Below are positions 1 through 64,000 of a stretch of DNA of 64,000 nucleotides, one piece after another. This DNA comes from Emticicia aquatilis (GTDB lineage Bacteria; Bacteroidota; Bacteroidia; Cytophagales; Spirosomataceae): positions 124,001 through 188,000 of the forward strand of contig NZ_BMKK01000004.1 in the NCBI RefSeq assembly GCF_014644295.1, in the 5' to 3' direction. The notes beneath the pieces are model-generated. The model searched no databases, was not told where the DNA came from, and saw only the letters and a program-made list of their open reading frames with translations. Numbering within the stretch: position 1 is the stretch's first letter; the number at the start of each line of letters is the position of its first letter. A program made the translations under genes and the position numbers.

Positions 1-2
1 GT

Positions 3-158
3 GCTCCAAAACCTACTTACTGTGCACCAAAGCCAACAACCTGTACGCCACCAACAAACCCTTGTACTCCTCCACCTACTTCATGCACGCCTCCTAAAAC
101 TTGTACGCCACCGCCAACAAGCTGTTTGCCTTCGGTAGTGAGTGCAACTGGGTACTGA
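3..158 (+). CDS. Cys/Thr/Pro-rich secreted peptide, C-terminal part (cut by window start)
   Basis: The third frame is open from the window edge to a TGA at 156-158 and encodes 51 residues built from Cys-Thr-Pro-Pro units, with six cysteines. It ends with CLPS followed by a short tail. The units (CTPPKTC, CTPPPTSC) match the downstream gene at 216-473 almost word for word, so this is the 3' end of a third member of the same tandem family. The double-glycine leader lies outside the window and cannot be seen. The function is unknown; secretion by the exporter downstream is inferred from the family. Confidence 0.7.
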   Translation, partial: APKPTYCAPKPTTCTPPTNPCTPPPTSCTPPKTCTPPPTSCLPSVVSATGY

Positions 159-189
159 CATTTGAATATAAATTGAGTGATATAAAACC

Positions 190-205
190 GTGAACCTTTT
201 TGAAA
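190..205 (+). promoter_or_regulatory. Conserved 5' element upstream of peptide gene
   Basis: GTGAACCTTTTTGAAA lies 10-26 bases before the ATG at 216. The same 12-base core, GTGAACCTTTTT, recurs at 489-500 before the next peptide gene at a nearly identical distance. It could be a promoter/leader element or simply duplicated DNA. Confidence 0.4.
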
Positions 206-215
206 CCTTATAAAC

Positions 216-473
216 ATGATAGATATGAAAACTTTTGACCAATTTGAAATCACTTTAAATGAAATGAACAGTATTGAAGGCGGTACATTCTGCTTTGGTT
301 TTAACTTTAGTTTTAACTTCAATTACTGTATTCCAAAAGTTACAACTTGTATTCCAAAAACTACCAGCTGTACACCAACTTGTCCGCCACCACCAACAAC
401 TTGTACACCACCTAAAACTTGTACCCCGCCCCCTACTGGCTGTTTACCATCAGGAGGAACCTCAGGAAATTAG
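216..473 (+). CDS. Double-glycine leader peptide with Cys/Thr/Pro-rich core
   Basis: This 85-residue precursor begins with an FDQFEI leader ending in IEGG at residues 20-23, followed by Thr24. Ile20, Met17 and Ile12 fall at -4, -7 and -12 from the cut, the hydrophobic pattern C39 peptidases recognise. The 62-residue core starts with an alternating aromatic segment (FNFSFNFNY) and then carries repeats such as CIPK, CTPP and CPPPP, with eight cysteines in total. The start at 216 was chosen because it lies at the same distance from the upstream conserved element as the start of the next gene; Met4 at 225 is an alternative. Its neighbours are two paralogues and a C39 ABC exporter. No modification enzyme is nearby, so disulfides are the simplest expectation. 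Whether it is a bacteriocin, signal or surface peptide is unknown. Confidence 0.8.
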   Translation: MIDMKTFDQFEITLNEMNSIEGGTFCFGFNFSFNFNYCIPKVTTCIPKTTSCTPTCPPPPTTCTPPKTCTPPPTGCLPSGGTSGN

Positions 474-488
474 TATAGTAAAATAATC

Positions 489-504
489 GTGAACCTTTTT
501 AAAA
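489..504 (+). promoter_or_regulatory. Conserved 5' element, second copy
   Basis: GTGAACCTTTTTAAAA occurs 12-28 bases before the ATG at 517. It repeats the element at 190-205. The surrounding bases differ, which suggests the core is constrained, although recent duplication is also possible. Confidence 0.4.
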
Positions 505-516
505 ACACTAAAACAA

Positions 517-810
517 ATGAAAAATTTCGACCAATTTGAAATCTCTACAATCAACACAAATAACGTAGAAGGTGGTACTTTTGGATTATTAGGATTATTA
601 GGAACTTGTCTTCCAAAACCAACATGTTCACCAGTTCCAACATGTCCAACGCCAACTCCTCCACCTTGTTATACAGCACCAAAACCAACTTGTCCACCAG
701 TTCCGACTTGTCCGACACCGACAACGAATATTTGCAAACCAACTATTTCGTTTTCATTCTCAATTTCATTTGGTGGTTGCAAACCTGTAACGCCTTGTTT
801 ACCATCGTAA
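517..810 (+). CDS. Double-glycine leader peptide with Cys/Pro-rich core, second complete paralogue
   Basis: This 97-residue precursor shares the FDQFEI leader with its neighbour. The leader ends VEGG at residues 17-20, followed by Thr21 as in the paralogue. The 77-residue core has a Gly/Leu-rich start (GLLGLLG), then two near-copies of a C-P-x-P-T unit (PTCSPVPTCPTPT and PTCPPVPTCPTPT). A Ser/Phe alternating stretch (SFSFSISF) follows, and the protein closes with CLPS. It has nine cysteines. The alternating aromatic strand lies near the C-terminus here but at the N-terminus of the core in the 216-473 paralogue, so the modules have been shuffled. A strong terminator follows, separating the peptide genes from the exporter genes. 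Export and cleavage by the downstream C39 transporter is inferred. Confidence 0.82.
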   Translation: MKNFDQFEISTINTNNVEGGTFGLLGLLGTCLPKPTCSPVPTCPTPTPPPCYTAPKPTCPPVPTCPTPTTNICKPTISFSFSISFGGCKPVTPCLPS

Positions 811-834
811 TTTTTTTTAATAAGTATAGCTATA

Positions 835-867
835 AAAGCACTTTCGTCTTTTGAAAGTGCTTTTTTT
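835..867 (+). terminator. Rho-independent terminator after peptide genes
   Basis: An 11-bp perfect stem (AAAGCACTTTC with GAAAGTGCTTT), a short loop and a run of seven T. It should let the peptide genes be transcribed at a different level from the exporter genes. Confidence 0.85.
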
Positions 868-1050
868 ATTAATATACGTAATCTATTACGATAGAAACTG
901 TATTCATAAATATAACTATCCATTCTACTTTATTGGCTTAGTTTTTGTTTCCGATTGTATTATTGCTGAGGTGAGTAATTTGGCCATAATAAACATCTAT
1001 TATTGGCAACTTTACGTATCTACAATTACTATTAACCAAATTATTACTGA

Positions 1051-3243
1051 GTGAAAAAAGTTTTCCCACATTACCGTCAACTTGATGCAGTAGATTGCGG
1101 CCCTACTTGCCTACGTATGATTTCCAAGTTTTACGGTAAAAATTATAGTTTAGAATTTCTCAGAGACAAAACATTTATTACCCAAACGGGCGTATCCTTA
1201 GCAGGTATTAGTGATGGAGCAAAATCAATCGGTTTTCGTACGAAAGCAGTAAAGATACCATTCAAAATACTGCTCGAAGATGCTCCAAAGCCATGTATTG
1301 TTTTTTGGCGTCAACGTCACTTTGTAGTTGTCTATGAAGTTACGAAAACTCATGTAATGGTAGCAGACCCTGCTCTTGGCCTCGAAAAATATACACATAA
1401 AGATTTCTTAGAAGCATGGCACAATGGGGTTTATCCTGAAGATACTCCCGGCATTGCATTATTGCTTGAACCTACTCAGAAATTCTACGAAAGTGAAGAT
1501 GACAAACGTGAAGGGCTTTCTCTGAATTATTTTTGGGGATATTTACGTCCATACAAGCGTTTCTTTATACAAATTGGGGTTGGAATGCTGCTTGGAGCTA
1601 TTCTATCTTTCATCTTTCCGTTCTTGACCCAAGCAGTTGTTGACCGAGGCATTGAGTATCAGGATATGAATTTTATCTATCTGATACTTTTTGGGCAATT
1701 AGCTTTATTTTTCGGTCAAATGGTATCAAATTTCATACAAAACTGGATTTTGATGCTCATCAGCAATCGGGTGAATATTTCTTTGATTTCGGATTTTTTG
1801 GCCAAACTCATGCGACTACCGATTTCATTTTTTGAAACTCGTAATCAAGGTGATATTCTCCAGCGTATCAATGACCACACAATCATTCAAGATTTTTTGA
1901 CGAGTTCTTCACTGAGCGTTGTATTTTCAGTTTTCAATATGCTGATATTCAGCGTATTACTCGCAATTTTTAGTTTGCCAATTTTCCTTATATTCATCGT
2001 AAGCATGATTCTGTACTTCGCTTGGATTTATGCTTTTCTGAAATATCGTAAACGTATTAATCTTCGCCGATTCGACCGCCTTGCCGATAATCAAAGTGCA
2101 TTAGTGGAATTAGTAACAGGAATTAATGAAATCAAACTTCAAAATATAGAAGACCAAAAGCGTTGGAGATGGGAAAATATTCAGGCAAGGTTATTTAAGA
2201 TAGGTATCGAAGACCTCAAACTTAGCCAATATCAAGAAACTGGGGCATTTTTTATAACGCATTTAAAAGATATTTTGATAACATTTTTGGCCGCTAAAGG
2301 CGTTGTTGAGGGCGATATAACTTTCGGTACGATGCTTTCAATACAAGGAATTGTTGGGCAGGCCAATGCTCCACTCGGCACTCTTTTAAACTTTGTTCAT
2401 TCTGCCCAAGATGCTCGAATTAGCCTTGACCGCTTAAATGAAATTCATAAAAAAGAAGACGAAAATCCAGATGATGTTCCTCGAACAGCTCAATTCTCTT
2501 ATTACCGAGACATCATTTTTCAAAATCTCAGCTTTAGTTACGGAGGCCCATCTTCGCCACAAATTTTAAAAAATATCAACTTAGTTCTATCAGAAGGAAA
2601 AGTTACGGCACTCGTGGGCAGTAGTGGTAGTGGAAAGACAACTCTGATGAAGCTATTACTGAAATTTTATGACCCAACAGGTGGAAATATTTTTATTGGT
2701 AATAGAAAACTGCAAGATTATCATACAGGTTGGTGGCGAAAACAATGTGGTGTAGTGATGCAAGATGGTTTTATTTTTTCGGATACGATTGAGAAAAACA
2801 TTGTCGGCAGCGATGAGATAACAGACCCCGACCGCCTTAATTACGCAGTTTATGCTTCCAATATTTTTGATATTATCGAATCTTCACCGCTTGGTTTAGC
2901 CACGAAAATTGGTGGTGAAGGTAAAGGACTTAGTATCGGTCAGAAACAACGAATTTTGATTGCTCGCTCAATTTACAAAAATCCGCCTTTCTTGTTTTTT
3001 GATGAAGCGACCAGTGCCTTAGATGCCAATAATGAGAAATTTATCATGGAAAATCTCAATCAGTTTTACGCAGGGCGAACTGTTTTGGTTATTGCCCATC
3101 GACTAAGCACTGTCCGTAATGCTGATAATATTGTGGTATTGCATCAAGGCGAAATCGTTGAGGAAGGGAAACACCAAGATTTAGTAGAACGACGAGGATT
3201 TTATTATGAATTAGTTAAGAATCAATTAGAATTGGGCAATTAA
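1051..3243 (+). CDS. Peptidase-containing ABC transporter (C39 bacteriocin-type exporter)
   Basis: This 730-residue protein cleaves double-glycine leaders and exports the peptide core across the inner membrane. Residues 1-130 form a C39 peptidase with Gln10, Cys16 (DCGPTC), His90 and Asp106 all present, so it should be active. A six-helix transmembrane domain follows (about 165-440). The ATPase domain contains Walker A GSSGSGKT, signature LSIGQ, Walker B FLFFDEATSALD and the H-loop VIAHRLSTV. The start is GTG at 1051: an in-frame TGA lies immediately upstream, and the C39 fold begins at once. It lies 10 bases before the TolC-like gene and forms a tripartite secretion operon with it and the HlyD-like gene. 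The upstream GG peptides are the obvious substrates. Confidence 0.95.
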   Translation: MKKVFPHYRQLDAVDCGPTCLRMISKFYGKNYSLEFLRDKTFITQTGVSLAGISDGAKSIGFRTKAVKIPFKILLEDAPKPCIVFWRQRHFVVVYEVTKTHVMVADPALGLEKYTHKDFLEAWHNGVYPEDTPGIALLLEPTQKFYESEDDKREGLSLNYFWGYLRPYKRFFIQIGVGMLLGAILSFIFPFLTQAVVDRGIEYQDMNFIYLILFGQLALFFGQMVSNFIQNWILMLISNRVNISLISDFLAKLMRLPISFFETRNQGDILQRINDHTIIQDFLTSSSLSVVFSVFNMLIFSVLLAIFSLPIFLIFIVSMILYFAWIYAFLKYRKRINLRRFDRLADNQSALVELVTGINEIKLQNIEDQKRWRWENIQARLFKIGIEDLKLSQYQETGAFFITHLKDILITFLAAKGVVEGDITFGTMLSIQGIVGQANAPLGTLLNFVHSAQDARISLDRLNEIHKKEDENPDDVPRTAQFSYYRDIIFQNLSFSYGGPSSPQILKNINLVLSEGKVTALVGSSGSGKTTLMKLLLKFYDPTGGNIFIGNRKLQDYHTGWWRKQCGVVMQDGFIFSDTIEKNIVGSDEITDPDRLNYAVYASNIFDIIESSPLGLATKIGGEGKGLSIGQKQRILIARSIYKNPPFLFFDEATSALDANNEKFIMENLNQFYAGRTVLVIAHRLSTVRNADNIVVLHQGEIVEEGKHQDLVERRGFYYELVKNQLELGN

Positions 3244-3252
3244 TCAGACTGT

Positions 3253-4551
3253 ATGAATAAATTTTTAATCATATTTTTACTCATTTCAAGTAAGCTTTTA
3301 GCACAGTCGCAGCTTTCGCTTGAAGATGCTATTAAGATTGGCTTGCAAAATAATTACAAGGTCCAAATCTCAAAACAACAACTCGAAATTGCCCAACTCA
3401 ACCAACAGGTGGGAGTAACAGAGCGATTTCCGTCTGTAAGTTTTGATGTTGGGCAAAATAACCTATACAGTAATAATAACTCGCCTATCAACTTCGTGAA
3501 GGGTGTTTTTGGTGATAATAGCTTAAATGCTGATTTTAATACCAATTACACTATCTATAATGGGAATCAACGAAATATCAAAAAAACTCAACTCAATTAT
3601 TTAAGTAAAGAAAACGAGCAGCTGCTACGAAATACGAGAGCCAGCGTTATCAAAGACGTGATTGAGTCTTATTACAAAACAATTATTGAAAGAGAAAAAA
3701 GTCTGGTTTTGAAAGAAACAAAAAGTTTATCGAAACTCAGACTCAACGATACCAAACTTCAACTTAATCTTGGGAAAGCCAGTAATTTTGAGGTTTTGAG
3801 GGCGGAAAATTCATTTTTAATCGACTCATCTTCTTACCTACAACAAGAAAATTCATATCAAGCTGCACTCAATAAACTCAATATGGTGCTGGGTTCTGAT
3901 AAATCAAAAAACTATCAATTAACTGATAAGTTAGATGTAGCAAAAGATGAATTCAATTTTGAAGCTCTTAAAAGCAAAATGTTGAGCCAAAACAACGAAA
4001 TTTTAGCCAAACAAGTCGAAACCAATTTGAATAGAAGTAAAATAGAGTTAATCAGAAGCCAGCGAAACCCAACCATTGGCCTAAACAGTAGGCTCGGAAA
4101 AAGCTACTCGACCACTCGATTTGAAGGAAATGCTCCAATTAAAGGTAATGTTTCTAACTTTACTATTGGTTTGCGGGCTTCAATTCCGATTTATAATGGT
4201 GGTGAACTAAAGCGAGGAATCAGTGAGGCTATTATACAAAATAAAATTGGTGAATTGCAACTTGGAGAACTAAAGCAAGAGCTTTCGATTGAATTAACCA
4301 ATGCCTTTACTGCTTATCAGAATCAGTTGAAGGCAGTAAAACTAAACCAGCAATTAGTAAAAAACTTAGGAAATAGCCTGCAATTAGTCAAAGGTCGTTT
4401 AGAAAGTGGCTTTTCAAATGCGTTGGAATATCGAACGATTCAATTAGAGTATGTTCAATCAAACTTTAATTATCTCGAATCAATGTATTCATTAAAAAGT
4501 TACGAAATCACCCTCCGCAAACTCATCGGAGAATTAGATAAAAATTATTGA
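3253..4551 (+). CDS. TolC-family outer membrane efflux protein
   Basis: This 432-residue protein has a cleavable signal peptide (about residues 1-18, ending LLAQ) and two related halves rich in long amphipathic helices with Leu/Gln/Asn heptads. The segments LEDAIKIGLQNN near the N-terminus and GGELKRGI near residue 310 are typical of outer membrane efflux proteins. It would form the outer membrane channel of the type I secretion machine with the C39 ABC exporter 10 bases upstream and the HlyD-like adaptor 7 bases downstream. The length is normal for the family. Confidence 0.92.
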   Translation: MNKFLIIFLLISSKLLAQSQLSLEDAIKIGLQNNYKVQISKQQLEIAQLNQQVGVTERFPSVSFDVGQNNLYSNNNSPINFVKGVFGDNSLNADFNTNYTIYNGNQRNIKKTQLNYLSKENEQLLRNTRASVIKDVIESYYKTIIEREKSLVLKETKSLSKLRLNDTKLQLNLGKASNFEVLRAENSFLIDSSSYLQQENSYQAALNKLNMVLGSDKSKNYQLTDKLDVAKDEFNFEALKSKMLSQNNEILAKQVETNLNRSKIELIRSQRNPTIGLNSRLGKSYSTTRFEGNAPIKGNVSNFTIGLRASIPIYNGGELKRGISEAIIQNKIGELQLGELKQELSIELTNAFTAYQNQLKAVKLNQQLVKNLGNSLQLVKGRLESGFSNALEYRTIQLEYVQSNFNYLESMYSLKSYEITLRKLIGELDKNY

Positions 4552-4558
4552 TTTAGCA

Positions 4559-5935
4559 ATGCCAAACGAAATTCAACATACTAACCCCTCGCCTGTGCGT
4601 GTTTTGAATATGCCACGCCGCAGTGAAGAAGTTGATGAAATATTATCAGAAATGCCAAGCTGGACACTCCGTTGGGGGCTTACTGTCATATTTGGCATTG
4701 TAACAACAATTTTAGTTTTAAGTTATTTTGTAAAATATCCTGATGTTATAAAAGGAAAAATAAACATAACGTCAAATAACCCGCCTGTACCGCTTGTGGC
4801 TCGTACGAGTGGAAATATTGTGCTTATCGTGGCTGATAAATCGCTTGTCAAGGAAAATGAGGTATTAGGTTATCTAAAAAGTGCTACAAAATATGATGAT
4901 ATTCTACAACTAAAACAAAAGCTTAATTTCATAAAAAATAGTTCAGTAAATACTTTAAATGCTGATTCTCTCAGGCAATTTACTGATGATTTACAGTTGG
5001 GTGAACTTCAAGTTCCGTACAATAATTTTCTATTAAAAATCAAAGAAATAGGTTCGCTGGATATTAGAGGACAGAATACAAGTTTACGTAAATCAAGCAT
5101 TAATCAACAGATTGCTGAATACATTCAGATTTCTGAACGCCTTAAACGTCAGGTCCAGCTTTTAGAGAATGAATACAATTTGCAAAAGAAAAACTTTGAC
5201 AATCGTTATAAAGCCTTGCATAAAGCAGGGAGTATTTCTACTGAGCAATTAGAACAAAAGCAAGATGAAGTTTTTCAGAAACTCAAAGCAGTAGAGGCAG
5301 CAAAATCAAGTTACGACGAAAACCAAAATAGAATAATTACGCTCCAAAGTCAAAAAGTAGAAGTTGATTTCGAGCAAAAAGACCGTCAACTCAATTCAAA
5401 TAATTTATTGCTTGATGCTTACACAAATCTACTTAACCAACTCAACATCTGGGAGCAAAGATATTTACTCAAAGCAACCATTGCTGGCAAAGTGAATTAT
5501 TTGAACTTCATCAAACAAAACTCCTACATTAACGAAAACCAAGAAATAGCTAATATTATTCCGCCAACGGGCAATATAAACAATGCACTTTCAAGCTCTT
5601 ATGTAGGAGAATTATTTTTGGAATCATCGGGTTCGGGCAAAATCGCCGAAGGACAGGATGTAAATATTGTTTTAGATAATTTTAGTAAAAAGGAGTTTGG
5701 AATCTTGAAAGGGAAAGTGGCATCCATTGCTGATGTTTCATCGACAATCACTTCAACTACTGGAAGTCAAAGCGTTTATAAAGTCTATGTAAATCTGCCT
5801 AATGGATTAACCACAACCTCAAAGAAAAAACTTTCTTTCCGTTATGGAATGCAAGGAAATGCCGAAGTAATTACCAAAGACATCAGTATCTTAGGCAGAA
5901 TTTTCGACACTATCCGAACTGCATTTGAACAATAA
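4559..5935 (+). CDS. HlyD-family periplasmic adaptor of the peptide exporter
   Basis: This 458-residue membrane fusion protein has a short cytoplasmic N-terminus and one transmembrane helix at about residues 39-61. A split lipoyl/biotinyl-like domain (PLVARTSGNIV and later KATIAGKVNYL) is separated by a long coiled coil of about 170 residues. A beta-barrel C-terminal part contains the segment GMQGNAEVI, which resembles the G-M-x-G-x-A-x-V end of HlyD proteins. It would bridge the ABC exporter and the TolC-like channel. It is the last gene of the three-gene operon, and its stop codon directly abuts the stop of the convergent DUF486 gene. Confidence 0.92.
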   Translation: MPNEIQHTNPSPVRVLNMPRRSEEVDEILSEMPSWTLRWGLTVIFGIVTTILVLSYFVKYPDVIKGKINITSNNPPVPLVARTSGNIVLIVADKSLVKENEVLGYLKSATKYDDILQLKQKLNFIKNSSVNTLNADSLRQFTDDLQLGELQVPYNNFLLKIKEIGSLDIRGQNTSLRKSSINQQIAEYIQISERLKRQVQLLENEYNLQKKNFDNRYKALHKAGSISTEQLEQKQDEVFQKLKAVEAAKSSYDENQNRIITLQSQKVEVDFEQKDRQLNSNNLLLDAYTNLLNQLNIWEQRYLLKATIAGKVNYLNFIKQNSYINENQEIANIIPPTGNINNALSSSYVGELFLESSGSGKIAEGQDVNIVLDNFSKKEFGILKGKVASIADVSSTITSTTGSQSVYKVYVNLPNGLTTTSKKKLSFRYGMQGNAEVITKDISILGRIFDTIRTAFEQ

Positions 5936-6262
5936 TTATTTCTTAAAAACTACCCAAACAGCCAAAAATATTAGTCCAAAACCGACCAAATAATTCCATT
6001 TAAGTGGTTCTTTTAGATACAATACAGCAAAAATAACAAATACTACAAGCGTGATTGCTTCTTGAATAGTTTTAAGCTGAAAAGCATTAAATTGACCATA
6101 CCCAAGCCTATTGGCAGGAACCATAAAGACATACTCAAAGAAGGCAATTCCCCAGCTTATCAGAATAGCTTTCCATATGGGCAGGTCTGGTCTTTTCAAA
6201 TGTCCATACCAAGCAAAAGTCATAAAAGTGTTGGAAATAATAAGTAATAAGATGGTTCGCAT
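5936..6262 (-). CDS. DUF486 family small membrane protein (DMT-like)
   Basis: A 108-residue protein with four predicted transmembrane helices. It carries the features of the DUF486 (COG3169) family: a TFAWYGHLK segment after helix 1, FFEYVFMVPANR in the middle and a KEPLKWNYLVGF segment before the last helix. The family resembles half of a drug/metabolite transporter but has no established substrate. It converges on the HlyD-like gene with zero bases between the stops, so it is not part of the peptide secretion operon. Confidence 0.85.
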   Translation of the reverse strand: MRTILLLIISNTFMTFAWYGHLKRPDLPIWKAILISWGIAFFEYVFMVPANRLGYGQFNAFQLKTIQEAITLVVFVIFAVLYLKEPLKWNYLVGFGLIFLAVWVVFKK

Positions 6263-6273
6263 AAAATATTTTT

Positions 6274-6385
6274 GAGTGAGTGAATGAGTGAATGAGTGAA
6301 TTTTTGTTATTTTGTAAATACAAATTAAAACAAAAATGACTGAATTTTGAGTTTTTGTAAATTTTTACTCATTCGTTCACTCATC
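6274..6385. repeat. Short-word tandem repeat with inverted partner
   Basis: The 8-base word GAATGAGT (with GAGT variants) is repeated at 6274-6300. An inverted version (ACTCATTCGTTCACTCATCC) follows at 6367-6385, so the region can fold into a long imperfect hairpin. The intergenic gap lies between the divergent DUF486 gene and the prephenate dehydrogenase gene. Confidence 0.7.
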
Positions 6386-6420
6386 CAAAACGGGCAGCGT
6401 TCCGCTTCAAATATTGGTTT

Positions 6421-7677
6421 ATGAAAATAGGTATCATTGGTTTGGGAGATATGGGCAAGATGTTTGCCCGAATATGGGCAAAAGCAGGATTCGATGTGTA
6501 TGGATGTGACCTTCCACAAAACCGTGAAAAATTAGAACAAGAACTCAGTGACTTTGGGATTAATATCCTTGCCGATGGCATCGCGATTTCTCGCTTATGC
6601 GACTTTATTCTTTATTCAGTAGAAGCCGAAAACATTGAAAAAGTTGCAGCTCAATGCGGCCCATCAACCAAATATGGTGCAATAGTAGCTGGACAAACCT
6701 CAGTCAAAACGCCTGAAATAGCAGCGTTTGAAAAATTTCTACCCAAAGATGCTCAGATTGTTACTTGCCATGCACTTTATGGGCCAGCCGTAAATCCCGT
6801 TGGACAAACATTGGTGCTTGTCAATCACAGGGCAAGCAATGAAGCATTTATACAAGCACAAACCGTACTTAGTGCCATTGGTTCAACTATTCATCAGCTT
6901 GAAGATTATCATGCTCATGACCGCATGATGGCTGATATTCAAGCAGTTACACACATCGGCTTTGAGAGCATCGGTACTGCATTTATGCACCGAAAGGTAT
7001 ATCCATGGGAAAACACACTCCATCCGAATGGTCTTGATAATGTTAAATTATTAATGACCTTGCGAATTTACAGCTATAAATTTCACGTTTATTCGGGTTT
7101 AGCCCTTCAAAATCCTTATGCTAAACGAGACGTTCGTAGCTATGCTAAAGCTGAAAGCGAACTTTTTGAATTGATGATTGAAGAAAACGAGAAGAAATTT
7201 AGAAAAAGGATATACGCAGCAAGAGATAGTGTTTTTAAAGATAAAGGTGGTGATTTGATGCTTGATGACAAAATCATGAGCGAATTTAGTTTAAATCAAG
7301 ATTTTGAGCATAAACCTAACTCTCATCTAAGCCTTTTGGCAATGGTAGATACATGGCACAAACTCGGTACTAATCCGTACAAAAGTTTGATTTGTCAAAC
7401 GCCTCCATTTAAGTTACGTGTAGGCATGGCCGAATATCTTTTCATGAACGAAAATCTACTCGAAGAAACCATCAAAGCCGCTCTATTCGACAAGAGTATT
7501 AGAGGTGAAGATTTAGCTTTTCACACTGCCGTTCATGAATGGGCAAATATTGTTGAAATGGGCGACAAAGAAAGTTATAGAAAGCATTTTGAAGCAACTA
7601 AAGTTTATCTATCCGACCGCCTTGAAGAAGGAAGAACAAAAAGTAGTTTATTGATTGCCAAGCTACAAAACATTTAA
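6421..7677 (+). CDS. Prephenate dehydrogenase, fungal Tyr1-like
   Basis: This 418-residue protein would oxidatively decarboxylate prephenate to 4-hydroxyphenylpyruvate in tyrosine synthesis. The NAD(P) Rossmann motif GIIGLGDMG is at residues 4-12. The following segments line up, from memory, along the whole length of yeast Tyr1: YSVEAENI, AIVAGQTSVK, PEIAAFEKFLPKDAQIVT, QAVTHIGF, YPWE, LRIYSYKFHVYSGLA, PNSHLSLLAMVDTW and AEYLFM. The protein is much longer than ordinary bacterial TyrA (about 280-370 residues) and carries no chorismate mutase or ACT domain that I can see. It stands alone, without other aromatic-pathway genes. The start is ATG at 6421, and the Rossmann motif follows at once. Confidence 0.85.
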   Translation: MKIGIIGLGDMGKMFARIWAKAGFDVYGCDLPQNREKLEQELSDFGINILADGIAISRLCDFILYSVEAENIEKVAAQCGPSTKYGAIVAGQTSVKTPEIAAFEKFLPKDAQIVTCHALYGPAVNPVGQTLVLVNHRASNEAFIQAQTVLSAIGSTIHQLEDYHAHDRMMADIQAVTHIGFESIGTAFMHRKVYPWENTLHPNGLDNVKLLMTLRIYSYKFHVYSGLALQNPYAKRDVRSYAKAESELFELMIEENEKKFRKRIYAARDSVFKDKGGDLMLDDKIMSEFSLNQDFEHKPNSHLSLLAMVDTWHKLGTNPYKSLICQTPPFKLRVGMAEYLFMNENLLEETIKAALFDKSIRGEDLAFHTAVHEWANIVEMGDKESYRKHFEATKVYLSDRLEEGRTKSSLLIAKLQNI

Positions 7678-7724
7678 AAAACCAGCATAATTTTTGTAAC
7701 CAACCTAACAAAATACAGTCATAA

Positions 7725-8291
7725 ATGCAGAAAACAGATTTATCGAAATATAATAATGATTGGTATAAACAGTCGAATCTTACAAGAGGCTTTTTAGTAT
7801 CAGCTCTTTGGTATATCATCAATGCTTTATTTATTAACTCTTATTTATTGATTCCGAGTTCTATAAAAAAGTCATTATTAAAATTTTTTGGAGCTAAGAT
7901 TGGTAAAAACGTAACGATGAAACCCAATATCAATATCAAATATCCTTGGAATTTGGAAATTGGTGATAATGTTTGGTTGGGGGAAGAATTATGGATTGAT
8001 AGTTTAGGAAAGGTTAAAATCGGGGATAATTGTTGTTTATCGCAAGGGGCAATGCTCTTATCGGGTAATCATGACTATAAGAAACCTACTTTTGACCTAA
8101 TAGTGAAAGACATAATTCTTGAAGAAGGTGTATGGATTGGAGCAAAATCAGTAGTATGTGGAGGTACAACCTGTCATTCGCACGCTGTTTTATCGGTTAA
8201 TTCGGTTGCAACCAAATCTTTGGATGCTTATGGCATTTATCAAGGTAATCCAGCCCAGCTTGTTCGACAAAGAGAAATCACCATTAGATAA
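7725..8291 (+). CDS. wcaF: WcaF-like acetyltransferase (left-handed beta-helix)
   Basis: This 188-residue hexapeptide-repeat acyltransferase is likely to acetylate a sugar of an exopolysaccharide or lipid-linked glycan. It matches the WcaF subfamily over its length: a hydrophobic N-terminal helix, FGAKIGKNVTMKP, YPWNLEIGD, LSGNHDYKKPTF with the catalytic-type His, and a final QGNPAQLVR. The next gene downstream is a WecA/TagO-like transferase that starts surface-glycan synthesis, so a shared glycan role is plausible, though they are 105 bases apart and may be separate transcripts. Confidence 0.82.
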   Translation: MQKTDLSKYNNDWYKQSNLTRGFLVSALWYIINALFINSYLLIPSSIKKSLLKFFGAKIGKNVTMKPNINIKYPWNLEIGDNVWLGEELWIDSLGKVKIGDNCCLSQGAMLLSGNHDYKKPTFDLIVKDIILEEGVWIGAKSVVCGGTTCHSHAVLSVNSVATKSLDAYGIYQGNPAQLVRQREITIR

Positions 8292-8396
8292 ATAAATCTG
8301 CAAAAAGATTTAAGTTTTTTAGATTTCACATTGAAAAAAGTATTTATTTTGTATAGTCATTACTAACCAAGTAATATAAAATTAAACATAGTTCTG

Positions 8397-9584
8397 ATGT
8401 TTCCAACATTTGAATCACTTATCCCTGATAAGCAAATCCAAATCTTAATTTCAGCTGTAATCGCAATGCTCATCAACTTGCGTTCTATTCCTGTAATTAT
8501 AAACATAAGCGGGCTGCGAGGATTAATGGATAATCCCGTGAAACGTAGTTCGCATAAAACTCCTACTCCAACTTTTGGTGGAGTAGCCATTTTCGCAGGA
8601 ATCTTAATCGGTTACATGATTTGGAACTTTGGCGATGAAGGAATCTTAATTCACAAAGTATTTGCTGGTACAGTCATATTGTTCTTTTTAGGTGTAAAAG
8701 ACGACCTATATGCTCTTTCTCCTACAAAGAAAATGATAGTGCAGGTATTGGCATCCGCTATTGTGGTTATAGGTAGTGACCTACGCATTTCTGATTTATT
8801 TGGGATTTTTGGCATCAGCCATATTCCTTACATTATCAGTATTTTATTGACAATCTTCATTTTTGTGGCAATGATTAATGCCTTCAACTTAATTGACGGT
8901 ATTGATGGTTTAGCGGGTGGAATTGCCATGATTGCAAGTACTGGTTTCGGTTTATGGTTTTTGGTTAATCACCATTATTCATTGGCTTGTTTGGCTTTAT
9001 GCTTGGCAGGTTCGTTGGTGGGTTTCCTCCGATTCAATTTCTCCCAAACTCAGAAGATATTCATGGGCGATACTGGCTCATTAATTATTGGCTATATCAT
9101 AACGGTATTAGCAGTGAAGTTTATTCACCTAAATGTTATGCACGCTTGGGAAGCTGATATTTCATTTGTAAGTGCCCCTATCATTGCAGTTGTTATATTG
9201 ATTATTCCAATTTTTGATACAATCAGAGTTTTTTCTATCAGAATTTTACGTGGAAAATCGCCATTTAAGGCTGACAGATTACACATGCACCATTTATTGA
9301 TAGACAATAACCTATCGCACATGCAAGCGTCGTTTACCCTATACTTTACAACTATCTTTTTTACAGCACTAACTTATTTTGCAAGAAGTTATTTCTCTAA
9401 TACTGAGCTTTGTTTCTTTATTCTATTCTTGTTGATATGCTATTTTGTTGCAGGAAATTTGTTGGAAGTAAGAAGATTAAAGTTGAAGAAAGAAGAATTG
9501 AATATAAATGATAAAGTAGCGACTGCAACAGCTACTACTCCTGCAAAAGAAAAATTAAGATTAAGTGAAGTTAGTACAAACTAA
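8397..9584 (+). CDS. WecA/TagO-like undecaprenyl-phosphate sugar-1-phosphate transferase
   Basis: This 395-residue polytopic membrane enzyme transfers a sugar-1-phosphate (commonly GlcNAc-1-P) from a UDP-sugar to undecaprenyl phosphate, the first step of O-antigen or other envelope glycan synthesis. Diagnostic motifs are HKTPTPTFGG (about 53-62), Asp102-Asp103, NAFNLIDGIDGLAGG at 161-175, GDTGS at 224-228 and HMHH at 296-299. The HMHH form belongs to the WecA branch rather than MraY. A low-complexity charged tail follows the last helix. A strong hairpin terminator lies 21 bases after the stop. Confidence 0.93.
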   Translation: MFPTFESLIPDKQIQILISAVIAMLINLRSIPVIINISGLRGLMDNPVKRSSHKTPTPTFGGVAIFAGILIGYMIWNFGDEGILIHKVFAGTVILFFLGVKDDLYALSPTKKMIVQVLASAIVVIGSDLRISDLFGIFGISHIPYIISILLTIFIFVAMINAFNLIDGIDGLAGGIAMIASTGFGLWFLVNHHYSLACLALCLAGSLVGFLRFNFSQTQKIFMGDTGSLIIGYIITVLAVKFIHLNVMHAWEADISFVSAPIIAVVILIIPIFDTIRVFSIRILRGKSPFKADRLHMHHLLIDNNLSHMQASFTLYFTTIFFTALTYFARSYFSNTELCFFILFLLICYFVAGNLLEVRRLKLKKEELNINDKVATATATTPAKEKLRLSEVSTN

Positions 9585-9605
9585 ATCTTTTGACATACTA
9601 CCATA

Positions 9606-9644
9606 AAAAATCCCAGTTCTGAATTAATCAAAACTGGGATTTTT
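9606..9644. terminator. Bidirectional terminator between convergent genes
   Basis: A 13-bp perfect inverted repeat (AAAAATCCCAGTT with AACTGGGATTTTT) has T-runs on both strands. It sits between the WecA-like gene and the convergent guaA. Confidence 0.88.
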
Positions 9645-9659
9645 GTTTGTATAATACCC

Positions 9660-11189
9660 TTATTCCCATTCAATTGTTGCTGGAGGCTTCGAGCTAATAT
9701 CATATACAACTCTATTTACTCCTTTCACTTTATTGATGATTTCATTAGAAACATCTGCTAAAAACTCGTAAGGTAAATGAGCCCAGTCGGCTGTCATACC
9801 ATCAACACTTGTAACGGCACGTAAAGCTACAACTCTTTCATATGTACGCTCATCGCCCATTACTCCTACGCTTTGCACTGGTAAAAGCATCGAGCCTGCT
9901 TGCCAAACTTTATCGTATAAACCGCTGTTTTTCAAACCGTTAATAAAGATTGCATCAACCTCTTGTAGGATTTGTACTTTCTCAGGCGTTACATCGCCTA
10001 AGATTCTAATTCCTAAACCTGGCCCAGGGAACGGATGGCGTCCTAAGATATTTTGAGGAATGTTTAGAGCTTTACCTACTTCACGTACTCCATCTTTGAA
10101 TAATAAACGAAGCGGCTCAACTACTTGCAATTTCATAAAATCAGGTAAACCACCAACATTATGATGCGATTTGATGGTAACAGAAGGCCCTTTTACTGAC
10201 ACTGACTCAATGACATCAGGGTAGATTGTACCTTGACCGAGCCATTTTGCTCCTTCTACTTTGTGTGATTCTGCATCAAAAACATCAATAAACGTTTTAC
10301 CAATAGCCTTACGTTTTGCTTCTGGGTCGGTTAAACCTTTCAGTGCATCATAAAATCTATCTTTGGCATCAACGCCTACAACATTTAAACCTAAGCCTTT
10401 ATATGACTCTAAAACCTCCTCAAACTCGCCTTTGCGAAGCAATCCGTTATCAACAAAAATACAATATAAGTTTTTACCAATTGCATGATGAATCAAGGTA
10501 GCGGCGACTGAAGAATCTACTCCGCCCGAAAGCCCCATGATTACTTTATCATCACCCAGTTTTTCTTTCAATTCTTGAATAGTAACTTCGGCAAATGAAT
10601 CAGGAGTCCAACTTTGCGAACATTCACAAATATCTACCACAAAGTTTTTGATAATAGTTTTTCCCAAAACTGTATGTGTAACTTCTGGGTGAAACTGAAT
10701 ACCATAAACTGGTTTTTCCTTGATTTTAAAAGCGGCAACTTTTACCGTATCAGTCGAAGCAATAATATCAGCGTTTGATGGCGGAGCAGCGATGGTATCA
10801 CTGTGCGACATCCAAACTTGTGTATCGTCAGCCACGTCTTTGAAAAGAGCATAACGATTATTAACTTTATTCAGAATCGTGCGGCCATACTCTCTGATTG
10901 AAGAAGGAGCTACTTCTCCTCCACCCATTTGAGCCATCATCTGAGCACCATAGCAAACACCAAGAACTGGCAATGTTTTGGCAATTTCTTGCCAATCAAC
11001 TATTGGAGCATCTTCGTCTCTTACTGAACATGGACTTCCTGAAAGAATTACACCTTTAATATCGGCTGTAATCGGCGGAATTTTATTGAAAGGGTGTATT
11101 TCACAATACACATTTAGTTCTCGTACTCGGCGTGCAATCAGTTGCGTAAACTGTGAGCCAAAATCAAGAATAAGGATTTGTTCGGTCAT
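9660..11189 (-). CDS. guaA: GMP synthase (glutamine-hydrolysing)
   Basis: This enzyme converts XMP to GMP with glutamine as amine donor and ATP, the last step of guanine nucleotide synthesis. Starting at the ATG whose complement is at 11187-11189 ([13 protein letters not shown]), the protein has 509 residues, the usual length. An in-frame ATG 21 bases further upstream adds an unconserved MYFRNVT and was not chosen. The class I glutamine amidotransferase part has Cys79, His167 and Glu169. The ATP-pyrophosphatase P-loop SGGVDSS is at 221-227. The C-terminal dimerisation domain is complete and ends in IEWE. It is a single-gene unit. Confidence 0.97.
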
Positions 11190-11372
11190 GGTAACATTTC
11201 TAAAATACAAAATTAGAAGAAAATGCTATTGAGTGCAAGAAAAGTATTGTTTCTGATGAATTAACGGCAATACAAGAAAAACATAACTCCTTGATTATCA
11301 GGACAATTACAACATTCAGTTTCTTAGCAAATATCTCAAAGTATTTTCTTAAACTCTCTATTTATCAGATAT

Positions 11373-12836
11373 TTAGAACTGGAAATAGATAAATTTGGCA
11401 GGTTGGTCAAAAATCCCTAAGATAAAAAATGCCATTATGAATAAGTAATAAAGTGTCCAACGTAAAGCAGTTGGATAGTTAGATACAATCTGACGGATAC
11501 TTTTATCTCGTTGAATATAATGAATAATCTCCATAAAAATTATCAAGCCAACAGCAATCAAAAATTCAACCATCGTAAATTCAAGAAATACGTTTTTGGC
11601 AATATAATTATAGGTTAAAAACTCTTTTGTCGAAGGTAAATTAGAGAATAAATGAGTTACTAAATGCCAACATTGACTTTGTTCGAGGTAATTTCCTCTA
11701 AAGAATATCCAAGCAAAAGCCACTAAACAAAATGTTGTAAAAGCCTGAACGGTTTTTAATATAAAGGGAACTTTTTCAAGACCAGTAATTTTATTGAAAT
11801 AGGCTCTTGGTTTTTGAGTAATTCGGGCAAAAATGAGATAAAATCCGTGTAAAGCTCCCCAAATAATAAAATTCCAATTGGCACCATGCCAAAGACCACT
11901 AACTGCAAATACAAAAAATTGATTGAAGTTTTGACGAGTTTTACTTACTCGATTTCCACCCAAAGGAATATATAGATAATCTCTAAACCAAGTAGAAAGC
12001 GAAATATGCCAACGACGCCAAAATTCCGATATGCTTTTTGAAAAATACGGTCGGTCAAAGTTTTTCATAAGCTTGAAACCCATCACTTCGGCACTACCGA
12101 GTGCAATATCAGAGTAGCCAGAAAAATCACAATAAATTTGAAAAGTAAAAAATATCGTAGCTATAATAATTGGAACACCTTCATATTGAGTGGGTGTATC
12201 ATAAACTTTATCAACGAACAAAGTTAGTCGGTCGGCAATTACAACTTTCTTGAATAATCCCCAAGCCATTAGCTTCAATCCACTCGTAACTCTCTGATAA
12301 TCAAAACTTTTCTTTTCATAAAACTGATGCAATACATTTTGCGGGCGTTCGATTGGTCCAGCCACTAATTGTGGATAGAACATCACATATAGAGCATATA
12401 ATCCAAAATGCTTTTCGGCTTTTTGATTTCCACGATAGACCTCAATTGTGTAACTCATGGCTTGAAAAGTATGAAACGATAAGCCAATTGGAAGGATAAA
12501 ATCTAATAATTTATAGTGGGCAATATTGGCCTGAGCCAATGCAAAAATGGCGAAGTTGGTATATTTGAAAAATGCCAAAACACCAATATTTGCTACCAAA
12601 CTCAAGATTAAAAACCACTTTCGCTGCTTTCCAACAGCATTTTCTATCCAGATACCGGCATAATAATCAACAACAATCGTAAAACCCAATATCAGCAGGT
12701 ATTCGGGTTTGAAAACCATGTAAAAAACACAACTTGCAGCCAACAACCACCACCATCTATGCTTATGCACAAGCAAAAAATAGACAATCGTAACGATTGG
12801 AAAAAACAATAAGAATTCTATCGAATTGAAAAGCAT
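11373..12836 (-). CDS. MBOAT family O-acyltransferase (AlgI-like)
   Basis: This 487-residue polytopic membrane protein of the AlgI/DltB branch moves acyl groups, usually acetyl, across the inner membrane for addition to an extracellular polysaccharide. Family landmarks are the loop YPQLVAGPIERP, the FWRRWHISLSTWFRDYLYIPLGGN motif region and the invariant histidine in SGLWHGANWNF. The downstream gene on the same strand would be the partner that delivers acyl to the sugar; however, transcription runs from the SGNH-like gene at 12890-13843 into this one, 53 bases apart. The acylated polymer cannot be told from the sequence. Confidence 0.92.
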   Translation of the reverse strand: MLFNSIEFLLFFPIVTIVYFLLVHKHRWWWLLAASCVFYMVFKPEYLLILGFTIVVDYYAGIWIENAVGKQRKWFLILSLVANIGVLAFFKYTNFAIFALAQANIAHYKLLDFILPIGLSFHTFQAMSYTIEVYRGNQKAEKHFGLYALYVMFYPQLVAGPIERPQNVLHQFYEKKSFDYQRVTSGLKLMAWGLFKKVVIADRLTLFVDKVYDTPTQYEGVPIIIATIFFTFQIYCDFSGYSDIALGSAEVMGFKLMKNFDRPYFSKSISEFWRRWHISLSTWFRDYLYIPLGGNRVSKTRQNFNQFFVFAVSGLWHGANWNFIIWGALHGFYLIFARITQKPRAYFNKITGLEKVPFILKTVQAFTTFCLVAFAWIFFRGNYLEQSQCWHLVTHLFSNLPSTKEFLTYNYIAKNVFLEFTMVEFLIAVGLIIFMEIIHYIQRDKSIRQIVSNYPTALRWTLYYLFIMAFFILGIFDQPAKFIYFQF

Positions 12837-12889
12837 AAATTAATTTTTGTAGTACAGGCACTAACCTGTCATTAGACATCTTCGGTAGG

Positions 12890-13843
12890 TTATTGACCTG
12901 CCTTACTTAATAACTGAATGATTTTTTGAGTACGAATTTCTCCACCTTTTTGGGTTAAATGATAAGCCATATCGTGATACAGAGTATCCGAGAACACAAA
13001 ATCTTCGGGAGTTCCCAAAATCGGAAATTTGGCATAATCATTATATTCCTTCACATATTTATCAATGATTTTTTTATCTAAATCATAATTGGCCTTTGAG
13101 TAAGTCGGGTAAACAAAATATACATTCACACCTTTAGCTTTCATCGCAGAATAAAAATCATTCATATCGGCGATGGCATCTTTCAGACTTACCTTGTCAC
13201 TTAAAATAGCTCTTGGAATTTCTTTAAATCTTGGATTATTATAATGACTTATTAAATCGCCATACTGATTAGTTGCTCCTCTGAAAAAAATGTGCGTTGT
13301 ATCTGCAATATCATAAGTAATCTGCTCATTCTTTATTAAGCGTTCTAAAACTGTTTTGAAGGTATTGATTCGGAGTTGGCTATTTTCTCGAATATCCTCA
13401 AAAATGTCATCAAACTCAATCCACTCTTTGGCTTTCGGAAAATATCTTGCCATTAATAATTGTTCACTTTTATTCCCTTCACTTTCAATGATATATTCAA
13501 AGCCCATAATCACAGTATCGCCTTTGTGGAGTTCGGGAGAAATTTGTTTGAGCATATATTTCGCACCATAATCATAGTGGATAGCCATATTTACAACAGG
13601 CTTTTTCAATGAATCTTCGAGCATTTTGCTATTAATTCCATAAGCGAAATTTGAGCCTGCAATCAGAACAACCTTAGGAGATTTAAGAGATTGAAGTCTT
13701 TGAAACTTATCTATAATGATGGCATAATATGAAGTAGCTAAGTCGTGTTTTTTGTAGGGGTCGAAAAGAAAAACCGCCTCGATAGTTCCCCAAGTAAGTA
13801 TTGATAATAATAAAGCCTTCAATAAAAACTGTTTTATATTCAT
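12890..13843 (-). CDS. SGNH-hydrolase-like membrane-anchored protein, partner of MBOAT
   Basis: This 317-residue protein has an N-terminal signal anchor (about 7-27) and a periplasmic domain. The segment VVLIAGSNFAYGIN looks like SGNH block I, with a Ser nucleophile. Near the C-terminus SDTLYHDMAYHLTQKGG resembles the Asp/His block. It is probably analogous to DltD/AlgJ-type proteins that work with MBOAT acyltransferases; the linkage with the MBOAT gene directly downstream supports this. No sequence hit can be confirmed here, so the acetyl-transfer role is inferred. Confidence 0.65.
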   Translation of the reverse strand: MNIKQFLLKALLLSILTWGTIEAVFLFDPYKKHDLATSYYAIIIDKFQRLQSLKSPKVVLIAGSNFAYGINSKMLEDSLKKPVVNMAIHYDYGAKYMLKQISPELHKGDTVIMGFEYIIESEGNKSEQLLMARYFPKAKEWIEFDDIFEDIRENSQLRINTFKTVLERLIKNEQITYDIADTTHIFFRGATNQYGDLISHYNNPRFKEIPRAILSDKVSLKDAIADMNDFYSAMKAKGVNVYFVYPTYSKANYDLDKKIIDKYVKEYNDYAKFPILGTPEDFVFSDTLYHDMAYHLTQKGGEIRTQKIIQLLSKAGQ

Positions 13844-13956
13844 ATTCTTTAAAGTCAGTCCTGATTCGTAAGCGTACTCTTAAAAATCAAGTCAATCAAT
13901 CAGAGATAGTCAAATAGGCTTATCTCATAAATCTTTTTAATCTTGGTATAAATTGA

Positions 13957-13964
13957 TAGTTTTG
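13957..13964 (+). promoter_or_regulatory. Candidate Bacteroidota -7 promoter element
   Basis: TAGTTTTG matches the TAnnTTTG consensus 24 bases before the ATG at 13989. No clear -33 element is seen at the usual spacing. Confidence 0.4.
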
Positions 13965-13988
13965 TAAAAAATCAGCATCCAAATAAGT

Positions 13989-15209
13989 ATGAATTTACCT
14001 CGGTTTATCGCTCAACGCATTCAAAAAACCAACACAACTACTTTTACTTCGACTGTAACCAAAATTGGTGTATCGAGCATAGCCATTGGTTTGGCCGTAA
14101 TGATTATCTCGTTTAGTATTCTGATTGGTTTCAAACAAACCATCAGAGATAAGCTATTTAGTCTTAGCTCACACATACAAGTGAGCAAAATTACATTGAA
14201 TCAGTCGTTTGAAGAAACACCGATGATAATAAATACCAAATTTTACCAAAATTACAGAAAAAACCCCGAAATCAGGCACGTTCAAGCAGTAGCAAATAAA
14301 GCAGGGCTATTAAAATCTGACGAAGAACATTCAGGAATCGTACTAAAAGGTGTGGGAAGGGATTATGACTGGGCAAATTTCAAAGAAAATTTGATTGAAG
14401 GTAGGCCAATAAATTTTAGAGACACTACGTACTCTGATGAAATAATTATCAGTAAGAAAATAGCCAATCAATTAAAAATCAAAATCTCAGATAAAGTTCT
14501 TATTTATTTTATTCAAAATCCACCCAGAATTAGACCAGTAAAGGTTGTCGGCATTTATGATACGGGTTTAGAAGAGTTTGATAAAAACTTTATCATTGGC
14601 GATTTAGCCTTGGTGCAACGAATGAATGATTGGGATAAAAACACAGCTGGACACTATGAAATATTTTTAAAAAACTTCGACCACCTTGATTTGGCCGCTA
14701 AAAATGTTTTTGATGAAATCGACCAAGATATGCAGTTGGTAAAAGTTACCGAGATGTTTCCAGCCATATTTGATTGGCTCGGGCTTATGGATAGAAATAT
14801 TATTGTGATTATCGCCCTAATTTTACTTGTGGCGAGTTTCAATATGATTTCGGTGCTTTTGGTAATGATGATGGAGCGAACTCCGATGATTGGATTGCTC
14901 AAAGCCTTAGGAACTGATAATATAAGAATTAGACAGATATTTGTCTATAATGGCCTTACAATCATCCTTAAAGGCATGATTTACGGAAATATTATTGGGA
15001 TTGGCTTTTGTTTTTTACAGAAAATATACAAAATCATTCCGCTTGACTCTGAAAGTTATTATATGAGTTATGTACCGATTTCGTTCGATTGGCTGACGAT
15101 AATTATCCTAAATATTGTTACGGTTTTATTGGTTTTGGCAGTTATAACAATTCCAACATTGGTAGTTTCTCGAATGAAACTCATTGAATCTTTGAAGTTT
15201 AAAAGCTGA
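13989..15209 (+). CDS. LolC/LolE-like ABC transporter permease (FtsX domain)
   Basis: This 406-residue inner membrane protein has one N-terminal helix (about 27-48), a large periplasmic MacB-like domain and three C-terminal helices in an FtsX fold (about 265-290, 315-340, 360-390). LIDVxL-type signals are replaced by Bacteroidota variants such as MIGLLKALGTDNIRIRQIF. It probably helps release lipoproteins or move substrates together with a separate ATPase that is not encoded nearby. It has a paralogue at 22561-23763 on the other strand, and the two could form a LolC/E-type pair. Confidence 0.82.
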   Translation: MNLPRFIAQRIQKTNTTTFTSTVTKIGVSSIAIGLAVMIISFSILIGFKQTIRDKLFSLSSHIQVSKITLNQSFEETPMIINTKFYQNYRKNPEIRHVQAVANKAGLLKSDEEHSGIVLKGVGRDYDWANFKENLIEGRPINFRDTTYSDEIIISKKIANQLKIKISDKVLIYFIQNPPRIRPVKVVGIYDTGLEEFDKNFIIGDLALVQRMNDWDKNTAGHYEIFLKNFDHLDLAAKNVFDEIDQDMQLVKVTEMFPAIFDWLGLMDRNIIVIIALILLVASFNMISVLLVMMMERTPMIGLLKALGTDNIRIRQIFVYNGLTIILKGMIYGNIIGIGFCFLQKIYKIIPLDSESYYMSYVPISFDWLTIIILNIVTVLLVLAVITIPTLVVSRMKLIESLKFKS

Positions 15210-15258
15210 TTGTGGAATAAATAGAACCGTTTTATGCTTTCGCTTCACTTGCAAAAAT

Positions 15259-15448
15259 AAAAAGGGGCTGTCTCAAAAGTTTTCTTCACAAAAGAATATT
15301 TGGATAGCATTTGACCTCACCCTCTAAATCTCCCTCTCCTCGCAGGAGAGGGAGACTTTTAGCCCTTCTCCTGTGAGGAGAAGGGTTGGGATGAGGTGAT
15401 TTGCAGAATATTATTTGGTTGATTTTACTTTTAAGACAGCCTCTTTTT
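15259..15448. mobile_element. MITE-like 190-bp element with 22-bp terminal inverted repeats
   Basis: The ends AAAAAGGGGCTGTCTC (15259-15274, arm running to 15280) and its inverted copy ending at 15448 match at 20 of 22 positions. GGCTGTCTCAAAA-type ends resemble those of IS5/IS1182-group elements (family recollection). There is no transposase inside. The interior holds two palindromes (see the repeat entry). No clear target-site duplication was found. The element sits between convergent genes and could also act as a bidirectional terminator. Confidence 0.55.
15313..15402. repeat. Nested GC-rich palindromes inside the element
   Basis: CTCCCTCTCCTcgcAGGAGAGGGAG and CCCTTCTCCTgtgAGGAGAAGGG-type hairpins follow each other, bounded by ACCTCACCC and GGGATGAGGT. 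The whole block therefore folds as a larger inverted repeat. It resembles widespread REP-like CTCTCCT...AGGAGAG repeats and is markedly richer in GC than its surroundings. Confidence 0.65.
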
Positions 15449-15473
15449 GTAGGCAGAAAATTAGTTTATAAAA

Positions 15474-16676
15474 TTATGCTTCTGCTCTTGTATTATCTTT
15501 AAAAACTACAATAAATAACAATAATACTACGGCTGAAATGGCAGCAGGAACCATCCAAACGCTTGTCCAATCGTGGGTGCTTACCTCTCCTACTTTAGTA
15601 GTATATTTATCTAAAATTTTACCTGATAAAATCGAACCGATACCCATTCCAATGCCATAAGTGGCTAAAGTAATAAGCCCTTGAGCTGAGTTTTTGATTT
15701 TTTCACCAGCTTTGTTATCCGTATAGATTTGACCCGTTACAAAAAAGAAATCATAACATACCCCATGTAAAATAATGGCCAAATATAGCATCCATTCCGA
15801 CGAAATACCATCACCGTAACCAAAGCATACAAATCTGATTATCCATGCAATTAAACCAACAATGAGCATTTTCTTAATACCAAACTTGCTCAATGCAAAT
15901 GGAATCAAGAGCATAAAGCCAACCTCTGAAACTTGTCCAAGCGACATTTTATTTTCAACATTTGTCATGTTAGACTCCGTCAGAGATAAATTGGCGTGAG
16001 CATAATAAAACGACAATGGAATACACACCAAAATCGAACAAATGAAGAATACCAAAAACGAACGGTCTTTGAATAAGACAAACGCATCTGTACCCAAAAT
16101 CTGGCCAAATGAAGTAGCTTTTGTGGCCTTTGGTGGTGTATTGGGCAATGTAAACGCAAAAATCGCCCATGCAACTGATGTAAACATAGCTATTTGGAAG
16201 ATTGTAACTTTATCGCCTACGCCATAAAAACCAATGATATTTGTAATTACAATCCAAGCGATTGTACCCATTACACGAATAGAAGGAAATTCTTTTTCTG
16301 GGTTTTCCATCTGATTCATGGCTATCGAACTTGATAAAGCCAAGTTCGGAGCAAATGTGAGTGTATAAGCTAAAATATACCAGAAAAATGTGTCAGGGTC
16401 TTGGTTTTGAATCAAGAAATAAAGAATAACAGCACCTAAAATATTGAGTACACCCATTACTTTTTGAGCAGAAAAGAAACGGTCAGCTACCATTCCCATA
16501 AAAAATGGAGCTACAATCGAAGCTATCGAAAAAGTAGCATAAGCACTACCGATTTGGTCGCCTGTTGCATGAAGCGTAGTAAAAAGATATTTTCCCATTT
16601 GCCCGTACCAAGCACCCCAAGTGGAGAACATGAGAAACATCATTACCATTAATTTAATTCTCGTAATAAGTGTCAT
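15474..16676 (-). CDS. Nucleoside:H+ symporter family MFS transporter
   Basis: This 400-residue protein has twelve predicted helices and the NupG/XapB-type signature of the nucleoside/H+ symporter branch: MFSTWGAWYGQMGKYL at the N-terminus, LALSSSIAMNQM and GVCYDFFFVTGQIYTDNKA in the eighth to ninth helices. It imports nucleosides or related glycosides with protons. It is transcribed after the Gfo/Idh/MocA oxidoreductase gene on the same strand (40 bases apart); this pairing is frequent in Bacteroidota sugar-catabolic loci, so the real substrate may be a sugar derivative. Confidence 0.85.
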   Translation of the reverse strand: MTLITRIKLMVMMFLMFSTWGAWYGQMGKYLFTTLHATGDQIGSAYATFSIASIVAPFFMGMVADRFFSAQKVMGVLNILGAVILYFLIQNQDPDTFFWYILAYTLTFAPNLALSSSIAMNQMENPEKEFPSIRVMGTIAWIVITNIIGFYGVGDKVTIFQIAMFTSVAWAIFAFTLPNTPPKATKATSFGQILGTDAFVLFKDRSFLVFFICSILVCIPLSFYYAHANLSLTESNMTNVENKMSLGQVSEVGFMLLIPFALSKFGIKKMLIVGLIAWIIRFVCFGYGDGISSEWMLYLAIILHGVCYDFFFVTGQIYTDNKAGEKIKNSAQGLITLATYGIGMGIGSILSGKILDKYTTKVGEVSTHDWTSVWMVPAAISAVVLLLFIVVFKDNTRAEA

Positions 16677-16716
16677 AAGTTTTAGAGTTGTTTAAAATTA
16701 TTGTAAATTTCTATTA

Positions 16717-17706
16717 TTAGTTTATCGGATTACAAATTTGTTCCATCACCCAATTGGTGCGGGCAGCTGATTCACCGTGGCTTGGGTTAATGCCTTTACC
16801 ATTCAATTCATTAATTATGGTTTGAATAAAAGGTTTCTGAATATTAGGCGAAATATCAAATTCGTATCTGATTGGAGCTTCTCCTTCAACTTCAAGCGTA
16901 ACCGAATGGTCGCCAAAACAAGGAAAAGAAATTTGACCTTTACTTCCCACTATTATAGTAGTTTCTTTCTGGCTCACTTTATTGGCGGCAAAACTCCAAA
17001 TTCCAGAACCAATTATGCCATTTTCAAAAACAAAGTTTCCTACAACTAAATCATCGCCAGCATAACTATTTGTTTGATTGGCAGTATAACCATTGGCTTT
17101 TTTGATAGGGCCAAAAAGAAAATCAAGAGCATCCAATTGATGACAAGCCAAATCATAGAAGTATCCACCACCCGAAACATCAGGATTAACTCGCCAATTA
17201 TTCGAGTTTTGGTCTTTGACATCCAATGGTTTCTGAACAAAAATATTCACAAAACGCACATCGCCAATGGCTTTGCTATCTAATAACTCTTTTATTTTCA
17301 AGAAATTTGGTAATGACCGACGATAATATGCCACAAATAGAGGAACGTTGGCGGCCTTACACGCTTCAATCATTTCCAGACATTCTTTATAAGTACGAGC
17401 CATTGGCTTTTCGACATACACTACTTTGCCAGCCTCGGCTACACGTTTGACGTATTCGGCATGAGAACTTGGAGGTGTAGCAATATAAACTGCATCAATA
17501 TCGGGGTCATTGATTAGGTCATCGGCATTTGAATACCATTTTTCTACACCATGTCTTTGAGCAAAGTCTTTGGCCAGTTCAGCCGAACGTCTCATAACAG
17601 CAACCAATTCAGAACCTTCAATTTTCTGAAATGCTGGGCCACTTTTTACTTCACAGACATCACCAACACCAATAATACCCCATTTGATAGACTTCGTACG
17701 TTTCAT
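16717..17706 (-). CDS. Gfo/Idh/MocA family NAD(P)-dependent oxidoreductase
   Basis: This 329-residue dehydrogenase has an N-terminal Rossmann fold (IKWGIIGVGDVCEVKSGPAF), the EKP motif in VVYVEKPMARTYKECLEMI and a C-terminal beta-sheet domain with the DLACHQLDALDFLFG motif. It oxidises a sugar or cyclitol hydroxyl with NAD(P). The substrate is not predictable from the sequence. The radical SAM gene lies 13 bases upstream and the MFS transporter 40 bases downstream on the same strand, so a three-gene transcript is plausible. Confidence 0.9.
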   Translation of the reverse strand: MKRTKSIKWGIIGVGDVCEVKSGPAFQKIEGSELVAVMRRSAELAKDFAQRHGVEKWYSNADDLINDPDIDAVYIATPPSSHAEYVKRVAEAGKVVYVEKPMARTYKECLEMIEACKAANVPLFVAYYRRSLPNFLKIKELLDSKAIGDVRFVNIFVQKPLDVKDQNSNNWRVNPDVSGGGYFYDLACHQLDALDFLFGPIKKANGYTANQTNSYAGDDLVVGNFVFENGIIGSGIWSFAANKVSQKETTIIVGSKGQISFPCFGDHSVTLEVEGEAPIRYEFDISPNIQKPFIQTIINELNGKGINPSHGESAARTNWVMEQICNPIN

Positions 17707-17719
17707 GATTTATTCAATA

Positions 17720-18742
17720 TTAACCCCATATTTTAGTGCCTTCTGTGCAGTTTTTACACATTTCAATTTCTGCACGAGCATTGGTGAGCGACTTTCTAAA
17801 TTGTTGATAAGGTTCACTTTGCCAAACTTCCTTGAATGTTTTTTGCTTCAAATCTCCCATTCTATACTCGGCATCTTTATCGAAACAACATGGCACTACA
17901 AGGCCATCCCAGGTTATTACGCACGAATGCCACATTTTCCAGCAGTGGTCGAGTAATTTATTTTTTATTTTATATGTTCCGTTACTTTGCTGCTCATATC
18001 GAGCATATTTATCAATCGTTGGAATCAACGAAGAGCCATTTTCATAATCATAAATTTGTGCTGTTTTAAAAGCAACTTCATCAACACCTAATTCTTTTGC
18101 CATTTTTTTGACATCCTCAAGCTGGTGTTCATTAGGCTTTACCACCAAAAATTGAAATATGATGTGTGGTGTCTTTGATTTTAATTCTCGTTTCCAATGT
18201 ACAATCTTCTTAGTACCTTCTATCACTTTATTCAAGTTTCCGCCTACTCTGTATTGCTCATAAACCTCTTGTGTTGTGCCATCTATCGAGATTATCATTC
18301 GGTCTAAACCAGACTCTATGGTTTGTTTGGCCGAAATATCGGTCAAATAATGAGCATTTGTCGATGTAGCCGTATAAATTTTCTTATTTGAAGCATATTT
18401 CACCAAATCTAAAAATTTTGGATGCAAGTATGGTTCTCCTTGAAAATAAAAAATCAAATATAGTAGTGTATCGGAGAGTTCGTCAATGGTTTGTTTAAAA
18501 AGTTTTTCTGGAAGCATACCCGTTGGGCGGGTAAAACTTCGCAAACCACTTGGGCATTCGGGACAACGTAGGTTACAAGAAGTTGTTGGTTCAATCGAAA
18601 TCGCAACGGGTAAGCCTCGATGAATCGTACGACCAGTAAGTTTTGATTCAAGATAACTACCTACATTTTTCGAGGCATTCCAAGCACGAGGCCAAGTAAC
18701 CTTTGAAAAAAAATTGATACCATCTCGAAGATTTCTATTCAT
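17720..18742 (-). CDS. Radical SAM/SPASM domain protein, function unknown
   Basis: This 340-residue protein has the radical SAM cluster motif CNLRCPEC (CX3CX2C) at about residues 52-59, a GEPYLHP motif and a C-terminal SPASM region with cysteines in HCWKMWHSCVI, VPCCFDKDAEYRMGD and CKNC. SPASM proteins usually modify peptides, or act as AdoMet-dependent enzymes on glycans and nucleotides. No small precursor peptide gene is next to it, and the double-glycine peptides lie 17 kb away, so a link to them is only a possibility. It could be co-transcribed with the oxidoreductase 13 bases downstream. Confidence 0.85.
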   Translation of the reverse strand: MNRNLRDGINFFSKVTWPRAWNASKNVGSYLESKLTGRTIHRGLPVAISIEPTTSCNLRCPECPSGLRSFTRPTGMLPEKLFKQTIDELSDTLLYLIFYFQGEPYLHPKFLDLVKYASNKKIYTATSTNAHYLTDISAKQTIESGLDRMIISIDGTTQEVYEQYRVGGNLNKVIEGTKKIVHWKRELKSKTPHIIFQFLVVKPNEHQLEDVKKMAKELGVDEVAFKTAQIYDYENGSSLIPTIDKYARYEQQSNGTYKIKNKLLDHCWKMWHSCVITWDGLVVPCCFDKDAEYRMGDLKQKTFKEVWQSEPYQQFRKSLTNARAEIEMCKNCTEGTKIWG

Positions 18743-18760
18743 TTGGAAAGAGGAAAAAAC

Positions 18761-18784
18761 ACTATTGACTATCGACTATTGACC
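18761..18784. repeat. Short-word repeat ACTATTGACT/ATCGACTATTGACC
   Basis: The word ACTATTGAC/CTATCGAC is repeated in the 51-base gap between two minus-strand genes. It belongs to the same style as the other intergenic word repeats in this window. No inverted partner is seen here. Confidence 0.5.
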
Positions 18785-18793
18785 GTGGATTTT

Positions 18794-21292
18794 TCAAATA
18801 TCCCTAAATTGCTTATATATTTTTTGTAAGCGTTCATCTTTTTCTGAAGCAATAATTTCTTTCATCAGAGCTTTTACTTCTTTGTGTTCATTTATCAAAC
18901 TGAGGGTCTGCATTCCTGCAAACCTAACATACCATTGGGTGTCGTTTTTGGCGATTTGTTCCAACAATGGCAGGCATTTCAATTGGATTTCAGGAGACGA
19001 TTTTACAATATAAGTACCAAAAATACCTAAAACTTGGTATAAATCATTACCTTTCATTTGTTTGAGATGATTTAAAAACCAATCAAAACGAAGTGGAGAA
19101 GCTTCTTCGGCAAAATAATTAGCCACAGCGGCAAAAATACTCGGATTAGTAGAAGTATCAAACTTCAAGACCAACTCAACTGCATCAGAAGGCTTACTGG
19201 CCAACAAAGCCTCAATGGCAGCCGCTTGGACTGTATAAGAAGAATCAGAAAGAGCATCACGGAAAAGTTTATCATTTTGAGAATTCTGAAAACCTTTCAT
19301 GGCCAAAATAGCATCAGCACGTACATACGAGCGTTCATCGTGTATCACTCTATATTGCAGGGCTTTTTCTACTTCCAAAAATTCTTCACCATCATAATCG
19401 AATAATTTTTGAACCGCAAACTGTCTTACTCTCCAAAACTTATCTTTGGTAGCATCAATCAATAATTGTCTGATTTTCTTTTCGGCTGGTGGATAATAAA
19501 AAGTGGTATCGTCTTCTGGAATATAAGTTAATGTTTCGAGTACATTCAGTTTAGTGGCGATTCCCTCAGCATTATAAAATTGGTAAATGAGTTCATCTTG
19601 CGATTTTTGATGCTCAATTTTACCAACCAAAATATTATCGGGGTCAAGCAAAACCATTTTGGGGGTGGATTTAACATTTAATTCAAAACTCTGCTGTGCT
19701 TTATCCAAGACTATTTCTTGTGTAAGTTGCTCATTATCAAACTTTATCAACACTTTCAATGGCAATCTATAAACAGGCGTATATGTAGTATCTTGTGTTT
19801 GCTTGATATTTAGCTTTAATTTTCCACCATTATAGTCATGCGAAACTTGCAAAACTGGGTGGCCAGCTTTCAAGAACCACTGGTCGAAAAACCAATGTAA
19901 ATCTTGGCCTGTTACTTGCTCAAAAACTAATCTTAAATCTTCAACTTCGGCCGTTTTATAAGCATATTGCGTGAGATACTGTTTGAGTGCTTCAAAAAAA
20001 GCCTCGTCTCCTACTGTATTTCTAAGTAAATGTAAAATTCGTCCGCCCTTTGCATAAGAATGCGAATCGAACATATCTTCTTTATCGAAATATCTAAAGC
20101 GAATCAATGGCTCTTGTTTTTCCTTTGATTCATCTAAATATTGATTGAGGGCAATGTAAGCCACTAAATCGCCTTCTTCTTTACCATATTTATGAGTTGT
20201 CCATAAATATTCAGAATAATTGGCGAAGGCTTCGTTGAGTGGAAGATTCGACCAAGACTCACAAGTTACTAAATCACCAAACCAGTGGTGAAACAATTCG
20301 TGAGCAATTACGCCATCGTCATTATCATCTACTAATTGATGATTATCTTTTTGGATATAATCGCCATGTATAGTTGCAGTAGTATTTTCCATTGCTCCTG
20401 ACACATAATCTCTTACAGCAATCTGAGAATACTTCTCCCATTGGTACTTAACACCGAGTATTTTCTCGAAATAACGAATCATTTCGGGAGTTCGGCCGTA
20501 AATATTCAGTGCGTATTTCTCAAATTTAGGTTCGATATAATAACTTACTTCAAAATCCTTAAAAGTTGGGTCAACAACTTTTTTAAAATCTCCTACTGCA
20601 ATCATTGATAAATACGGAGCAGTTGGTTTGGTTTGCTTCCAATAATCAGTACGAGTACCATCAGAATTTTGTTTAGAAGAAATAAGTTTACCATTTGAAA
20701 GTGTAATAAACTTAGCATCAACAGTCAGAAAAATCTCTTGTGTCATTTTCTGATTGGGCGAATCTATCGTTGGAAACCAACACGAATTCGCTTCGGTTTC
20801 GCCTTGTGTCCAAATTTGTTGAGGCTTATCGGGTTCATTACCAAGTGGGTTGATAAAATATAAACCTTTATCAGCAGTAATGGCATCACTTCCGCCAACT
20901 GGAAGTTCGTTTGGCTTAGCAACATAGGTAATTTGGATACTAATGGTATCTTTTCGGGTATATATTTGCCCTAAATCAATTTTTAAAATACTCCTGTCAT
21001 AGTTATACTTCAAGGCTTTTCCTTTTGATGTAACTTCCTGTATATCAAACCCTTTTGCATCAAAACTAATACTTGATTGAGGATAAAAGTGTGGCTTGAA
21101 AGTTATGATTGCCTTGCCATATAGGAATTGTTTCTGCCAATCAGGTTTAATTTCGAGTTTGGTATGTATTAAATCATGTTCTTTCGTTCGAGAAGGATTA
21201 TATGCTCCCTGCGAAGGCATTATCACGGGATTTTCTTGAGAAAAGACACCGTAACTTATGAATAAAGTAAATATGACCGAAAGAAATTTCAT
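18794..21292 (-). CDS. M1 family aminopeptidase with C-terminal HEAT-like repeats
   Basis: A secreted zinc aminopeptidase of 832 residues from Met at 21290-21292. That start gives a clean signal peptide (MKFLSVIFTLFISYGVFSQ); an upstream in-frame Met would add six residues in front of it. The exopeptidase motif GAMEN is at 299-303, and the zinc site HELFHHWFGD starts at 331 with third ligand Glu354 (LNEAFANYSEY). The C-terminal third has alpha-helical HEAT-type repeats (VRQFAVQKLFD, VRADAILAMKGF, VQAAAIEALLAS). It releases N-terminal amino acids from peptides, probably in the periplasm or outside the cell. Confidence 0.93.
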   Translation of the reverse strand: MKFLSVIFTLFISYGVFSQENPVIMPSQGAYNPSRTKEHDLIHTKLEIKPDWQKQFLYGKAIITFKPHFYPQSSISFDAKGFDIQEVTSKGKALKYNYDRSILKIDLGQIYTRKDTISIQITYVAKPNELPVGGSDAITADKGLYFINPLGNEPDKPQQIWTQGETEANSCWFPTIDSPNQKMTQEIFLTVDAKFITLSNGKLISSKQNSDGTRTDYWKQTKPTAPYLSMIAVGDFKKVVDPTFKDFEVSYYIEPKFEKYALNIYGRTPEMIRYFEKILGVKYQWEKYSQIAVRDYVSGAMENTTATIHGDYIQKDNHQLVDDNDDGVIAHELFHHWFGDLVTCESWSNLPLNEAFANYSEYLWTTHKYGKEEGDLVAYIALNQYLDESKEKQEPLIRFRYFDKEDMFDSHSYAKGGRILHLLRNTVGDEAFFEALKQYLTQYAYKTAEVEDLRLVFEQVTGQDLHWFFDQWFLKAGHPVLQVSHDYNGGKLKLNIKQTQDTTYTPVYRLPLKVLIKFDNEQLTQEIVLDKAQQSFELNVKSTPKMVLLDPDNILVGKIEHQKSQDELIYQFYNAEGIATKLNVLETLTYIPEDDTTFYYPPAEKKIRQLLIDATKDKFWRVRQFAVQKLFDYDGEEFLEVEKALQYRVIHDERSYVRADAILAMKGFQNSQNDKLFRDALSDSSYTVQAAAIEALLASKPSDAVELVLKFDTSTNPSIFAAVANYFAEEASPLRFDWFLNHLKQMKGNDLYQVLGIFGTYIVKSSPEIQLKCLPLLEQIAKNDTQWYVRFAGMQTLSLINEHKEVKALMKEIIASEKDERLQKIYKQFRDI

Positions 21293-21329
21293 CGACAACT
21301 GACAAATCAAGTTTTAATGGCTATAAATA

Positions 21330-22457
21330 TTATTTTCTTCTACGCTGATAATTTCCAGCAGCTTTTACAGGTTTACGAAAATCATTAAAATAATGCTCTT
21401 TTACTCTTCTCAAAGCAAAACCATCATCAAAAGCCTCTACTGTATAATCTCGCTTGAACTTAAAATCATCTAAACTGGCATATCCACCCTTGATTGTCAG
21501 CGTAAAAATATTATTCTCTGAATCAAACTCCCACGAAGTTTCATCGGTATCAATATCTAAAAAATCTACGCCTGCACAAAACTTAACCTTTGGGTCGCTT
21601 TCATAATCATATTCAATCTTCCCTTCATTGGCCAGCGATAAAACTAAATTATTGATTGTCAATTTAGACTCATGGTAAGGTGTCAGGTAAATATCACCTC
21701 GCTCGATTTTATTTCTCACCAAAATCCAACGACTGCTTTTATCAAATAAGGTTTTAAATTGCTCCAAATAATTAATTTTAACTGGCGGAGCAATCACAAC
21801 GGGTTGAGTTTTTACTTCTTCAATAAGCTCTTTCTTGGTTACAGTAACATTTACAACCATTGAATCCCTTCTCGAAACCTCAACATTATTCTGAACAACT
21901 TTTGTAGAATCTACCAAAGGTACTTTTGCTATAACTACCGATTTCTTTTCAGTTATAATTGGTTTTACAGGCGTGGGTTTTCTTACAGGTTGTGACATTG
22001 TAACTGATTTTCTTTTTAAATCTTCAAAGAAAACTTCATTTGTTTTCATCAGAATAAAGCCGTCAGTCACTTCATCAATTTTATATTCTCGCTTAAACTT
22101 AAAATCATCAAAAGTTGTGTATCCGGCCTGAATAACTAACGAAAGTGTTTTAGATAAGGTATCAAAAGTCCAAGAACTTTCAGCGGTATTGATATCGAGA
22201 TATTTTATATTAGGGTTTCCGTCAGTTTTAGAGTTTGTCTCATAGTCATATACAATTTTACCATTTTCGGCAAAAGATAAAACCAGTGTATTCAGCCTAA
22301 CTTTAGATTTTTTATAGGAAGTCAAGTAAATCTCGTTTCTTTCTATTTTATTATTCACCAAAATCCAGCGATTAGAGGCATCTAACAAGGGAATGTTCTG
22401 TGCGGCAGTTTGAAAAACAATCAGTAATAATACAGCAATTTTTAAAAGTTTATTCAT
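21330..22457 (-). CDS. Secreted protein with internal duplication, unknown function
   Basis: This 375-residue protein has a signal peptide (residues 1-19). It contains two copies of a domain of about 130 residues: the first from about 25-155, the second from about 235-365. Shared landmarks are NRWILVNNKIERNEIYLT versus SRWILVRNKIERGDIYLT, LVLSFAENGKIVYDYE versus LVLSLANEGKIEYDYE, and DDFKFKREY versus DDFKFKRDY. A Lys/Val/Pro-rich linker joins them. The repeat looks all-beta, possibly lipocalin-like. I do not recognise the family. It is 38 bases upstream of the M1 peptidase gene on the same strand. Confidence 0.75.
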   Translation of the reverse strand: MNKLLKIAVLLLIVFQTAAQNIPLLDASNRWILVNNKIERNEIYLTSYKKSKVRLNTLVLSFAENGKIVYDYETNSKTDGNPNIKYLDINTAESSWTFDTLSKTLSLVIQAGYTTFDDFKFKREYKIDEVTDGFILMKTNEVFFEDLKRKSVTMSQPVRKPTPVKPIITEKKSVVIAKVPLVDSTKVVQNNVEVSRRDSMVVNVTVTKKELIEEVKTQPVVIAPPVKINYLEQFKTLFDKSSRWILVRNKIERGDIYLTPYHESKLTINNLVLSLANEGKIEYDYESDPKVKFCAGVDFLDIDTDETSWEFDSENNIFTLTIKGGYASLDDFKFKRDYTVEAFDDGFALRRVKEHYFNDFRKPVKAAGNYQRRRK

Positions 22458-22560
22458 CTTGGGTTATTCAAAATACGCCTAAAGCGAATCGTTCTCAATA
22501 GGAATTTAATTTTATGGGGTTTTAACTTCGGTAAGGTTTAAAGCCTTACATAAGTTGGTC

Positions 22561-23763
22561 TTAGTTTTTGGCAGCACGCTTTGCGGGCAGATACGATGCC
22601 AAGAGTGTAATAACAATTATCGAAATGGCAGTTAATATAAAATCGCTTAATTGCATTTTTACAGGGTAAGCATCAATGATAGAACTCTCCATTCCCATCT
22701 TTATAATTCCAAAACGCTCTTGTAGAAAGCAGATAATTCCACCTAAAACAAGACCGACAATAGCTCCAATAAAAGAAACTAATGCCCCTTCGGAGAAGAA
22801 AATACGTTTTATTAAGCCAGCATCGGCACCCATAGCAAATAGAGTTTTCAAATCTTGCTGTTTATCAATCACCAACATAGTTAATGAAAAGAAAATATTG
22901 AAAGAGGCAATACCAATAATAAACAACAATGCTATGAAAATAAACAGTTTTTCGATTTTAATAGCTCTGAACAACGAAGCATTTTGCTCATCTTGATTTT
23001 GAACCAAGAAATCTTGTCCCAAAATACTCTTTACGGCCTCTTGTACCTTAGCAATATCAGCATTTGGTTTTGCTTGAACCTCGATTGCACTACGTTTATT
23101 ACCATATTCGGTTAATTGTTGGGCAACTTCGAGTGGCACATACACAAAATCGTCATGAAATTGTTCTAAAGAGTAAACTCCCGAAATATTCAAAATCTGA
23201 CGATTGATATTATCATCTGGATTTAAAGAAATTGATTTTCGATTGCGAGGATACCAAATTTCGATTGGTTCAATGACATTTTGTAAGGATATATTCAATG
23301 CTCCATATACGTTCCCGCCAATAAAAGCATAATCAACGCTATCTTTTTTCAGTACGAAATTTCCCTCAACCAATGATTTTTTCAAAACGCTATGTGCTTG
23401 AAAAGTATCATCAACACCTTTTAAGGTTACGACCATTTGGGAGTTTTCATACTTCACCAAAGCGTTATCTTGAATAACTTCGGTTACGTACCATACATCA
23501 TTCAAAGCCTTTATTTGGTCAATCTTGGCTTTATCTAACACAAAACTTTTTCCATTTTTAGGAGAAACCCTTATGTCAGGGTCAAAAGATTTAAAGATTT
23601 TTCGATTCAAATCTTCCAATCCATTAAATACCGACAAAACAATCACCAAAGCCATAGTTCCGATGCCAATTCCGAGCATCGAAATAATAGAAATAAAATT
23701 GATAAAGCTTTTTTTCTTTTTTGAAAAAAAATACTTCTTGGCGATTAGAAATGAAAGATTCAC
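22561..23763 (-). CDS. LolC/LolE-like ABC transporter permease (FtsX domain)
   Basis: This 400-residue permease has a short N-terminus, the first helix with SIISMLGIGIGTMALVIVLSVFNGLEDL, a periplasmic domain and three C-terminal helices. The MacB/LolE family sequence DLKTLFAMGADAGLIKRIFF precedes helix 3. It probably acts in lipoprotein release or membrane transport. It follows rbfA on the same strand by 41 bases, an arrangement I recall from other Bacteroidota. The other LolC/E-like permease is at 13989-15209. Confidence 0.85.
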   Translation of the reverse strand: MNLSFLIAKKYFFSKKKKSFINFISIISMLGIGIGTMALVIVLSVFNGLEDLNRKIFKSFDPDIRVSPKNGKSFVLDKAKIDQIKALNDVWYVTEVIQDNALVKYENSQMVVTLKGVDDTFQAHSVLKKSLVEGNFVLKKDSVDYAFIGGNVYGALNISLQNVIEPIEIWYPRNRKSISLNPDDNINRQILNISGVYSLEQFHDDFVYVPLEVAQQLTEYGNKRSAIEVQAKPNADIAKVQEAVKSILGQDFLVQNQDEQNASLFRAIKIEKLFIFIALLFIIGIASFNIFFSLTMLVIDKQQDLKTLFAMGADAGLIKRIFFSEGALVSFIGAIVGLVLGGIICFLQERFGIIKMGMESSIIDAYPVKMQLSDFILTAISIIVITLLASYLPAKRAAKN

Positions 23764-23804
23764 AAACTAAGCTTATATAACGTTGGATTTTTGAATAGCT
23801 ACTA

Positions 23805-24182
23805 TTACTCTTCGCCCTCGGCTGGTGCTGGCGGAATCACGATTCCTGCAAAAAGAGCGTCCATTTTCTGAGCATATTCGGCCGTATCGTCGATATAGAA
23901 CTGTAAATTTGGAACAATTCTTAATTGATGACGCACTCGTTCTCCCAAAAGATTTCTTATAACTTTTGTATTTTCTCTTACAATCTGCAATACACCTTCT
24001 CTATCTTTTGCCAACAAAAAACTCAAATAAACTCTTGCTATCGCTAAATCTGGCGTAGTTTTTACATCCGTAATCGTAACAAACGCACCATCAAATAATT
24101 GTTTCAAATCTCTCTGAAAAATCTCTCCTAAATCTTTTTGTATCTGCTTTGCTACTTGTCTTTGTCTTTTCGATTCCATCAT
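23805..24182 (-). CDS. rbfA: Ribosome-binding factor A
   Basis: This 125-residue KH-fold protein is needed for late maturation of the 30S subunit (16S rRNA 5' end). It starts with SKRQRQVAKQIQKDLGEIFQRDL, followed by VTITDVKTTPDLAIARVYLSFL and LLGERVRHQLRIVPNLQFYIDDTAEYAQKMDALF, all landmarks of RbfA. The length is usual. A second Met at codon 2 is equally possible as the start. It leads into the LolC/E-like permease gene. Confidence 0.93.
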   Translation of the reverse strand: MMESKRQRQVAKQIQKDLGEIFQRDLKQLFDGAFVTITDVKTTPDLAIARVYLSFLLAKDREGVLQIVRENTKVIRNLLGERVRHQLRIVPNLQFYIDDTAEYAQKMDALFAGIVIPPAPAEGEE

Positions 24183-24196
24183 TTCCTAATTTTGAT

Positions 24197-24268
24197 TGAC
24201 TGAATGATAGAATGAGTGAATAAGAAATATGAACTATTTTAAGAAATTCATTCTAACATTCAATCATT
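24197..24268. repeat. Short-word repeat with inverted partner upstream of rbfA
   Basis: GACTGAATGATAGAATGAGT (24198-24217) is followed at 24246-24268 by ATTCATTCTAACATTCAATC, its approximate inverted copy. The gap separates the divergent genes rbfA and the polytopic membrane protein. Confidence 0.65.
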
Positions 24269-24355
24269 GTGGCATTCAACCATTAATTTTATGCAAATAT
24301 CCGCAAATTTTCGGGTTAAATAAAGTAAAGTTTCTCACATCAGTTACTTTTTTCA

Positions 24356-24363
24356 TAACTTTG
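24356..24363 (+). promoter_or_regulatory. Candidate -7 promoter element
   Basis: TAACTTTG matches TAnnTTTG and lies 25 bases before the TTG start at 24389, which supports that unusual start codon. The -33 element is not obvious. Confidence 0.5.
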
Positions 24364-24388
24364 TGCTGTAAACTAATCATTCAAGGCC

Positions 24389-25798
24389 TTGTTAACATTT
24401 TTTAGGTTAAACTCCCTATTTCACATTTTTTCACTGCTTTTGCTGGTCGTGATTATTAAATTGCCTTTTATGGGGCAAAAGTTACCCCTACTTATCCCCG
24501 AACTTGAGTGGATGCTGGTAGGAGAAAAAATCCACGAAGGACGCTTTTTATACCGAGAAGTATGGACCAACGTTGGTCCATTGGCATCATTTGTTTATTG
24601 GGCCATTGATGTTTCGTTTGGGCGTTCGCAACTTGTTTATGAGTTCATAGCTATTCTAATAACTTACTTTCAGGCATTATATTTTACGTTTGTTTGTAAC
24701 ACTCGCCAAACTTATCTCGAAAAAAACTACGCTCCTGGTCTCATTTATGTACTTTTAATGAGCCTTTCGTTCGATATGAGTAAATTATCGCCAGTTTTAC
24801 TCTCAACAACATTTTTGCTTTTTGCATTCAATAAACTTGTAAAACAAATGGAACGCCGTGAAGGGGTTTCGGATGAGGTATTTGAAGTTGGTTTGTATAT
24901 TGGTATTGCTTCATTGTTTCATCAGCCAACTATGGTTTTCATTTTTTGGAGCATAGCAAGTTTAGTATTCTTCACCAATGCCAATATTCGCCAACACTTC
25001 TTGGCAATTTTAGGTTTTGGTTTACCACTATTTTTGGCGGGGCTTTACTTTTATTTCTATGATTCGCTCGATGAATTTAAATACAACTGGTTCAACGGCA
25101 TTTTCAAAATCAAGCAATATAGTTTAGAAGACTTTAAGAGTGCATTTATTGCCATTACAGTTCCCTCTGCATTGGCTGTATTTGGCTTTTTGAGGCAGAC
25201 ACAGGTAAGTAGATATAACAGTTATCAGCAGCGTACACAGCAAATTATGCTCATTTGGGGAATTGCGTCACTTTTGGCCTTATTCTTATCTCCCAACGTT
25301 GCTCCGATGCAGTTTATAATTTTTGTACCATTTTTTGCGTATTTTATTACAGGTTTTTTCTTCCACCTTCGTGGTGCGTTTTTACCCGAATTACTGTTTA
25401 CAATCTTATTTTTATTTATTGTTTTTGTACAATATCAAGGAGTTACTCCTTTTATTGGAAAAGGATTTGAGCAATTGACAGATATGCGTGTGAAGCCAAA
25501 AGAGCTTCCAGAGTTAATGAAAGGCCAGAAAATGTTGGTAATTGGTGAGCGAATTGATGAATATACTTATGGAAAGTCGGCCACTTGTTATCTCAACTGG
25601 GAGCTTTCTAAAATTGACTTAGAAAACCCTGACAACTACGAAAGCATCATCAATATCTTTGATAATTTCAAGAAAGACCCTCCAACAATTATCATTGACA
25701 AGCAGAATGTTATACCGAAGATATTTAAGAGAATTCCTGCTTTAGCGTCTGACTATCAGACCAGTAAAATTCAAGGAATTTATCAGAGAAAGTATTAA
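24389..25798 (+). CDS. Polytopic membrane protein of unknown function (GT-C/DUF6427-like)
   Basis: This 469-residue protein has about ten transmembrane segments and a soluble C-terminal domain of about 110 residues. The first periplasmic loop, LIPELEWMLVGEKIHEGRFL then YREVWTNVGPLASFVYW, resembles the luminal loop of GT-C glycosyltransferases. Its place opposite rbfA and an FtsX-like permease is where DUF6427 proteins are often found in Bacteroidota, so it may belong there. The start is TTG at 24389, because it includes the first helix and follows a good -7 element. The next ATG (24470) would remove that helix. Function is not established. Confidence 0.6.
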   Translation: MLTFFRLNSLFHIFSLLLLVVIIKLPFMGQKLPLLIPELEWMLVGEKIHEGRFLYREVWTNVGPLASFVYWAIDVSFGRSQLVYEFIAILITYFQALYFTFVCNTRQTYLEKNYAPGLIYVLLMSLSFDMSKLSPVLLSTTFLLFAFNKLVKQMERREGVSDEVFEVGLYIGIASLFHQPTMVFIFWSIASLVFFTNANIRQHFLAILGFGLPLFLAGLYFYFYDSLDEFKYNWFNGIFKIKQYSLEDFKSAFIAITVPSALAVFGFLRQTQVSRYNSYQQRTQQIMLIWGIASLLALFLSPNVAPMQFIIFVPFFAYFITGFFFHLRGAFLPELLFTILFLFIVFVQYQGVTPFIGKGFEQLTDMRVKPKELPELMKGQKMLVIGERIDEYTYGKSATCYLNWELSKIDLENPDNYESIINIFDNFKKDPPTIIIDKQNVIPKIFKRIPALASDYQTSKIQGIYQRKY

Positions 25799-25803
25799 GA
25801 GAA

Positions 25804-25836
25804 AAGAGCTATGAACCGAAATTCATAGCTCTTTTT
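25804..25836. terminator. Bidirectional terminator
   Basis: A 12-bp perfect stem (AAGAGCTATGAA with TTCATAGCTCTT) followed by Ts, between the convergent membrane protein gene and rpiB. Confidence 0.85.
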
Positions 25837-25837
25837 A

Positions 25838-26266
25838 TTAGCAAGCTATTTTATCTGCTCGTCGAGCGTGACGGCCGCCTTCAAACTCTGTTTTCAAGAA
25901 GGTTTTTACACATTCAAGTGCTAATTCTACATCAATAAATCGTGCAGGAAGGCATATAACATTAGCGTTATTGTGCTGACGAATCAACTCTGCTACTTCG
26001 AGGTTCCAAACTAAACCAGCCCTAATTCCTTTATGATGATTGGCAGTCATACAAACACCATTTCCGCTGCCACAAATCAAGATTCCGAACTCATATTGGC
26101 CGCTTTCAACCGAACTGGCCAACTGATGTGCAGTATCTGGATAATCTACCGCTTCGGGTGTATAAGGGCCATAATCTGCCGTCTCGAAATTTTGTTCTTG
26201 AAGCCAACGAAGTATGACTTTTTTGTACTCAAAACCAGCGTGGTCGCCTGCTATTGCTACTTTCAT
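25838..26266 (-). CDS. rpiB: Ribose 5-phosphate isomerase B
   Basis: This 142-residue enzyme interconverts ribose 5-phosphate and ribulose 5-phosphate in the pentose phosphate pathway. It starts MKVAIAGDHAGFEYKK with the RpiB/LacAB phosphate-binding start, and has the active-site cysteine segment ICGSGNGVCMTANHHKGIRAGL and a RHARRADKI-type C-terminus. Length is usual for the family. It is transcribed alone; a CAAATATA at 26375-26382 gives a possible -7 element on the minus strand about 110 bases upstream. Confidence 0.95.
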   Translation of the reverse strand: MKVAIAGDHAGFEYKKVILRWLQEQNFETADYGPYTPEAVDYPDTAHQLASSVESGQYEFGILICGSGNGVCMTANHHKGIRAGLVWNLEVAELIRQHNNANVICLPARFIDVELALECVKTFLKTEFEGGRHARRADKIAC

Positions 26267-26498
26267 AGTATTTTATTCCCCTACTCTTGATTAAAAAATA
26301 TACTAAGAACTTTTCTTTTTGGGGATGAATTAGCCAAGAAAAATTCATTTTATTCTATTTTAAACTTTTTTTTACAAATATACGTTTTCATTATCCAATT
26401 CTTTTCAAAAAATTTAAGAAGAATTGTTTTATTCGACCAAATAAAAATTTACCTTCAAAAACAAAAAAACTATTTCGTACGACAAACAAAATTTAATT

Positions 26499-27227
26499 AT
26501 GGCAGAAAAAGAAATTATATTAAATGAAGAAGAATTAATTCGTGAGGCATTTGTAGAAAAAGGATGGAATGAAATTCAGAGCCAAGACTCGTGGCAAATA
26601 TTAAAAACCGTAGCAGAATTTGTGGATGGATTTGACCGTTTGGCAAAAATCGGCCCTTGTGTAACAATCTACGGTTCGGCACGTACTAAACCCGACCATA
26701 AATATTATTTACTTTCAGAAGAAATTGCAGCTAAATTAGTAGCTAAAGGATACGGGGTTATCACGGGCGGTGGTCCAGGGGTGATGGAAGCAGGAAACAA
26801 AGGTGCAGCAGAAAACGGTGGAAAATCGGTAGGTCTGAACATTAAATTGCCATTTGAGCAAGTTCCAAACAGATTCGTTGACCCTGATAAAAGTATCAAC
26901 TTCGATTATTTCTTTGCACGTAAAGTATGTTTCATGAAATATTCGCAAGGGTTTGTAATCATGCCAGGAGGCTTTGGAACACTCGATGAACTTTTTGAAG
27001 CACTTACATTAATTCAGACAAAGAAAATTGCAAGATTCCCAATCGTAATGGTTGGAACCGAATACTGGCAAGGACTTATTGAGTGGATAAAACAAACAAT
27101 GTGTGAGAAAGAAAAGAATATCAACCCGGAAGATTTGAATCTAATTAAATTGGTTGATACAGCAGATGATGCAGTAAAGGTAATTAACGAATTCTACGGT
27201 AAATACTTATTGAAACCAAACTTCTAA
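26499..27227 (+). CDS. LOG family protein (TIGR00730-type nucleotide hydrolase)
   Basis: This 242-residue Rossmann-like protein carries the LOG signature PGGFGTLDE, preceded by a GGGPGVMEAGNKGA loop and CVTIYGSAR at the first strand. LOG enzymes cleave ribose 5-phosphate from cytokinin-like nucleotide monophosphates, and bacterial members often hydrolyse AMP or other purine nucleotides. It was formerly annotated as lysine decarboxylase, which is not supported. An N-terminal extension of about 45 residues precedes the fold, as in the longer TIGR00730 members. Single gene, convergent with the bacilliredoxin gene. Confidence 0.9.
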   Translation: MAEKEIILNEEELIREAFVEKGWNEIQSQDSWQILKTVAEFVDGFDRLAKIGPCVTIYGSARTKPDHKYYLLSEEIAAKLVAKGYGVITGGGPGVMEAGNKGAAENGGKSVGLNIKLPFEQVPNRFVDPDKSINFDYFFARKVCFMKYSQGFVIMPGGFGTLDELFEALTLIQTKKIARFPIVMVGTEYWQGLIEWIKQTMCEKEKNINPEDLNLIKLVDTADDAVKVINEFYGKYLLKPNF

Positions 27228-27244
27228 TTTTAGTTCTGAATGCT

Positions 27245-27296
27245 GAGTTCTGAATTCTGAGTTAAATTTGTGTCGAAAACTCAGAACTCAGAACTC
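27245..27296. repeat. Word-repeat hairpin between convergent genes
   Basis: GAGTTCTGAATTCTGAGTT (27245-27263) pairs with AACTCAGAACTCAGAACTC (27278-27296) with one mismatch. Each arm consists of TTCTGAGT-type words. It lacks a T-run but could terminate both neighbours. Confidence 0.75.
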
Positions 27297-27311
27297 TTCA
27301 CTCTGAACTAA

Positions 27312-27737
27312 TTACGCTTCTTCGCCTACGATTTCTTCCAATGCAGCCGATAGGTGCATGGCAATCATTTCAGCCGAACGTCCTTCGATATGGTGTCTTT
27401 CGATAAAGTGAGCTACTTCTCCATCTTTGAAAATCGCAATTGCTGGCGATGATGGAGGGAAAGGAATATAAGTACGCATTTGTTGTACAGCATCAGTATC
27501 AACACCCGCAAAAACAGTAACAAGCGAATCAGGTTTTGCTTCAGTTCTTTGAAGAGCCAATTTTACTCCTGGACGGCAAGTACCTGCAGCACAACCACAT
27601 ACCGAATTGATAACAACCAATGAAGTACCTTTCTGATTGGCGATAAAATTATCTACGTCTGACGCAGAAAGTAATTCTTGAAAGCCTGCGTTTACTAAGT
27701 CGGCTTTCATAGGTGCAACTAAATGAGGAGGATACAT
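27312..27737 (-). CDS. Bacilliredoxin BrxA/BrxB-type
   Basis: This 141-residue protein has a thioredoxin-like fold with the CGC active site in [12 protein letters not shown] and a cis-Pro region near [13 protein letters not shown]. In Firmicutes bacilliredoxins remove bacillithiol from proteins, and related YphP acts as a disulfide isomerase. Bacteroidota members are thought to work with low-molecular-weight thiols. It is last in a run of Suf-related genes on this strand, 125 bases after sufT, which would fit a redox role alongside Fe-S assembly (inference). Confidence 0.9.
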
Positions 27738-27745
27738 AAATTTAG

Positions 27746-27771
27746 CCGCCCCCCCGCCCCTAAAGGGGAGC
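27746..27771. repeat. C-rich tract with CCCCtaaaGGGG hairpin
   Basis: A run of ten C broken by one G, then CCCCTAAAGGGGAGC, stands out in an AT-rich gap. The CTAAAGGGG palindrome is a common short intergenic motif in this phylum. It may be a remnant repeat; no gene is seen. Confidence 0.4.
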
Positions 27772-27862
27772 TTTTATTTGATGGTTATAAAATGTCATAG
27801 GGCAATATTGACATTTTTTTAATAATTATAATCTACTTAATGCTTTAATACAGCCATAAGGT

Positions 27863-28174
27863 TTACATAAACCCAAGTTCGAGCTTGGCTACTTCCGACA
27901 TCATATCGGTTGCGTAAGGTGGGTCGAACGTCAATTCTACACTTACATCGCTCACTTCTTCAATTTCACGAATCTTTTGTTCAATTTCTACAGGAATTGA
28001 TTCGGCCGAAGGGCAAGACGGAGAAGTGAGTGTCATTAAAACATAAACATTATTTACTGGAAAAATCTTTATGTCATAAATCAAGCCCAGTTCATAAACA
28101 TCAACGGGAATCTCGGGGTCATAAACCTGCTTAATTGCTTCTATTACTTTATCTTTTAATTCTTGCTCGGTCAT
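27863..28174 (-). CDS. SufT-type Fe-S assembly protein (DUF59/MIP18 family)
   Basis: This 103-residue protein has the DUF59 landmarks YDPEIPVDVYELGLIYDI near residue 18 and LTSPSCPSAESIPVEIE near residue 50, the latter carrying the conserved cysteine. MIP18-like proteins help deliver or mature Fe-S clusters. It lies 20 bases after sufE in the Suf operon, so the name SufT follows from context. Length is usual. Confidence 0.92.
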   Translation of the reverse strand: MTEQELKDKVIEAIKQVYDPEIPVDVYELGLIYDIKIFPVNNVYVLMTLTSPSCPSAESIPVEIEQKIREIEEVSDVSVELTFDPPYATDMMSEVAKLELGFM

Positions 28175-28194
28175 TTTATTTATTTTATATAGAA

Positions 28195-28614
28195 TTAATC
28201 ATTAGCCTGATATGCAATACCGTAGGCTTTCATCTGCTTTACCATTGAAGCGAGTCCATTGGAGCGAGTCTGTGCCAAATGGCTTGCTAAACCTACTTTT
28301 TCGATAAAATACAAATCGGCGTTTGCAATTTCTTCAGGTGTATGATTAGTCATCACTTTAACAAGCATACTCACCAAACCTTTCACTATAATTGCTTCAC
28401 TATCAGCCTCAAAATGTATTTTGCCATCTTGCTTGTAGGCATGAAGCCATACTATTGATTGGCAACCTTTGATGATATTATCTTCAGTTTTAAACTCATC
28501 TGAAAGCTTAGGTAGTTTTTTACCTAAATCAATGATGTACTCGTATTTTCCTTCCCAATCATCGAAGAGTTCAAATTCTTCAATGATTTCATCTTGTATT
28601 TCGTTTATGGTCAT
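28195..28614 (-). CDS. sufE: SufE family sulfur acceptor
   Basis: This 139-residue protein accepts persulfide sulfur from SufS and passes it to the SufBCD scaffold. Landmarks are YEYIIDLGKKLP, then NIIKGCQSIVWLH with the active-site cysteine, and the C-terminal GLASMVKQMKAYG. It is separated from sufS by a toxin-antitoxin pair but remains in the same direction with only short gaps, so it is likely co-transcribed. SufB, C and D are not in this window. Confidence 0.94.
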   Translation of the reverse strand: MTINEIQDEIIEEFELFDDWEGKYEYIIDLGKKLPKLSDEFKTEDNIIKGCQSIVWLHAYKQDGKIHFEADSEAIIVKGLVSMLVKVMTNHTPEEIANADLYFIEKVGLASHLAQTRSNGLASMVKQMKAYGIAYQAND

Positions 28615-28629
28615 ATTTTTATCTAAACT

Positions 28630-28917
28630 TCAGAAACTCAGCGACTTGGCACTATGTCTTATGCCAATAATTACAACGATAGTCTTACTAACAACATAAA
28701 ATACTCTATACTTACCAACTGAAATTTCTCTAAAATTTCTAAGACTACCAATTTCGGGTACTATACGCCCCATATTCGGAAAAGACTCTAAAAGTTTAAC
28801 TTTTTTAAAAAATTCTTTTTCCCAAAAGTCAGCATAGGATGGGCTGTCGTCGTAAAGATTGGAATAAACATCTAAAAAGTCTTCTTGAGCTTCCTCACTT
28901 ATCTCGACTGTCGCCAT
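28630..28917 (-). CDS. RelE/ParE family toxin
   Basis: This 95-residue protein has a RelE/ParE fold pattern: EISEEAQEDFLDVYSNL helix, FFKKVKLLESFPNMGR helix and strands NFREISVGKYRVFYVV and IVVIIGIRHSAKSL. Such toxins cut ribosome-bound mRNA (RelE) or poison gyrase (ParE); which applies here cannot be told. The start overlaps the antitoxin gene by 19 bases, typical of translational coupling. It sits inside the Suf operon, with sufE starting 15 bases downstream. Confidence 0.85.
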   Translation of the reverse strand: MATVEISEEAQEDFLDVYSNLYDDSPSYADFWEKEFFKKVKLLESFPNMGRIVPEIGSLRNFREISVGKYRVFYVVSKTIVVIIGIRHSAKSLSF

Positions 28918-29087
28918 GCTTCAAATTCTTTCTTAAACTGGTCAACTGGAATAGTCTTGCCTTCTTTAATCTGTTGAATTCCTTTATTATACTTATCAAT
29001 GATTAAAAGACGCTCAATAACTTCTTCTCTTTCAAACTCTTCTGGTAAATCGTCAATAGATTCCAATAACTGTGCTTTGGTAATCAT
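28899..29087 (-). CDS. Antitoxin of RelE/ParE-type pair
   Basis: A 62-residue, acidic, helical protein (ITKAQLLESIDDLPEEFERE, then KEGKTIPVDQFKKEFEAW). It resembles the small antitoxins that precede RelE-like toxins in Bacteroidota. The C-terminal part probably wraps the toxin. It overlaps the toxin start by 19 bases and begins 12 bases after sufS, so it would be made from the Suf transcript unless it has its own promoter. Confidence 0.8.
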   Translation of the reverse strand: MITKAQLLESIDDLPEEFEREEVIERLLIIDKYNKGIQQIKEGKTIPVDQFKKEFEAWRQSR

Positions 29088-29099
29088 ATCAATATTAGT

Positions 29100-30323
29100 T
29101 TAAAGTACCATTTTCTTAACCTTATGAATGCCAGCAATCAATTTGTCAATTTCTTGCTTTGTGTTATAAACAGCAAATGAGGCTCTTGAAGTTCCGGGAA
29201 GTCCTAAACGGTTCATCAATGGTTGTGTACAATGATGTCCCGTGCGAACTGCAATTCCTTGCTGGTCGAGGATAACGCCCACATCTTGCGGGTGTACGCC
29301 ATCTAAAACAAACGAAACAACCGAAACTTTTTCCTTTGCTTGTCCGACAATGCTCAAGCCTGAAATATCAGAAAGTTGTTCGGTGGCATATTTCAGAAGT
29401 TCATCTTCGTAAGCAGCTATGTTTTCTTTTCCTAAATCATTGATATAATCTATGGCAAACTTTACTGCCACAACATCAGCAATATTTGGTGTACCAGCTT
29501 CAAATTTATATGGCAACTCGTTATAAGTAGTTTTCTCAAACGTTACCTCTTTTATCATTTCACCACCTCCACGATACGGCGGCATGGCATTTAAAACATC
29601 TGATTTTCCATAAAGAACACCCATACCAGTTGGCCCGAATAGCTTATGTGCTGAGAAAGCGTAAAAATCAGCATCTAATGCTTGCACATCAATTGTAATA
29701 TGAGAAGATGCTTGAGCTCCATCAATCAAAACCTTTGCTCCTACTGCGTGAGCTTTATCAATGATAAATTTCACATCATTGATTGTTCCCAAAGCATTGG
29801 AGACGTGAACAACCGAAACAAACTTGGTTTTCTCCGAAAGCATTTTTTCATATTCTTCCAAAATCAAATCGCCTTTATCATCAATCGGAATTACTCTTAG
29901 CACGCAACCTTTTTCTGCACAAAGCATTTGCCACGGCACAATGTTAGAGTGATGTTCTAATGTCGAAATAATTATCTCATCTCCTTCTTTCAAAAACTTA
30001 CGGCCGTATGTTTGAGCAACTAAATTGATACCATCAGTTGTTCCGTACGTAAAAATAATCTCTTCTTTATGGGCTGCATTCAGAAACTTCTGAATTGTTG
30101 TGCGTGAGTCTTCAAAAGCAGAAGTTGCTTTTTCGGCCAAAAAGTGAATACCTCGATGAATATTAGCATTATAATGACCATAATAGTTTGCCAAAGCATC
30201 CAAAACAATCGAAGGTTTTTGAGTTGTTGCTGCATTATCAAAATAAACTAAATCACGGCCATTTACTTTTTCATCGAGAATCGGAAAATCTTTACGAATT
30301 TTATTAATATCTAATATTGACAT
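29100..30323 (-). CDS. sufS: Cysteine desulfurase, SufS type
   Basis: This 407-residue PLP enzyme takes sulfur from cysteine for Fe-S cluster assembly. It has the class V aminotransferase order: YFDNAATTQKP near the start, GTTDGINLVAQ, ISTLEHHSNIVPWQ, PLP lysine in FYAFSAHKLFGPTGMGVLYGK and active-site cysteine in RTGHHCTQPLMNRLG. This is the group II (SufS) form, which needs SufE. It is the first gene of the visible run sufS, antitoxin, toxin, sufE, sufT. The intergenic gap upstream (130 bases) shows no clear promoter. Confidence 0.96.
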   Translation of the reverse strand: MSILDINKIRKDFPILDEKVNGRDLVYFDNAATTQKPSIVLDALANYYGHYNANIHRGIHFLAEKATSAFEDSRTTIQKFLNAAHKEEIIFTYGTTDGINLVAQTYGRKFLKEGDEIIISTLEHHSNIVPWQMLCAEKGCVLRVIPIDDKGDLILEEYEKMLSEKTKFVSVVHVSNALGTINDVKFIIDKAHAVGAKVLIDGAQASSHITIDVQALDADFYAFSAHKLFGPTGMGVLYGKSDVLNAMPPYRGGGEMIKEVTFEKTTYNELPYKFEAGTPNIADVVAVKFAIDYINDLGKENIAAYEDELLKYATEQLSDISGLSIVGQAKEKVSVVSFVLDGVHPQDVGVILDQQGIAVRTGHHCTQPLMNRLGLPGTSRASFAVYNTKQEIDKLIAGIHKVKKMVL

Positions 30324-30454
30324 ATTGTTTTAGTCGATTTCTCAATCGCTTAATTTACATTTTTATTTCTTCAACTTCAGCGATTCTGGAGAATCGCCCC
30401 ACATTACGACAACAAGCCAGAATAGTTTTTAGTTTGGAATAATTCTAAATTAAA

Positions 30455-31225
30455 TCAAAATTTTAAAACGAAATGTTGCTTTGGCTGTTTCTTCCTAAAA
30501 AAAACGATTCCTACCCAAAACAAATCAATGCTCACTCGAACCGAATCATGATTTTGAATCGTGGTCCAAGCCTGTTTCATTTCTTCTGACCAATAAATAT
30601 CATCAAAAATAAAACAACTATCTTCGTTGACCTTGCTCAAGCACTGTTCAAAATAACGAATCGTTGGCTCATAACGGTGATTGGCATCGAAAAAAACAAA
30701 ATCTAATTTTTGAATCTTTTGTAATTCTTTCGGCAAAGTTTCATCAATATTTCCCTGTATAATTTCAATATTATTTAAAGAAAGTTTATCGAAAGTTTCT
30801 TGGGCAATTTTGGCTGTTTCTTCACATCCTTCAAAGCTTTTCAAGCTTGTTTCTTGATTTGTCTTTCCTAAATAGGCGGTCGTTAAACCAAGGGAGGTAC
30901 CTAAATCTAAGATGCTTGAATACTGATAATACTTGATTATTCGGAAAAAGAGTTGAGCTAAACTTGGCTTTTTGAGTGATTTACTTGCAATATCGCTGAC
31001 CGTACGCTGAATGCTCTTATTTGTCTTTGCTCCTGCTCCAAAATCGTTGATATTAATGATACGATTATCACTCAACAAATTTCCCCTCAAAGTTTCAATC
31101 TCTGTATATTCTTTGTACAAAGTTTTATCTTTGAGAATTTTAGTGTAAAAGTCAAAAACAAAAGGAGAATGCAGCGAATGCTCATCTTTTGCCTTCAACA
31201 AATATTTAATATAATCAAGAATCAT
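30455..31225 (-). CDS. SAM-dependent O-methyltransferase-like protein
   Basis: This 256-residue protein starts at the ATG whose complement is at 31223-31225 (MILDYIKYLLKAKDEHSLHSPFV). An in-frame ATG at 31249 is unlikely because it falls inside the clpC terminator. The central Rossmann fold has SSILDLGTSLGLTTAYLG as motif I, DFVFFDANHRYEPTIRYFE and CFIFDDIYWSEEM. The HSLHSPFVF start and the fold are typical of a class I methyltransferase family found across Bacteroidota. The substrate is unknown. It lies downstream of clpC on the same strand, separated by a terminator. Confidence 0.85.
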   Translation of the reverse strand: MILDYIKYLLKAKDEHSLHSPFVFDFYTKILKDKTLYKEYTEIETLRGNLLSDNRIININDFGAGAKTNKSIQRTVSDIASKSLKKPSLAQLFFRIIKYYQYSSILDLGTSLGLTTAYLGKTNQETSLKSFEGCEETAKIAQETFDKLSLNNIEIIQGNIDETLPKELQKIQKLDFVFFDANHRYEPTIRYFEQCLSKVNEDSCFIFDDIYWSEEMKQAWTTIQNHDSVRVSIDLFWVGIVFFRKKQPKQHFVLKF

Positions 31226-31240
31226 GGTGCAAAAATAGCA

Positions 31241-31269
31241 AAAAAGCACGACAGATTGCCGTGCTTTTT
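31241..31269 (-). terminator. Rho-independent terminator after clpC
   Basis: AAAAAGCACG and CGTGCTTTTT form a 10-bp perfect stem with T-runs on either strand. It lies just downstream of clpC, on the minus strand. Confidence 0.85.
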
Positions 31270-31294
31270 GCTATTCACAAGATAAATTCTTGTA

Positions 31295-33838
31295 TTATTG
31301 ATTATTTTCGATTGACTCTTCCTTTTTGGTTCTTCCAAACGACAGTGTGTCACCCTCGCCGCTGTAATCAACCAAAATAGTATCGCCTTCTTGAACATCA
31401 CCTTTCAAGATTTCCTCTGCCAATGGGTCTTCAACATATTTTTGAATCGCACGATTCAATGGTCTTGCACCGTATTGTTGGTCATAACCTTTTTCTGCTA
31501 AGAAATCTTTTGCTTTCTCGGTCAATTCGATATTGTAGCCAATATTTGTGATACGGGCAATTAAACGACCAAGTGCGATGTCGATGATTTTATGAATATC
31601 TTCACGACTCAATGAGTTGAATACAATTACATCATCCAAACGGTTCAAGAATTCAGGCGAGAAGGTTTTCTTCAAAGCATTCTGAATTGTACTTTTCACC
31701 ATTTCATCTTGATTATCAGTACGTGATTTAGTTGCAAAACCAATTCCTGTACCGAAATCTTTCAAGTCACGAACCCCAATGTTTGAAGTCATGATTATAA
31801 TTGTATTACGGAAGTCAACACGGCGACCAAGACTATCTGTCAAGATACCATCATCAAGCACTTGCAACAAGATATTGTACACATCTGGGTGAGCTTTTTC
31901 AATCTCATCGAGCAATACTACCGAATATGGTTTTCTACGAATTTTCTCAGTCAATTGACCGCCTTCTTCGTAGCCAACGTATCCTGGAGGTGCTCCAACC
32001 AAACGAGAGATACTGAATTTCTCCATATATTCACTCATGTCAATTCTTACTAAGGCATCTTCTTTATCGAAAAGATACGTGGCAAGAGTTTTGGCAAGTT
32101 CGGTTTTACCAACCCCAGTTGGGCCTAAGAAAATAAACGAACCAATTGGTTTTTTAGGGTCTTTCAAGCCAACACGAGTACGTTGAATTGATTTTACGAG
32201 TTTTTCAACGGCAGGGTCTTGACCTACGATTCTGCCACGGAGTGCATCACCCATATTCAAGATTTTCTCGCCATCATTCATGTTCACTCGCTTCACCGGA
32301 ATTCCCGTCATCATCGCTATCACATCACCTACGTTGTCTTCGGTTACTGTGTAGCGTTTAGTTTTGGCTTCTTCCTCCCAAGCAATTTTTGCTTTGTCGA
32401 GTTGTTCTAAAAGTTTTTTCTCACGGTCACGGAGTTGAGCTGCTTCTTCATAGCGTTGGCTCTTCACCACCTGATTTTTCTCTTTTTTGATTAACTCAAC
32501 TTGCTCTTCTAAGAAAAGAATATCTTGTGGAACTGAAATATTATTGATGTGTACTCTTGCACCAACCTCATCTAATACATCAATGGCTTTATCCGGAAGG
32601 TAGCGGTCAGTGATATATCTTTCCGATAATTTTACTGCTGCCTCTAAAGCATCTGGTGTATAGCTTACGTGGTGGTGGTCTTCGTACTTATCCTTGATAT
32701 TATTCAAGATTTCTATGGTTTCGTCGATTGAAGTTGCTTCTACCATTACCATTTGGAAACGACGGGCCAAAGCACCATCTTTCTCGATATATTGACGATA
32801 CTCATCAAGCGTTGTGGCACCAATACATTGGATGTCGCCACGGGCTAAAGCTGGCTTAAACATATTTGAGGCATCGAGCGAGCCACTTGCACCTCCTGCA
32901 CCTACTATCGTATGAATTTCGTCGATGAATAAAATCACATCTGGTGATTTCTCTAACTCATTCATTACTGCTTTCATTCTTTCTTCAAACTGGCCACGGT
33001 ATTTTGTACCAGCCACCAATGAAGCCAAATCAAGCGTTACAACACGTTTTCCGAATAAAATTCTTGAAACTTTTTTCTGCACAATTCTGAGTGCCAAACC
33101 TTCGGCAATAGCAGTTTTACCAACACCAGGCTCACCAATCAAAATTGGGTTATTTTTCTTACGTCTCGAAAGAATTTGAGCTACACGCTCAATTTCTTTT
33201 TCACGTCCTACAATCGGGTCGAGTTTACCGGCTTCGGCAAATTTGGTTAGGTCACGTCCGAAGTTATCTAAAACAGGAGTTTTAGATTTCTCTGGATTTT
33301 TCTGTTCTCCTTTTTGCTGAGAATACCCACCAGTGCCACCGCCGAAAATTCTTTCATCGTCATCATCAGTCTCTGGACGTTCCATCACAGGTTTCTGACC
33401 GGTTAGTTGATACTCAAGCATTTCTTTAGTCTGTTCGTAATTAAGGTGGAATTTTTGTAAAATCTGTCCACCGAGGTTATCGCCGTCACGCAAAATGGCC
33501 AACAGCAAATGCTCAGTACCTATCAATTGTGATTTAAAGATTTTGGCCTCTAAATGGGTGATTTTCAAAACTTTTTCAGACTGGCGAGTAAGCGGAATAT
33601 TCGCCAAGTTTTTAATATTGTTGGTTGCAGTGCCTTTTGTGGCCTGCTCAATAGTGATGCGTAGTTCGTCGAGTTGTACGCCTGAATCTCTCAATAGATT
33701 TAGAGCAATTCCCTCACCATCTCTAATCATCCCCAAAATCAAGTGTTCGGTTCCGATGTAATCATGCCCCAGTCGAAGTGCTTCTTCACGAGCTAAGGTT
33801 ATGATTTCTTTGACTTTCTGTGAAAATTTAGGCTCCAT
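31295..33838 (-). CDS. clpC: ClpC-type AAA+ ATPase (Clp protease chaperone subunit)
   Basis: This 847-residue chaperone unfolds proteins for ClpP. Order of domains: two Clp N repeats ([21 protein letters not shown] and [19 protein letters not shown]), first AAA+ domain with [15 protein letters not shown], a UVR-type coiled coil (about 440-480, [17 protein letters not shown]) and second AAA+ domain with [14 protein letters not shown] and a ClpC-like C-terminal D2-small domain. The region between residues 150 and 190 is Gly/Glu/Lys-rich. The UVR motif separates it from ClpB and ClpA. Single-gene unit. Confidence 0.96.
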
Positions 33839-33846
33839 TTGAAATT

Positions 33847-34005
33847 AATGTAGAATGAAGAATGTAGAATGAAGTATTAATTCACAAACTACAATCAAAA
33901 TATTTTTACAATTAAAACGAATTCAAACGAGAATAAGAAAAGATAGATTTTATTTGGTAAAATGTTTAGATTAAGAAAACATTCTACATTCTTAATTCTA
34001 CATTC
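33847..34005. repeat. Word repeat AATGTAGAATGAAG and inverted partner
   Basis: Two copies of AATGTAGAATGAAG lie at 33847-33874; the inverted form CATTCTACATTCTTAATTC is at 33980-33998, with a second ACATTC copy to 34005. The two blocks frame the 100-base gap upstream of clpC, so it could form a long hairpin or carry the promoter in its loop. Confidence 0.65.
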
Positions 34006-34057
34006 TTAATTCTACTATTTACGTTTTGCAATATAACGGATTATTAATAAAGTGTGT

Positions 34058-34699
34058 TCAAATCGACATAGATTTTTTTAAAATTTCTGTTGCTTGATTT
34101 CCACGACAAAATAATAAATCAATTATGGAGAGATTAGGCACAAATTCATTGCCAAAATTTTGCTGATATGGGCTTGGCAGATAAAATTGACTGCTATCTG
34201 ATACTTTTTTAGGATTTATAAGATTTCTGGCATCAAAAACAGTCGAATTGGCTTCTTTTTCGTAAACTTCAGTCTGACGAATTGTCTTGCTCACCCTCAA
34301 AAGTTTCAGACACATTGTCAGCATTTCCAAGTTCAAATCCCATAAATACGTATGTTTTTTATCATAAATATTTCTGAAATAATCTGAATAAAACTCATAA
34401 AAAGGCGATTTTCCGTAAGCGGCACTGATGGTTCGCCAATGATTTATGTTCCATCTTTGGCTATAATCAATTTTCATGTCTTTAATCAAAATCTTCTTAT
34501 TGCCATCAACAACTGGTACAATAAGCATTTCTGTTTTGTTAGAACCTAATATGTAGCAACGATTTCGATAGGACTGTTTGATGTAATTTTCGTTACATTC
34601 TAATATTATTTCGGAGAATGATTGGATGCAAGCAAAAAATTCAATGCTGGGCAAATATTGCAAATCAATCAAAACTGACTGTGTATCAAGTGTTTTCAT
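34058..34699 (-). CDS. WbqC-like family protein
   Basis: This 213-residue protein starts at the ATG complement at 34697-34699 (MKTLDTQSVLIDLQYLPSIEFF). A Met five codons upstream is possible but unconserved. The pattern QYLPSIEFF, YIKQSYRNRCYIL, RWNINHWRTISAAYGKSPFYEFY and a final PNLSIIDLLFCRG fits the WbqC-like family. WbqC proteins are found in some surface-polysaccharide clusters; their reaction is not established. In Bacteroidota the gene often lies near lepB or clp genes. It is oriented toward clpC's upstream region with 219 bases between. Confidence 0.85.
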   Translation of the reverse strand: MKTLDTQSVLIDLQYLPSIEFFACIQSFSEIILECNENYIKQSYRNRCYILGSNKTEMLIVPVVDGNKKILIKDMKIDYSQRWNINHWRTISAAYGKSPFYEFYSDYFRNIYDKKHTYLWDLNLEMLTMCLKLLRVSKTIRQTEVYEKEANSTVFDARNLINPKKVSDSSQFYLPSPYQQNFGNEFVPNLSIIDLLFCRGNQATEILKKSMSI

Positions 34700-34812
34700 T
34701 TGGCAAAAAAACATATTTTCAAAAAAATATACAATTCATTTTAGCAAAACAGTTAAAATGTATAGATTTTTTCTGAAATTTGTAATCAAACGCATACACT
34801 TTCCCAAAAAGC

Positions 34813-37800
34813 ATGACGAGGATTATTACTTACTTATACTTACTGCTTGCATCCATCCATTTCGTAGTTTTGGATAGCACTTTTTTTGTCAACAAAACCA
34901 ACACAACGACTTCATTTATTGAAATTCCACTCAATTTATCGGCAAAAGACAAACGTAATAACATTCAATTACAGCCTAAATTTACGGTAGTATCACTTAC
35001 AGGCGGAAATGTGATTCCGTTGAAAGAAGTCGATGGACGTGTTACCGTAATGGTAAAAAGTGGTGAATCTTATAAAATAACAGCTCAACTCGACGGCTAT
35101 CATACCAAAGAAAAAATACAAAATATTGCTGCTGACCAAGACAAAGAGGGCTTCAATGTTGTATTAGATATGGAGCCTCAGCCATCAGCAGCGTTGATTT
35201 TGAAAGCCATTGATGAGGCAACTGGTGATTATGTTGATGCTACTTTCACAATTACGGCAGGAGATAAGACATTTACTGGAAAAACAGGTAAAGGTATTCC
35301 GTATTTTAGAATGATAATCACCAAAGCTGATTTATATACGGTTGAGGTAACATCAAATAGCCATAAGCCAAAGCGAGAAAGTTTTGCATTGGAAGTAGGC
35401 GACCCTGCTCGCTCTTACAATAAAGAAATAAGACTCGAAAAGCCTGTTAATGGCGTTAAAATTTTAATTGTTGGAGATGATACAAAAAAAGTTCTGAAAG
35501 GTGTAAGCCTAAAAATTACGAACACAACCGACAACGTACTTTTCTTCGATAATCTTTTGCCAGAAGGTGAAGCGGTTGTAGAATTTGACCCCGCTAAAAA
35601 ATATTCGGCTGCAATCGAACAGTCAGGTTACACGCCTCTAAAAATTGATTTAAAGGCAACTAATCAGAAGGAATACACCATTACGATGCCTTCTGAAAGT
35701 TTCTTTTCATTTGGGGCTTATGATAAACTTTCGGGCAAACGTCTTCCTGCAACATTCAAGATTTCCTATAAAGATAAAGTTCAAGAAATTCAAGGAACTA
35801 CCGAGGCTGATATTAAATTCAAACCAACCGAAGGCGGTATCTACACTGTTGAGGTAAGCCACCCAAATTATACCACTAAAAAGGAGCCTTTTAATTTAGA
35901 GAATTTAAGTGCAGGTAAATTAAGCCATAAAATTATGCTCGAAAGTACGGTGGATGAATACATTATCTTGGTTTCTGATGCTGAAGACAAGCAGTTAATT
36001 CAAGGGGCTGATGTAAAGATTTTCGATGATTTGAAACAGCCAATTCCTGTAAAACTCAATGCAAAAACGGGCGAATACAAAATAGTTTTAGAAAAAAATA
36101 AAGACTATTTCCAACAGATTGAGGCAAATGGGTACATGAAACAAACTGGTACGCTTCAACGTAGTTCAAGCAAATTGATTGGAATTAGTATGCAGAAAGT
36201 ATTCCAAACTGTTTTTTATTCGGCTATTGATGGAATAACAAAAAAGCCAATCGAAGCTAAATATAAACTGATGCGTGCCGCACAAGAACCACTTATTGGA
36301 ACCTCGGATGCCACTAAACAGTATAAAATAGACCTTTATCCACAGAAAAACTATACACTCGAAATCTCAGCCGATGGCTACAAGACGTTAACAGAAACCC
36401 CTGCATTTTCTGCAACCAACAAAGAAGGCACTAAGGTTGTTGAGCTTCAAAAAGATGCTTATACATTTACTTTTAAAGTTGTAGATGCTCAGAAGAAACA
36501 AGCTATCAATGCAGCCAAACTTTCTATCATAAATCTGAAAGATAGCCAGCCCATTGGCACAACGAATGATAAGAATACTTTCACAGTAAGCCTTCCGATT
36601 TCAGGAAGTTACTCTGTTACGGTAGATGCTGAAGGCTACGAAAAATCTACGCAAAACATTGATGCAAAAGCATTGGCTTCGAGTAGTTTATTTGAGCAAG
36701 AAATTCCGCTATTTAAAAATGCTTTTGATAAAATAAAATTAATGGTGCAAGATGAAGATAAAGGAGGCAATGTTGCCAATGCGAATCTTCGGGTTTTTAA
36801 TGCCAATAACGAACCCATAGCTATTGTGGCCAATCCGCTCTCTGCAGAATGGCTGGCTGAACTGAAAAACGACGAGTCATATAGCGTTGAGATAAAAGCA
36901 GAAGGGTATGTACCTTATCGTGGAACACTTCCGAAAAGTCCGTCGAATAAAACGGTTAAGTTAAAAATCAAAAAAGTCCCAACCGAAGATATTATTTTTT
37001 CTCCGATTGATGCTTTAACCAAGAAAGGTATTGTTTCGGAATTTAAAATTACTACAAACGGCGAAGTAATAAACGGTACACTCATGCAAGGGGGAACTCG
37101 CATGAAAGCGACTTTGAGTCAAGATAAAAACTATGAATTAGAACTAAATGCTAACGGATATACTATTTTTAAAGATGCAGTAAATCTTGCATCGGCAATA
37201 AATGGTATAGTGACAATTGCACTAAAGAAAGAGGCTTATGGGTTTAATTTTAAGGCATTGGATTCTAAAAACAAACAACCGATTCCAAATGTTAAACTGA
37301 AATTGACCGACGAAGCAAATCAGTCAGTAACGGCAAAATTTGCAATCGAATCACAAGATTTTCAAGCAAACCTTCTACCTGATAAAAAATATAATATGGA
37401 GGTTGAAGCTCCGGGTTATGAAGTTTACGCTGAAACTGTTGATGTAAGTTCACTCGCCTCCACTTCTGACTTCAAGCGTGATATTTTCATGATGAAAAAA
37501 GAAGTTGAAAAGAAACCAGAGCCTAAACCTGAGCCTAAAAAAGAAGAACCAAAGCCAATAGAAAAGAAGCTTGAACCTGTAAAAGTCCCCGAAAAAAAGG
37601 TAGAAGTTGCCGTAACAACACCTGAAAAACCAGTAGAAAAAAAACCAGAGCCTGCTCCAAAAAAGGTAGAAAAGAAAGAAGAAAAGGTCTATGTTGATAA
37701 TGCAACAGTTATTACTGACGAAGATTTTAAGGTAAAAGTTGAGATTTTTGAAAATTTAGGTGTTGGAAAAAGATTTAGATTGAGTAATTTGTATTTTGAG

Positions 37801-38109
37801 CAAAGTAGTTCACAAATCAAGCCACAGTCATTTCCTCAACTTGATAAGTTGGTTAATACTATGAAACTTAACCCAAAAGTTAAACTTGAAATTGTAGGAT
37901 ACACCGATAACAATGGTGACCCACGTCTAAACTTAGCTTTATCGCATTTTAGAGCAACGGTTGTATCAAACTACCTATTCAATAAAGGCGTAGCAGCCAA
38001 CCGAATTAAAGCAATCGGCAAAGGACAAGACGAGCCAATTGCTCCGAATGATACCGAAGAAAATCGTACTAAAAACCGTAGAGTAGAGTTTGTAATTACG
38101 GAGAACTAA
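34813..38109 (+). CDS. Large OmpA-family protein with repeated PEGA-like domains
   Basis: This 1098-residue secreted or envelope protein has a signal-like N-terminus (MTRIITYLYLLLASIHFVV). About nine repeats of an all-beta domain of about 95 residues follow, each with elements such as YTVEVTSNSHKPK, YSVEIKAEGYVPYRG and YNMEVEAPGYEVYAE, and the motif GY near the end. These resemble PEGA or carboxypeptidase-regulatory-like domains. A Pro/Lys/Glu-rich linker (about 900-970) and a C-terminal OmpA peptidoglycan-binding domain (RLSNLYFEQSS to NRRVEFVI) follow. It may tether the surface to the cell wall; repeat number suggests a long rod. Single gene. Confidence 0.88.
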   Translation: MTRIITYLYLLLASIHFVVLDSTFFVNKTNTTTSFIEIPLNLSAKDKRNNIQLQPKFTVVSLTGGNVIPLKEVDGRVTVMVKSGESYKITAQLDGYHTKEKIQNIAADQDKEGFNVVLDMEPQPSAALILKAIDEATGDYVDATFTITAGDKTFTGKTGKGIPYFRMIITKADLYTVEVTSNSHKPKRESFALEVGDPARSYNKEIRLEKPVNGVKILIVGDDTKKVLKGVSLKITNTTDNVLFFDNLLPEGEAVVEFDPAKKYSAAIEQSGYTPLKIDLKATNQKEYTITMPSESFFSFGAYDKLSGKRLPATFKISYKDKVQEIQGTTEADIKFKPTEGGIYTVEVSHPNYTTKKEPFNLENLSAGKLSHKIMLESTVDEYIILVSDAEDKQLIQGADVKIFDDLKQPIPVKLNAKTGEYKIVLEKNKDYFQQIEANGYMKQTGTLQRSSSKLIGISMQKVFQTVFYSAIDGITKKPIEAKYKLMRAAQEPLIGTSDATKQYKIDLYPQKNYTLEISADGYKTLTETPAFSATNKEGTKVVELQKDAYTFTFKVVDAQKKQAINAAKLSIINLKDSQPIGTTNDKNTFTVSLPISGSYSVTVDAEGYEKSTQNIDAKALASSSLFEQEIPLFKNAFDKIKLMVQDEDKGGNVANANLRVFNANNEPIAIVANPLSAEWLAELKNDESYSVEIKAEGYVPYRGTLPKSPSNKTVKLKIKKVPTEDIIFSPIDALTKKGIVSEFKITTNGEVINGTLMQGGTRMKATLSQDKNYELELNANGYTIFKDAVNLASAINGIVTIALKKEAYGFNFKALDSKNKQPIPNVKLKLTDEANQSVTAKFAIESQDFQANLLPDKKYNMEVEAPGYEVYAETVDVSSLASTSDFKRDIFMMKKEVEKKPEPKPEPKKEEPKPIEKKLEPVKVPEKKVEVAVTTPEKPVEKKPEPAPKKVEKKEEKVYVDNATVITDEDFKVKVEIFENLGVGKRFRLSNLYFEQSSSQIKPQSFPQLDKLVNTMKLNPKVKLEIVGYTDNNGDPRLNLALSHFRATVVSNYLFNKGVAANRIKAIGKGQDEPIAPNDTEENRTKNRRVEFVITEN

Positions 38110-38130
38110 AAATATAATGCCAAGATAAAA

Positions 38131-38163
38131 CAACGACCCTTGAAATCTATTCTTGGGTCGTTG
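38131..38163 (+). terminator. Hairpin after the OmpA-family gene
   Basis: CAACGACCC pairs with GGGTCGTTG; the right arm lies inside the 3' end of the convergent tsaC gene. There is a short T-run after it (GCTCTTTTT), so it could stop the plus-strand transcript. Confidence 0.5.
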
Positions 38164-39106
38164 CTCTTTTTATGCGGTCGTTGATTGCACGACCCAAGCC
38201 TTTTTCAGGAAGTAAATCGGTATAAATTTTATCAAAGCCACGAGCATCAAGCAAACGCATATAGGCAAATAAATGCTTAGCAGCTTCGTTCAAATCTCCT
38301 GCGGGAGAGAGTAAAAGTTGGTTTTCCTGTGGAATTGAGGTATGAAATTTATCAAAGCCTAAATAACCAATTAGTTTTGTATCCTCATGTGCCAATAACA
38401 AATCACCAGTAAACAATAACTGAGTACGTGGTGCATAATGACTTTTGAGCATTCCCGGAGCTTTCGGGTTTGACGACGAATGCTCTTCGATTCTAACCTT
38501 TCCTACAATCGCTTCAATTTCTTCAATTGCTAATCCTCCTTTGCGTAGCACTACTATTTCACCATCAAAAAAACCAATTATCGAAGATTCAATTCCAACT
38601 TTACATTCACCTCCATCCAAAATATACTTAATTTTATCTCCAAGCTGATTATCAACGTGTTGTGCCGAAGTTGGCGAAATATATCCGAACGGATTGGCAC
38701 TCGGTGCGGCCAATGGAAAATCTAAGTTTTCGAGTAATTGTAAAGCCAACGGATGATTGGGAATTCTAACCGCAACCGTGTCAAGTCCAGAAGTTACCAA
38801 ATCAGAAATAACATCTTTTTTGGGCAAAAGCAGTGTAAGCGGGCCAGGCATAAAATGTTTGGCCAGTAATTGAGCTTTCTCGGGAATTTCACTCACAAAT
38901 TCATGCACACGCTCAATGCTTGATGTATGCACAATGAGCGGGTCGAAAGTTGGTCTGTTTTTGACCGTAAAAATCTTGGTTATGGCCTCAGTATTATAAG
39001 CATTACCCGCCAAACCATAGACAGTTTCGGTCGGCATTCCAATCACCTCACCCGACTTTAGTATCTCAATTGCTTCTTTTATATCTTTTCCTATAACTGC
39101 CATCAA
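38147..39106 (-). CDS. tsaC: Threonylcarbamoyl-AMP synthase (Sua5/YrdC type)
   Basis: This 319-residue enzyme makes threonylcarbamoyl-AMP for t6A37 of ANN-reading tRNAs. The YrdC fold has VIGMPTETVYGLAGNAYN near the start, HFMPGPLTLLLPK, TVAVRIPNHPLALQLL and PLAAPSANPFGYISPTSA. A shorter C-terminal Sua5 domain (APGMLKSHYAPRTQLLFTGD onward) shows the longer Sua5 form. Its start overlaps the end of the GNAT gene by four bases on the same strand, with truA upstream, so the three are translationally linked. Two Met codons in tandem begin it; the second is as good a start. Confidence 0.95.
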   Translation of the reverse strand: MMAVIGKDIKEAIEILKSGEVIGMPTETVYGLAGNAYNTEAITKIFTVKNRPTFDPLIVHTSSIERVHEFVSEIPEKAQLLAKHFMPGPLTLLLPKKDVISDLVTSGLDTVAVRIPNHPLALQLLENLDFPLAAPSANPFGYISPTSAQHVDNQLGDKIKYILDGGECKVGIESSIIGFFDGEIVVLRKGGLAIEEIEAIVGKVRIEEHSSSNPKAPGMLKSHYAPRTQLLFTGDLLLAHEDTKLIGYLGFDKFHTSIPQENQLLLSPAGDLNEAAKHLFAYMRLLDARGFDKIYTDLLPEKGLGRAINDRIKRATTQE

Positions 39107-39576
39107 ACTAATTCCTTTTCAAAATAAACAATATCGGGTTCTGGATTAAAATTATAAGGTTGTGTTTCGCTAAAACCCATCGCAGCATAAAGATAATTGG
39201 CCGACTGTAATCGTTTTAAAGTATCTAATTTCATTGTTTGGTAGCCTTTGATTTTGGCTTCTTCCATCAATCTATTAGCCAACATTTTACCGAGTCCAAG
39301 ACCTTGAAATTCAGGTTTTACGAACAAACGTTTCATTTCACAAACGCCTTCTTCAAGTTTCCAAAGTGCAATACAGCCAGCTGGTTGGTCATTTACTTTT
39401 GCTAAAAAAATCGCACCTTCAGGCTCGGCATATTTAGCAGGAAGTTTGGCCAACTCATTCTCGAAGTCTTGAAAATCAAGATTTACTTGCAAAAATTCAA
39501 TATACTCTCTGAATAGTTGCTTGACATCTTCCAAGTCCTGATGGCTGCTTATTTTATTTATTTCAATCTTCACCAT
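39103..39576 (-). CDS. GNAT family N-acetyltransferase
   Basis: This 157-residue acetyl-CoA-dependent transferase has the GNAT core: GCIALWKLEEGVCEMKRLFV as strand 4 and the pyrophosphate-binding loop RLFVKPEFQGLGLGKMLAN, then YLYAAMGFSETQPY. The acceptor is not known. It lies 3 bases after truA and overlaps tsaC by four bases, so all three form an operon; a link to tRNA modification is only by context. Confidence 0.9.
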   Translation of the reverse strand: MVKIEINKISSHQDLEDVKQLFREYIEFLQVNLDFQDFENELAKLPAKYAEPEGAIFLAKVNDQPAGCIALWKLEEGVCEMKRLFVKPEFQGLGLGKMLANRLMEEAKIKGYQTMKLDTLKRLQSANYLYAAMGFSETQPYNFNPEPDIVYFEKELV

Positions 39577-39579
39577 TTT

Positions 39580-40314
39580 CTAAAAATTATATCCTACCTC
39601 CATCAAAGTCAATCCTTCGGGTGGCACTGCCCTACCCGCTTTGTTTCTATCCTTAGAAAGTATGACTTGCTCAAAATCTTCTAAACTCAATTTTCCCAAA
39701 CCTACCTCAAGCATCGTTCCTACGATTGCCCTCACCATTCCTCGCAAAAACCTATCTGCCTTTATATGAAACAACAAAAAAGAACCTTGTTGTTCCCAGT
39801 ATGCAAACTCAATCCTGCAATTGAAGGTCTGCACACCGGTTTTCACTTTACTAAAACACTGATAATCAATATATTTTTTCATTATTTCACCAGCGGCATT
39901 CATTGACGCTATGTCAAGTCTTGGTTTGTAGAAATAAGCCAATTCATGCCAAAATGGGTTTTTCTCTTGCAAAATTCGGTAAAGATAACGCCTATGTGTT
40001 GCATCGAATCTTGAATGAAAATCATCAGCCACCAATTTGATTTGTTTGATAGCAATACCTCTTGGTAAAATCCCATTCATGCCATTAACCAGCCTTCCGA
40101 GGTCATTGATGCCCTCTTCAACATCGAAATGAGCATATTGTTGAGCAGCATGTACGCCCGTATCGGTTCTACTACTTCCCGTAATATCTACTTTTCTTTT
40201 AAGGATTGTTGAAAGACCTTTTTCGATACATTCTTGCACACTAATGGCATCGGGTTGAATCTGCCAGCCATGAAAATCAGTGCCTTTGTATGAGCATTCT
40301 ATTAAATATCGCAT
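39580..40314 (-). CDS. truA: tRNA pseudouridine synthase A
   Basis: This 244-residue enzyme makes pseudouridines at positions 38-40 of the anticodon stem. The catalytic aspartate lies in GSSRTDTGVHAAQQYAHF, and the family segments DDFHSRFDATHRRYLYRI and FLRGMVRAIVGTMLEVG are present. Length is usual for bacterial TruA. CAAAGATA at 40318-40325 gives a -7-like element (TATCTTTG on the minus strand) only 3 bases before the ATG, which would imply a leaderless or very short-leader transcript. Confidence 0.95.
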   Translation of the reverse strand: MRYLIECSYKGTDFHGWQIQPDAISVQECIEKGLSTILKRKVDITGSSRTDTGVHAAQQYAHFDVEEGINDLGRLVNGMNGILPRGIAIKQIKLVADDFHSRFDATHRRYLYRILQEKNPFWHELAYFYKPRLDIASMNAAGEIMKKYIDYQCFSKVKTGVQTFNCRIEFAYWEQQGSFLLFHIKADRFLRGMVRAIVGTMLEVGLGKLSLEDFEQVILSKDRNKAGRAVPPEGLTLMEVGYNF

Positions 40315-40326
40315 CTACAAAGATAA

Positions 40327-40357
40327 TTATGATTTATGAATTACGATTGACGAATCT
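40327..40357. repeat. Word repeat upstream of truA
   Basis: Words of the form ATTATGATT, ATGAATTACGATT and GACGAATC repeat over 31 bases. This is the same style of low-complexity intergenic repeat seen at other gene borders in the window. Confidence 0.4.
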
Positions 40358-40537
40358 TGATTAAAATGTCATTTCGCTATAATTCAAACTTATTTTACTC
40401 CTTCAAAACTTCACTCAAGCAGTTTATTGATATTTTTTATTGAAAAATATTACACACAATTTTCTTAGGAAAATCAAAAAAACGCCACACAAAAACACAA
40501 ACTATAAGCAGCTAACTATCAGATATTTACACGAATA

Positions 40538-40570
40538 AATTCTTAATTCTCAATTCTTAATTCTTAATTC
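40538..40570. repeat. Tandem AATTCTTAATTC word repeat
   Basis: AATTCTTAATTCTCAATTCT (first 20 bases) is a run of AATTCTT/AATTCTC units continuing to 40570, just before the DnaA-box-like sites. Confidence 0.6.
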
Positions 40571-40595
40571 AAAGAGCTTTTTCTTATCAACAATC

Positions 40596-40638
40596 TTATC
40601 CACATCGTGGAACATTTTACCCACAGCGTGGAACATTT
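40596..40638 (+). repeat. Two 21-bp direct repeats with DnaA-box-like and CGTGGAACA sites
   Basis: TTATCCACATCGTGGAACAT and TTACCCACAGCGTGGAACAT follow one another with a 21-base period. Each combines a DnaA-box-like 9-mer with CGTGGAACA, which resembles half of the parS palindrome (TGTTCCACGTGGAACA-type). CCACnnnGTGG is a small palindrome within each. They lie 62-104 bases before parA. Confidence 0.7.
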
Positions 40639-40699
40639 AATTGTTTATTAACATTAAAAGTCAGATATTTGAGGCAGTAATTTTCTCTAACCACAAGAA

Positions 40700-41482
40700 A
40701 TGGGAAAAATAATAGCAATTGCCAATCAAAAAGGTGGTGTAGGCAAAACCACAACCACAATTAACCTTGCAGCCAGTTTGGCTGCTCTCGAATTTCGTAC
40801 GCTCATTATTGATGCCGACCCGCAAGCGAATGCTACATCGGGCTTAGGGTTTAACCCCAAAGAAGTCGAAAACAGTATTTATGAATGTATGGTCGATGAT
40901 ATCCGTCCACGTGATATTATCATCGAAACCGATTTCCCAAACCTCGATTTACTGCCATCGCACATCGACTTGGTTGGTGCCGAAATTGAGATGATTAACC
41001 TTCCGAAACGTGAAGAAAAAATGAAAGAATCGCTCATGGATGTAAAAGACATGTACGATTTTATCATAATCGACTGCTCGCCATCTTTGGGTTTAATCGT
41101 TATCAATAGTCTTACGGCTGCCGACTCGGTTATTGTACCCGTGCAATGCGAATACTTTGCTTTAGAAGGACTCGGAAAGTTATTGAATACCATCAAGATT
41201 ATTCAACAACGCCTCAACCCTGCCCTCACGATTGAAGGTATTTTATTGACGATGTACGATTTGAGAGTTCGCCTTTCTAACCAAGTAGTGCATGAAGTAA
41301 CGACTCACTTTAGAAATATGGTGTTTCAGACGCTCATTCCTCGAAACATCCGTCTTTCGGAGTCGCCGAGTTATGGTGTTCCTGCTTTAGCACAAGATGC
41401 CGATAGTAAAGGTGCGATTAGTTACTTGAACCTTGCTCGTGAGATTTTGGTAAAAAATGGTAAACTCGGACAGGATAACTAA
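40700..41482 (+). CDS. parA: ParA/Soj chromosome partition ATPase
   Basis: This 260-residue deviant Walker ATPase drives segregation of the chromosomal origin region together with ParB. Motifs are KGGVGKTTTTINLAASLAAL at residues 11-30, DADPQANAT (39-47) and FIIIDCSPSLG. Length and lack of an N-terminal HTH mark it as the chromosomal Soj type. parB follows 84 bases downstream, and the direct repeats lie upstream, where parS or an operator might be. Confidence 0.96.
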   Translation: MGKIIAIANQKGGVGKTTTTINLAASLAALEFRTLIIDADPQANATSGLGFNPKEVENSIYECMVDDIRPRDIIIETDFPNLDLLPSHIDLVGAEIEMINLPKREEKMKESLMDVKDMYDFIIIDCSPSLGLIVINSLTAADSVIVPVQCEYFALEGLGKLLNTIKIIQQRLNPALTIEGILLTMYDLRVRLSNQVVHEVTTHFRNMVFQTLIPRNIRLSESPSYGVPALAQDADSKGAISYLNLAREILVKNGKLGQDN

Positions 41483-41566
41483 GAAAATTCTATTCACAAA
41501 CGACAAAACAACAATGAAGATAGGTTTTGAAATACCAAAACTTTTTCTTCATTAACAATAGTATAT

Positions 41567-42502
41567 ATGGAGCCTAAGGTAGCAAACACAAAGAAGAGCA
41601 TGACTGGACTCGGAAGAGGTCTGGGAGCATTGCTGTCTGATTCGGGTTCGGAGAAGGGTTCGGAAAAAAGTTTTGAAACCCCTGTACCACGCCGAATGGA
41701 AGCCATGAGTTCGATGCACGAAATCATGATTGAGTCGGTAGAAACAAATCCATTTCAACCACGTACACACTTCGACCAAGAAGCTTTACAAGAATTGGCC
41801 GAGTCAATTAAGGTTTTAGGTATTATTCAGCCAATTACAGTTAAAGAAGCAAGCCCAGGAAAATATACGCTTATCTCAGGAGAGCGTCGTTTACAGGCTT
41901 CAAAACTGGCTGGATTCACGAAAATACCTGCGTATATCCGCACGGCCAACGACCAACAGATGCTCGAAATGGCCCTCATCGAAAACATTCAGCGTGAAAA
42001 CCTGAATGCCATCGAGATTGCCCTCAGTTATCACCGTTTGTTGAGCGAGTTTCAATTGAAACAAGAAGAGTTGGGAGATAGAGTTGGAAAAAACCGTACG
42101 ACAGTAAATAATTATTTGAGACTCTTGAAACTGCCCGACGTGATTCAGGCAGCAGTTAGAGATAGCGAGATTTCGATGGGTCATGCACGTGCATTGATTA
42201 ATATTGATAATCACGAAACACAGATAAAACTTTTCAATAAGATTGTTCAAGAAAACTGGTCAGTAAGAAAAGTTGAAGACGAAGTAAGAAGATTGACGTT
42301 GATTATCCCTGAAGAAGGAAAAGTGACACGTCAGGTAACTATAAAACAAGAGATTTCATCTTTACAGTTTAGATTACAAGGCTATTTCGGAACGAAAGTT
42401 TTGGTTAAAGCCGATGATAAACACAAGGGTGAAATCAAGATTCCGTTTACTTCAAAAGAAGAACTCGACAGAATCCTTAATGCAATTAAAGTTAACGAGT
42501 AA
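41567..42502 (+). CDS. parB: ParB/Spo0J chromosome partition protein
   Basis: This 311-residue protein binds parS and spreads as a CTP-dependent clamp. It starts with the ParA-stimulating segment GLGRGLGALLSD, then NPFQPRTHF. The clamp motifs GIIQPITVKEA and SGERRLQASKLAGF follow, and then the region with the HTH (QEELGDRVGKNRTTVNNYLR). The C-terminal dimer domain is KIPFTSKEELDRIL. It follows parA, and DUF5683, dapB and lepB come after in the order usual for Bacteroidota. Confidence 0.96.
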   Translation: MEPKVANTKKSMTGLGRGLGALLSDSGSEKGSEKSFETPVPRRMEAMSSMHEIMIESVETNPFQPRTHFDQEALQELAESIKVLGIIQPITVKEASPGKYTLISGERRLQASKLAGFTKIPAYIRTANDQQMLEMALIENIQRENLNAIEIALSYHRLLSEFQLKQEELGDRVGKNRTTVNNYLRLLKLPDVIQAAVRDSEISMGHARALINIDNHETQIKLFNKIVQENWSVRKVEDEVRRLTLIIPEEGKVTRQVTIKQEISSLQFRLQGYFGTKVLVKADDKHKGEIKIPFTSKEELDRILNAIKVNE

Positions 42503-42584
42503 TTCGTTAAGGAATGTTAAATACTTGGTTTTCTGATACTTACCTAAACCAGTAGGCGTTATTAAACCAAAAATTTAAAACATA

Positions 42585-43205
42585 ATGATAAGGATTTTAA
42601 TCGTCTTATGCTTGATTTCGAGTACAGCCTTCGCCCAAAAGCTTGATACTGCCAAAGTTTTAAGCACAACGAAAGCTGTAATTGATACAACAAAGAAGAA
42701 AAGTTTTTTGAAAAATATCGTCAAAACCGACTCTTCAAACAAAAGGAGTATTCCTCGAACTGTATTACTACGCTCTTTGATACTTCCAGGTTGGGGACAA
42801 GCTACTAATAGACAATATTGGGTAATACCTATTGTTTACGGTGCAGCGGCGGGCGGTATCTATGCTATTTGGTGGAATAACGACAAATACAAATTCTACA
42901 AAAGTTATTTAGCACAAATCGTTATTGATAAAAAAACTGAGGTATATATTCCTGTCAATGGTGAATTACGTGGACCTTTTGTCCAAACACAGATTGAGCC
43001 AGCAGTAAAAGCGTACCATCGCCAACGTGACTTATCATGGATTGCATTGGCAGCAGGCTGGACTTTGCAGGCAATTCAAGCCAATGTCTCGGCACACTTA
43101 AAAGGTTTTGATATGAGCGATGATATTTCGCTAAAATTTGAACCTTCTATTGAGTCTTCATCATTCGGAGCATCCGCTGGTGTAAAACTTAGATTAAACT
43201 TTTAA
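42585..43205 (+). CDS. DUF5683 domain protein
   Basis: This 206-residue secreted or membrane protein has a signal peptide (MIRILIVLCLISSTAFAQ). The family core is LLRSLILPGWGQATNRQYWVIP then YGAAAGGIYAIWWNNDKYKFY, and ends with a helix-beta region. The DUF5683 family is confined mostly to Bacteroidota, with no known function. It sits between parB and dapB, 30 bases before dapB, as in other Bacteroidota genomes. Confidence 0.88.
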   Translation: MIRILIVLCLISSTAFAQKLDTAKVLSTTKAVIDTTKKKSFLKNIVKTDSSNKRSIPRTVLLRSLILPGWGQATNRQYWVIPIVYGAAAGGIYAIWWNNDKYKFYKSYLAQIVIDKKTEVYIPVNGELRGPFVQTQIEPAVKAYHRQRDLSWIALAAGWTLQAIQANVSAHLKGFDMSDDISLKFEPSIESSSFGASAGVKLRLNF

Positions 43206-43234
43206 TTATTTCAAATAAATTACAAGCTGGAAGT

Positions 43235-43954
43235 ATGCGAATTGCACTTTTAGGGTATGGAAAAATGGGTAAAGTAATCGAGCAGATTGCTTTACAACGT
43301 GGTCATGAGATTTCGGCAAAAATAGATGTGAGTAATCGCACAGAGATTTTAGCACTTAGCCGTGAAAACACCGATGTTGTTATTGAGTTTAGTTCGCCAG
43401 AATCGGCCTATGGAAACTTAAAATATTGCATGGAATTTGGAATTCCAACGGTATGCGGAACAACGGGTTGGCTTCAACATAAACCTGAAATCGAAAAGCT
43501 TTGCGTCGAAAACAAGGCAGCGTTTTTCTATGCTTCGAATTATAGTATTGGTGTAAACCTTTTCTTTGAGCTAAATAAAACATTGGCTCGTTTGATGAAT
43601 CCATACAAGGAATTTAAAGTTTCTACTAATGAGATTCACCACACTGAGAAAAAAGATGCTCCAAGTGGTACGGCTATCACATTGGCTGAAGGTATCATTG
43701 ATAATTTGACTGATAAAACTACTTGGATAAACAACCAAATTGCGGCAGAAAATGAAGTACCCATTTGGTCGTCGAGAGAAGGAAAAGTTCCAGGAACACA
43801 TACTGTAAAATATATTTCCGACGTTGACCAAATAGAAATTACTCATATTGCACACAGCCGTCATGGGTTTGCACTCGGAGCGGTTATTGCGGCCGAATGG
43901 CTCAATGACAAACAAGGAGTATTTGGAATGAATGACCTTTTGGGATTGAAATAA
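43235..43954 (+). CDS. dapB: 4-hydroxy-tetrahydrodipicolinate reductase
   Basis: This 239-residue NAD(P)H enzyme of lysine and meso-diaminopimelate synthesis starts MRIALLGYGKMGKVIEQ. DVVIEFSSPESAYGNLKYCM, GTTGWL, ASNYSIGVNLFFELNKTLA and HHTEKKDAPSGTAITLAEGI (catalytic His/Lys) are present. The protein is at the short end of the family, as in other Bacteroidota. It is followed 49 bases later by lepB on the same strand. Confidence 0.96.
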   Translation: MRIALLGYGKMGKVIEQIALQRGHEISAKIDVSNRTEILALSRENTDVVIEFSSPESAYGNLKYCMEFGIPTVCGTTGWLQHKPEIEKLCVENKAAFFYASNYSIGVNLFFELNKTLARLMNPYKEFKVSTNEIHHTEKKDAPSGTAITLAEGIIDNLTDKTTWINNQIAAENEVPIWSSREGKVPGTHTVKYISDVDQIEITHIAHSRHGFALGAVIAAEWLNDKQGVFGMNDLLGLK

Positions 43955-44003
43955 CGATTCAAAATAACCTTAAATAGATTCTAAAGTATTAAAAACTATA
44001 TCA

Positions 44004-45143
44004 ATGGCAGAAGTACAAACTAATACAAAACCAAAAAAGAAAAAATCAGCTATTAGAGAATGGTGGGATTCGGTGTTATTTGCAGTTGTTGCGGCTACAC
44101 TCATTAGATGGATGTTTTTAGAAGCTTACACAATTCCAACGGCTTCGATGGAAAAAAGCTTATTAATCAATGACTTTCTTTTTGTAAGTAAACTGCACTA
44201 CGGTTCTCGTACTCCAAAAACTATCTTGCAGGTTCCGCTTACGCACCAAAAAATTTGGTTTACTGATATTCCTTCGTATTCAGACCTAATTCAATTACCA
44301 CAATTCCGTTTACCAGGATTTACTTCTGTAAAAAACAATGATGTAGTGGTTTTCAATTATCCAGGTTGCCCAGAGCGTCCCGACGAATTTGGTGGTTTTG
44401 ACAAATATCCTGTCGATTTACGTACCAACTATATCAAACGTTGCGTAGGTATTGCAGGCGATGTGCTCGAAGTGCGTGATGGCCAAGTATTTATCAATGG
44501 TAAAATGTCGGATAATCCAGAAAAGATGCAAATGGAATATGCCATTGAAACCAATACGCAAGTAAACGAAAAGATTTTCAAGAAATACGAAATCACTGAG
44601 TTTGAGCAAGATATGCGAATGACAGATAAAACTATTTATTATGTTACGGCATCGGCTAAGGCAGTGAATGAAATGAAAGGTTTGGATTTTGTAAAAAGTG
44701 TTACTCCAATGATAATGGCCAAAGGAGACACAACCGATACAAGATTCCCTACGTTCCCACATAATACTCGTTTATTCCCTTTCAATCGTGACAATTATGG
44801 CCCGATTACGATTCCGAAAAAAGGTATGACCGTGACTTTGGACGAGAAAAACATTGCTCTTTACAAAGGTATTATTACTACTTTTGATGGAAACGAAAAT
44901 GCAAAATATGAAAATGGTAGAATCTTGATTGATGGAAAGCCTATCACATCATATACTTTCAAGCAAGACTATTTCTTCATGATGGGAGATAATCGTCATG
45001 GCTCTGATGACTCTCGTTTTTGGGGATTTGTACCCGAAGACCACATCGTAGGAAAAGCAGTATTTATTTGGATGTCAATCGACAGCGAAGGAAGTTTCTT
45101 AAACAAAATCCGTTGGAGCAGATTGTTCTCAATAATTAGATAA
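44004..45143 (+). CDS. lepB: Signal peptidase I
   Basis: This 379-residue membrane protease cuts signal peptides from secreted proteins. One N-terminal helix (about 18-37) is followed by the catalytic serine in PTASMEKSLLINDFLFVSK. The lysine lies in TNYIKRCVGIAGDVLEVRDG, and the conserved GDNRHGSDDSRFWGFVP box is near the end. A large insertion of about 120 residues between the Lys box and the last box is usual in Bacteroidota. It has no TolC- or peptide-export link. Confidence 0.96.
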   Translation: MAEVQTNTKPKKKKSAIREWWDSVLFAVVAATLIRWMFLEAYTIPTASMEKSLLINDFLFVSKLHYGSRTPKTILQVPLTHQKIWFTDIPSYSDLIQLPQFRLPGFTSVKNNDVVVFNYPGCPERPDEFGGFDKYPVDLRTNYIKRCVGIAGDVLEVRDGQVFINGKMSDNPEKMQMEYAIETNTQVNEKIFKKYEITEFEQDMRMTDKTIYYVTASAKAVNEMKGLDFVKSVTPMIMAKGDTTDTRFPTFPHNTRLFPFNRDNYGPITIPKKGMTVTLDEKNIALYKGIITTFDGNENAKYENGRILIDGKPITSYTFKQDYFFMMGDNRHGSDDSRFWGFVPEDHIVGKAVFIWMSIDSEGSFLNKIRWSRLFSIIR

Positions 45144-45151
45144 TAGTTACT

Positions 45152-45188
45152 GGGGAATTGGTTACTGGATATTCGTAATCAATTCCCC
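45152..45188. terminator. Hairpin between convergent lepB and ung
   Basis: GGGGAATTGGTTAC (45152-45165) and GTAATCAATTCCCC (45175-45188) form a 14-bp stem with one G-T pair. An outer pair AATAGTTA (45142-45149) and TAACTATT (45221-45228) makes the whole gap foldable. It is built of repeated words like the other borders. Confidence 0.7.
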
Positions 45189-45228
45189 AAAAACAAGTTT
45201 ACTAATAACTAATTGACCAATAACTATT

Positions 45229-45894
45229 TTACCATTCAATTTCAGCAACTCCCCTACCTCTCAAATAATTATTGGCTTGGCTAAAATGCTTATTGCCAAA
45301 CCATCCACCAAAATTAGCCGACATTGGTGATGGGTGTTTTGATTTCAACACAAAATGCTTTTTGGTATCAATAATCTTACCTTTATCCTGAGCATATTTT
45401 CCCCAAAGCATAAATACAACACCTTCTTTTTCATCATTGATACATTGTATTACGGCATCAGTAAATTGCTCCCAACCTTTATTTTGGTGAGAACCCGCAC
45501 TTGCTGCTTGCACCGTCAGTGTTGAATTTAATAAAAGCACACCTTGCTCGGCCCAACGCTCAAGATTACCACTTTTCGGAAACGGCACACCCAAATCATC
45601 ATTTAGTTCTTTAAAGATATTAATCAGCGATGGCGGAAAAGTAACCCCATCATTTACCGAAAAACTCAGTCCATTGGCTTGGCGAGGGCCATGATAAGGG
45701 TCTTGACCAAGAATCACTACCCGAGTTTTATCAAATGGACATTTATCAAAAGCATTGAAAATCAAACTTCCGGGTGGGTAACAAACCGCACTTTTATAAG
45801 CAGCTTTTACAAATGTTATCAAGCTCTCAAAATAAGGTTTTTCAAATTCTTTTTTTAATCTAACTTTCCAGCTTTCTTCGATTTTCACATCCAT
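45229..45894 (-). CDS. ung: Uracil-DNA glycosylase
   Basis: This 221-residue repair enzyme removes uracil from DNA. The catalytic water-activating loop VVILGQDPYHGPRQANGLSFSV and the HPSPMSAN minor-groove loop identify family 1. GVLLLNSTLTV also fits. Length is usual. It is the only minus-strand gene between parA and the right-hand AraC gene. Confidence 0.96.
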   Translation of the reverse strand: MDVKIEESWKVRLKKEFEKPYFESLITFVKAAYKSAVCYPPGSLIFNAFDKCPFDKTRVVILGQDPYHGPRQANGLSFSVNDGVTFPPSLINIFKELNDDLGVPFPKSGNLERWAEQGVLLLNSTLTVQAASAGSHQNKGWEQFTDAVIQCINDEKEGVVFMLWGKYAQDKGKIIDTKKHFVLKSKHPSPMSANFGGWFGNKHFSQANNYLRGRGVAEIEW

Positions 45895-46074
45895 ACAATA
45901 AAAAAAATAAGTTGATTTAAATATTTTCTGTATTTTTACTTCGTTAAATTAATAAAAATATACTTTTTGTATCCGTTAAACAAGTTTTGGCAAATTTAAT
46001 ACAATTAAATATCATTTAAGCCTTAACTTGCGATGCAAATCCCTCGATTATTACAAAACCTATACAAAAACACT

Positions 46075-46464
46075 ATGACAACAACTGCTGTAACTGCTGG
46101 TGTTAAAGTAACAGTAAAAACGGAATATCAGCCTTCGTATTCAAACCCACTTCAAGAACATTTTGTTTTTACCTATCGAATTTGTATCGAAAATAATAGT
46201 GAAAACACAGTTCAATTGCTGCGTCGTCAATGGTTCATTTTTGATACTAATGGCACTGTAAGAGAAGTTGAAGGCGAAGGAGTTATCGGAGTTCAGCCAG
46301 TCTTAGAACCAGGCGAAGTCCACGAATATGTTTCGGGCTGCAATCTAAAAACTACCATTGGTAAAATGATGGGCAGCTACCTCATGGAACGAATGATTGA
46401 TGGTAAACAGTTTTACGTTGAAATTCCAGAATTTAATCTGATTGTTCCTTATAGATTAAACTAA
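46075..46464 (+). CDS. apaG: ApaG family protein (Co2+/Mg2+ efflux-associated)
   Basis: This 129-residue protein has the ApaG fibronectin-like fold: VTAGVKVTVKTEYQPSYSN, FTYRICIENNS, LLRRQWFIFDTNG, EGEGVIGVQPVLEPGE and SYLMER at the end. The start is ATG at 46075, the expected length. An upstream in-frame ATG at 46033 would add 14 unconserved residues. ApaG binds nucleotides or metals and has been linked to Co2+ and Mg2+ efflux; its mechanism is not established. A terminator follows. Confidence 0.92.
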   Translation: MTTTAVTAGVKVTVKTEYQPSYSNPLQEHFVFTYRICIENNSENTVQLLRRQWFIFDTNGTVREVEGEGVIGVQPVLEPGEVHEYVSGCNLKTTIGKMMGSYLMERMIDGKQFYVEIPEFNLIVPYRLN

Positions 46465-46481
46465 AGCAAAAAATACTATTC

Positions 46482-46509
46482 AAAGCACGGCCTCAACCGT
46501 GCTTTTTTT
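46482..46509 (+). terminator. Rho-independent terminator after apaG
   Basis: AAAGCACGG and CCGTGCTTT form a 9-bp stem followed by seven Ts. Confidence 0.88.
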
Positions 46510-46529
46510 GTTTAAAATCGTAAAAAAAG

Positions 46530-46549
46530 TATAGTTTTTCAAAACTATA
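46530..46549. promoter_or_regulatory. Perfect inverted repeat upstream of the fumC promoter
   Basis: TATAGTTTTtcAAAACTATA is a 9-bp perfect inverted repeat with a 2-base spacer, lying just upstream of the -7 element at 46563. Its place suggests an operator; the binding protein is unknown. Confidence 0.4.
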
Positions 46550-46562
46550 TTCAATTCTAAGT

Positions 46563-46570
46563 TAATTTTG
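46563..46570 (+). promoter_or_regulatory. Candidate -7 promoter element of fumC
   Basis: TAATTTTG matches TAnnTTTG, 51 bases before the ATG at 46621. Confidence 0.5.
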
Positions 46571-46620
46571 CGAAAACGATTAATTTTCAAAACACTCTTA
46601 TTTATAATTAACAACAAATC

Positions 46621-48021
46621 ATGCAATACAGAATAGAAAAAGATACGATGGGCGAGGTACAAGTACCTGCTGATGTATATTGGGGAGCTCAAACTCAACG
46701 CTCAATCGAAAACTTTAAGATAGCTCAGGACATTAATAAGATGCCAAAAGAAATCATCAAGGCATTTGCTTATTTAAAACACGGAGCTGCTTTGGCCAAT
46801 AACGAATTAGGTGTTTTACCAAAAGAAAAAGCCGATTTGATTGGAACTGTATGTAATGAGATTTTGGCAGGAAAACTCGATGACCAATTCCCATTGGTTG
46901 TTTGGCAAACAGGCTCAGGTACGCAGTCGAACATGAACTGTAATGAGGTAATTGCCTACCGTGGACACGTATTACAAGGTGGAGATTTAGGTGACAAACA
47001 AAAGTTCTTACACCCAAATGATGATATAAATAAATCACAATCATCGAACGATACTTTCCCAACGGCTATGCACATTGCGGCATACAAAATGTTGATTGAA
47101 GTAACTATTCCGGGTATAGAAAAACTACGTGATACTTTGGCTGCGAAATCGGCTGAGTTTATGAACGTTGTAAAAATCGGACGTACTCACTTCATGGACG
47201 CAACACCATTGACAGTTGGGCAAGAGTTTTCAGGATATGTTTCGCAATTAAATCATGGTTTGAAAGCCATCAAAAATACCTTAGAACACCTTTCTGAATT
47301 AGCTCTTGGTGGAACTGCCGTTGGTACGGGTATCAATACTCCAGCTGGTTACTCTGAAGTTGTAGCAAAACATATCGCTAATTTAACTGGTTTGCCATTC
47401 ATAACAGCCGAAAATAAATTTGAAGCATTGGCAGCCCACGATGCCATTGTTGAGGCTCACGGAGCATTGAAAACAGTAGCTGCAAGTTTGATGAAAATCG
47501 CAAATGACGTTCGTATGCTTTCTTCTGGCCCACGTGCAGGTATCGGCGAATTATTCATTCCTGATAACGAGCCAGGTTCTTCAATCATGCCAGGAAAAGT
47601 AAATCCAACACAATGTGAAGCTCTCACGATGATTGCTGCACAAGTAATGGGAAATGATGTGGCTATCAACTTTGGTGGTGCAATGGGTCATTTTGAATTG
47701 AATGTATTCAAACCAGTAATGATTTATAATTTCTTACACTCAGCACGTTTGATTGGCGAAGGTTGTGTTTCGTTCAATGATAAATGTGCCGTTGGAATTG
47801 CTCCACTTGAAGAAAATATCAAAAAACACGTAAACAACTCTTTGATGCTTGTAACCGCCCTCAATACTAAGATTGGCTATTACAAAGCAGCTGAGATTGC
47901 ACAAACTGCTCATAAAAATGGTTCAACACTCAAAGAAACAGCTATCAGCTTAGGTTATTTAACAGCCGAAGAGTTTGACGAGTGGGTAAAACCAGAAGAC
48001 ATGGTTGGCAGCCTAAAATAA
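46621..48021 (+). CDS. fumC: Fumarate hydratase class II
   Basis: This 466-residue cluster-free fumarase of the TCA cycle has the family signature [17 protein letters not shown] at about 318-334. [17 protein letters not shown] and [20 protein letters not shown] form the active site. It contains the [13 protein letters not shown] segment. Length is usual for FumC. A hairpin terminator follows, then csaA. Confidence 0.97.
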
Positions 48022-48032
48022 AATACATTACA

Positions 48033-48062
48033 GAAAGGACAGCCCTAAAAAGTTGTCCTTTC
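48033..48062 (+). terminator. Rho-independent terminator after fumC
   Basis: GAAAGGACA and TGTCCTTTC form a 9-bp stem; the sequence after it is T-rich. It lies just before csaA. Confidence 0.8.
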
Positions 48063-48078
48063 TTAATTTTTGAAAAGA

Positions 48079-48417
48079 ATGGAAACTATCACTTGGCAAG
48101 ATTTTGAAAAAGTAGAACTCCGTGCAGGTACAATTATAGAAGTAAATGATTTTCCTAAGGCTCGTAAACCCGCTTATAAATTATTGATAGATTTCGGAAC
48201 TGAAATCGGAATCAAACGCTCTTCGGCCCAAATCACTAAACTCTACACAAAGGAAGAATTGCTTGGCAAACAAGTAATTTGTGTGACTAATTTTCCACCA
48301 CGTCAAATCGCTGATTTTATGTCGGAAGTGCTTACAACTGGCTTTATTTTGGAAGATGGCGAAGTAGTTTTATCCGAACCACAACAAAAAGTACCAAATG
48401 GAAGTCTATTAGCATAA
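48079..48417 (+). CDS. csaA: CsaA-like tRNA-binding domain protein
   Basis: This 112-residue OB-fold protein starts at ATG 48079 ([19 protein letters not shown]). An in-frame TTG nine bases upstream is not needed. The landmarks [38 protein letters not shown] and VPNGSLLA are typical of CsaA, the stand-alone tRNA-binding domain also found at the end of MetRS. It has been described as an export-related chaperone; the exact role is uncertain. Confidence 0.93.
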
Positions 48418-48455
48418 AATCATGAACTTTTTCTTGCTAATTTCGTTTATAAATT

Positions 48456-48469
48456 TATACATTTGTATA
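48456..48469 (+). promoter_or_regulatory. Promoter with overlapping palindrome at the head of the copper island
   Basis: TACATTTG at 48458-48465 matches the TAnnTTTG -7 element 22 bases before the ATG at 48487. It lies inside TATACATTTGTATA, a 6-bp inverted repeat with a 2-base spacer. A repressor bound there would block the promoter; no copy of the same palindrome was found at other gene starts by eye. Confidence 0.5.
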
Positions 48470-48486
48470 TAATTTCAATCAAATCA

Positions 48487-48921
48487 ATGAAAAAGGCTCT
48501 ATTCCGCATATTTAATGTGTTGATGGCAGTAGTTGTGCTACTTAGTAGTACTGGCTTTGGTTTGGTTGAACACTCTTGCACCGTAAAAGGTAAACAAACA
48601 TCTTTGCACAAAAGCGAAACAGCTTGTTGTAATAAAACTGCAAAAAAAGATAATTTACCGCAAAAAACTACAGTAAAGAAAGCGAAATGCTGCACTGAAG
48701 AAGAAAAATACGAAAACGTTGATTACTCTTCTTCGGCTTCTCAAAATGTAGCCAAATTCGTTCAAAAAGGCTTAGATTGGGTAAAAATTACTTTCATTTC
48801 GTTTGTCAAAGCAATTGTTGAAGATATTTTGAAAAACATATCTTCTAAAAATCAAGCATCATCTCCCCCACCATCAACTGGTAGAACCATTTTGGTTCAA
48901 AATCAATCATTTTTAATTTGA
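48487..48921 (+). CDS. HYC_CC_PP family small secreted protein
   Basis: This 144-residue protein starts at ATG 48487, giving a signal-like helix (MKKALFRIFNVLMAVVVLLS). It has the family's spaced motifs: EHSCTVKGK, then CC in ETACCNKT and AKCCTEEE, and PPP near the end. The conserved Cys and His suggest metal binding. Its place at the head of the copper island and beside an HMA-AraC regulator supports a copper or heavy-metal link, but no function is established. Confidence 0.8.
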   Translation: MKKALFRIFNVLMAVVVLLSSTGFGLVEHSCTVKGKQTSLHKSETACCNKTAKKDNLPQKTTVKKAKCCTEEEKYENVDYSSSASQNVAKFVQKGLDWVKITFISFVKAIVEDILKNISSKNQASSPPPSTGRTILVQNQSFLI

Positions 48922-48995
48922 GTAAAATATTCTTAGCAAAATAATTAAGCCTCATTATTTAGTGGCTATGTTTTTCTATTGACTATTTTACAAAA

Positions 48996-49583
48996 ATGAA
49001 TCTACTCATCAAAAACATGGTGTGCAACCGTTGTATTCGTGTTGTACGTGAAGAACTCGAAAATCTTGGGTTGACTGTATCTAAAATAGACCTTGGATAT
49101 GTTGAAATTGATGGAAACCCAAGCCAAGTTCTTTTAAACAATATTCGAGAATTATTAAAAAAAGAAGGGTTTGAAATAATCGAAGACCATCATACTGAAG
49201 TGGTTGAACACATCAAACGCTTGATAATTGACGAAATACATTGGAAAAAAGGCAAAAAACAAGAATCACAAAATTTTTCTGATTTTCTCGTAAAGAAAAC
49301 AGGCTTTGAATATTCCTATTTAAGTTCTTTATTTTCTTCTCTCGAAAAAACTACCATAGAAAAATATATCATCAATCAAAAAATTGAACTAACCAAAGAG
49401 TTACTTTCTTATGGAGAGCAAAATCTTTCGGAAATCGCTTGGGGCTTAGGATACAGTAGCGTGGCCTATTTATCTAATCAATTTAAACAAATTGTAGGAA
49501 TGACTCCGAGCGATTATAAAAAACAACACTTCAAAAATCGTTTAGCACTTGATGCAGTCAATAATGTTACAACAATCTCATAA
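48996..49583 (+). CDS. AraC-type regulator with N-terminal HMA-like metal domain
   Basis: This 195-residue protein has an N-terminal domain of about 70 residues in a ferredoxin-like HMA pattern with CNRC (Cys10, Cys13) after KNM, and a strand VEIDGNPSQVL. A C-terminal AraC DNA-binding domain (about 95-180) ends with NLSEIAWGLGYSSVAYLSNQFKQ and VGMTPSDYKK. Such an arrangement would let the HMA-like part bind Cu(I) or another soft metal and the AraC part act on the island promoters. Neighbours are copper genes on both sides. It is a regulator by structure; the metal is inferred from context. Confidence 0.85.
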   Translation: MNLLIKNMVCNRCIRVVREELENLGLTVSKIDLGYVEIDGNPSQVLLNNIRELLKKEGFEIIEDHHTEVVEHIKRLIIDEIHWKKGKKQESQNFSDFLVKKTGFEYSYLSSLFSSLEKTTIEKYIINQKIELTKELLSYGEQNLSEIAWGLGYSSVAYLSNQFKQIVGMTPSDYKKQHFKNRLALDAVNNVTTIS

Positions 49584-49615
49584 AATTTTGTAACACTTAG
49601 ATTGACCCGACCAAC

Positions 49616-49623
49616 TACTTTTG
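49616..49623 (+). promoter_or_regulatory. Candidate -7 promoter element
   Basis: TACTTTTG matches TAnnTTTG, 26 bases before the ATG at 49649. The gene follows the HMA-AraC regulator gene by 65 bases, so it may be a regulated promoter. Confidence 0.45.
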
Positions 49624-49648
49624 TTTTATAAATTTAAACAAACAGAAA

Positions 49649-50206
49649 ATGAAAACTTATAAAACAACTATCGCACTATTCATTGTGGTAATCGCTTTTA
49701 TTCAATCGGTTGCATTTGCTCAAAACGCCAATTACAAGCATCAAATGATGAATATTGATAAAAATGGGACAATCAAGAAAGGTGGAGTTAAAGTTGGTCA
49801 GATTACGAAAGAGAATGTAGTCAATGACGCCAAAGGTAATAAAATAGCATATATTGATGGGCAAGGGAATTTGGTAGATGCCAATGGTAAGGTTATGGGG
49901 CGAATGGGTAAAGACGGTAAATCATACCACAACATTAATGGCGACTTGACATTTAGTGTAAAAGAAGAAGGCAACACTTGTAATATCTTTGATGCTTCTG
50001 GCAAAAAAATAGGTAATATTCATTCAAGTTATAAAGGAATGGCTTGTGTGCTTTATTGTTTTCAGAATGGAATGGATATGAAAGAACATACTAAAATGGA
50101 TGGAGAAGGCAAATATGCTTGTCCGATGCACCCCGAAGTTACGGGTAAAGAAGGTGATAACTGTCCAAAATGCCACATGAAATTACACAAAGTATCAAAA
50201 AAATAA
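49649..50206 (+). CDS. Secreted protein with heavy-metal-binding domain
   Basis: This 185-residue protein has a signal peptide (residues 1-24). A central part contains Gly-rich turn repeats (KGGVKVGQI, GQGNLVDANGKVMGRMG, DASGKKIGNIHSS) that look like a short beta-repeat domain. A C-terminal heavy-metal-binding motif YACPMHPEVTGKEGDNCPKC with HMKLHKV resembles the HMBD found before the P-type ATPase in the same island. Cys, Met and His residues there suggest copper binding in the periplasm. copA follows after a hairpin. Confidence 0.78.
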   Translation: MKTYKTTIALFIVVIAFIQSVAFAQNANYKHQMMNIDKNGTIKKGGVKVGQITKENVVNDAKGNKIAYIDGQGNLVDANGKVMGRMGKDGKSYHNINGDLTFSVKEEGNTCNIFDASGKKIGNIHSSYKGMACVLYCFQNGMDMKEHTKMDGEGKYACPMHPEVTGKEGDNCPKCHMKLHKVSKK

Positions 50207-50225
50207 TTTTGTTAAAATAGAGAAT

Positions 50226-50255
50226 CGAACTAATGAAGACAGTAGCATTAGTTCG
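50226..50255 (+). terminator. Hairpin between the HMBD protein and copA
   Basis: CGAACTAATG and CATTAGTTCG form a perfect 10-bp stem with a 10-base loop, and flanking AGAA/TTCT can extend it. No strong T-run follows. It may act as a partial terminator or processing site. Confidence 0.5.
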
Positions 50256-50294
50256 CTTTCTATAAAGGTCAGAATATTACATTATTGAATCTCA

Positions 50295-52805
50295 ATGGAA
50301 ATGAACCATAAATATATAGTAACGGGGATGTCATGCAATGGATGTCGGACAAAGGTTGAAAAAGCTCTCAATGAAGTAGAAGGGATTTCGGCAGTTGTAA
50401 CCTTAGACCCTCCAGTAGCAAGCATTACGATGGAGAAGCACATTCCTACCGAACAATTGAAAAAATCGCTATCACTTATAGGTAATTATACAATTGATGA
50501 TACAAATGAAGCTGAAATCAATGCTTTCAAAAAAATAAAAGTAGAAAAAAAGATTGTGAAGCCATCGAGTGATAATAGCAACAGTAAATATTATTGTCCG
50601 ATGCACTGTGAAGGAGATAAACTCTATGACAAAGCAGGTGATTGTCCGGTTTGTGGAATGGATTTAGTACCACAGGTGAGTATTAATCAAAAAGCAGAAT
50701 ATACTTGCCCAATGCACCCTGAAGTAATCAAAAATGAAGCGGGTGACTGTCCTATTTGTGGAATGGATTTGGTAATCAAAGCTACAAACAATGATGGAGA
50801 AAGCAAGACTTATAGTGACCTATTAAGGAAAATGAAGATAGCTATTGCCTTTACAACGCCCATTTTCATAATAGCGATGACCGATATGATTCCCAATAAT
50901 CCATTGATGAAAGTAATGAGACATAACGAATGGAATTGGCTTCAATTTATCCTCAGCTTACCAGTTGTTTTTTATGCTTGTTGGATATTTTTTGTACGAG
51001 CATGGAAATCAATCGTTTCTTTGAACCTTAATATGTTTACCTTAATTGGTATTGGTTCGGGCGTTGCATATCTGTTCAGTATAATCGGATTGTTGTTTCC
51101 AAGTGTTTTTCCCCACGAATTTAAAAATGAAATGGGCGTAGTTCATCTATATTTTGAGGCAACGACAGTAATTCTGACTTTAGTATTGCTTGGACAATTA
51201 TTAGAAGCAAAAGCACATAGCCAAACAAGTGGGGCTATTAAGGAATTACTAAAATTGACTCCAACCGAAACAACAATTCTAATAAATGGCATTGGTAGTA
51301 AAATATCAATTAGTGATGTGAAGAAAGGTGATTTTTTGCGAATCAAACCTGGTGAGAAAGTCCCAGTTGATGGAAAAATTGTAACTGGAGAAAGTACAAT
51401 TGATGAATCAATGATTACGGGCGAGCCTATTCCAGTTGATAAAAAAGTTGGCGATTCTGTAAGCTCAGGTACAATCAATGGCAACAAAACATTTGTAATG
51501 GTTGCCGAGAAAATAGGTTCTGAAACTCTACTTTCACAAATCATTCAGATGGTAAATGATGCGAGCCGCTCTAAAGCTCCTATTCAAAAATTAGCCGATA
51601 GTGTTGCCAAGTATTTCGTTCCGATTGTTGTAAGTGTTGCTGTAATTACATTTTTTATTTGGGCAAAATTCGGCCCTGACCCAGCATTGGTTTATGGTTT
51701 TATCAATGCAATTGCAGTTTTAATTATTGCTTGTCCGTGTGCTTTGGGTCTGGCAACACCCATGTCGGTCATGGTTGGAGTTGGCAAAGGAGCTTCATCG
51801 GGAGTTTTAATAAAAAATGCTGAAGCTTTAGAAAACATGAATAAAATAAATGTATTGATAATCGACAAAACTGGAACAATTACGGAGGGAAAACCATCGG
51901 TGGATAAAGTGTTTGCATTAAAAGGGGCAGATTCAGATAAGTTATTGCAAAGCATTGCTTCGGTTAATCAGTATAGTGAACATCCTTTGGCACAAGCGGT
52001 TGTAAACTACGCCAAAGAAAAAAATATTACTTTGACACCAACAGAAGGTTTTGAAGCAATTGCAGGTAAAGGAGTAATAGGCACTTTAAATGACAAAAAA
52101 ATAGCAATTGGAAATATAGCTCTTATGCAACAAATAAAAGCGATTGTTTCTGTTGACTTAGAAAACACCGTCACTGCCGAGCAGAAACTTGGAAAAACGG
52201 TTTCTTTTATTGCGATTGACGGCGAGGTTGCAGGTTATGTAGCGATTACAGATGCCATCAAAGCAACAAGCAAGGACGCCATTAAAGAACTAATGAACCA
52301 AGGTATTGAAGTAGTTATGCTCACCGGAGACAATGAAAATACCGCTCATGCTGTTGCGGCTGAACTCAATTTAAGTGCTTATAAAGCAAACTGTTTACCC
52401 GAAGACAAATTAAAAGAAATTAAAAGCTTGCAAGCTCAAGGTAAAATTGTGGCGATGGCTGGTGATGGCATAAACGATGCTCCTGCTTTGGTTCAAGCTA
52501 ATATTGGCATTGCGATGGGTACAGGAACAGATGTAGCGATTGAAAGTGCCAAAATAACCTTGGTCAAAGGCGATTTACAAGGTATTGTGAAAGCTAAAAA
52601 ATTGAGTCATGCCGTAATGAATAATATCAAGCAAAACTTATTCTTTGCCTTTATCTACAATACCGTCGGGATTCCGATTGCTGCGGGTGTTTTATATCCA
52701 GTATTTGGTATATTATTATCACCAATGTTGGCAGCACTGGCCATGAGTTTTAGTTCGGTTTCAGTTATTGGTAATGCTTTAAGATTAAGAAGTATTAAAC
52801 TTTAA
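50295..52805 (+). CDS. copA: Copper-exporting P-type ATPase (Cu+ type, P1B)
   Basis: This 836-residue pump exports Cu+ from the cytoplasm. It has an N-terminal HMA with CNGC (Cys14, Cys17), then two heavy-metal-binding domains (CPMHCEGD...CPVCGMD at 101-124 and CPMHPEVI...CPICGMD at 138-158). Eight transmembrane helices include the CPC motif IACPCALGLATP. The phosphorylation site DKTGTIT, the SEHPLA nucleotide-binding His-Pro and GDGINDAPALVQA hinge are intact. Start ATG at 50295 with Met3 as alternative. It follows the HMBD protein gene after a hairpin and is 8 bases before the PepSY gene. Confidence 0.95.
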   Translation: MEMNHKYIVTGMSCNGCRTKVEKALNEVEGISAVVTLDPPVASITMEKHIPTEQLKKSLSLIGNYTIDDTNEAEINAFKKIKVEKKIVKPSSDNSNSKYYCPMHCEGDKLYDKAGDCPVCGMDLVPQVSINQKAEYTCPMHPEVIKNEAGDCPICGMDLVIKATNNDGESKTYSDLLRKMKIAIAFTTPIFIIAMTDMIPNNPLMKVMRHNEWNWLQFILSLPVVFYACWIFFVRAWKSIVSLNLNMFTLIGIGSGVAYLFSIIGLLFPSVFPHEFKNEMGVVHLYFEATTVILTLVLLGQLLEAKAHSQTSGAIKELLKLTPTETTILINGIGSKISISDVKKGDFLRIKPGEKVPVDGKIVTGESTIDESMITGEPIPVDKKVGDSVSSGTINGNKTFVMVAEKIGSETLLSQIIQMVNDASRSKAPIQKLADSVAKYFVPIVVSVAVITFFIWAKFGPDPALVYGFINAIAVLIIACPCALGLATPMSVMVGVGKGASSGVLIKNAEALENMNKINVLIIDKTGTITEGKPSVDKVFALKGADSDKLLQSIASVNQYSEHPLAQAVVNYAKEKNITLTPTEGFEAIAGKGVIGTLNDKKIAIGNIALMQQIKAIVSVDLENTVTAEQKLGKTVSFIAIDGEVAGYVAITDAIKATSKDAIKELMNQGIEVVMLTGDNENTAHAVAAELNLSAYKANCLPEDKLKEIKSLQAQGKIVAMAGDGINDAPALVQANIGIAMGTGTDVAIESAKITLVKGDLQGIVKAKKLSHAVMNNIKQNLFFAFIYNTVGIPIAAGVLYPVFGILLSPMLAALAMSFSSVSVIGNALRLRSIKL

Positions 52806-52813
52806 ATGATAGT

Positions 52814-53572
52814 ATGAAGAAAGGCGTATTTCAGCGAAAAATCAGAAAAACTCATCGTTGGTTAGGTGTAATCTTAGGAATTCAATTCTTTTTATGGACA
52901 ATCGGCGGACTTTATTTTAGTTGGTCAGATATGGATGAAGTTCATGGCGACCACCAAAAAGCCCACATTCACCCCATTGGAGCAGATATTGACTTTGTAA
53001 ACCCTAAAGACATCATTCAACAAATTAAACTGAAAGATTCGGTAAACTTCCTTTTTGATATTCGTCTGATACAAATTCTGAATCGTCCTTTTTATCAAAT
53101 TACTTATGCAAAAGAACACGATAGAGGTAAAAAAATACAACTGGCAAATGCCAAAACTGGTGAGTTACGACCAGCACTAAGCAAAGAAGAAGCGATTGAA
53201 ATTGCAAAAAAAAGTTTTCTGAATGATGCACCAGCACCAGTAAAGTCTGTTGAGTATCTGACCAACACCAATGGGCATCATGAATACCGAGAGCAGCCAC
53301 TTCCAGCTTATGCAGTCACATTTTCGAACCCAACGAATACAACGGTTTATGTAGCGAACGAACTCGGTACAGTACAAAAGTTTAGAAATAGTAAATGGAG
53401 AATCTTTGATTTTTTATGGATGCTCCACACGATGGATTATCAAAGCCGAGATAATATCTCGAATTGGTTATTGAGAGCATTTTCAGTATTTGGAATCATA
53501 ACGATAATTAGTGGATTTACACTGTTTTTTGTAAGTCAAAAATCAAATTCAAAACAAAATAAAACAACATGA
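52814..53572 (+). CDS. PepSY-domain membrane protein
   Basis: This 252-residue protein has a helix near residues 15-35 (TIGGLYFSW at its end), a central PepSY domain (KEEAIEIAKKSFLNDAPAPVKSV and LPAYAVTF) and a second helix near residues 220-240. It belongs to the PepSY-associated membrane family, often next to iron or copper transport genes. Its start is 8 bases after copA and its end overlaps the DUF2911 gene by four bases, so these are co-translated. Function is unknown; a role in reduction or sensing at the membrane is a guess. Confidence 0.82.
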   Translation: MKKGVFQRKIRKTHRWLGVILGIQFFLWTIGGLYFSWSDMDEVHGDHQKAHIHPIGADIDFVNPKDIIQQIKLKDSVNFLFDIRLIQILNRPFYQITYAKEHDRGKKIQLANAKTGELRPALSKEEAIEIAKKSFLNDAPAPVKSVEYLTNTNGHHEYREQPLPAYAVTFSNPTNTTVYVANELGTVQKFRNSKWRIFDFLWMLHTMDYQSRDNISNWLLRAFSVFGIITIISGFTLFFVSQKSNSKQNKTT

Positions 53573-54129
53573 AAAAAATATCAATCTTAACCATATTTCT
53601 ATTTTCGACAATTATTTCTTTTGCTCAACACGAAAACCATCAACCAAAAACTGATACCAGCAAGGTAGCAGCAAAGCCCAAAAGTCCGAAAATGGTTACG
53701 ATGGAAATGATTGGCGACAATCATGTTCATATTGAGTATGGCTCACCAAGTGTTCGTGGCAGAAATATATGGAATGGCTTAGTTGCTTATAATCAAGTAT
53801 GGTCAACTGGTGCTCATAATGCTACATGGATTGATTTTTCTAAAGATGTTATTATTGAAGGTAAACTAATTCCAAAAGGTAAATACGGTTTCTTTACTAT
53901 TCCAAACAAAGACAAATGGGTACTCATTTTGAGCAAAACGTGGAATATGCACTTGGCAGATGATTATAAACAAGAAAATGATGCTATCAGAGTAGAAGTA
54001 GTTCCTATAAAAAATAAAAACCTCACAGAGGCTTTAACCTATGAAGTGATAGCAAAAAACAAAAACAAAGGACTAATCAAAGTCACATGGGAATACCTAA
54101 GTGTTTCTCTTGAATTTGAAAATAAATGA
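53569..54129 (+). CDS. DUF2911 family secreted protein
   Basis: This 186-residue protein starts with a signal peptide (MKKISILTIFLFSTIISFAQ) followed by a His/Lys stretch. The DUF2911 core is HVHIEYGSPSVRGRNIWNGL, VWSTGAHNATWIDFS, EGKLIPKGKYGFFTIP and WVLILSKTW. DUF2911 is widespread in Bacteroidota and has no known function. Its start overlaps the PepSY gene by four bases. Confidence 0.88.
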   Translation: MKKISILTIFLFSTIISFAQHENHQPKTDTSKVAAKPKSPKMVTMEMIGDNHVHIEYGSPSVRGRNIWNGLVAYNQVWSTGAHNATWIDFSKDVIIEGKLIPKGKYGFFTIPNKDKWVLILSKTWNMHLADDYKQENDAIRVEVVPIKNKNLTEALTYEVIAKNKNKGLIKVTWEYLSVSLEFENK

Positions 54130-54142
54130 TTAATAGTTGCAA

Positions 54143-54154
54143 ATTAGGCCTAAT
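54143..54154. promoter_or_regulatory. 12-bp perfect palindrome upstream of the YncE-like gene
   Basis: ATTAGGCCTAAT lies in the 39-base gap before the ATG at 54169. It is a possible operator or a chance match. Confidence 0.3.
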
Positions 54155-54168
54155 AAACAAGCACTAAG

Positions 54169-55224
54169 ATGAAAAAAACAGTAGTTTTTCTATTAATGAT
54201 GAGTGTAATTTTGTCTTGTATGCCAAACGAAGCTACACCTGAATTAAATATCGCTTTTCCTGCGGCGTATGTTATCAACGGAGAAAGTACAACAATTTCG
54301 GTCATTAATCTAAACACAGACGAAACAAATACAATTAAACTAAATCAATCTGTGAGTAATCATTCTACTCATAATATGACCAACGATATTGTATTTCCAC
54401 ACCATATTTATCTTTCGCCCGATGGCACAAAATTAAGTATCGGTGTTCCGGGTGTTGATTTAACCGAAGGACATTCAGGTACACACGAAACAAAGGGAAA
54501 AATCGTAATTATTGATGCTAAAACAGGTAAAGTACTATCACAGACGGAATTGTCTAAACCAAATCATAATTCAATATTCTCGCCTGATGGGTCTGAAATT
54601 TGGACTACTTCAATGGAGCATGAAGGCAAAACTTTAGTATTTGATGCAGCATCAATGTCACTAAAAAATACTATTTCTGTTGGTCCAGAACCAGCCGAAG
54701 TAACATTTTCATCTGATGGAAAATATGCTTTTACAGCTAATGGAGGTAGTAATTCAATTTCAGTGATTGACATAACCTCAAAAAAAGTTATCAAAACAAT
54801 AGCCGTTGGAGCAGAGCCAGTGGGTGCATGGACTGGAACAGATGGAAATATGTATGTCGATAATGAAATCGGTCAGACGGTAAGTGTCATTAATGTCAAT
54901 CAATTGGAGGTGATTGAAACTGTTGATTTAGGTTTTACACCTGGTTATGTTGCTTATAATCAGTCATTAAACGAAATGTGGGTAAGTAATTCTGGTCAAA
55001 GCTTTGTTTACTATTTTAAGAGAGAAAATAATAAATGGAAAAAAGCAGGCAGCATACAGACAGGTTTAGACGCTCATGCAATTGCTTTCTCGAAAGATGA
55101 CAAAATTGCTTACGTCACCAACCAAAAGAACCTTACAGTTTCGATAATCAATACTACTAATCACACTAAAATCAAAGACGTTCAGGTTGGGCAAAAACCT
55201 AACGGAATTGCTTTAAAATATTGA
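54169..55224 (+). CDS. YncE-like beta-propeller lipoprotein, first copy
   Basis: This 351-residue lipoprotein has a lipobox at Cys17 (VILSCMPNE). A seven-bladed YVTN-type propeller follows with blade motifs such as AYVINGESTTISVINLN, GKYAFTANGGSNSISVIDI and IAYVTNQKNLTVSIINTTN. Two histidine-rich spots, FPHHIYLSPDG and EGHSGTHETKG, recur in the second copy at 62065-63138. Propellers of this kind are often secreted; some sit in metal loci. The His clusters could bind metal, but this is not shown. Confidence 0.82.
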   Translation: MKKTVVFLLMMSVILSCMPNEATPELNIAFPAAYVINGESTTISVINLNTDETNTIKLNQSVSNHSTHNMTNDIVFPHHIYLSPDGTKLSIGVPGVDLTEGHSGTHETKGKIVIIDAKTGKVLSQTELSKPNHNSIFSPDGSEIWTTSMEHEGKTLVFDAASMSLKNTISVGPEPAEVTFSSDGKYAFTANGGSNSISVIDITSKKVIKTIAVGAEPVGAWTGTDGNMYVDNEIGQTVSVINVNQLEVIETVDLGFTPGYVAYNQSLNEMWVSNSGQSFVYYFKRENNKWKKAGSIQTGLDAHAIAFSKDDKIAYVTNQKNLTVSIINTTNHTKIKDVQVGQKPNGIALKY

Positions 55225-55327
55225 AACATTACCTCATCAGAAAATAATTTATACTAAAATAAATACAAAGACATGATGATTACCATTTATCTGGGTGTTT
55301 TTGATTTTTATAATATATTATTTGAAG

Positions 55328-57667
55328 ATGAGAAATGAAATTTCTTATATGGATATTCTAAAAAATGTTGGGCAGAGTTCCGCTTCTAAAAAAGTGTTGC
55401 CAATAATTGCATTGCTTTTGTTTATATCAAAACCATCTTATAGCCAAAAAGTGGTTCGATATGACCTTTATGTAAAAGATACAACTGTGTTATTTGGAGC
55501 TAAACCTAAACGTGCAATTGCCGTAAATGGCCAAATACCAATGCCTACCCTAACATTTATGGAAGGCGATACAGCAGAGATTTACGTACATAATGAATTA
55601 AATGAGGAAACATCTTTGCACTGGCATGGTTTATTTCTGCCAAACAGATATGACGGTGTACCCAATCTTACACAAATGCCAATTAAGCCACATACAACTC
55701 ATTTATATCGTTTCCCAATTATTCAGCATGGCACGCACTGGTATCACAGCCATACTGGCCTGCAAGAACAAATCGGAATGTATGGCTCAATGATTTTGAA
55801 CAAAAAGACATCCGATTCAACTTTTAGGACAGGAATTGATGATTTACCAACTATACCGATTATTTTAAGTGAATGGACAGATATGAACCCCAAAAACGTT
55901 CATCGGATGCTTCATAATGCCACAGATTGGTTCGCTATTCAGAAAGGTGCAACTCAAAGTTATGGAGAAGCAATTAAACAGGGTTATTTGAAAACTAAAG
56001 TAAATAACGAATGGAAGCGAATGAATGCAATGGATGTAAGTGATGTCTATTACAATACATTTTTGATTAATGGCAGAAAAGAAAGCCAACTTACGCAATT
56101 TAAAGTCGGAGATAAAGTTCGACTACGAATTTCAAACGGTGGTGCATCAACTTATTTTTGGTTAAAATATGCAGGCGGAAAAATAACGGTTGTAGCGAAT
56201 GACGGTAATGATATTGAACCCGTTGAAGTTGATAGATTAATTATTGCTGTATCCGAAACTTACGATGTTATACTATCGATTCCTGAAGACAAAAAATCCT
56301 TTGAATTTTTGGCAACTTCCGAAGACCGTACAAAATCAACATCATTATTTTTAGGTGAGGGTGAAAAGATAAAAGCGAAACCAATGCCTAAACTCAAATA
56401 TTTTGAGGGAATGAAAATGATGAATGGCATGATGAAAATGAATGGTGATTTAGATGATATGGGTATGCAGATGTCGTTAAATCAGATGGATATGAATGTA
56501 GTAATGTATTCTGAAATAACGGGTGAACCTGAAAAACCTAAACACACCATGAAAAACATGGAAATGGGCAAAAAGAAAGCACATGACATGGAAAGTATGA
56601 CAACCGAAGATACACAATATAATAGCAATGAATTATCGGATATTATTACTTTAAATTATTCAATGCTTAAAGCGACCTCTGTAACAAAACTTCCGAAAGA
56701 AGCTCCTGTGAAAGAATTACGCTTTGAGTTGAGTGGAAATATGAACCGATATGTTTGGAGTTTAGATAATAAAGTTGTCTCGGAAGCCGATAAAATTCTT
56801 ATTAAGAAAGGTGAAACAGTAAGAATAATTCTATACAATGGTTCAATGATGCGGCACCCAATGCACCTACACGGACATGATTTTAGGGTGTTGAACGGTC
56901 AGGGGGATTTTTCTCCTCTAAAAAATGTCATTGATATTATGCCAATGGAAACCGATACTTTAGAGTTTAGTGCAAATATAGAAGGAGATTGGTTTTTTCA
57001 TTGTCATATTCTTTATCACATGATGGCTGGTATGGGAAGAGTTTTTAGTTATGAAAATCAGCAACCAAATCCTGAAATTCAAAATCCTAAATTGGCACAA
57101 AGAAAATTGTATGCTGATGATAGGCAATTTCATTTGATGGCGGAAAATGATGTGGCAACCAATGGCAATGATGGTGAATTAATGCTTCAAAATACCCGAT
57201 GGAGTATCGGTACTGAATGGCGACTGGGCTATAACGACCATCATGGCTACGAAACTGAAACTCATTTGGGAAGGTATATTGGAAAAATGCAGTGGCTAAT
57301 GCCTTTTATAGGCTTCGATTGGCGTTATCGTCAGATTAATCATGTAATGATGGATAAGTCGATTGAAACAAATCTCTTTGGACAGAAAAGCACCAAAGAT
57401 AAAAGAGCAGTCCTAAGTTTGGGTGTAAATTATACATTACCAATGCTCGTTACCGCACAGGCTGAAGTTTTTACCGACGGCAATTTTCGTTTACAATTAG
57501 AAAGAAAAGATATTCCTCTTTCAAAGCGATTACGTATGAATATGATGATAAATACAGATAAAGAATATATGGCTGGTTTGCGGTATATTTTGAATAAAAA
57601 TATTGGCATTTCGACTCATTATGACAGCGATATGGGCTTTGGGCTTGGATTTATGTTAAATTATTAA
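55328..57667 (+). CDS. Multicopper oxidase with CopB-like C-terminal domain
   Basis: This protein is 779 residues from ATG 55328. A GTG 33 bases upstream gives a weaker start, and ATG 55349 is another option. After a signal-like helix (VLPIIALLLFIS) the oxidase has the copper motifs HWHGLFLP, HWYHSHTGLQEQIGMYG, HPMHLHGHDFRV and HCHILYHMMAGMGR. A Met-rich region (MKMMNGMMKMNGDLDDMGMQ) lies near residue 360, as in PcoA/CopA oxidases. The last 170 residues look like a beta-barrel of the CopB kind (WRLGYNDHHGYETETHLG, GLRYILNKNIGIS). It would oxidise Cu(I) to Cu(II) in the periplasm and may also sit in the outer membrane. Confidence 0.88.
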   Translation: MRNEISYMDILKNVGQSSASKKVLPIIALLLFISKPSYSQKVVRYDLYVKDTTVLFGAKPKRAIAVNGQIPMPTLTFMEGDTAEIYVHNELNEETSLHWHGLFLPNRYDGVPNLTQMPIKPHTTHLYRFPIIQHGTHWYHSHTGLQEQIGMYGSMILNKKTSDSTFRTGIDDLPTIPIILSEWTDMNPKNVHRMLHNATDWFAIQKGATQSYGEAIKQGYLKTKVNNEWKRMNAMDVSDVYYNTFLINGRKESQLTQFKVGDKVRLRISNGGASTYFWLKYAGGKITVVANDGNDIEPVEVDRLIIAVSETYDVILSIPEDKKSFEFLATSEDRTKSTSLFLGEGEKIKAKPMPKLKYFEGMKMMNGMMKMNGDLDDMGMQMSLNQMDMNVVMYSEITGEPEKPKHTMKNMEMGKKKAHDMESMTTEDTQYNSNELSDIITLNYSMLKATSVTKLPKEAPVKELRFELSGNMNRYVWSLDNKVVSEADKILIKKGETVRIILYNGSMMRHPMHLHGHDFRVLNGQGDFSPLKNVIDIMPMETDTLEFSANIEGDWFFHCHILYHMMAGMGRVFSYENQQPNPEIQNPKLAQRKLYADDRQFHLMAENDVATNGNDGELMLQNTRWSIGTEWRLGYNDHHGYETETHLGRYIGKMQWLMPFIGFDWRYRQINHVMMDKSIETNLFGQKSTKDKRAVLSLGVNYTLPMLVTAQAEVFTDGNFRLQLERKDIPLSKRLRMNMMINTDKEYMAGLRYILNKNIGISTHYDSDMGFGLGFMLNY

Positions 57668-57725
57668 AGATATTAAATCAAAAAAATACACTCATCAACA
57701 AAATTTTTCACAAAAATATAAAAAA

Positions 57726-58247
57726 ATGAAAACGATAAAACACACCATTATTTTGATAGCTTTTTTTGCTTCAAACACATTTGCACAAAATGGCAAGTTT
57801 GATAAGATTGATGCTATAACAGCAAACCAAGTTAATACTTTGATAAACTCCTATTATGCCATAAAAGATGCTTTAGTAGCTACAGATGGCTCAAAAGCAA
57901 GCATTGAAGCAAAAAATTTCTTGGCAAAACTTGATGTCATTGACCAAAGCAAAATGACTACAGAACAAAAATTTTTTTTTAAACCATTGAACGAACGCAT
58001 GAGTTCGGATGCTAAACACATTAGTGAAAATAAAGACCCCGAACACCAAAGAGAGCATTTTAGAGAATTATCCACCAATATGGTGTCTTTAATTAAGGCA
58101 TTTGGAAATACTGAAGATTCCTTTGTACAGTATTGCCCAATGGTAAAAAAGAGTTGGTTGAGCAATAACAAAGCCATTAAAAACCCTTATTACGGTAATA
58201 AAATGTTGAACTGTGGAAAAGTAACCGAAATAATTTCTAAAAAATAG
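57726..58247 (+). CDS. DUF3347 family secreted protein
   Basis: This 173-residue protein has a signal peptide (residues 1-20), then a helical domain: VNTLINSYYAIKDALVATDG, EAKNFLAKLDVI, EHQREHFRELSTNMVSLI. A C-terminal CPMVKKSWLSN and LNCGKVTEI give two cysteines, as usual in DUF3347. The family occurs in copper and other metal efflux loci of Bacteroidota. Function is unknown; a periplasmic metal chaperone is suggested by context. It stands between two multicopper oxidase genes, with the second starting 17 bases after it. Confidence 0.85.
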   Translation: MKTIKHTIILIAFFASNTFAQNGKFDKIDAITANQVNTLINSYYAIKDALVATDGSKASIEAKNFLAKLDVIDQSKMTTEQKFFFKPLNERMSSDAKHISENKDPEHQREHFRELSTNMVSLIKAFGNTEDSFVQYCPMVKKSWLSNNKAIKNPYYGNKMLNCGKVTEIISKK

Positions 58248-58264
58248 CTAAATAAATCAACCAA

Positions 58265-59695
58265 ATGAAACGCAGAACATTCATCAGAAATAGTGCTATT
58301 GGAATTGTTGCAGGAAGTGCTTTGCTTGAAAGTTGTATGAAGGTTGAGCCAGTGCCTGTGAGTATGGCCGAAGATAATTTTAGCAATCCATTGAATATTC
58401 CAAAGATTATTCAAAACCCAAAAAATTATGTAATGAATGCTAAAACCACCCAAGCAAAAATTACAAACAAAGGCACAACTGAGATAATGAGTTATTTGGA
58501 AAATATACCAACTGGCCCCCTTTTTAGAATGCAAAAAGGCCACGAATTCAGTACCTCATTCAAAAATAACTTGGATGAGCATACCAATATTCATTGGCAC
58601 GGTTTGGTGATTCCAGCTAATATGGACGGACATCCTGAAAATATAATTCATCCAAACGAAAGTTTTGAATACCGATTTAATGTCAATCAACGGGCGGGTA
58701 CTTATTGGTATCATCCACACCCTCACGAAGCTACCGCCCGTCAAACTTATATGGGCTTGGCAGGAATGTTAATTGTAAATGATACTGAAGAAGCCACTCT
58801 AAATTTGCCATCGGGAGCGTTAGAGATACCTTTAATCATTTCAGATAAACGACTATCTAACAACAACTTACGATATAACCCAACAATGAATGAAGTGATG
58901 AGTGGCTATATGGGTGAAACTATTACTGTTAATGGAACTGCTTTTCCTTATACCGAGGTTTCGAGTACAACTTACCGACTTCGCATTTTGAATGCTTCAA
59001 ATGCCCGTATTTATAATTTGGCTTTTACAAATAATTTACCCTTCACAGTCATTGGTTCAGACGGTGGTTTGCTCGAAAATCCAGCGAAAATGACTTCTCT
59101 ATTGCTTGGTCCTGCCGAACGGGTAGATATATTGGTAGATTTTAGTAGTCTGAAAATAAACGAAAGTGTTTTTTTGAAATCAAATACTTTTCCTGATGGA
59201 AGTAAGGCTCAAGGGAAAGAAGAATTTAATTTTATGAAGTTTACGGTCAAAACAATAGTTACCGAAAACTATCAGACTCCTGCCCGATTATCGACCATCG
59301 AAAAATTATCGATGTCAAGCAAAACTCGCACTTTCAAGCTTCAAATGAAAATGGGATTGAAAATGAGTCATCAAATCAATAACAAGTTATATTCTTCAAC
59401 CCGCATTGACGAAACAGTAAAAGTCGGCGATATTGAAACTTGGATTTTTGAAAATAAAAGCGACGAACCACACCCTATGCACATTCATGGTTTGCAGTTT
59501 CAAGTATCGGAGCGAAGCAGTAAACGTGGCATATTACCCCACGAAAAGGGTTGGAAGGATGTCGTATTATTAATGCCCAACGAAACTGTAAAAGTCACAA
59601 TGAAATTCCCTGATAATAAAGGCAAATATATGGTTCATTGCCACAATCTCGAACACGAAGACGATGGTATGATGCTCCAATTTGAAATTGTTTAA
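58265..59695 (+). CDS. Multicopper oxidase, CueO/CotA-like
   Basis: This 476-residue enzyme starts with MKRRTFIRNSAIGIVAGSAL, a twin-arginine type signal, and has a lipobox-like cysteine in LLESCMK. The three-domain cupredoxin architecture has copper ligands in NIHWHGLVIP, YWYHPHPHEATARQ, HPMHIHGLQFQV and MVHCHNLEHEDDGMMLQ. All motifs are complete. It would oxidise Cu(I) or phenolic substrates after folding in the cytoplasm. Its partner in the island is the larger oxidase at 55328-57667, from which it differs in having no beta-barrel tail. Confidence 0.92.
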   Translation: MKRRTFIRNSAIGIVAGSALLESCMKVEPVPVSMAEDNFSNPLNIPKIIQNPKNYVMNAKTTQAKITNKGTTEIMSYLENIPTGPLFRMQKGHEFSTSFKNNLDEHTNIHWHGLVIPANMDGHPENIIHPNESFEYRFNVNQRAGTYWYHPHPHEATARQTYMGLAGMLIVNDTEEATLNLPSGALEIPLIISDKRLSNNNLRYNPTMNEVMSGYMGETITVNGTAFPYTEVSSTTYRLRILNASNARIYNLAFTNNLPFTVIGSDGGLLENPAKMTSLLLGPAERVDILVDFSSLKINESVFLKSNTFPDGSKAQGKEEFNFMKFTVKTIVTENYQTPARLSTIEKLSMSSKTRTFKLQMKMGLKMSHQINNKLYSSTRIDETVKVGDIETWIFENKSDEPHPMHIHGLQFQVSERSSKRGILPHEKGWKDVVLLMPNETVKVTMKFPDNKGKYMVHCHNLEHEDDGMMLQFEIV

Positions 59696-59739
59696 CAACC
59701 TTAGAACAAGCCCCAAACTTGTTTGTTTATCCAAACGAA

Positions 59740-61977
59740 ATGAATATTTTTTCTAAAAAAATAATATTGCCATTTTTTTTCTATGCAATCAATCTAAACA
59801 TTTTTGCTCAAAATGTCAGCGGCATTGTTTTAGACAAAAGCAATAACAAAGAAGAACCTATCATTGGTGCAACCGTAAACTGGCTTGGTACTAAAATAGC
59901 CACTACAACTGATATTGAAGGAAAATTCACGATTGCTCGAGCAAAGTCTAAAAAACTGGTAATCAGCTTTGTAGGCTATAAATCAGACACACTCGACATC
60001 AGTAACGAAACCGACTTGAGAGTGTTTCTTCAATCTGAAAACCAGTTACAAGAAGTAGTTGTTCGCAGTAGTTCAACCTCGATGGATAGGCTATCGCCAA
60101 TTCATACCGAAATCTTAACCTCAAAGGCTTTGGCAAAAGCCGCCTGTTGTAATCTTTCAGAAAGTTTCGAGACAAACGCCTCTGTTTCAGTTAGTTATGC
60201 CGATGCCGTTACGGGAGCAAAACAAATTCAACTATTAGGTCTGGCTGGAACTTATGTACAAACCAACGTAGAAAATATACCATCAATAAGAGGACTGGCC
60301 ACAACTTTTGGGCTAAATTATATACCTGGAACGTGGATTCAGTCGATAGACATTGGTAAAGGTGCAGGTTCGGTAGTAAATGGTTATGAGTCTATGACAG
60401 GACAAATCAATGTGGAACTTCAAAAACCAGATTTAGCCGAAAAAGTATATCTCAATACCTATGTAAATAGTTTGGGTCGAGGTGAAATTAATCTAAATTT
60501 GGCACATATTTTTAAACAAAAACAAGAATCCAAGCCCAAATGGTCGGTAGCATTTCTATCACATGGCTCCACGATGCAAACCTCGATTGATAAAAACAAC
60601 GATAATTTCTATGATTTGCCTAAATATACACAAGCAAATTTTATTAATCGTTGGAAATACGAATCTGATAAAATGGTAGCCCAGTTTGGTGTAAAATACC
60701 TTTATGATACACGTTTAGGAGGACAAATCAATAAAAACCCATTATCGCTTGATAACCTTATTTATAGATTTTCTAACACTACGAATCGAGCCGAGTTTTT
60801 CTCGAAAACCGCTAAACTTTACCAATCAAAACCATATCGTGGCTTAGGGTTTATTGTCAATGGAGTTATCCATGATTCAAAATCACAGTTCGGCTTTCGT
60901 CCGTATGATGGCAAACAACAAACACTTTATGGTAATCTGATTTATCAAGATATTTTTGGAAACACCAATCATTCATACAAAGCGGGTTTGAGCTTTTTGT
61001 ACGACAATTACGATGAAAAATTTGCTGATTTGATTTATCAGCGTGAAGAAATAGTAAAAGGTGGATTCTTTGAATATACTTACAAGCACCTCGAAAAACT
61101 AACCGCAGTGGCAGGTACAAGACTTGATTTTCATAACTTGTATGGAACGATTTTCACGCCTCGCTTACACGTACTTTACAATGCAACCGAAAATACGGCC
61201 TTACGCCTTTCGGCAGGAAAAGGTTTCCGAACAGCCAATCCATTTGCCGAATATTTCGGAAACTTGGTTAGCTCACGAACCGTACGTTTCTTAGAAGCTA
61301 TCAGACCCGAAGTTTCATGGAATTACGGAGTAAGTTTGACCAAAACTTTTGGAAAATCTAATTTGATTATTGATTTGTATCATACCCGATTCCAAAATCA
61401 ATTAATTGGCGATACCGAACACCCAAATTTCTTGTATTTCTATAATTCTCAAGGAAAAAACTATGCAAATTCTGCACAAGTTGAGGTGAATCTCGTGCCA
61501 GCCCCTCGACTTGAATTCAAAGTGGCTTACCGTTATTCAGATGTTTGGCAAACACTCGGAAAGTCGTTAAATCAAGAAATTACGGTACGAAAAATGTTTG
61601 TACCAATAGATAGAGTTTTATTTAATGTAGGCTATGCCCTACCCTACGATAAATGGAAGTTTGATGTAACATTGCAATTCAATGGGCAGCGTAGAATCCC
61701 AAATTTATCAACCACTTATGTGCATACAAGTTACGAAGCTATGCCGATACAATTCGCTCCAGCTTTTGTAAATCTAAATGCACAAGTAAGCCGTTCGTTC
61801 AGAAGATGGGATATTTATCTCGGTGGAGAAAATTTGACAAATTTCCGTCAAAAAGACCCAATCGTAACTCCTGATAATCCTTTTGGAAGCAGATTTGATG
61901 CTGGAAGTGCATGGGGCCCAGTTGTAGGTCGAGTCATTTATTTCGGAACTCGCTATAAATTGGGAGGCAGAATTTAA
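59740..61977 (+). CDS. TonB-dependent outer membrane receptor
   Basis: This 745-residue receptor starts at ATG 59740; an in-frame TTG 21 bases upstream is not needed. A signal peptide (MNIFSKKIILPFFF start, ending FAQN) is followed by a carboxypeptidase-regulatory-like domain (GATVNWLGTKIATTTDIEGKF). The plug has a paired cysteine in AKAACCNLSESFETNASVSV, then NIPSIRGL and GYESMTGQINVEL. A 22-strand barrel ends in a hydrophobic, Arg-rich YFGTRYKLGGRI. It takes up a metal complex or other ligand with TonB energy. The Cys pair and location suggest copper, but this is unproven. Confidence 0.9.
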   Translation: MNIFSKKIILPFFFYAINLNIFAQNVSGIVLDKSNNKEEPIIGATVNWLGTKIATTTDIEGKFTIARAKSKKLVISFVGYKSDTLDISNETDLRVFLQSENQLQEVVVRSSSTSMDRLSPIHTEILTSKALAKAACCNLSESFETNASVSVSYADAVTGAKQIQLLGLAGTYVQTNVENIPSIRGLATTFGLNYIPGTWIQSIDIGKGAGSVVNGYESMTGQINVELQKPDLAEKVYLNTYVNSLGRGEINLNLAHIFKQKQESKPKWSVAFLSHGSTMQTSIDKNNDNFYDLPKYTQANFINRWKYESDKMVAQFGVKYLYDTRLGGQINKNPLSLDNLIYRFSNTTNRAEFFSKTAKLYQSKPYRGLGFIVNGVIHDSKSQFGFRPYDGKQQTLYGNLIYQDIFGNTNHSYKAGLSFLYDNYDEKFADLIYQREEIVKGGFFEYTYKHLEKLTAVAGTRLDFHNLYGTIFTPRLHVLYNATENTALRLSAGKGFRTANPFAEYFGNLVSSRTVRFLEAIRPEVSWNYGVSLTKTFGKSNLIIDLYHTRFQNQLIGDTEHPNFLYFYNSQGKNYANSAQVEVNLVPAPRLEFKVAYRYSDVWQTLGKSLNQEITVRKMFVPIDRVLFNVGYALPYDKWKFDVTLQFNGQRRIPNLSTTYVHTSYEAMPIQFAPAFVNLNAQVSRSFRRWDIYLGGENLTNFRQKDPIVTPDNPFGSRFDAGSAWGPVVGRVIYFGTRYKLGGRI

Positions 61978-62064
61978 TTTTCTATACCAATAACCAATAT
62001 GTTTTATTTTTGATATACAGATAAACTGAGTAGATTCGTTTTCTATTAGAGAAAAAAATAAACA

Positions 62065-63138
62065 ATGGTATTGAAAAGAAAATTTTATACAGTTAGTGCC
62101 TTGATTTGTGGCAGTTTGATTTGGGGAGAATTTTTGATTTCGTGTAAGTCAAAAAAAGTTATTGAAGAGCCAGTCCCCGTGGTTGAAACAGATTATCCGA
62201 AAGCTTACGTCGTAAACGGTGGTAGCAATACTATTTCAATAGTAGATTTGAATGAATTAAGCGTTAAAAACATCATTCAATTGACCGAAATTGGCCGTTT
62301 CCCGCACCACATTAATATGTCGGCTGATGGTAAAAAACTGGCAGTAGCAACACCCGAATATGACTTTACACTTGGGCATACGGCCTTACATAACGCAACC
62401 GATAAAAAAGGTGGAATAGCGGTCATTGATACAAAAACTGGTGGTACATTACTAAAAATGGCATTACCAAATGTCAATTTCAATGCAGTTTTTAGTGCTG
62501 ATGGTAGTGAAATTTGGTCGGCAAGTGCAACTCATTCGGGTGAAATGTTTATCTATGATGCAACTAACGGTGTTTTGAAAACTAAAGTAGCTCTTGGAGC
62601 CGACCCAAGCGAAGTTGTGTTTTCGAAAGATGGAAAATATGCTTTTGTGGCATTGGGCGAAAGTAGTTTTGTTTATGTGTTAAACACTCAAACAAAAGCC
62701 ATAATAAAGACAATAAAAGTAGATGCTTTTCCGACCAATGTGTGGGCAGGAGCTGATGACAAAATCTATGTTGAAAACAAAGTTGCTTTGACAATTAATA
62801 TTATCGACCCAAAAACATTAAGTGTAGTAGAGTATTTGGATGTTAATTTTGCCCCAGGCCAAATGGCTTATAATCAAACACTTAATGAGTTATGGATTTG
62901 CCAAGCAGCCCAAAATAAAGTAGCTTATTTTGAACGAAAAAATAATCTATGGAGTTTGAAAGGAACAATCATCACTGGCGATGATGCACACGCAATTACG
63001 TTTTCTAAGGATATGAAACGAGCATTTATTGTCAATCAAAGAGGAAATACGGTTTCGGTGATTGATGCCAGTACTCATACAAAAACAAAGGATATTTCGG
63101 TTGGTAGTCAGCCCAACGGAATTGTATTGAAAGAATAA
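62065..63138 (+). CDS. YncE-like beta-propeller lipoprotein, second copy
   Basis: This 357-residue lipoprotein has a lipobox at about residue 27 (FLISCKSKK). The propeller follows, with AYVVNGGSNTISIVDLN, GKYAFVALGESSFVYVLN and SVIDASTHTKTKDISVG. It is a paralogue of the 54169-55224 protein over its whole length. The His-rich sites FPHHINMSADG and LGHTALHNATDKKG, and DAHAITFSKD near the end, are conserved between the copies. Gene context on both sides is metal-related. Function is unknown. Confidence 0.82.
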   Translation: MVLKRKFYTVSALICGSLIWGEFLISCKSKKVIEEPVPVVETDYPKAYVVNGGSNTISIVDLNELSVKNIIQLTEIGRFPHHINMSADGKKLAVATPEYDFTLGHTALHNATDKKGGIAVIDTKTGGTLLKMALPNVNFNAVFSADGSEIWSASATHSGEMFIYDATNGVLKTKVALGADPSEVVFSKDGKYAFVALGESSFVYVLNTQTKAIIKTIKVDAFPTNVWAGADDKIYVENKVALTINIIDPKTLSVVEYLDVNFAPGQMAYNQTLNELWICQAAQNKVAYFERKNNLWSLKGTIITGDDAHAITFSKDMKRAFIVNQRGNTVSVIDASTHTKTKDISVGSQPNGIVLKE

Positions 63139-63182
63139 AATTTTATAAACTATAAATCGTGGCGACGAACCGCAATAAAACA

Positions 63183-63536
63183 ATGAAAAAAGCAATTTCA
63201 ATTTTAACTATTTTGCTGACTATCAGCATATTAACATTTGCAATTGAACCACCAAAAACTGCTGAAGTAAAAATCAAAACATCAGCTAAATGTGGTATGT
63301 GCAAAAAGCGTATCGAGAGAGATTTGGGCGTTTCAAAAGGAATTGTTAATTCTAACTTAAACTTAGACGACAAAGTTGTAACGATTACTTACAACACAAA
63401 AAAGACAAGTCCAGAAAAAATCAAAGAAGTGATTTCAAAAATTGGTTATGATGCAGATGAAGTTGTAGCCGACCAAAAATCGCACGATGCTTTGCCAAGT
63501 TGTTGTCAGAAAACAGCTGCTGCTCACAAAGATTAA
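63183..63536 (+). CDS. Secreted HMA (heavy-metal-associated) domain protein
   Basis: This 117-residue protein starts at ATG 63183; a GTG 24 bases upstream is not preferred. It has a signal peptide (KKAISILTILLTISILTFA) and an HMA fold with CGMC in TSAKCGMCKKRIERDLGVS. A Cys/His tail follows: LPSCCQKTAAAHKD. HMA domains bind Cu+, Zn2+ or Hg2+. As a secreted HMA protein it would act as a periplasmic metal chaperone or MerP-like carrier. It is the last gene of the copper island. Confidence 0.85.
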   Translation: MKKAISILTILLTISILTFAIEPPKTAEVKIKTSAKCGMCKKRIERDLGVSKGIVNSNLNLDDKVVTITYNTKKTSPEKIKEVISKIGYDADEVVADQKSHDALPSCCQKTAAAHKD

Positions 63537-63570
63537 TCCTTTGTTCTTTTGGTATAAAACACAAAAGAAA

Positions 63571-64000
63571 CTATGAGTCTATTACAGCAGTACGATACGC
63601 CGAAGCGGAACGGGGCGGTTCAAAGAACTTGAATACCACTTCGGGGCGGCGTGCGTACTGTTCGAGCATAATTTTGGGTGTGGTATTAGCAAACTGCTTA
63701 AAATCTTTGGCTAAATGGTAATAATCAGTATATCCAAAATTCAAGGCAACTGTCAGCCAGTCAGTACCAGGATTTGTCTCTTTGTATAGAAAAGTTTGAT
63801 AAAAACGATTGATACGACTGTAAAATTTAGGACTTACCCCCATTCGTTCGGCAAAACGACGCTCAAATTGTCGAGGGCTTAGGCAAGCTTGGTCAGCGAG
63901 CCAATTTAACGAAAAATGGGTTGGATTCGTAAGCAACAATTCGCCAATTTTATCAATTTGATTGGCATCATTTTTTAAGGCTCTGACTTTTTTTAGAAAG
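63571..64000 (-). CDS. AraC family transcriptional regulator, partial (runs off right end)
   Basis: The open frame continues to the end of the window with no start visible; 143 C-terminal residues are seen. The AraC/XylS HTH pair is complete: FSLNWLADQACLSPRQFERRF as the first, and WLTVALNFGYTDYYHLAKDF as the second. The family segment NTTPKIMLEQ follows, then a short tail. The N-terminal ligand domain lies outside the window. It converges on the HMA-protein gene at the end of the copper island, and a link to copper is not shown. Confidence 0.85.
   Translation of the reverse strand, partial: FLKKVRALKNDANQIDKIGELLLTNPTHFSLNWLADQACLSPRQFERRFAERMGVSPKFYSRINRFYQTFLYKETNPGTDWLTVALNFGYTDYYHLAKDFKQFANTTPKIMLEQYARRPEVVFKFFEPPRSASAYRTAVIDS

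Follow-up and report, generated by a model that had tools for sequence, protein, structure and literature searches.

Gene content of the locus

The window analysed here is a 64-kb stretch of the Emticicia aquatilis genome (G000), positions 124001–188000 of contig C4. Three putative precursor genes lie at its start and are followed by the genes of a tripartite exporter:

1..158, forward strand: precursor gene A, 3' part (whole gene at C4 positions 123904–124158, 84 aa)
190..198, forward strand: nine-base element GTGAACCTT, 5' of gene B
225..473, forward strand: precursor gene B (82 aa if translation starts at MKTFDQFE, 85 aa if it starts at the ATG at 216; double-glycine leader)
517..810, forward strand: precursor gene C (97 aa; double-glycine leader; 9 Cys)
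834..864, forward strand: terminator-like hairpin (13 pairs), after the precursor cassette, between C and the exporter
1051..3243, forward strand: C39 peptidase ABC transporter (730 aa, GTG start; PF03412, PF00664 and PF00005 above cut-off)
3253..4551, forward strand: TolC-like outer-membrane protein, OEP (432 aa; PF02321 above cut-off)
4559..5935, forward strand: HlyD-like periplasmic adaptor (458 aa; TIGR01843 E = 9.8e-25, 87.4 bits, below the cut-off of 208.65)

Precursor peptides

Genes A, B and C are paralogues, each encoding a double-glycine leader and a core rich in Cys, Pro and Thr. Only the last 51 codons and the stop codon of gene A lie in the window; its leader, MKNFDQFELSSTEMNNIDGG, was read from the DNA upstream, and was invisible to the preliminary description of this DNA because it falls just outside. 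The cores contain eight (A and B) or nine (C) cysteines, as that description had noted for three paralogous double-glycine genes, and the cysteines of A follow a near-heptad spacing (10, 7, 7, 7, 7, 6, 7). It had also called the cores almost pure Cys, Thr and Pro. They are rich in these residues, but the combined share is only 56–58% (37 of 64 residues in A, 35 of 62 in B and 43 of 77 in C), so that this wording overstates their composition. Asp and Glu are entirely absent from the three cores.

Double-glycine leaders carry a hydrophobic residue at position −4, here Ile in A and B, and Val in C and in a fourth paralogue, D, described below. The residues at −7 and −12 are Met and Leu in A, Met and Ile in B, and Ala and Phe in D; C has Ile at −12, yet Thr at −7. 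Hydrophobic residues at −7 and −12 belong to the leader definition in the available part of PMC12457901. The family displays the −4/−7/−12 pattern of peptides exported by C39 (PCAT) transporters, with C deviating at −7. C and D have a common GGTFGLL start and an ISFSFS segment, while the core starts of A and B after the double glycine are unlike that of D, and the segment is missing.

The profile search proposed in the preliminary description found no Pfam or NCBIfam family above cut-off for the precursors. A–C were detected in two genomes only, G000 and G106, and are under purifying selection between them (dN/dS: A, 0.13/0.98; B, 0.10/0.61; C, 0.14/0.60). Because these values are low, the precursors are more than chance open reading frames.

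Exporter and neighboring genes

The predicted full tripartite exporter with a C39 domain does follow the precursors. Residues Q10, C16, H90 and D106 of its C39 domain are consistent with the catalytic set of C39 peptidases. In all seven genomes accepted as carriers of the peptide family (see below), a C39 exporter lies at most 3.4 kb from a family member. E. aquatilis has two C39 matches, the second of which sits in its lanthipeptide cluster on contig C11. At six further C39 loci from the genus (L104–L109), our search pattern found no Cys/Pro-rich double-glycine peptide; therefore, a transporter of this kind does not by itself imply such peptides.

No LanM, YcaO or radical SAM gene was recognized directly beside A–C, in line with the preliminary description. 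One radical SAM/SPASM gene is present in the window (17720–18742, opposite strand), but it is ∼11.8 kb away and shows no sign of a link to the peptides. In the nine fetched loci, no CxxxCxxC radical-SAM-type gene was found beyond short chance-like frames.

A fourth paralogue linked to a glycosyltransferase and d250

The search for further copies, besides recovering the leader of A, revealed D on another contig (C2). This gene lies directly behind a GT2/GT7C glycosyltransferase (GT) gene and an overlapping gene for a 250-residue product, d250, which no Pfam or NCBIfam model names. A profile search with the precursors matched 11 of 222 genomes of the host's family at E = 0.01. Four matches (G056, G140, G208 and G211; E = 0.0017–0.0083) were rejected on inspection, since they have no double-glycine leader and their frames contain internal stops or overlap other long frames, leaving seven carriers. 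Homologous leader–core genes near C39 exporters, whose absence from related genomes was named beforehand as evidence against a peptide system, are thus present.

Among the 222 genomes, d250 occurs in six, all of them precursor carriers, and the GT is found in the same six of 11 genomes tested. The order GT, d250, D on one strand is kept in 6/6; at one locus (L032), an OEP gene separates d250 from D. The GT and d250 genes overlap in five of the six. The earlier statement that there is no modification enzyme holds for the immediate surroundings of A–C but not for the family, as D lies behind GT and d250 in six of the seven carriers. The seventh genome, G039, is 99% complete; it combines a D-type precursor with an exporter yet lacks both GT and d250, so that the enzymes are not indispensable.

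Samples of 395 genomes of the class and 390 of the order, both of which leave out some known carriers, yielded no further members: the class sample gave only E. aquatilis itself, and the order sample E. aquatilis, G147 and G150. Three weak d250 matches in the class sample (G351, G408 and G557; E = 2.7e-4 to 6.3e-4) were set aside; only that of G408 (165 aa, L037) resembles what might be a remote SpaB_C-like fragment.

The GT matches PF00535 and PF02709 above cut-off, and its predicted structure, a low-confidence model (pLDDT 70, pTM 0.56), gave GT-A-type matches. For the AlphaFold model of d250 (pLDDT 83, pTM 0.84), the ten best Foldseek matches in the PDB all fall to TbtD, PbtD, a [4+2] aza-cyclase and MadB (E = 1.7e-4 to 7.1e-3), with TM-scores of 0.40–0.55 and rmsd values of 6.5–12.2 Å. 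The model thus loosely suggests, at the level of fold, a LanB-elimination (SpaB_C)/pyridine-synthase fold. A profile-profile comparison (hhalign) with six LanB C-terminal domains was not significant (probability 0.1%, against 2.7% for the unrelated GT profile), and PF14028 did not match. The FIRYxDxxxH(L/I)RxR and H(M/L)xxNR motifs of LanB C-terminal domains are absent from d250, and its sequence therefore gives no direct clue to the chemistry. A search of a viral structure library returned nothing at E = 0.001.

Regulatory elements

The hairpin behind C is one of four such sites in positions 1–6600, against 4.1 expected; the other three have 5–7 pairs. The element GTGAACCTT also precedes C (489–497) and D; it has three matches in the window against 0.58 expected, the third of which (17809–17817) is unrelated. 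Another candidate common motif, TTGAGTGA, was dropped because its 5 matches are close to the 2.7 expected from background. Upstream of D, an FNR-type box and a −7 element are found in all seven genomes, at spacings that differ by one helical turn, and a gene for a Crp/Fnr-type regulator adjoins D. D is probably controlled by the regulator encoded beside it.

Comparison with known systems

Glycocins (sublancin, glycocin F, thermoglycocin) resemble the present system in having a Cys-rich leader–core precursor, a peptide glycosyltransferase and a C39 transporter, as described in the available part of PMC12457901. However, their GT is of the SunS family, whose model TIGR04195 matches only one of the six GTs here (E = 0.012), and the present peptides have 7–9 Cys in Pro/Thr-rich repeats. 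The thg cluster, in the portion of the source at hand, has two thioredoxin-like genes, whereas no WCxxC motif of thioredoxins occurs in frames of at least 80 aa in the window and nine loci scanned. The predicted SpaB_C-fold partner and the tripartite exporter are further differences. The Bacteroidales RiPP clusters BGC3 and BGC9 also combine a precursor with a glycosyltransferase as accessory enzyme, BGC9 with a C39 transporter as well; the accessible text of PMC10352776 reports no LanB in the genomes screened there.

Class I lanthipeptides of Bacteroidetes, to which the C11 cluster of E. aquatilis belongs, share the phylum, the double-glycine leader and C39 export (PMC7268733, in part). Their leader is of the LxLxKx5L/NF038153 type according to the same portion, compared to MKxFDxF...GGTF here, and their LanB and LanC genes lie beside the precursor, whereas none is linked to the peptide family in the fetched loci. 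In predicted fold, d250 resembles the thiopeptide pyridine synthases TbtD and PbtD and stand-alone LanB elimination-domain proteins; it differs by the missing motifs, the non-significant profile match and the three d250 genomes without a LanB match. The likeness to the radical SAM-modified TIGR04149 peptides is weak, as only the A leader, one of 13 family members, matches (E = 0.0026, 17.6 bits), below the cut-off of 25. In the literature searched, as far as its text was available, we found no description of a Cys/Pro-rich precursor with GT and d250.

Proposed function

We lean towards the view that these genes represent a rare RiPP-like family found in Spirosomataceae-type bacteria, namely Emticicia and Lacihabitans, which is exported by C39 transporters and modified by the GT–d250 pair in the case of D, perhaps also of C and its sisters. 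It is favored by the leader and core homology of A–D, the co-occurrence and order of D, GT and d250, the C39 linkage, the d250 model with its fold matches, the GT family matches and the FNR-type box before D. The case is weakened by G039, the loose fold match, the non-significant profile comparison, the low-confidence GT model and the six genus C39 loci devoid of such peptides; enzyme action on A and B is weakened by their divergence from D. The pair probably modifies peptides, most likely by glycosylation, while A–C might either be modified in trans or carry disulfides only.

In the proposed pathway, the translationally linked pair would modify D, perhaps C and its sisters too, before export. 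The GT would attach a sugar to Thr/Ser or Cys residues in the core, with d250 as its putative substrate-binding partner or a second enzyme. Judging from the families and their linkage, the C39 domain would cut the leader at the double glycine while the core is exported, and disulfides probably form in the cores once they have left the cell. In Emticicia, the family is split, with A–C and the exporter on one contig and D and the enzymes on another, so that the exporter, and perhaps the enzymes, would act in trans.

Alternatively, in line with the preliminary description, the products could be unmodified disulfide-rich secreted peptides, with the exporter cutting and exporting A–C and the enzymes serving D alone. 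This is unlikely, though it deserves some weight: in the window, tblastn detected homologues of neither GT nor d250, none is apparent among the open reading frames of ∼7 kb upstream, and G039 dispenses with both enzymes. However, core motifs of D recur in C, and both genomes with A–C keep GT and d250.

The cores might instead form a surface or matrix material, as glycosylated, disulfide-linked chains of mucin-like Pro/Thr/Cys-rich composition whose alternating Ser/Phe strand assembles outside the cell. The acid-free cores, the near-heptad cysteines of A and the ISFSFS-type segment, echoed in SF-rich stretches of extra precursors at L033 and L035, are consistent with this rather improbable proposal, but peptide length and C39 export are equally those of bacteriocins.

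Lanthipeptide-like products, with d250 as the elimination half of a split LanB that forms Dhb/Dha from Thr/Ser for rings with Cys, are very improbable: the fold matches to MadB and pyridine synthases, the Thr/Ser- and Cys-rich cores, LanB (two) and LANC_like (three) matches in E. aquatilis, LanB in G108 and G039, and the split LanBs and extra elimination-domain proteins of class I clusters (PMC7268733, in part) speak for them, but d250 lacks the LanB motifs, the lanthipeptide precursors of E. aquatilis form a separate leader family (NF038153), and three Lacihabitans-group genomes (G143, G147 and G150; 99% complete) keep D, GT and d250 with no PF04738, PF14028 or PF05147 match. Such chemistry is therefore unlikely in that group, for which we dropped it; the other three genomes with D, GT and d250 have no LanB or LanC in the fetched loci.

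Returning to the preferred reading of a GT–d250-modified family, a bolder and quite doubtful extension is a new RiPP class, in which the GT would replace the LanB glutamylation domain, its sugar priming Thr/Ser (or Cys), and the coupled stand-alone SpaB_C-fold enzyme would act on the glycosylated residue by elimination, transfer or another, novel reaction, giving exported Cys/Pro-rich peptides with D under FNR-type control.

The gene set is RiPP-like and went unrecognized by the family models used, with no model above cut-off for the precursors and no name for d250, and in E. aquatilis its enzymes lie on a different contig from most precursors. Should the GT–d250 pair modify the peptide, glycopeptide biosynthesis would have taken up a LanB-elimination-like fold while doing without glutamylation.

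Precursor genes and exporter

The window corresponds to positions 124001–188000 of contig C4 (G000:C4:124001-188000) in the 6.75 Mb draft genome of Emticicia aquatilis (G000), and opens with three paralogous Cys/Pro/Thr-rich double-glycine precursor genes, A, B and C. A fourth member, D, was found on contig C2 by a search with C, the one of the three most like D. The features concerned are:

C4:123904-124158: precursor A, starting 97 bases upstream of the window
Window 225-473: precursor B
Window 517-810: precursor C
Window 834-864: terminator-like hairpin, 3' of C
L006:15594-15773: short ORF, fourth in the row, upstream of A and outside the window
L007:9878-10123, minus strand: precursor D, 81 residues
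Window 17720-18742, minus strand (opposite to the peptides): radical SAM/SPASM gene, 11.8 kb downstream

The leaders of A, B and C are MKNFDQFELSSTEMNNIDGG, MKTFDQFEITLNEMNSIEGG and MKNFDQFEISTINTNNVEGG, respectively. Their cores contain 8, 8 and 9 cysteines, have a combined Cys, Pro and Thr share of 56–58%, and include no acidic residues. The hairpin is followed by genes for a C39-ABC protein, an OEP (TolC-like) protein and an HlyD-like protein; a scan gave four terminator-like sites, this one included, versus 4.1 expected. Orthologues from G000 and G106, a genome of the same genus, were compared by the NG86 method, giving dN/dS of 0.13/0.98 (A), 0.10/0.61 (B), 0.14/0.60 (C) and 0.03/0.49 (D), compared with 0.013/1.20 for the C39 gene. 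On these values, the precursors are real genes that evolve faster than the exporter, and most of their cysteines are kept.

The short ORF upstream of A has a related leader, in which the GG is lost (GR in G000, SR in G106). Its length is identical in the two genomes and a Cys-Pro core is absent from both copies; we take it for a precursor paralogue that has decayed or been re-used.

The D locus and its distribution

Directly upstream of D, on the same strand, lie genes for a glycosyltransferase (GT, 332 residues) and a 250-residue protein (d250), which overlap by four bases in G000. GT scores above the cut-off for PF00535 and PF02709. For d250, Pfam searches with six members yielded nothing better than E 0.07, and the G000 protein has no NCBIfam match. 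A Crp/Fnr-type gene (PF00027) is convergent with D in all seven genomes that carry the locus; in Lacihabitans sp. CCS-44 (G150) it appears as two ORFs (L033:9580-10145), reflecting either a broken gene or a sequencing error.

A profile of the four precursors gave hits in 11 of the 222 family genomes at a threshold of E 0.01, of which seven were kept after four weak matches were dropped on inspection. d250 is present in six of the 222 genomes, all among these seven, and GT occurs in the same six when the 11 genomes are tested. The remaining carrier (G039) has precursor and exporter only, with neither GT nor d250. When 84,980 species genomes were scanned with two short patterns, a search that can miss loci lacking them and may omit the window's own genome, 455 pattern matches and five d250 loci came up: an Emticicia MAG (G106), a Cytophagaceae MAG (G108), Lacihabitans sp. 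CCS-44, Lacihabitans soyangensis (G143) and the LEAD1 MAG (G147). A class sample (395 genomes) gave the own genome as its single strong match, plus three weak ones, and an order sample searched with 13 precursors gave 3 of 390 genomes, all already known carriers.

The C39 exporter lies inside the D locus in five genomes (L031-L035); in G000 and G106 it is located with A–C, not with D. Judged by sequence, the exporter in the window belongs to a separate branch from those of the five loci, since identities are 20–31% for HlyD and OEP and 51–53% for C39. Extra Cys-rich double-glycine precursors, less rich in Pro and Thr, adjoin the C39 exporter at L033:6004-6270 and L035:6086-6382.

Upstream region of D

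An FNR-type box (TTGA[TC]N4ATCAA) is found upstream of D in 7/7 genomes, at −126 to −149, and is followed in each by TAnnTTTG, the Bacteroidetes −7 element. Measured from the middle of the box, the first TAnnTTTG downstream lies at a distance of 46–47 in five genomes and 56–57 in two, a difference of one helical turn. Across 269,665 bases of loci, seven of the eight boxes are those upstream of D, and the window contains none (1.05 expected); thus, the placing of the box is remarkable and its number is not. The motif was picked after viewing the upstream regions of related genomes, so these counts are not an independent test. No box was found before A, B, C, the short ORF or the C39 gene, nor before the extra precursors of G150 and G147. 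The Crp/Fnr-type neighbor contains a KETLSR stretch that is similar to the recognition helix of FNR. In G000 and G106, GTGAACCTT lies a short distance 5' of the start codon in each of B, C and D.

Structure predictions for d250 and GT

An AlphaFold2 model of d250, built from six sequences, has a pLDDT of 83 and a pTM of 0.84. Its best ten Foldseek matches in the PDB are TbtD, PbtD, a [4+2] aza-cyclase and MadB (E 1.7e-4 to 7.1e-3, TM 0.40–0.55, rmsd 6.5–12.2 Å); the next is TsrL (E 0.16). TbtD and PbtD are thiopeptide pyridine synthases and MadB is a class I dehydratase, and the resemblance is one of predicted fold. Comparison of d250 with six LanB C-domains (G000, G108, G039) by hhalign was not significant (probability 0.1%, versus 2.7% for the unrelated GT profile), the alignment spanning only FFFFFDSERGYHLKVF with FFIRYRDTDEHLRLRF plus a few residues more. 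Because the comparison was not significant and the control scored higher, the putative kinship of d250 to LanB elimination/pyridine-synthase proteins is claimed only as one of fold.

The six LanB C-domains share conserved Arg/His motifs that d250 lacks; among the six d250 members, R46-G47 and further residues do not vary. Any activity of d250 is probably other than glutamate elimination. No Lant_dehydr_N, Lant_dehydr_C or LANC_like match was obtained in the three Lacihabitans-group genomes (G143, G147, G150), indicating, at the sensitivity of these models, that no LanB partner exists there in trans. G000 and G108 have two LanB pieces each and G106 (81% complete) has one N-terminal piece. Walker et al. 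point to additional elimination-domain proteins next to complete LanBs and propose that these carry out a different chemistry (PMC7268733). A 165-residue ORF in L037 (G408, a genome of another family), possibly a distant stand-alone SpaB_C-like fragment (FMFFKNSIRGENVSIVF), hints at a wider RG-motif group.

The GT model is weaker (pLDDT 70, pTM 0.56) and matches many GT-A enzymes, such as 6p61, TarS, TarP and K4CP. Recognition as a SunS-type enzyme was not obtained, TIGR04195 matching one of six members (E 0.012). The D-S/T sequon, the general O-glycosylation signal of Bacteroidota, is absent from the cores since they lack Asp.

Other loci

The radical SAM/SPASM gene at 17720-18742 adjoins an oxidoreductase-like gene. 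None of the 25 best listed NCBIfam models reaches its cut-off, the best being TIGR04317 (E 6.3e-38, 130.8 bits versus a cut-off of 380). It is not connected with the peptides here, since a motif search found no such gene in the nine fetched family loci.

A class I lanthipeptide region on contig C11 (L056 and L057, G000:C11:14000-50000) contains four NF038153-type precursors, two LanB-type proteins, LANC_like proteins, its own C39 exporter and a radical SAM/SPASM protein nearest to YhhB/FxsB, below the cut-off. ORF translations from window 50295-59695 suggest a copper-type region, with a P-type ATPase for heavy metals and two proteins resembling multicopper oxidases. Elsewhere in the genus, a C39 locus in genome G102 contains three copies of an identical 43-residue ORF, spaced ~1255 bases apart as a tandem repeat (L106:10985-13627).

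Proposed pathway

Family knowledge and gene linkage suggest that the C39 exporter likely cuts and exports the precursors. GT and d250 probably modify D, given their co-occurrence (6/6 d250 genomes), the gene overlap and the predicted fold. The gene set was not found described in the literature searched, chiefly abstracts together with passages of PMC10352776, PMC12457901 and PMC7268733. It adds a new variant to the C39-exported RiPP-like systems, and its status as a new class hinges on the chemistry of the GT–d250 pair.
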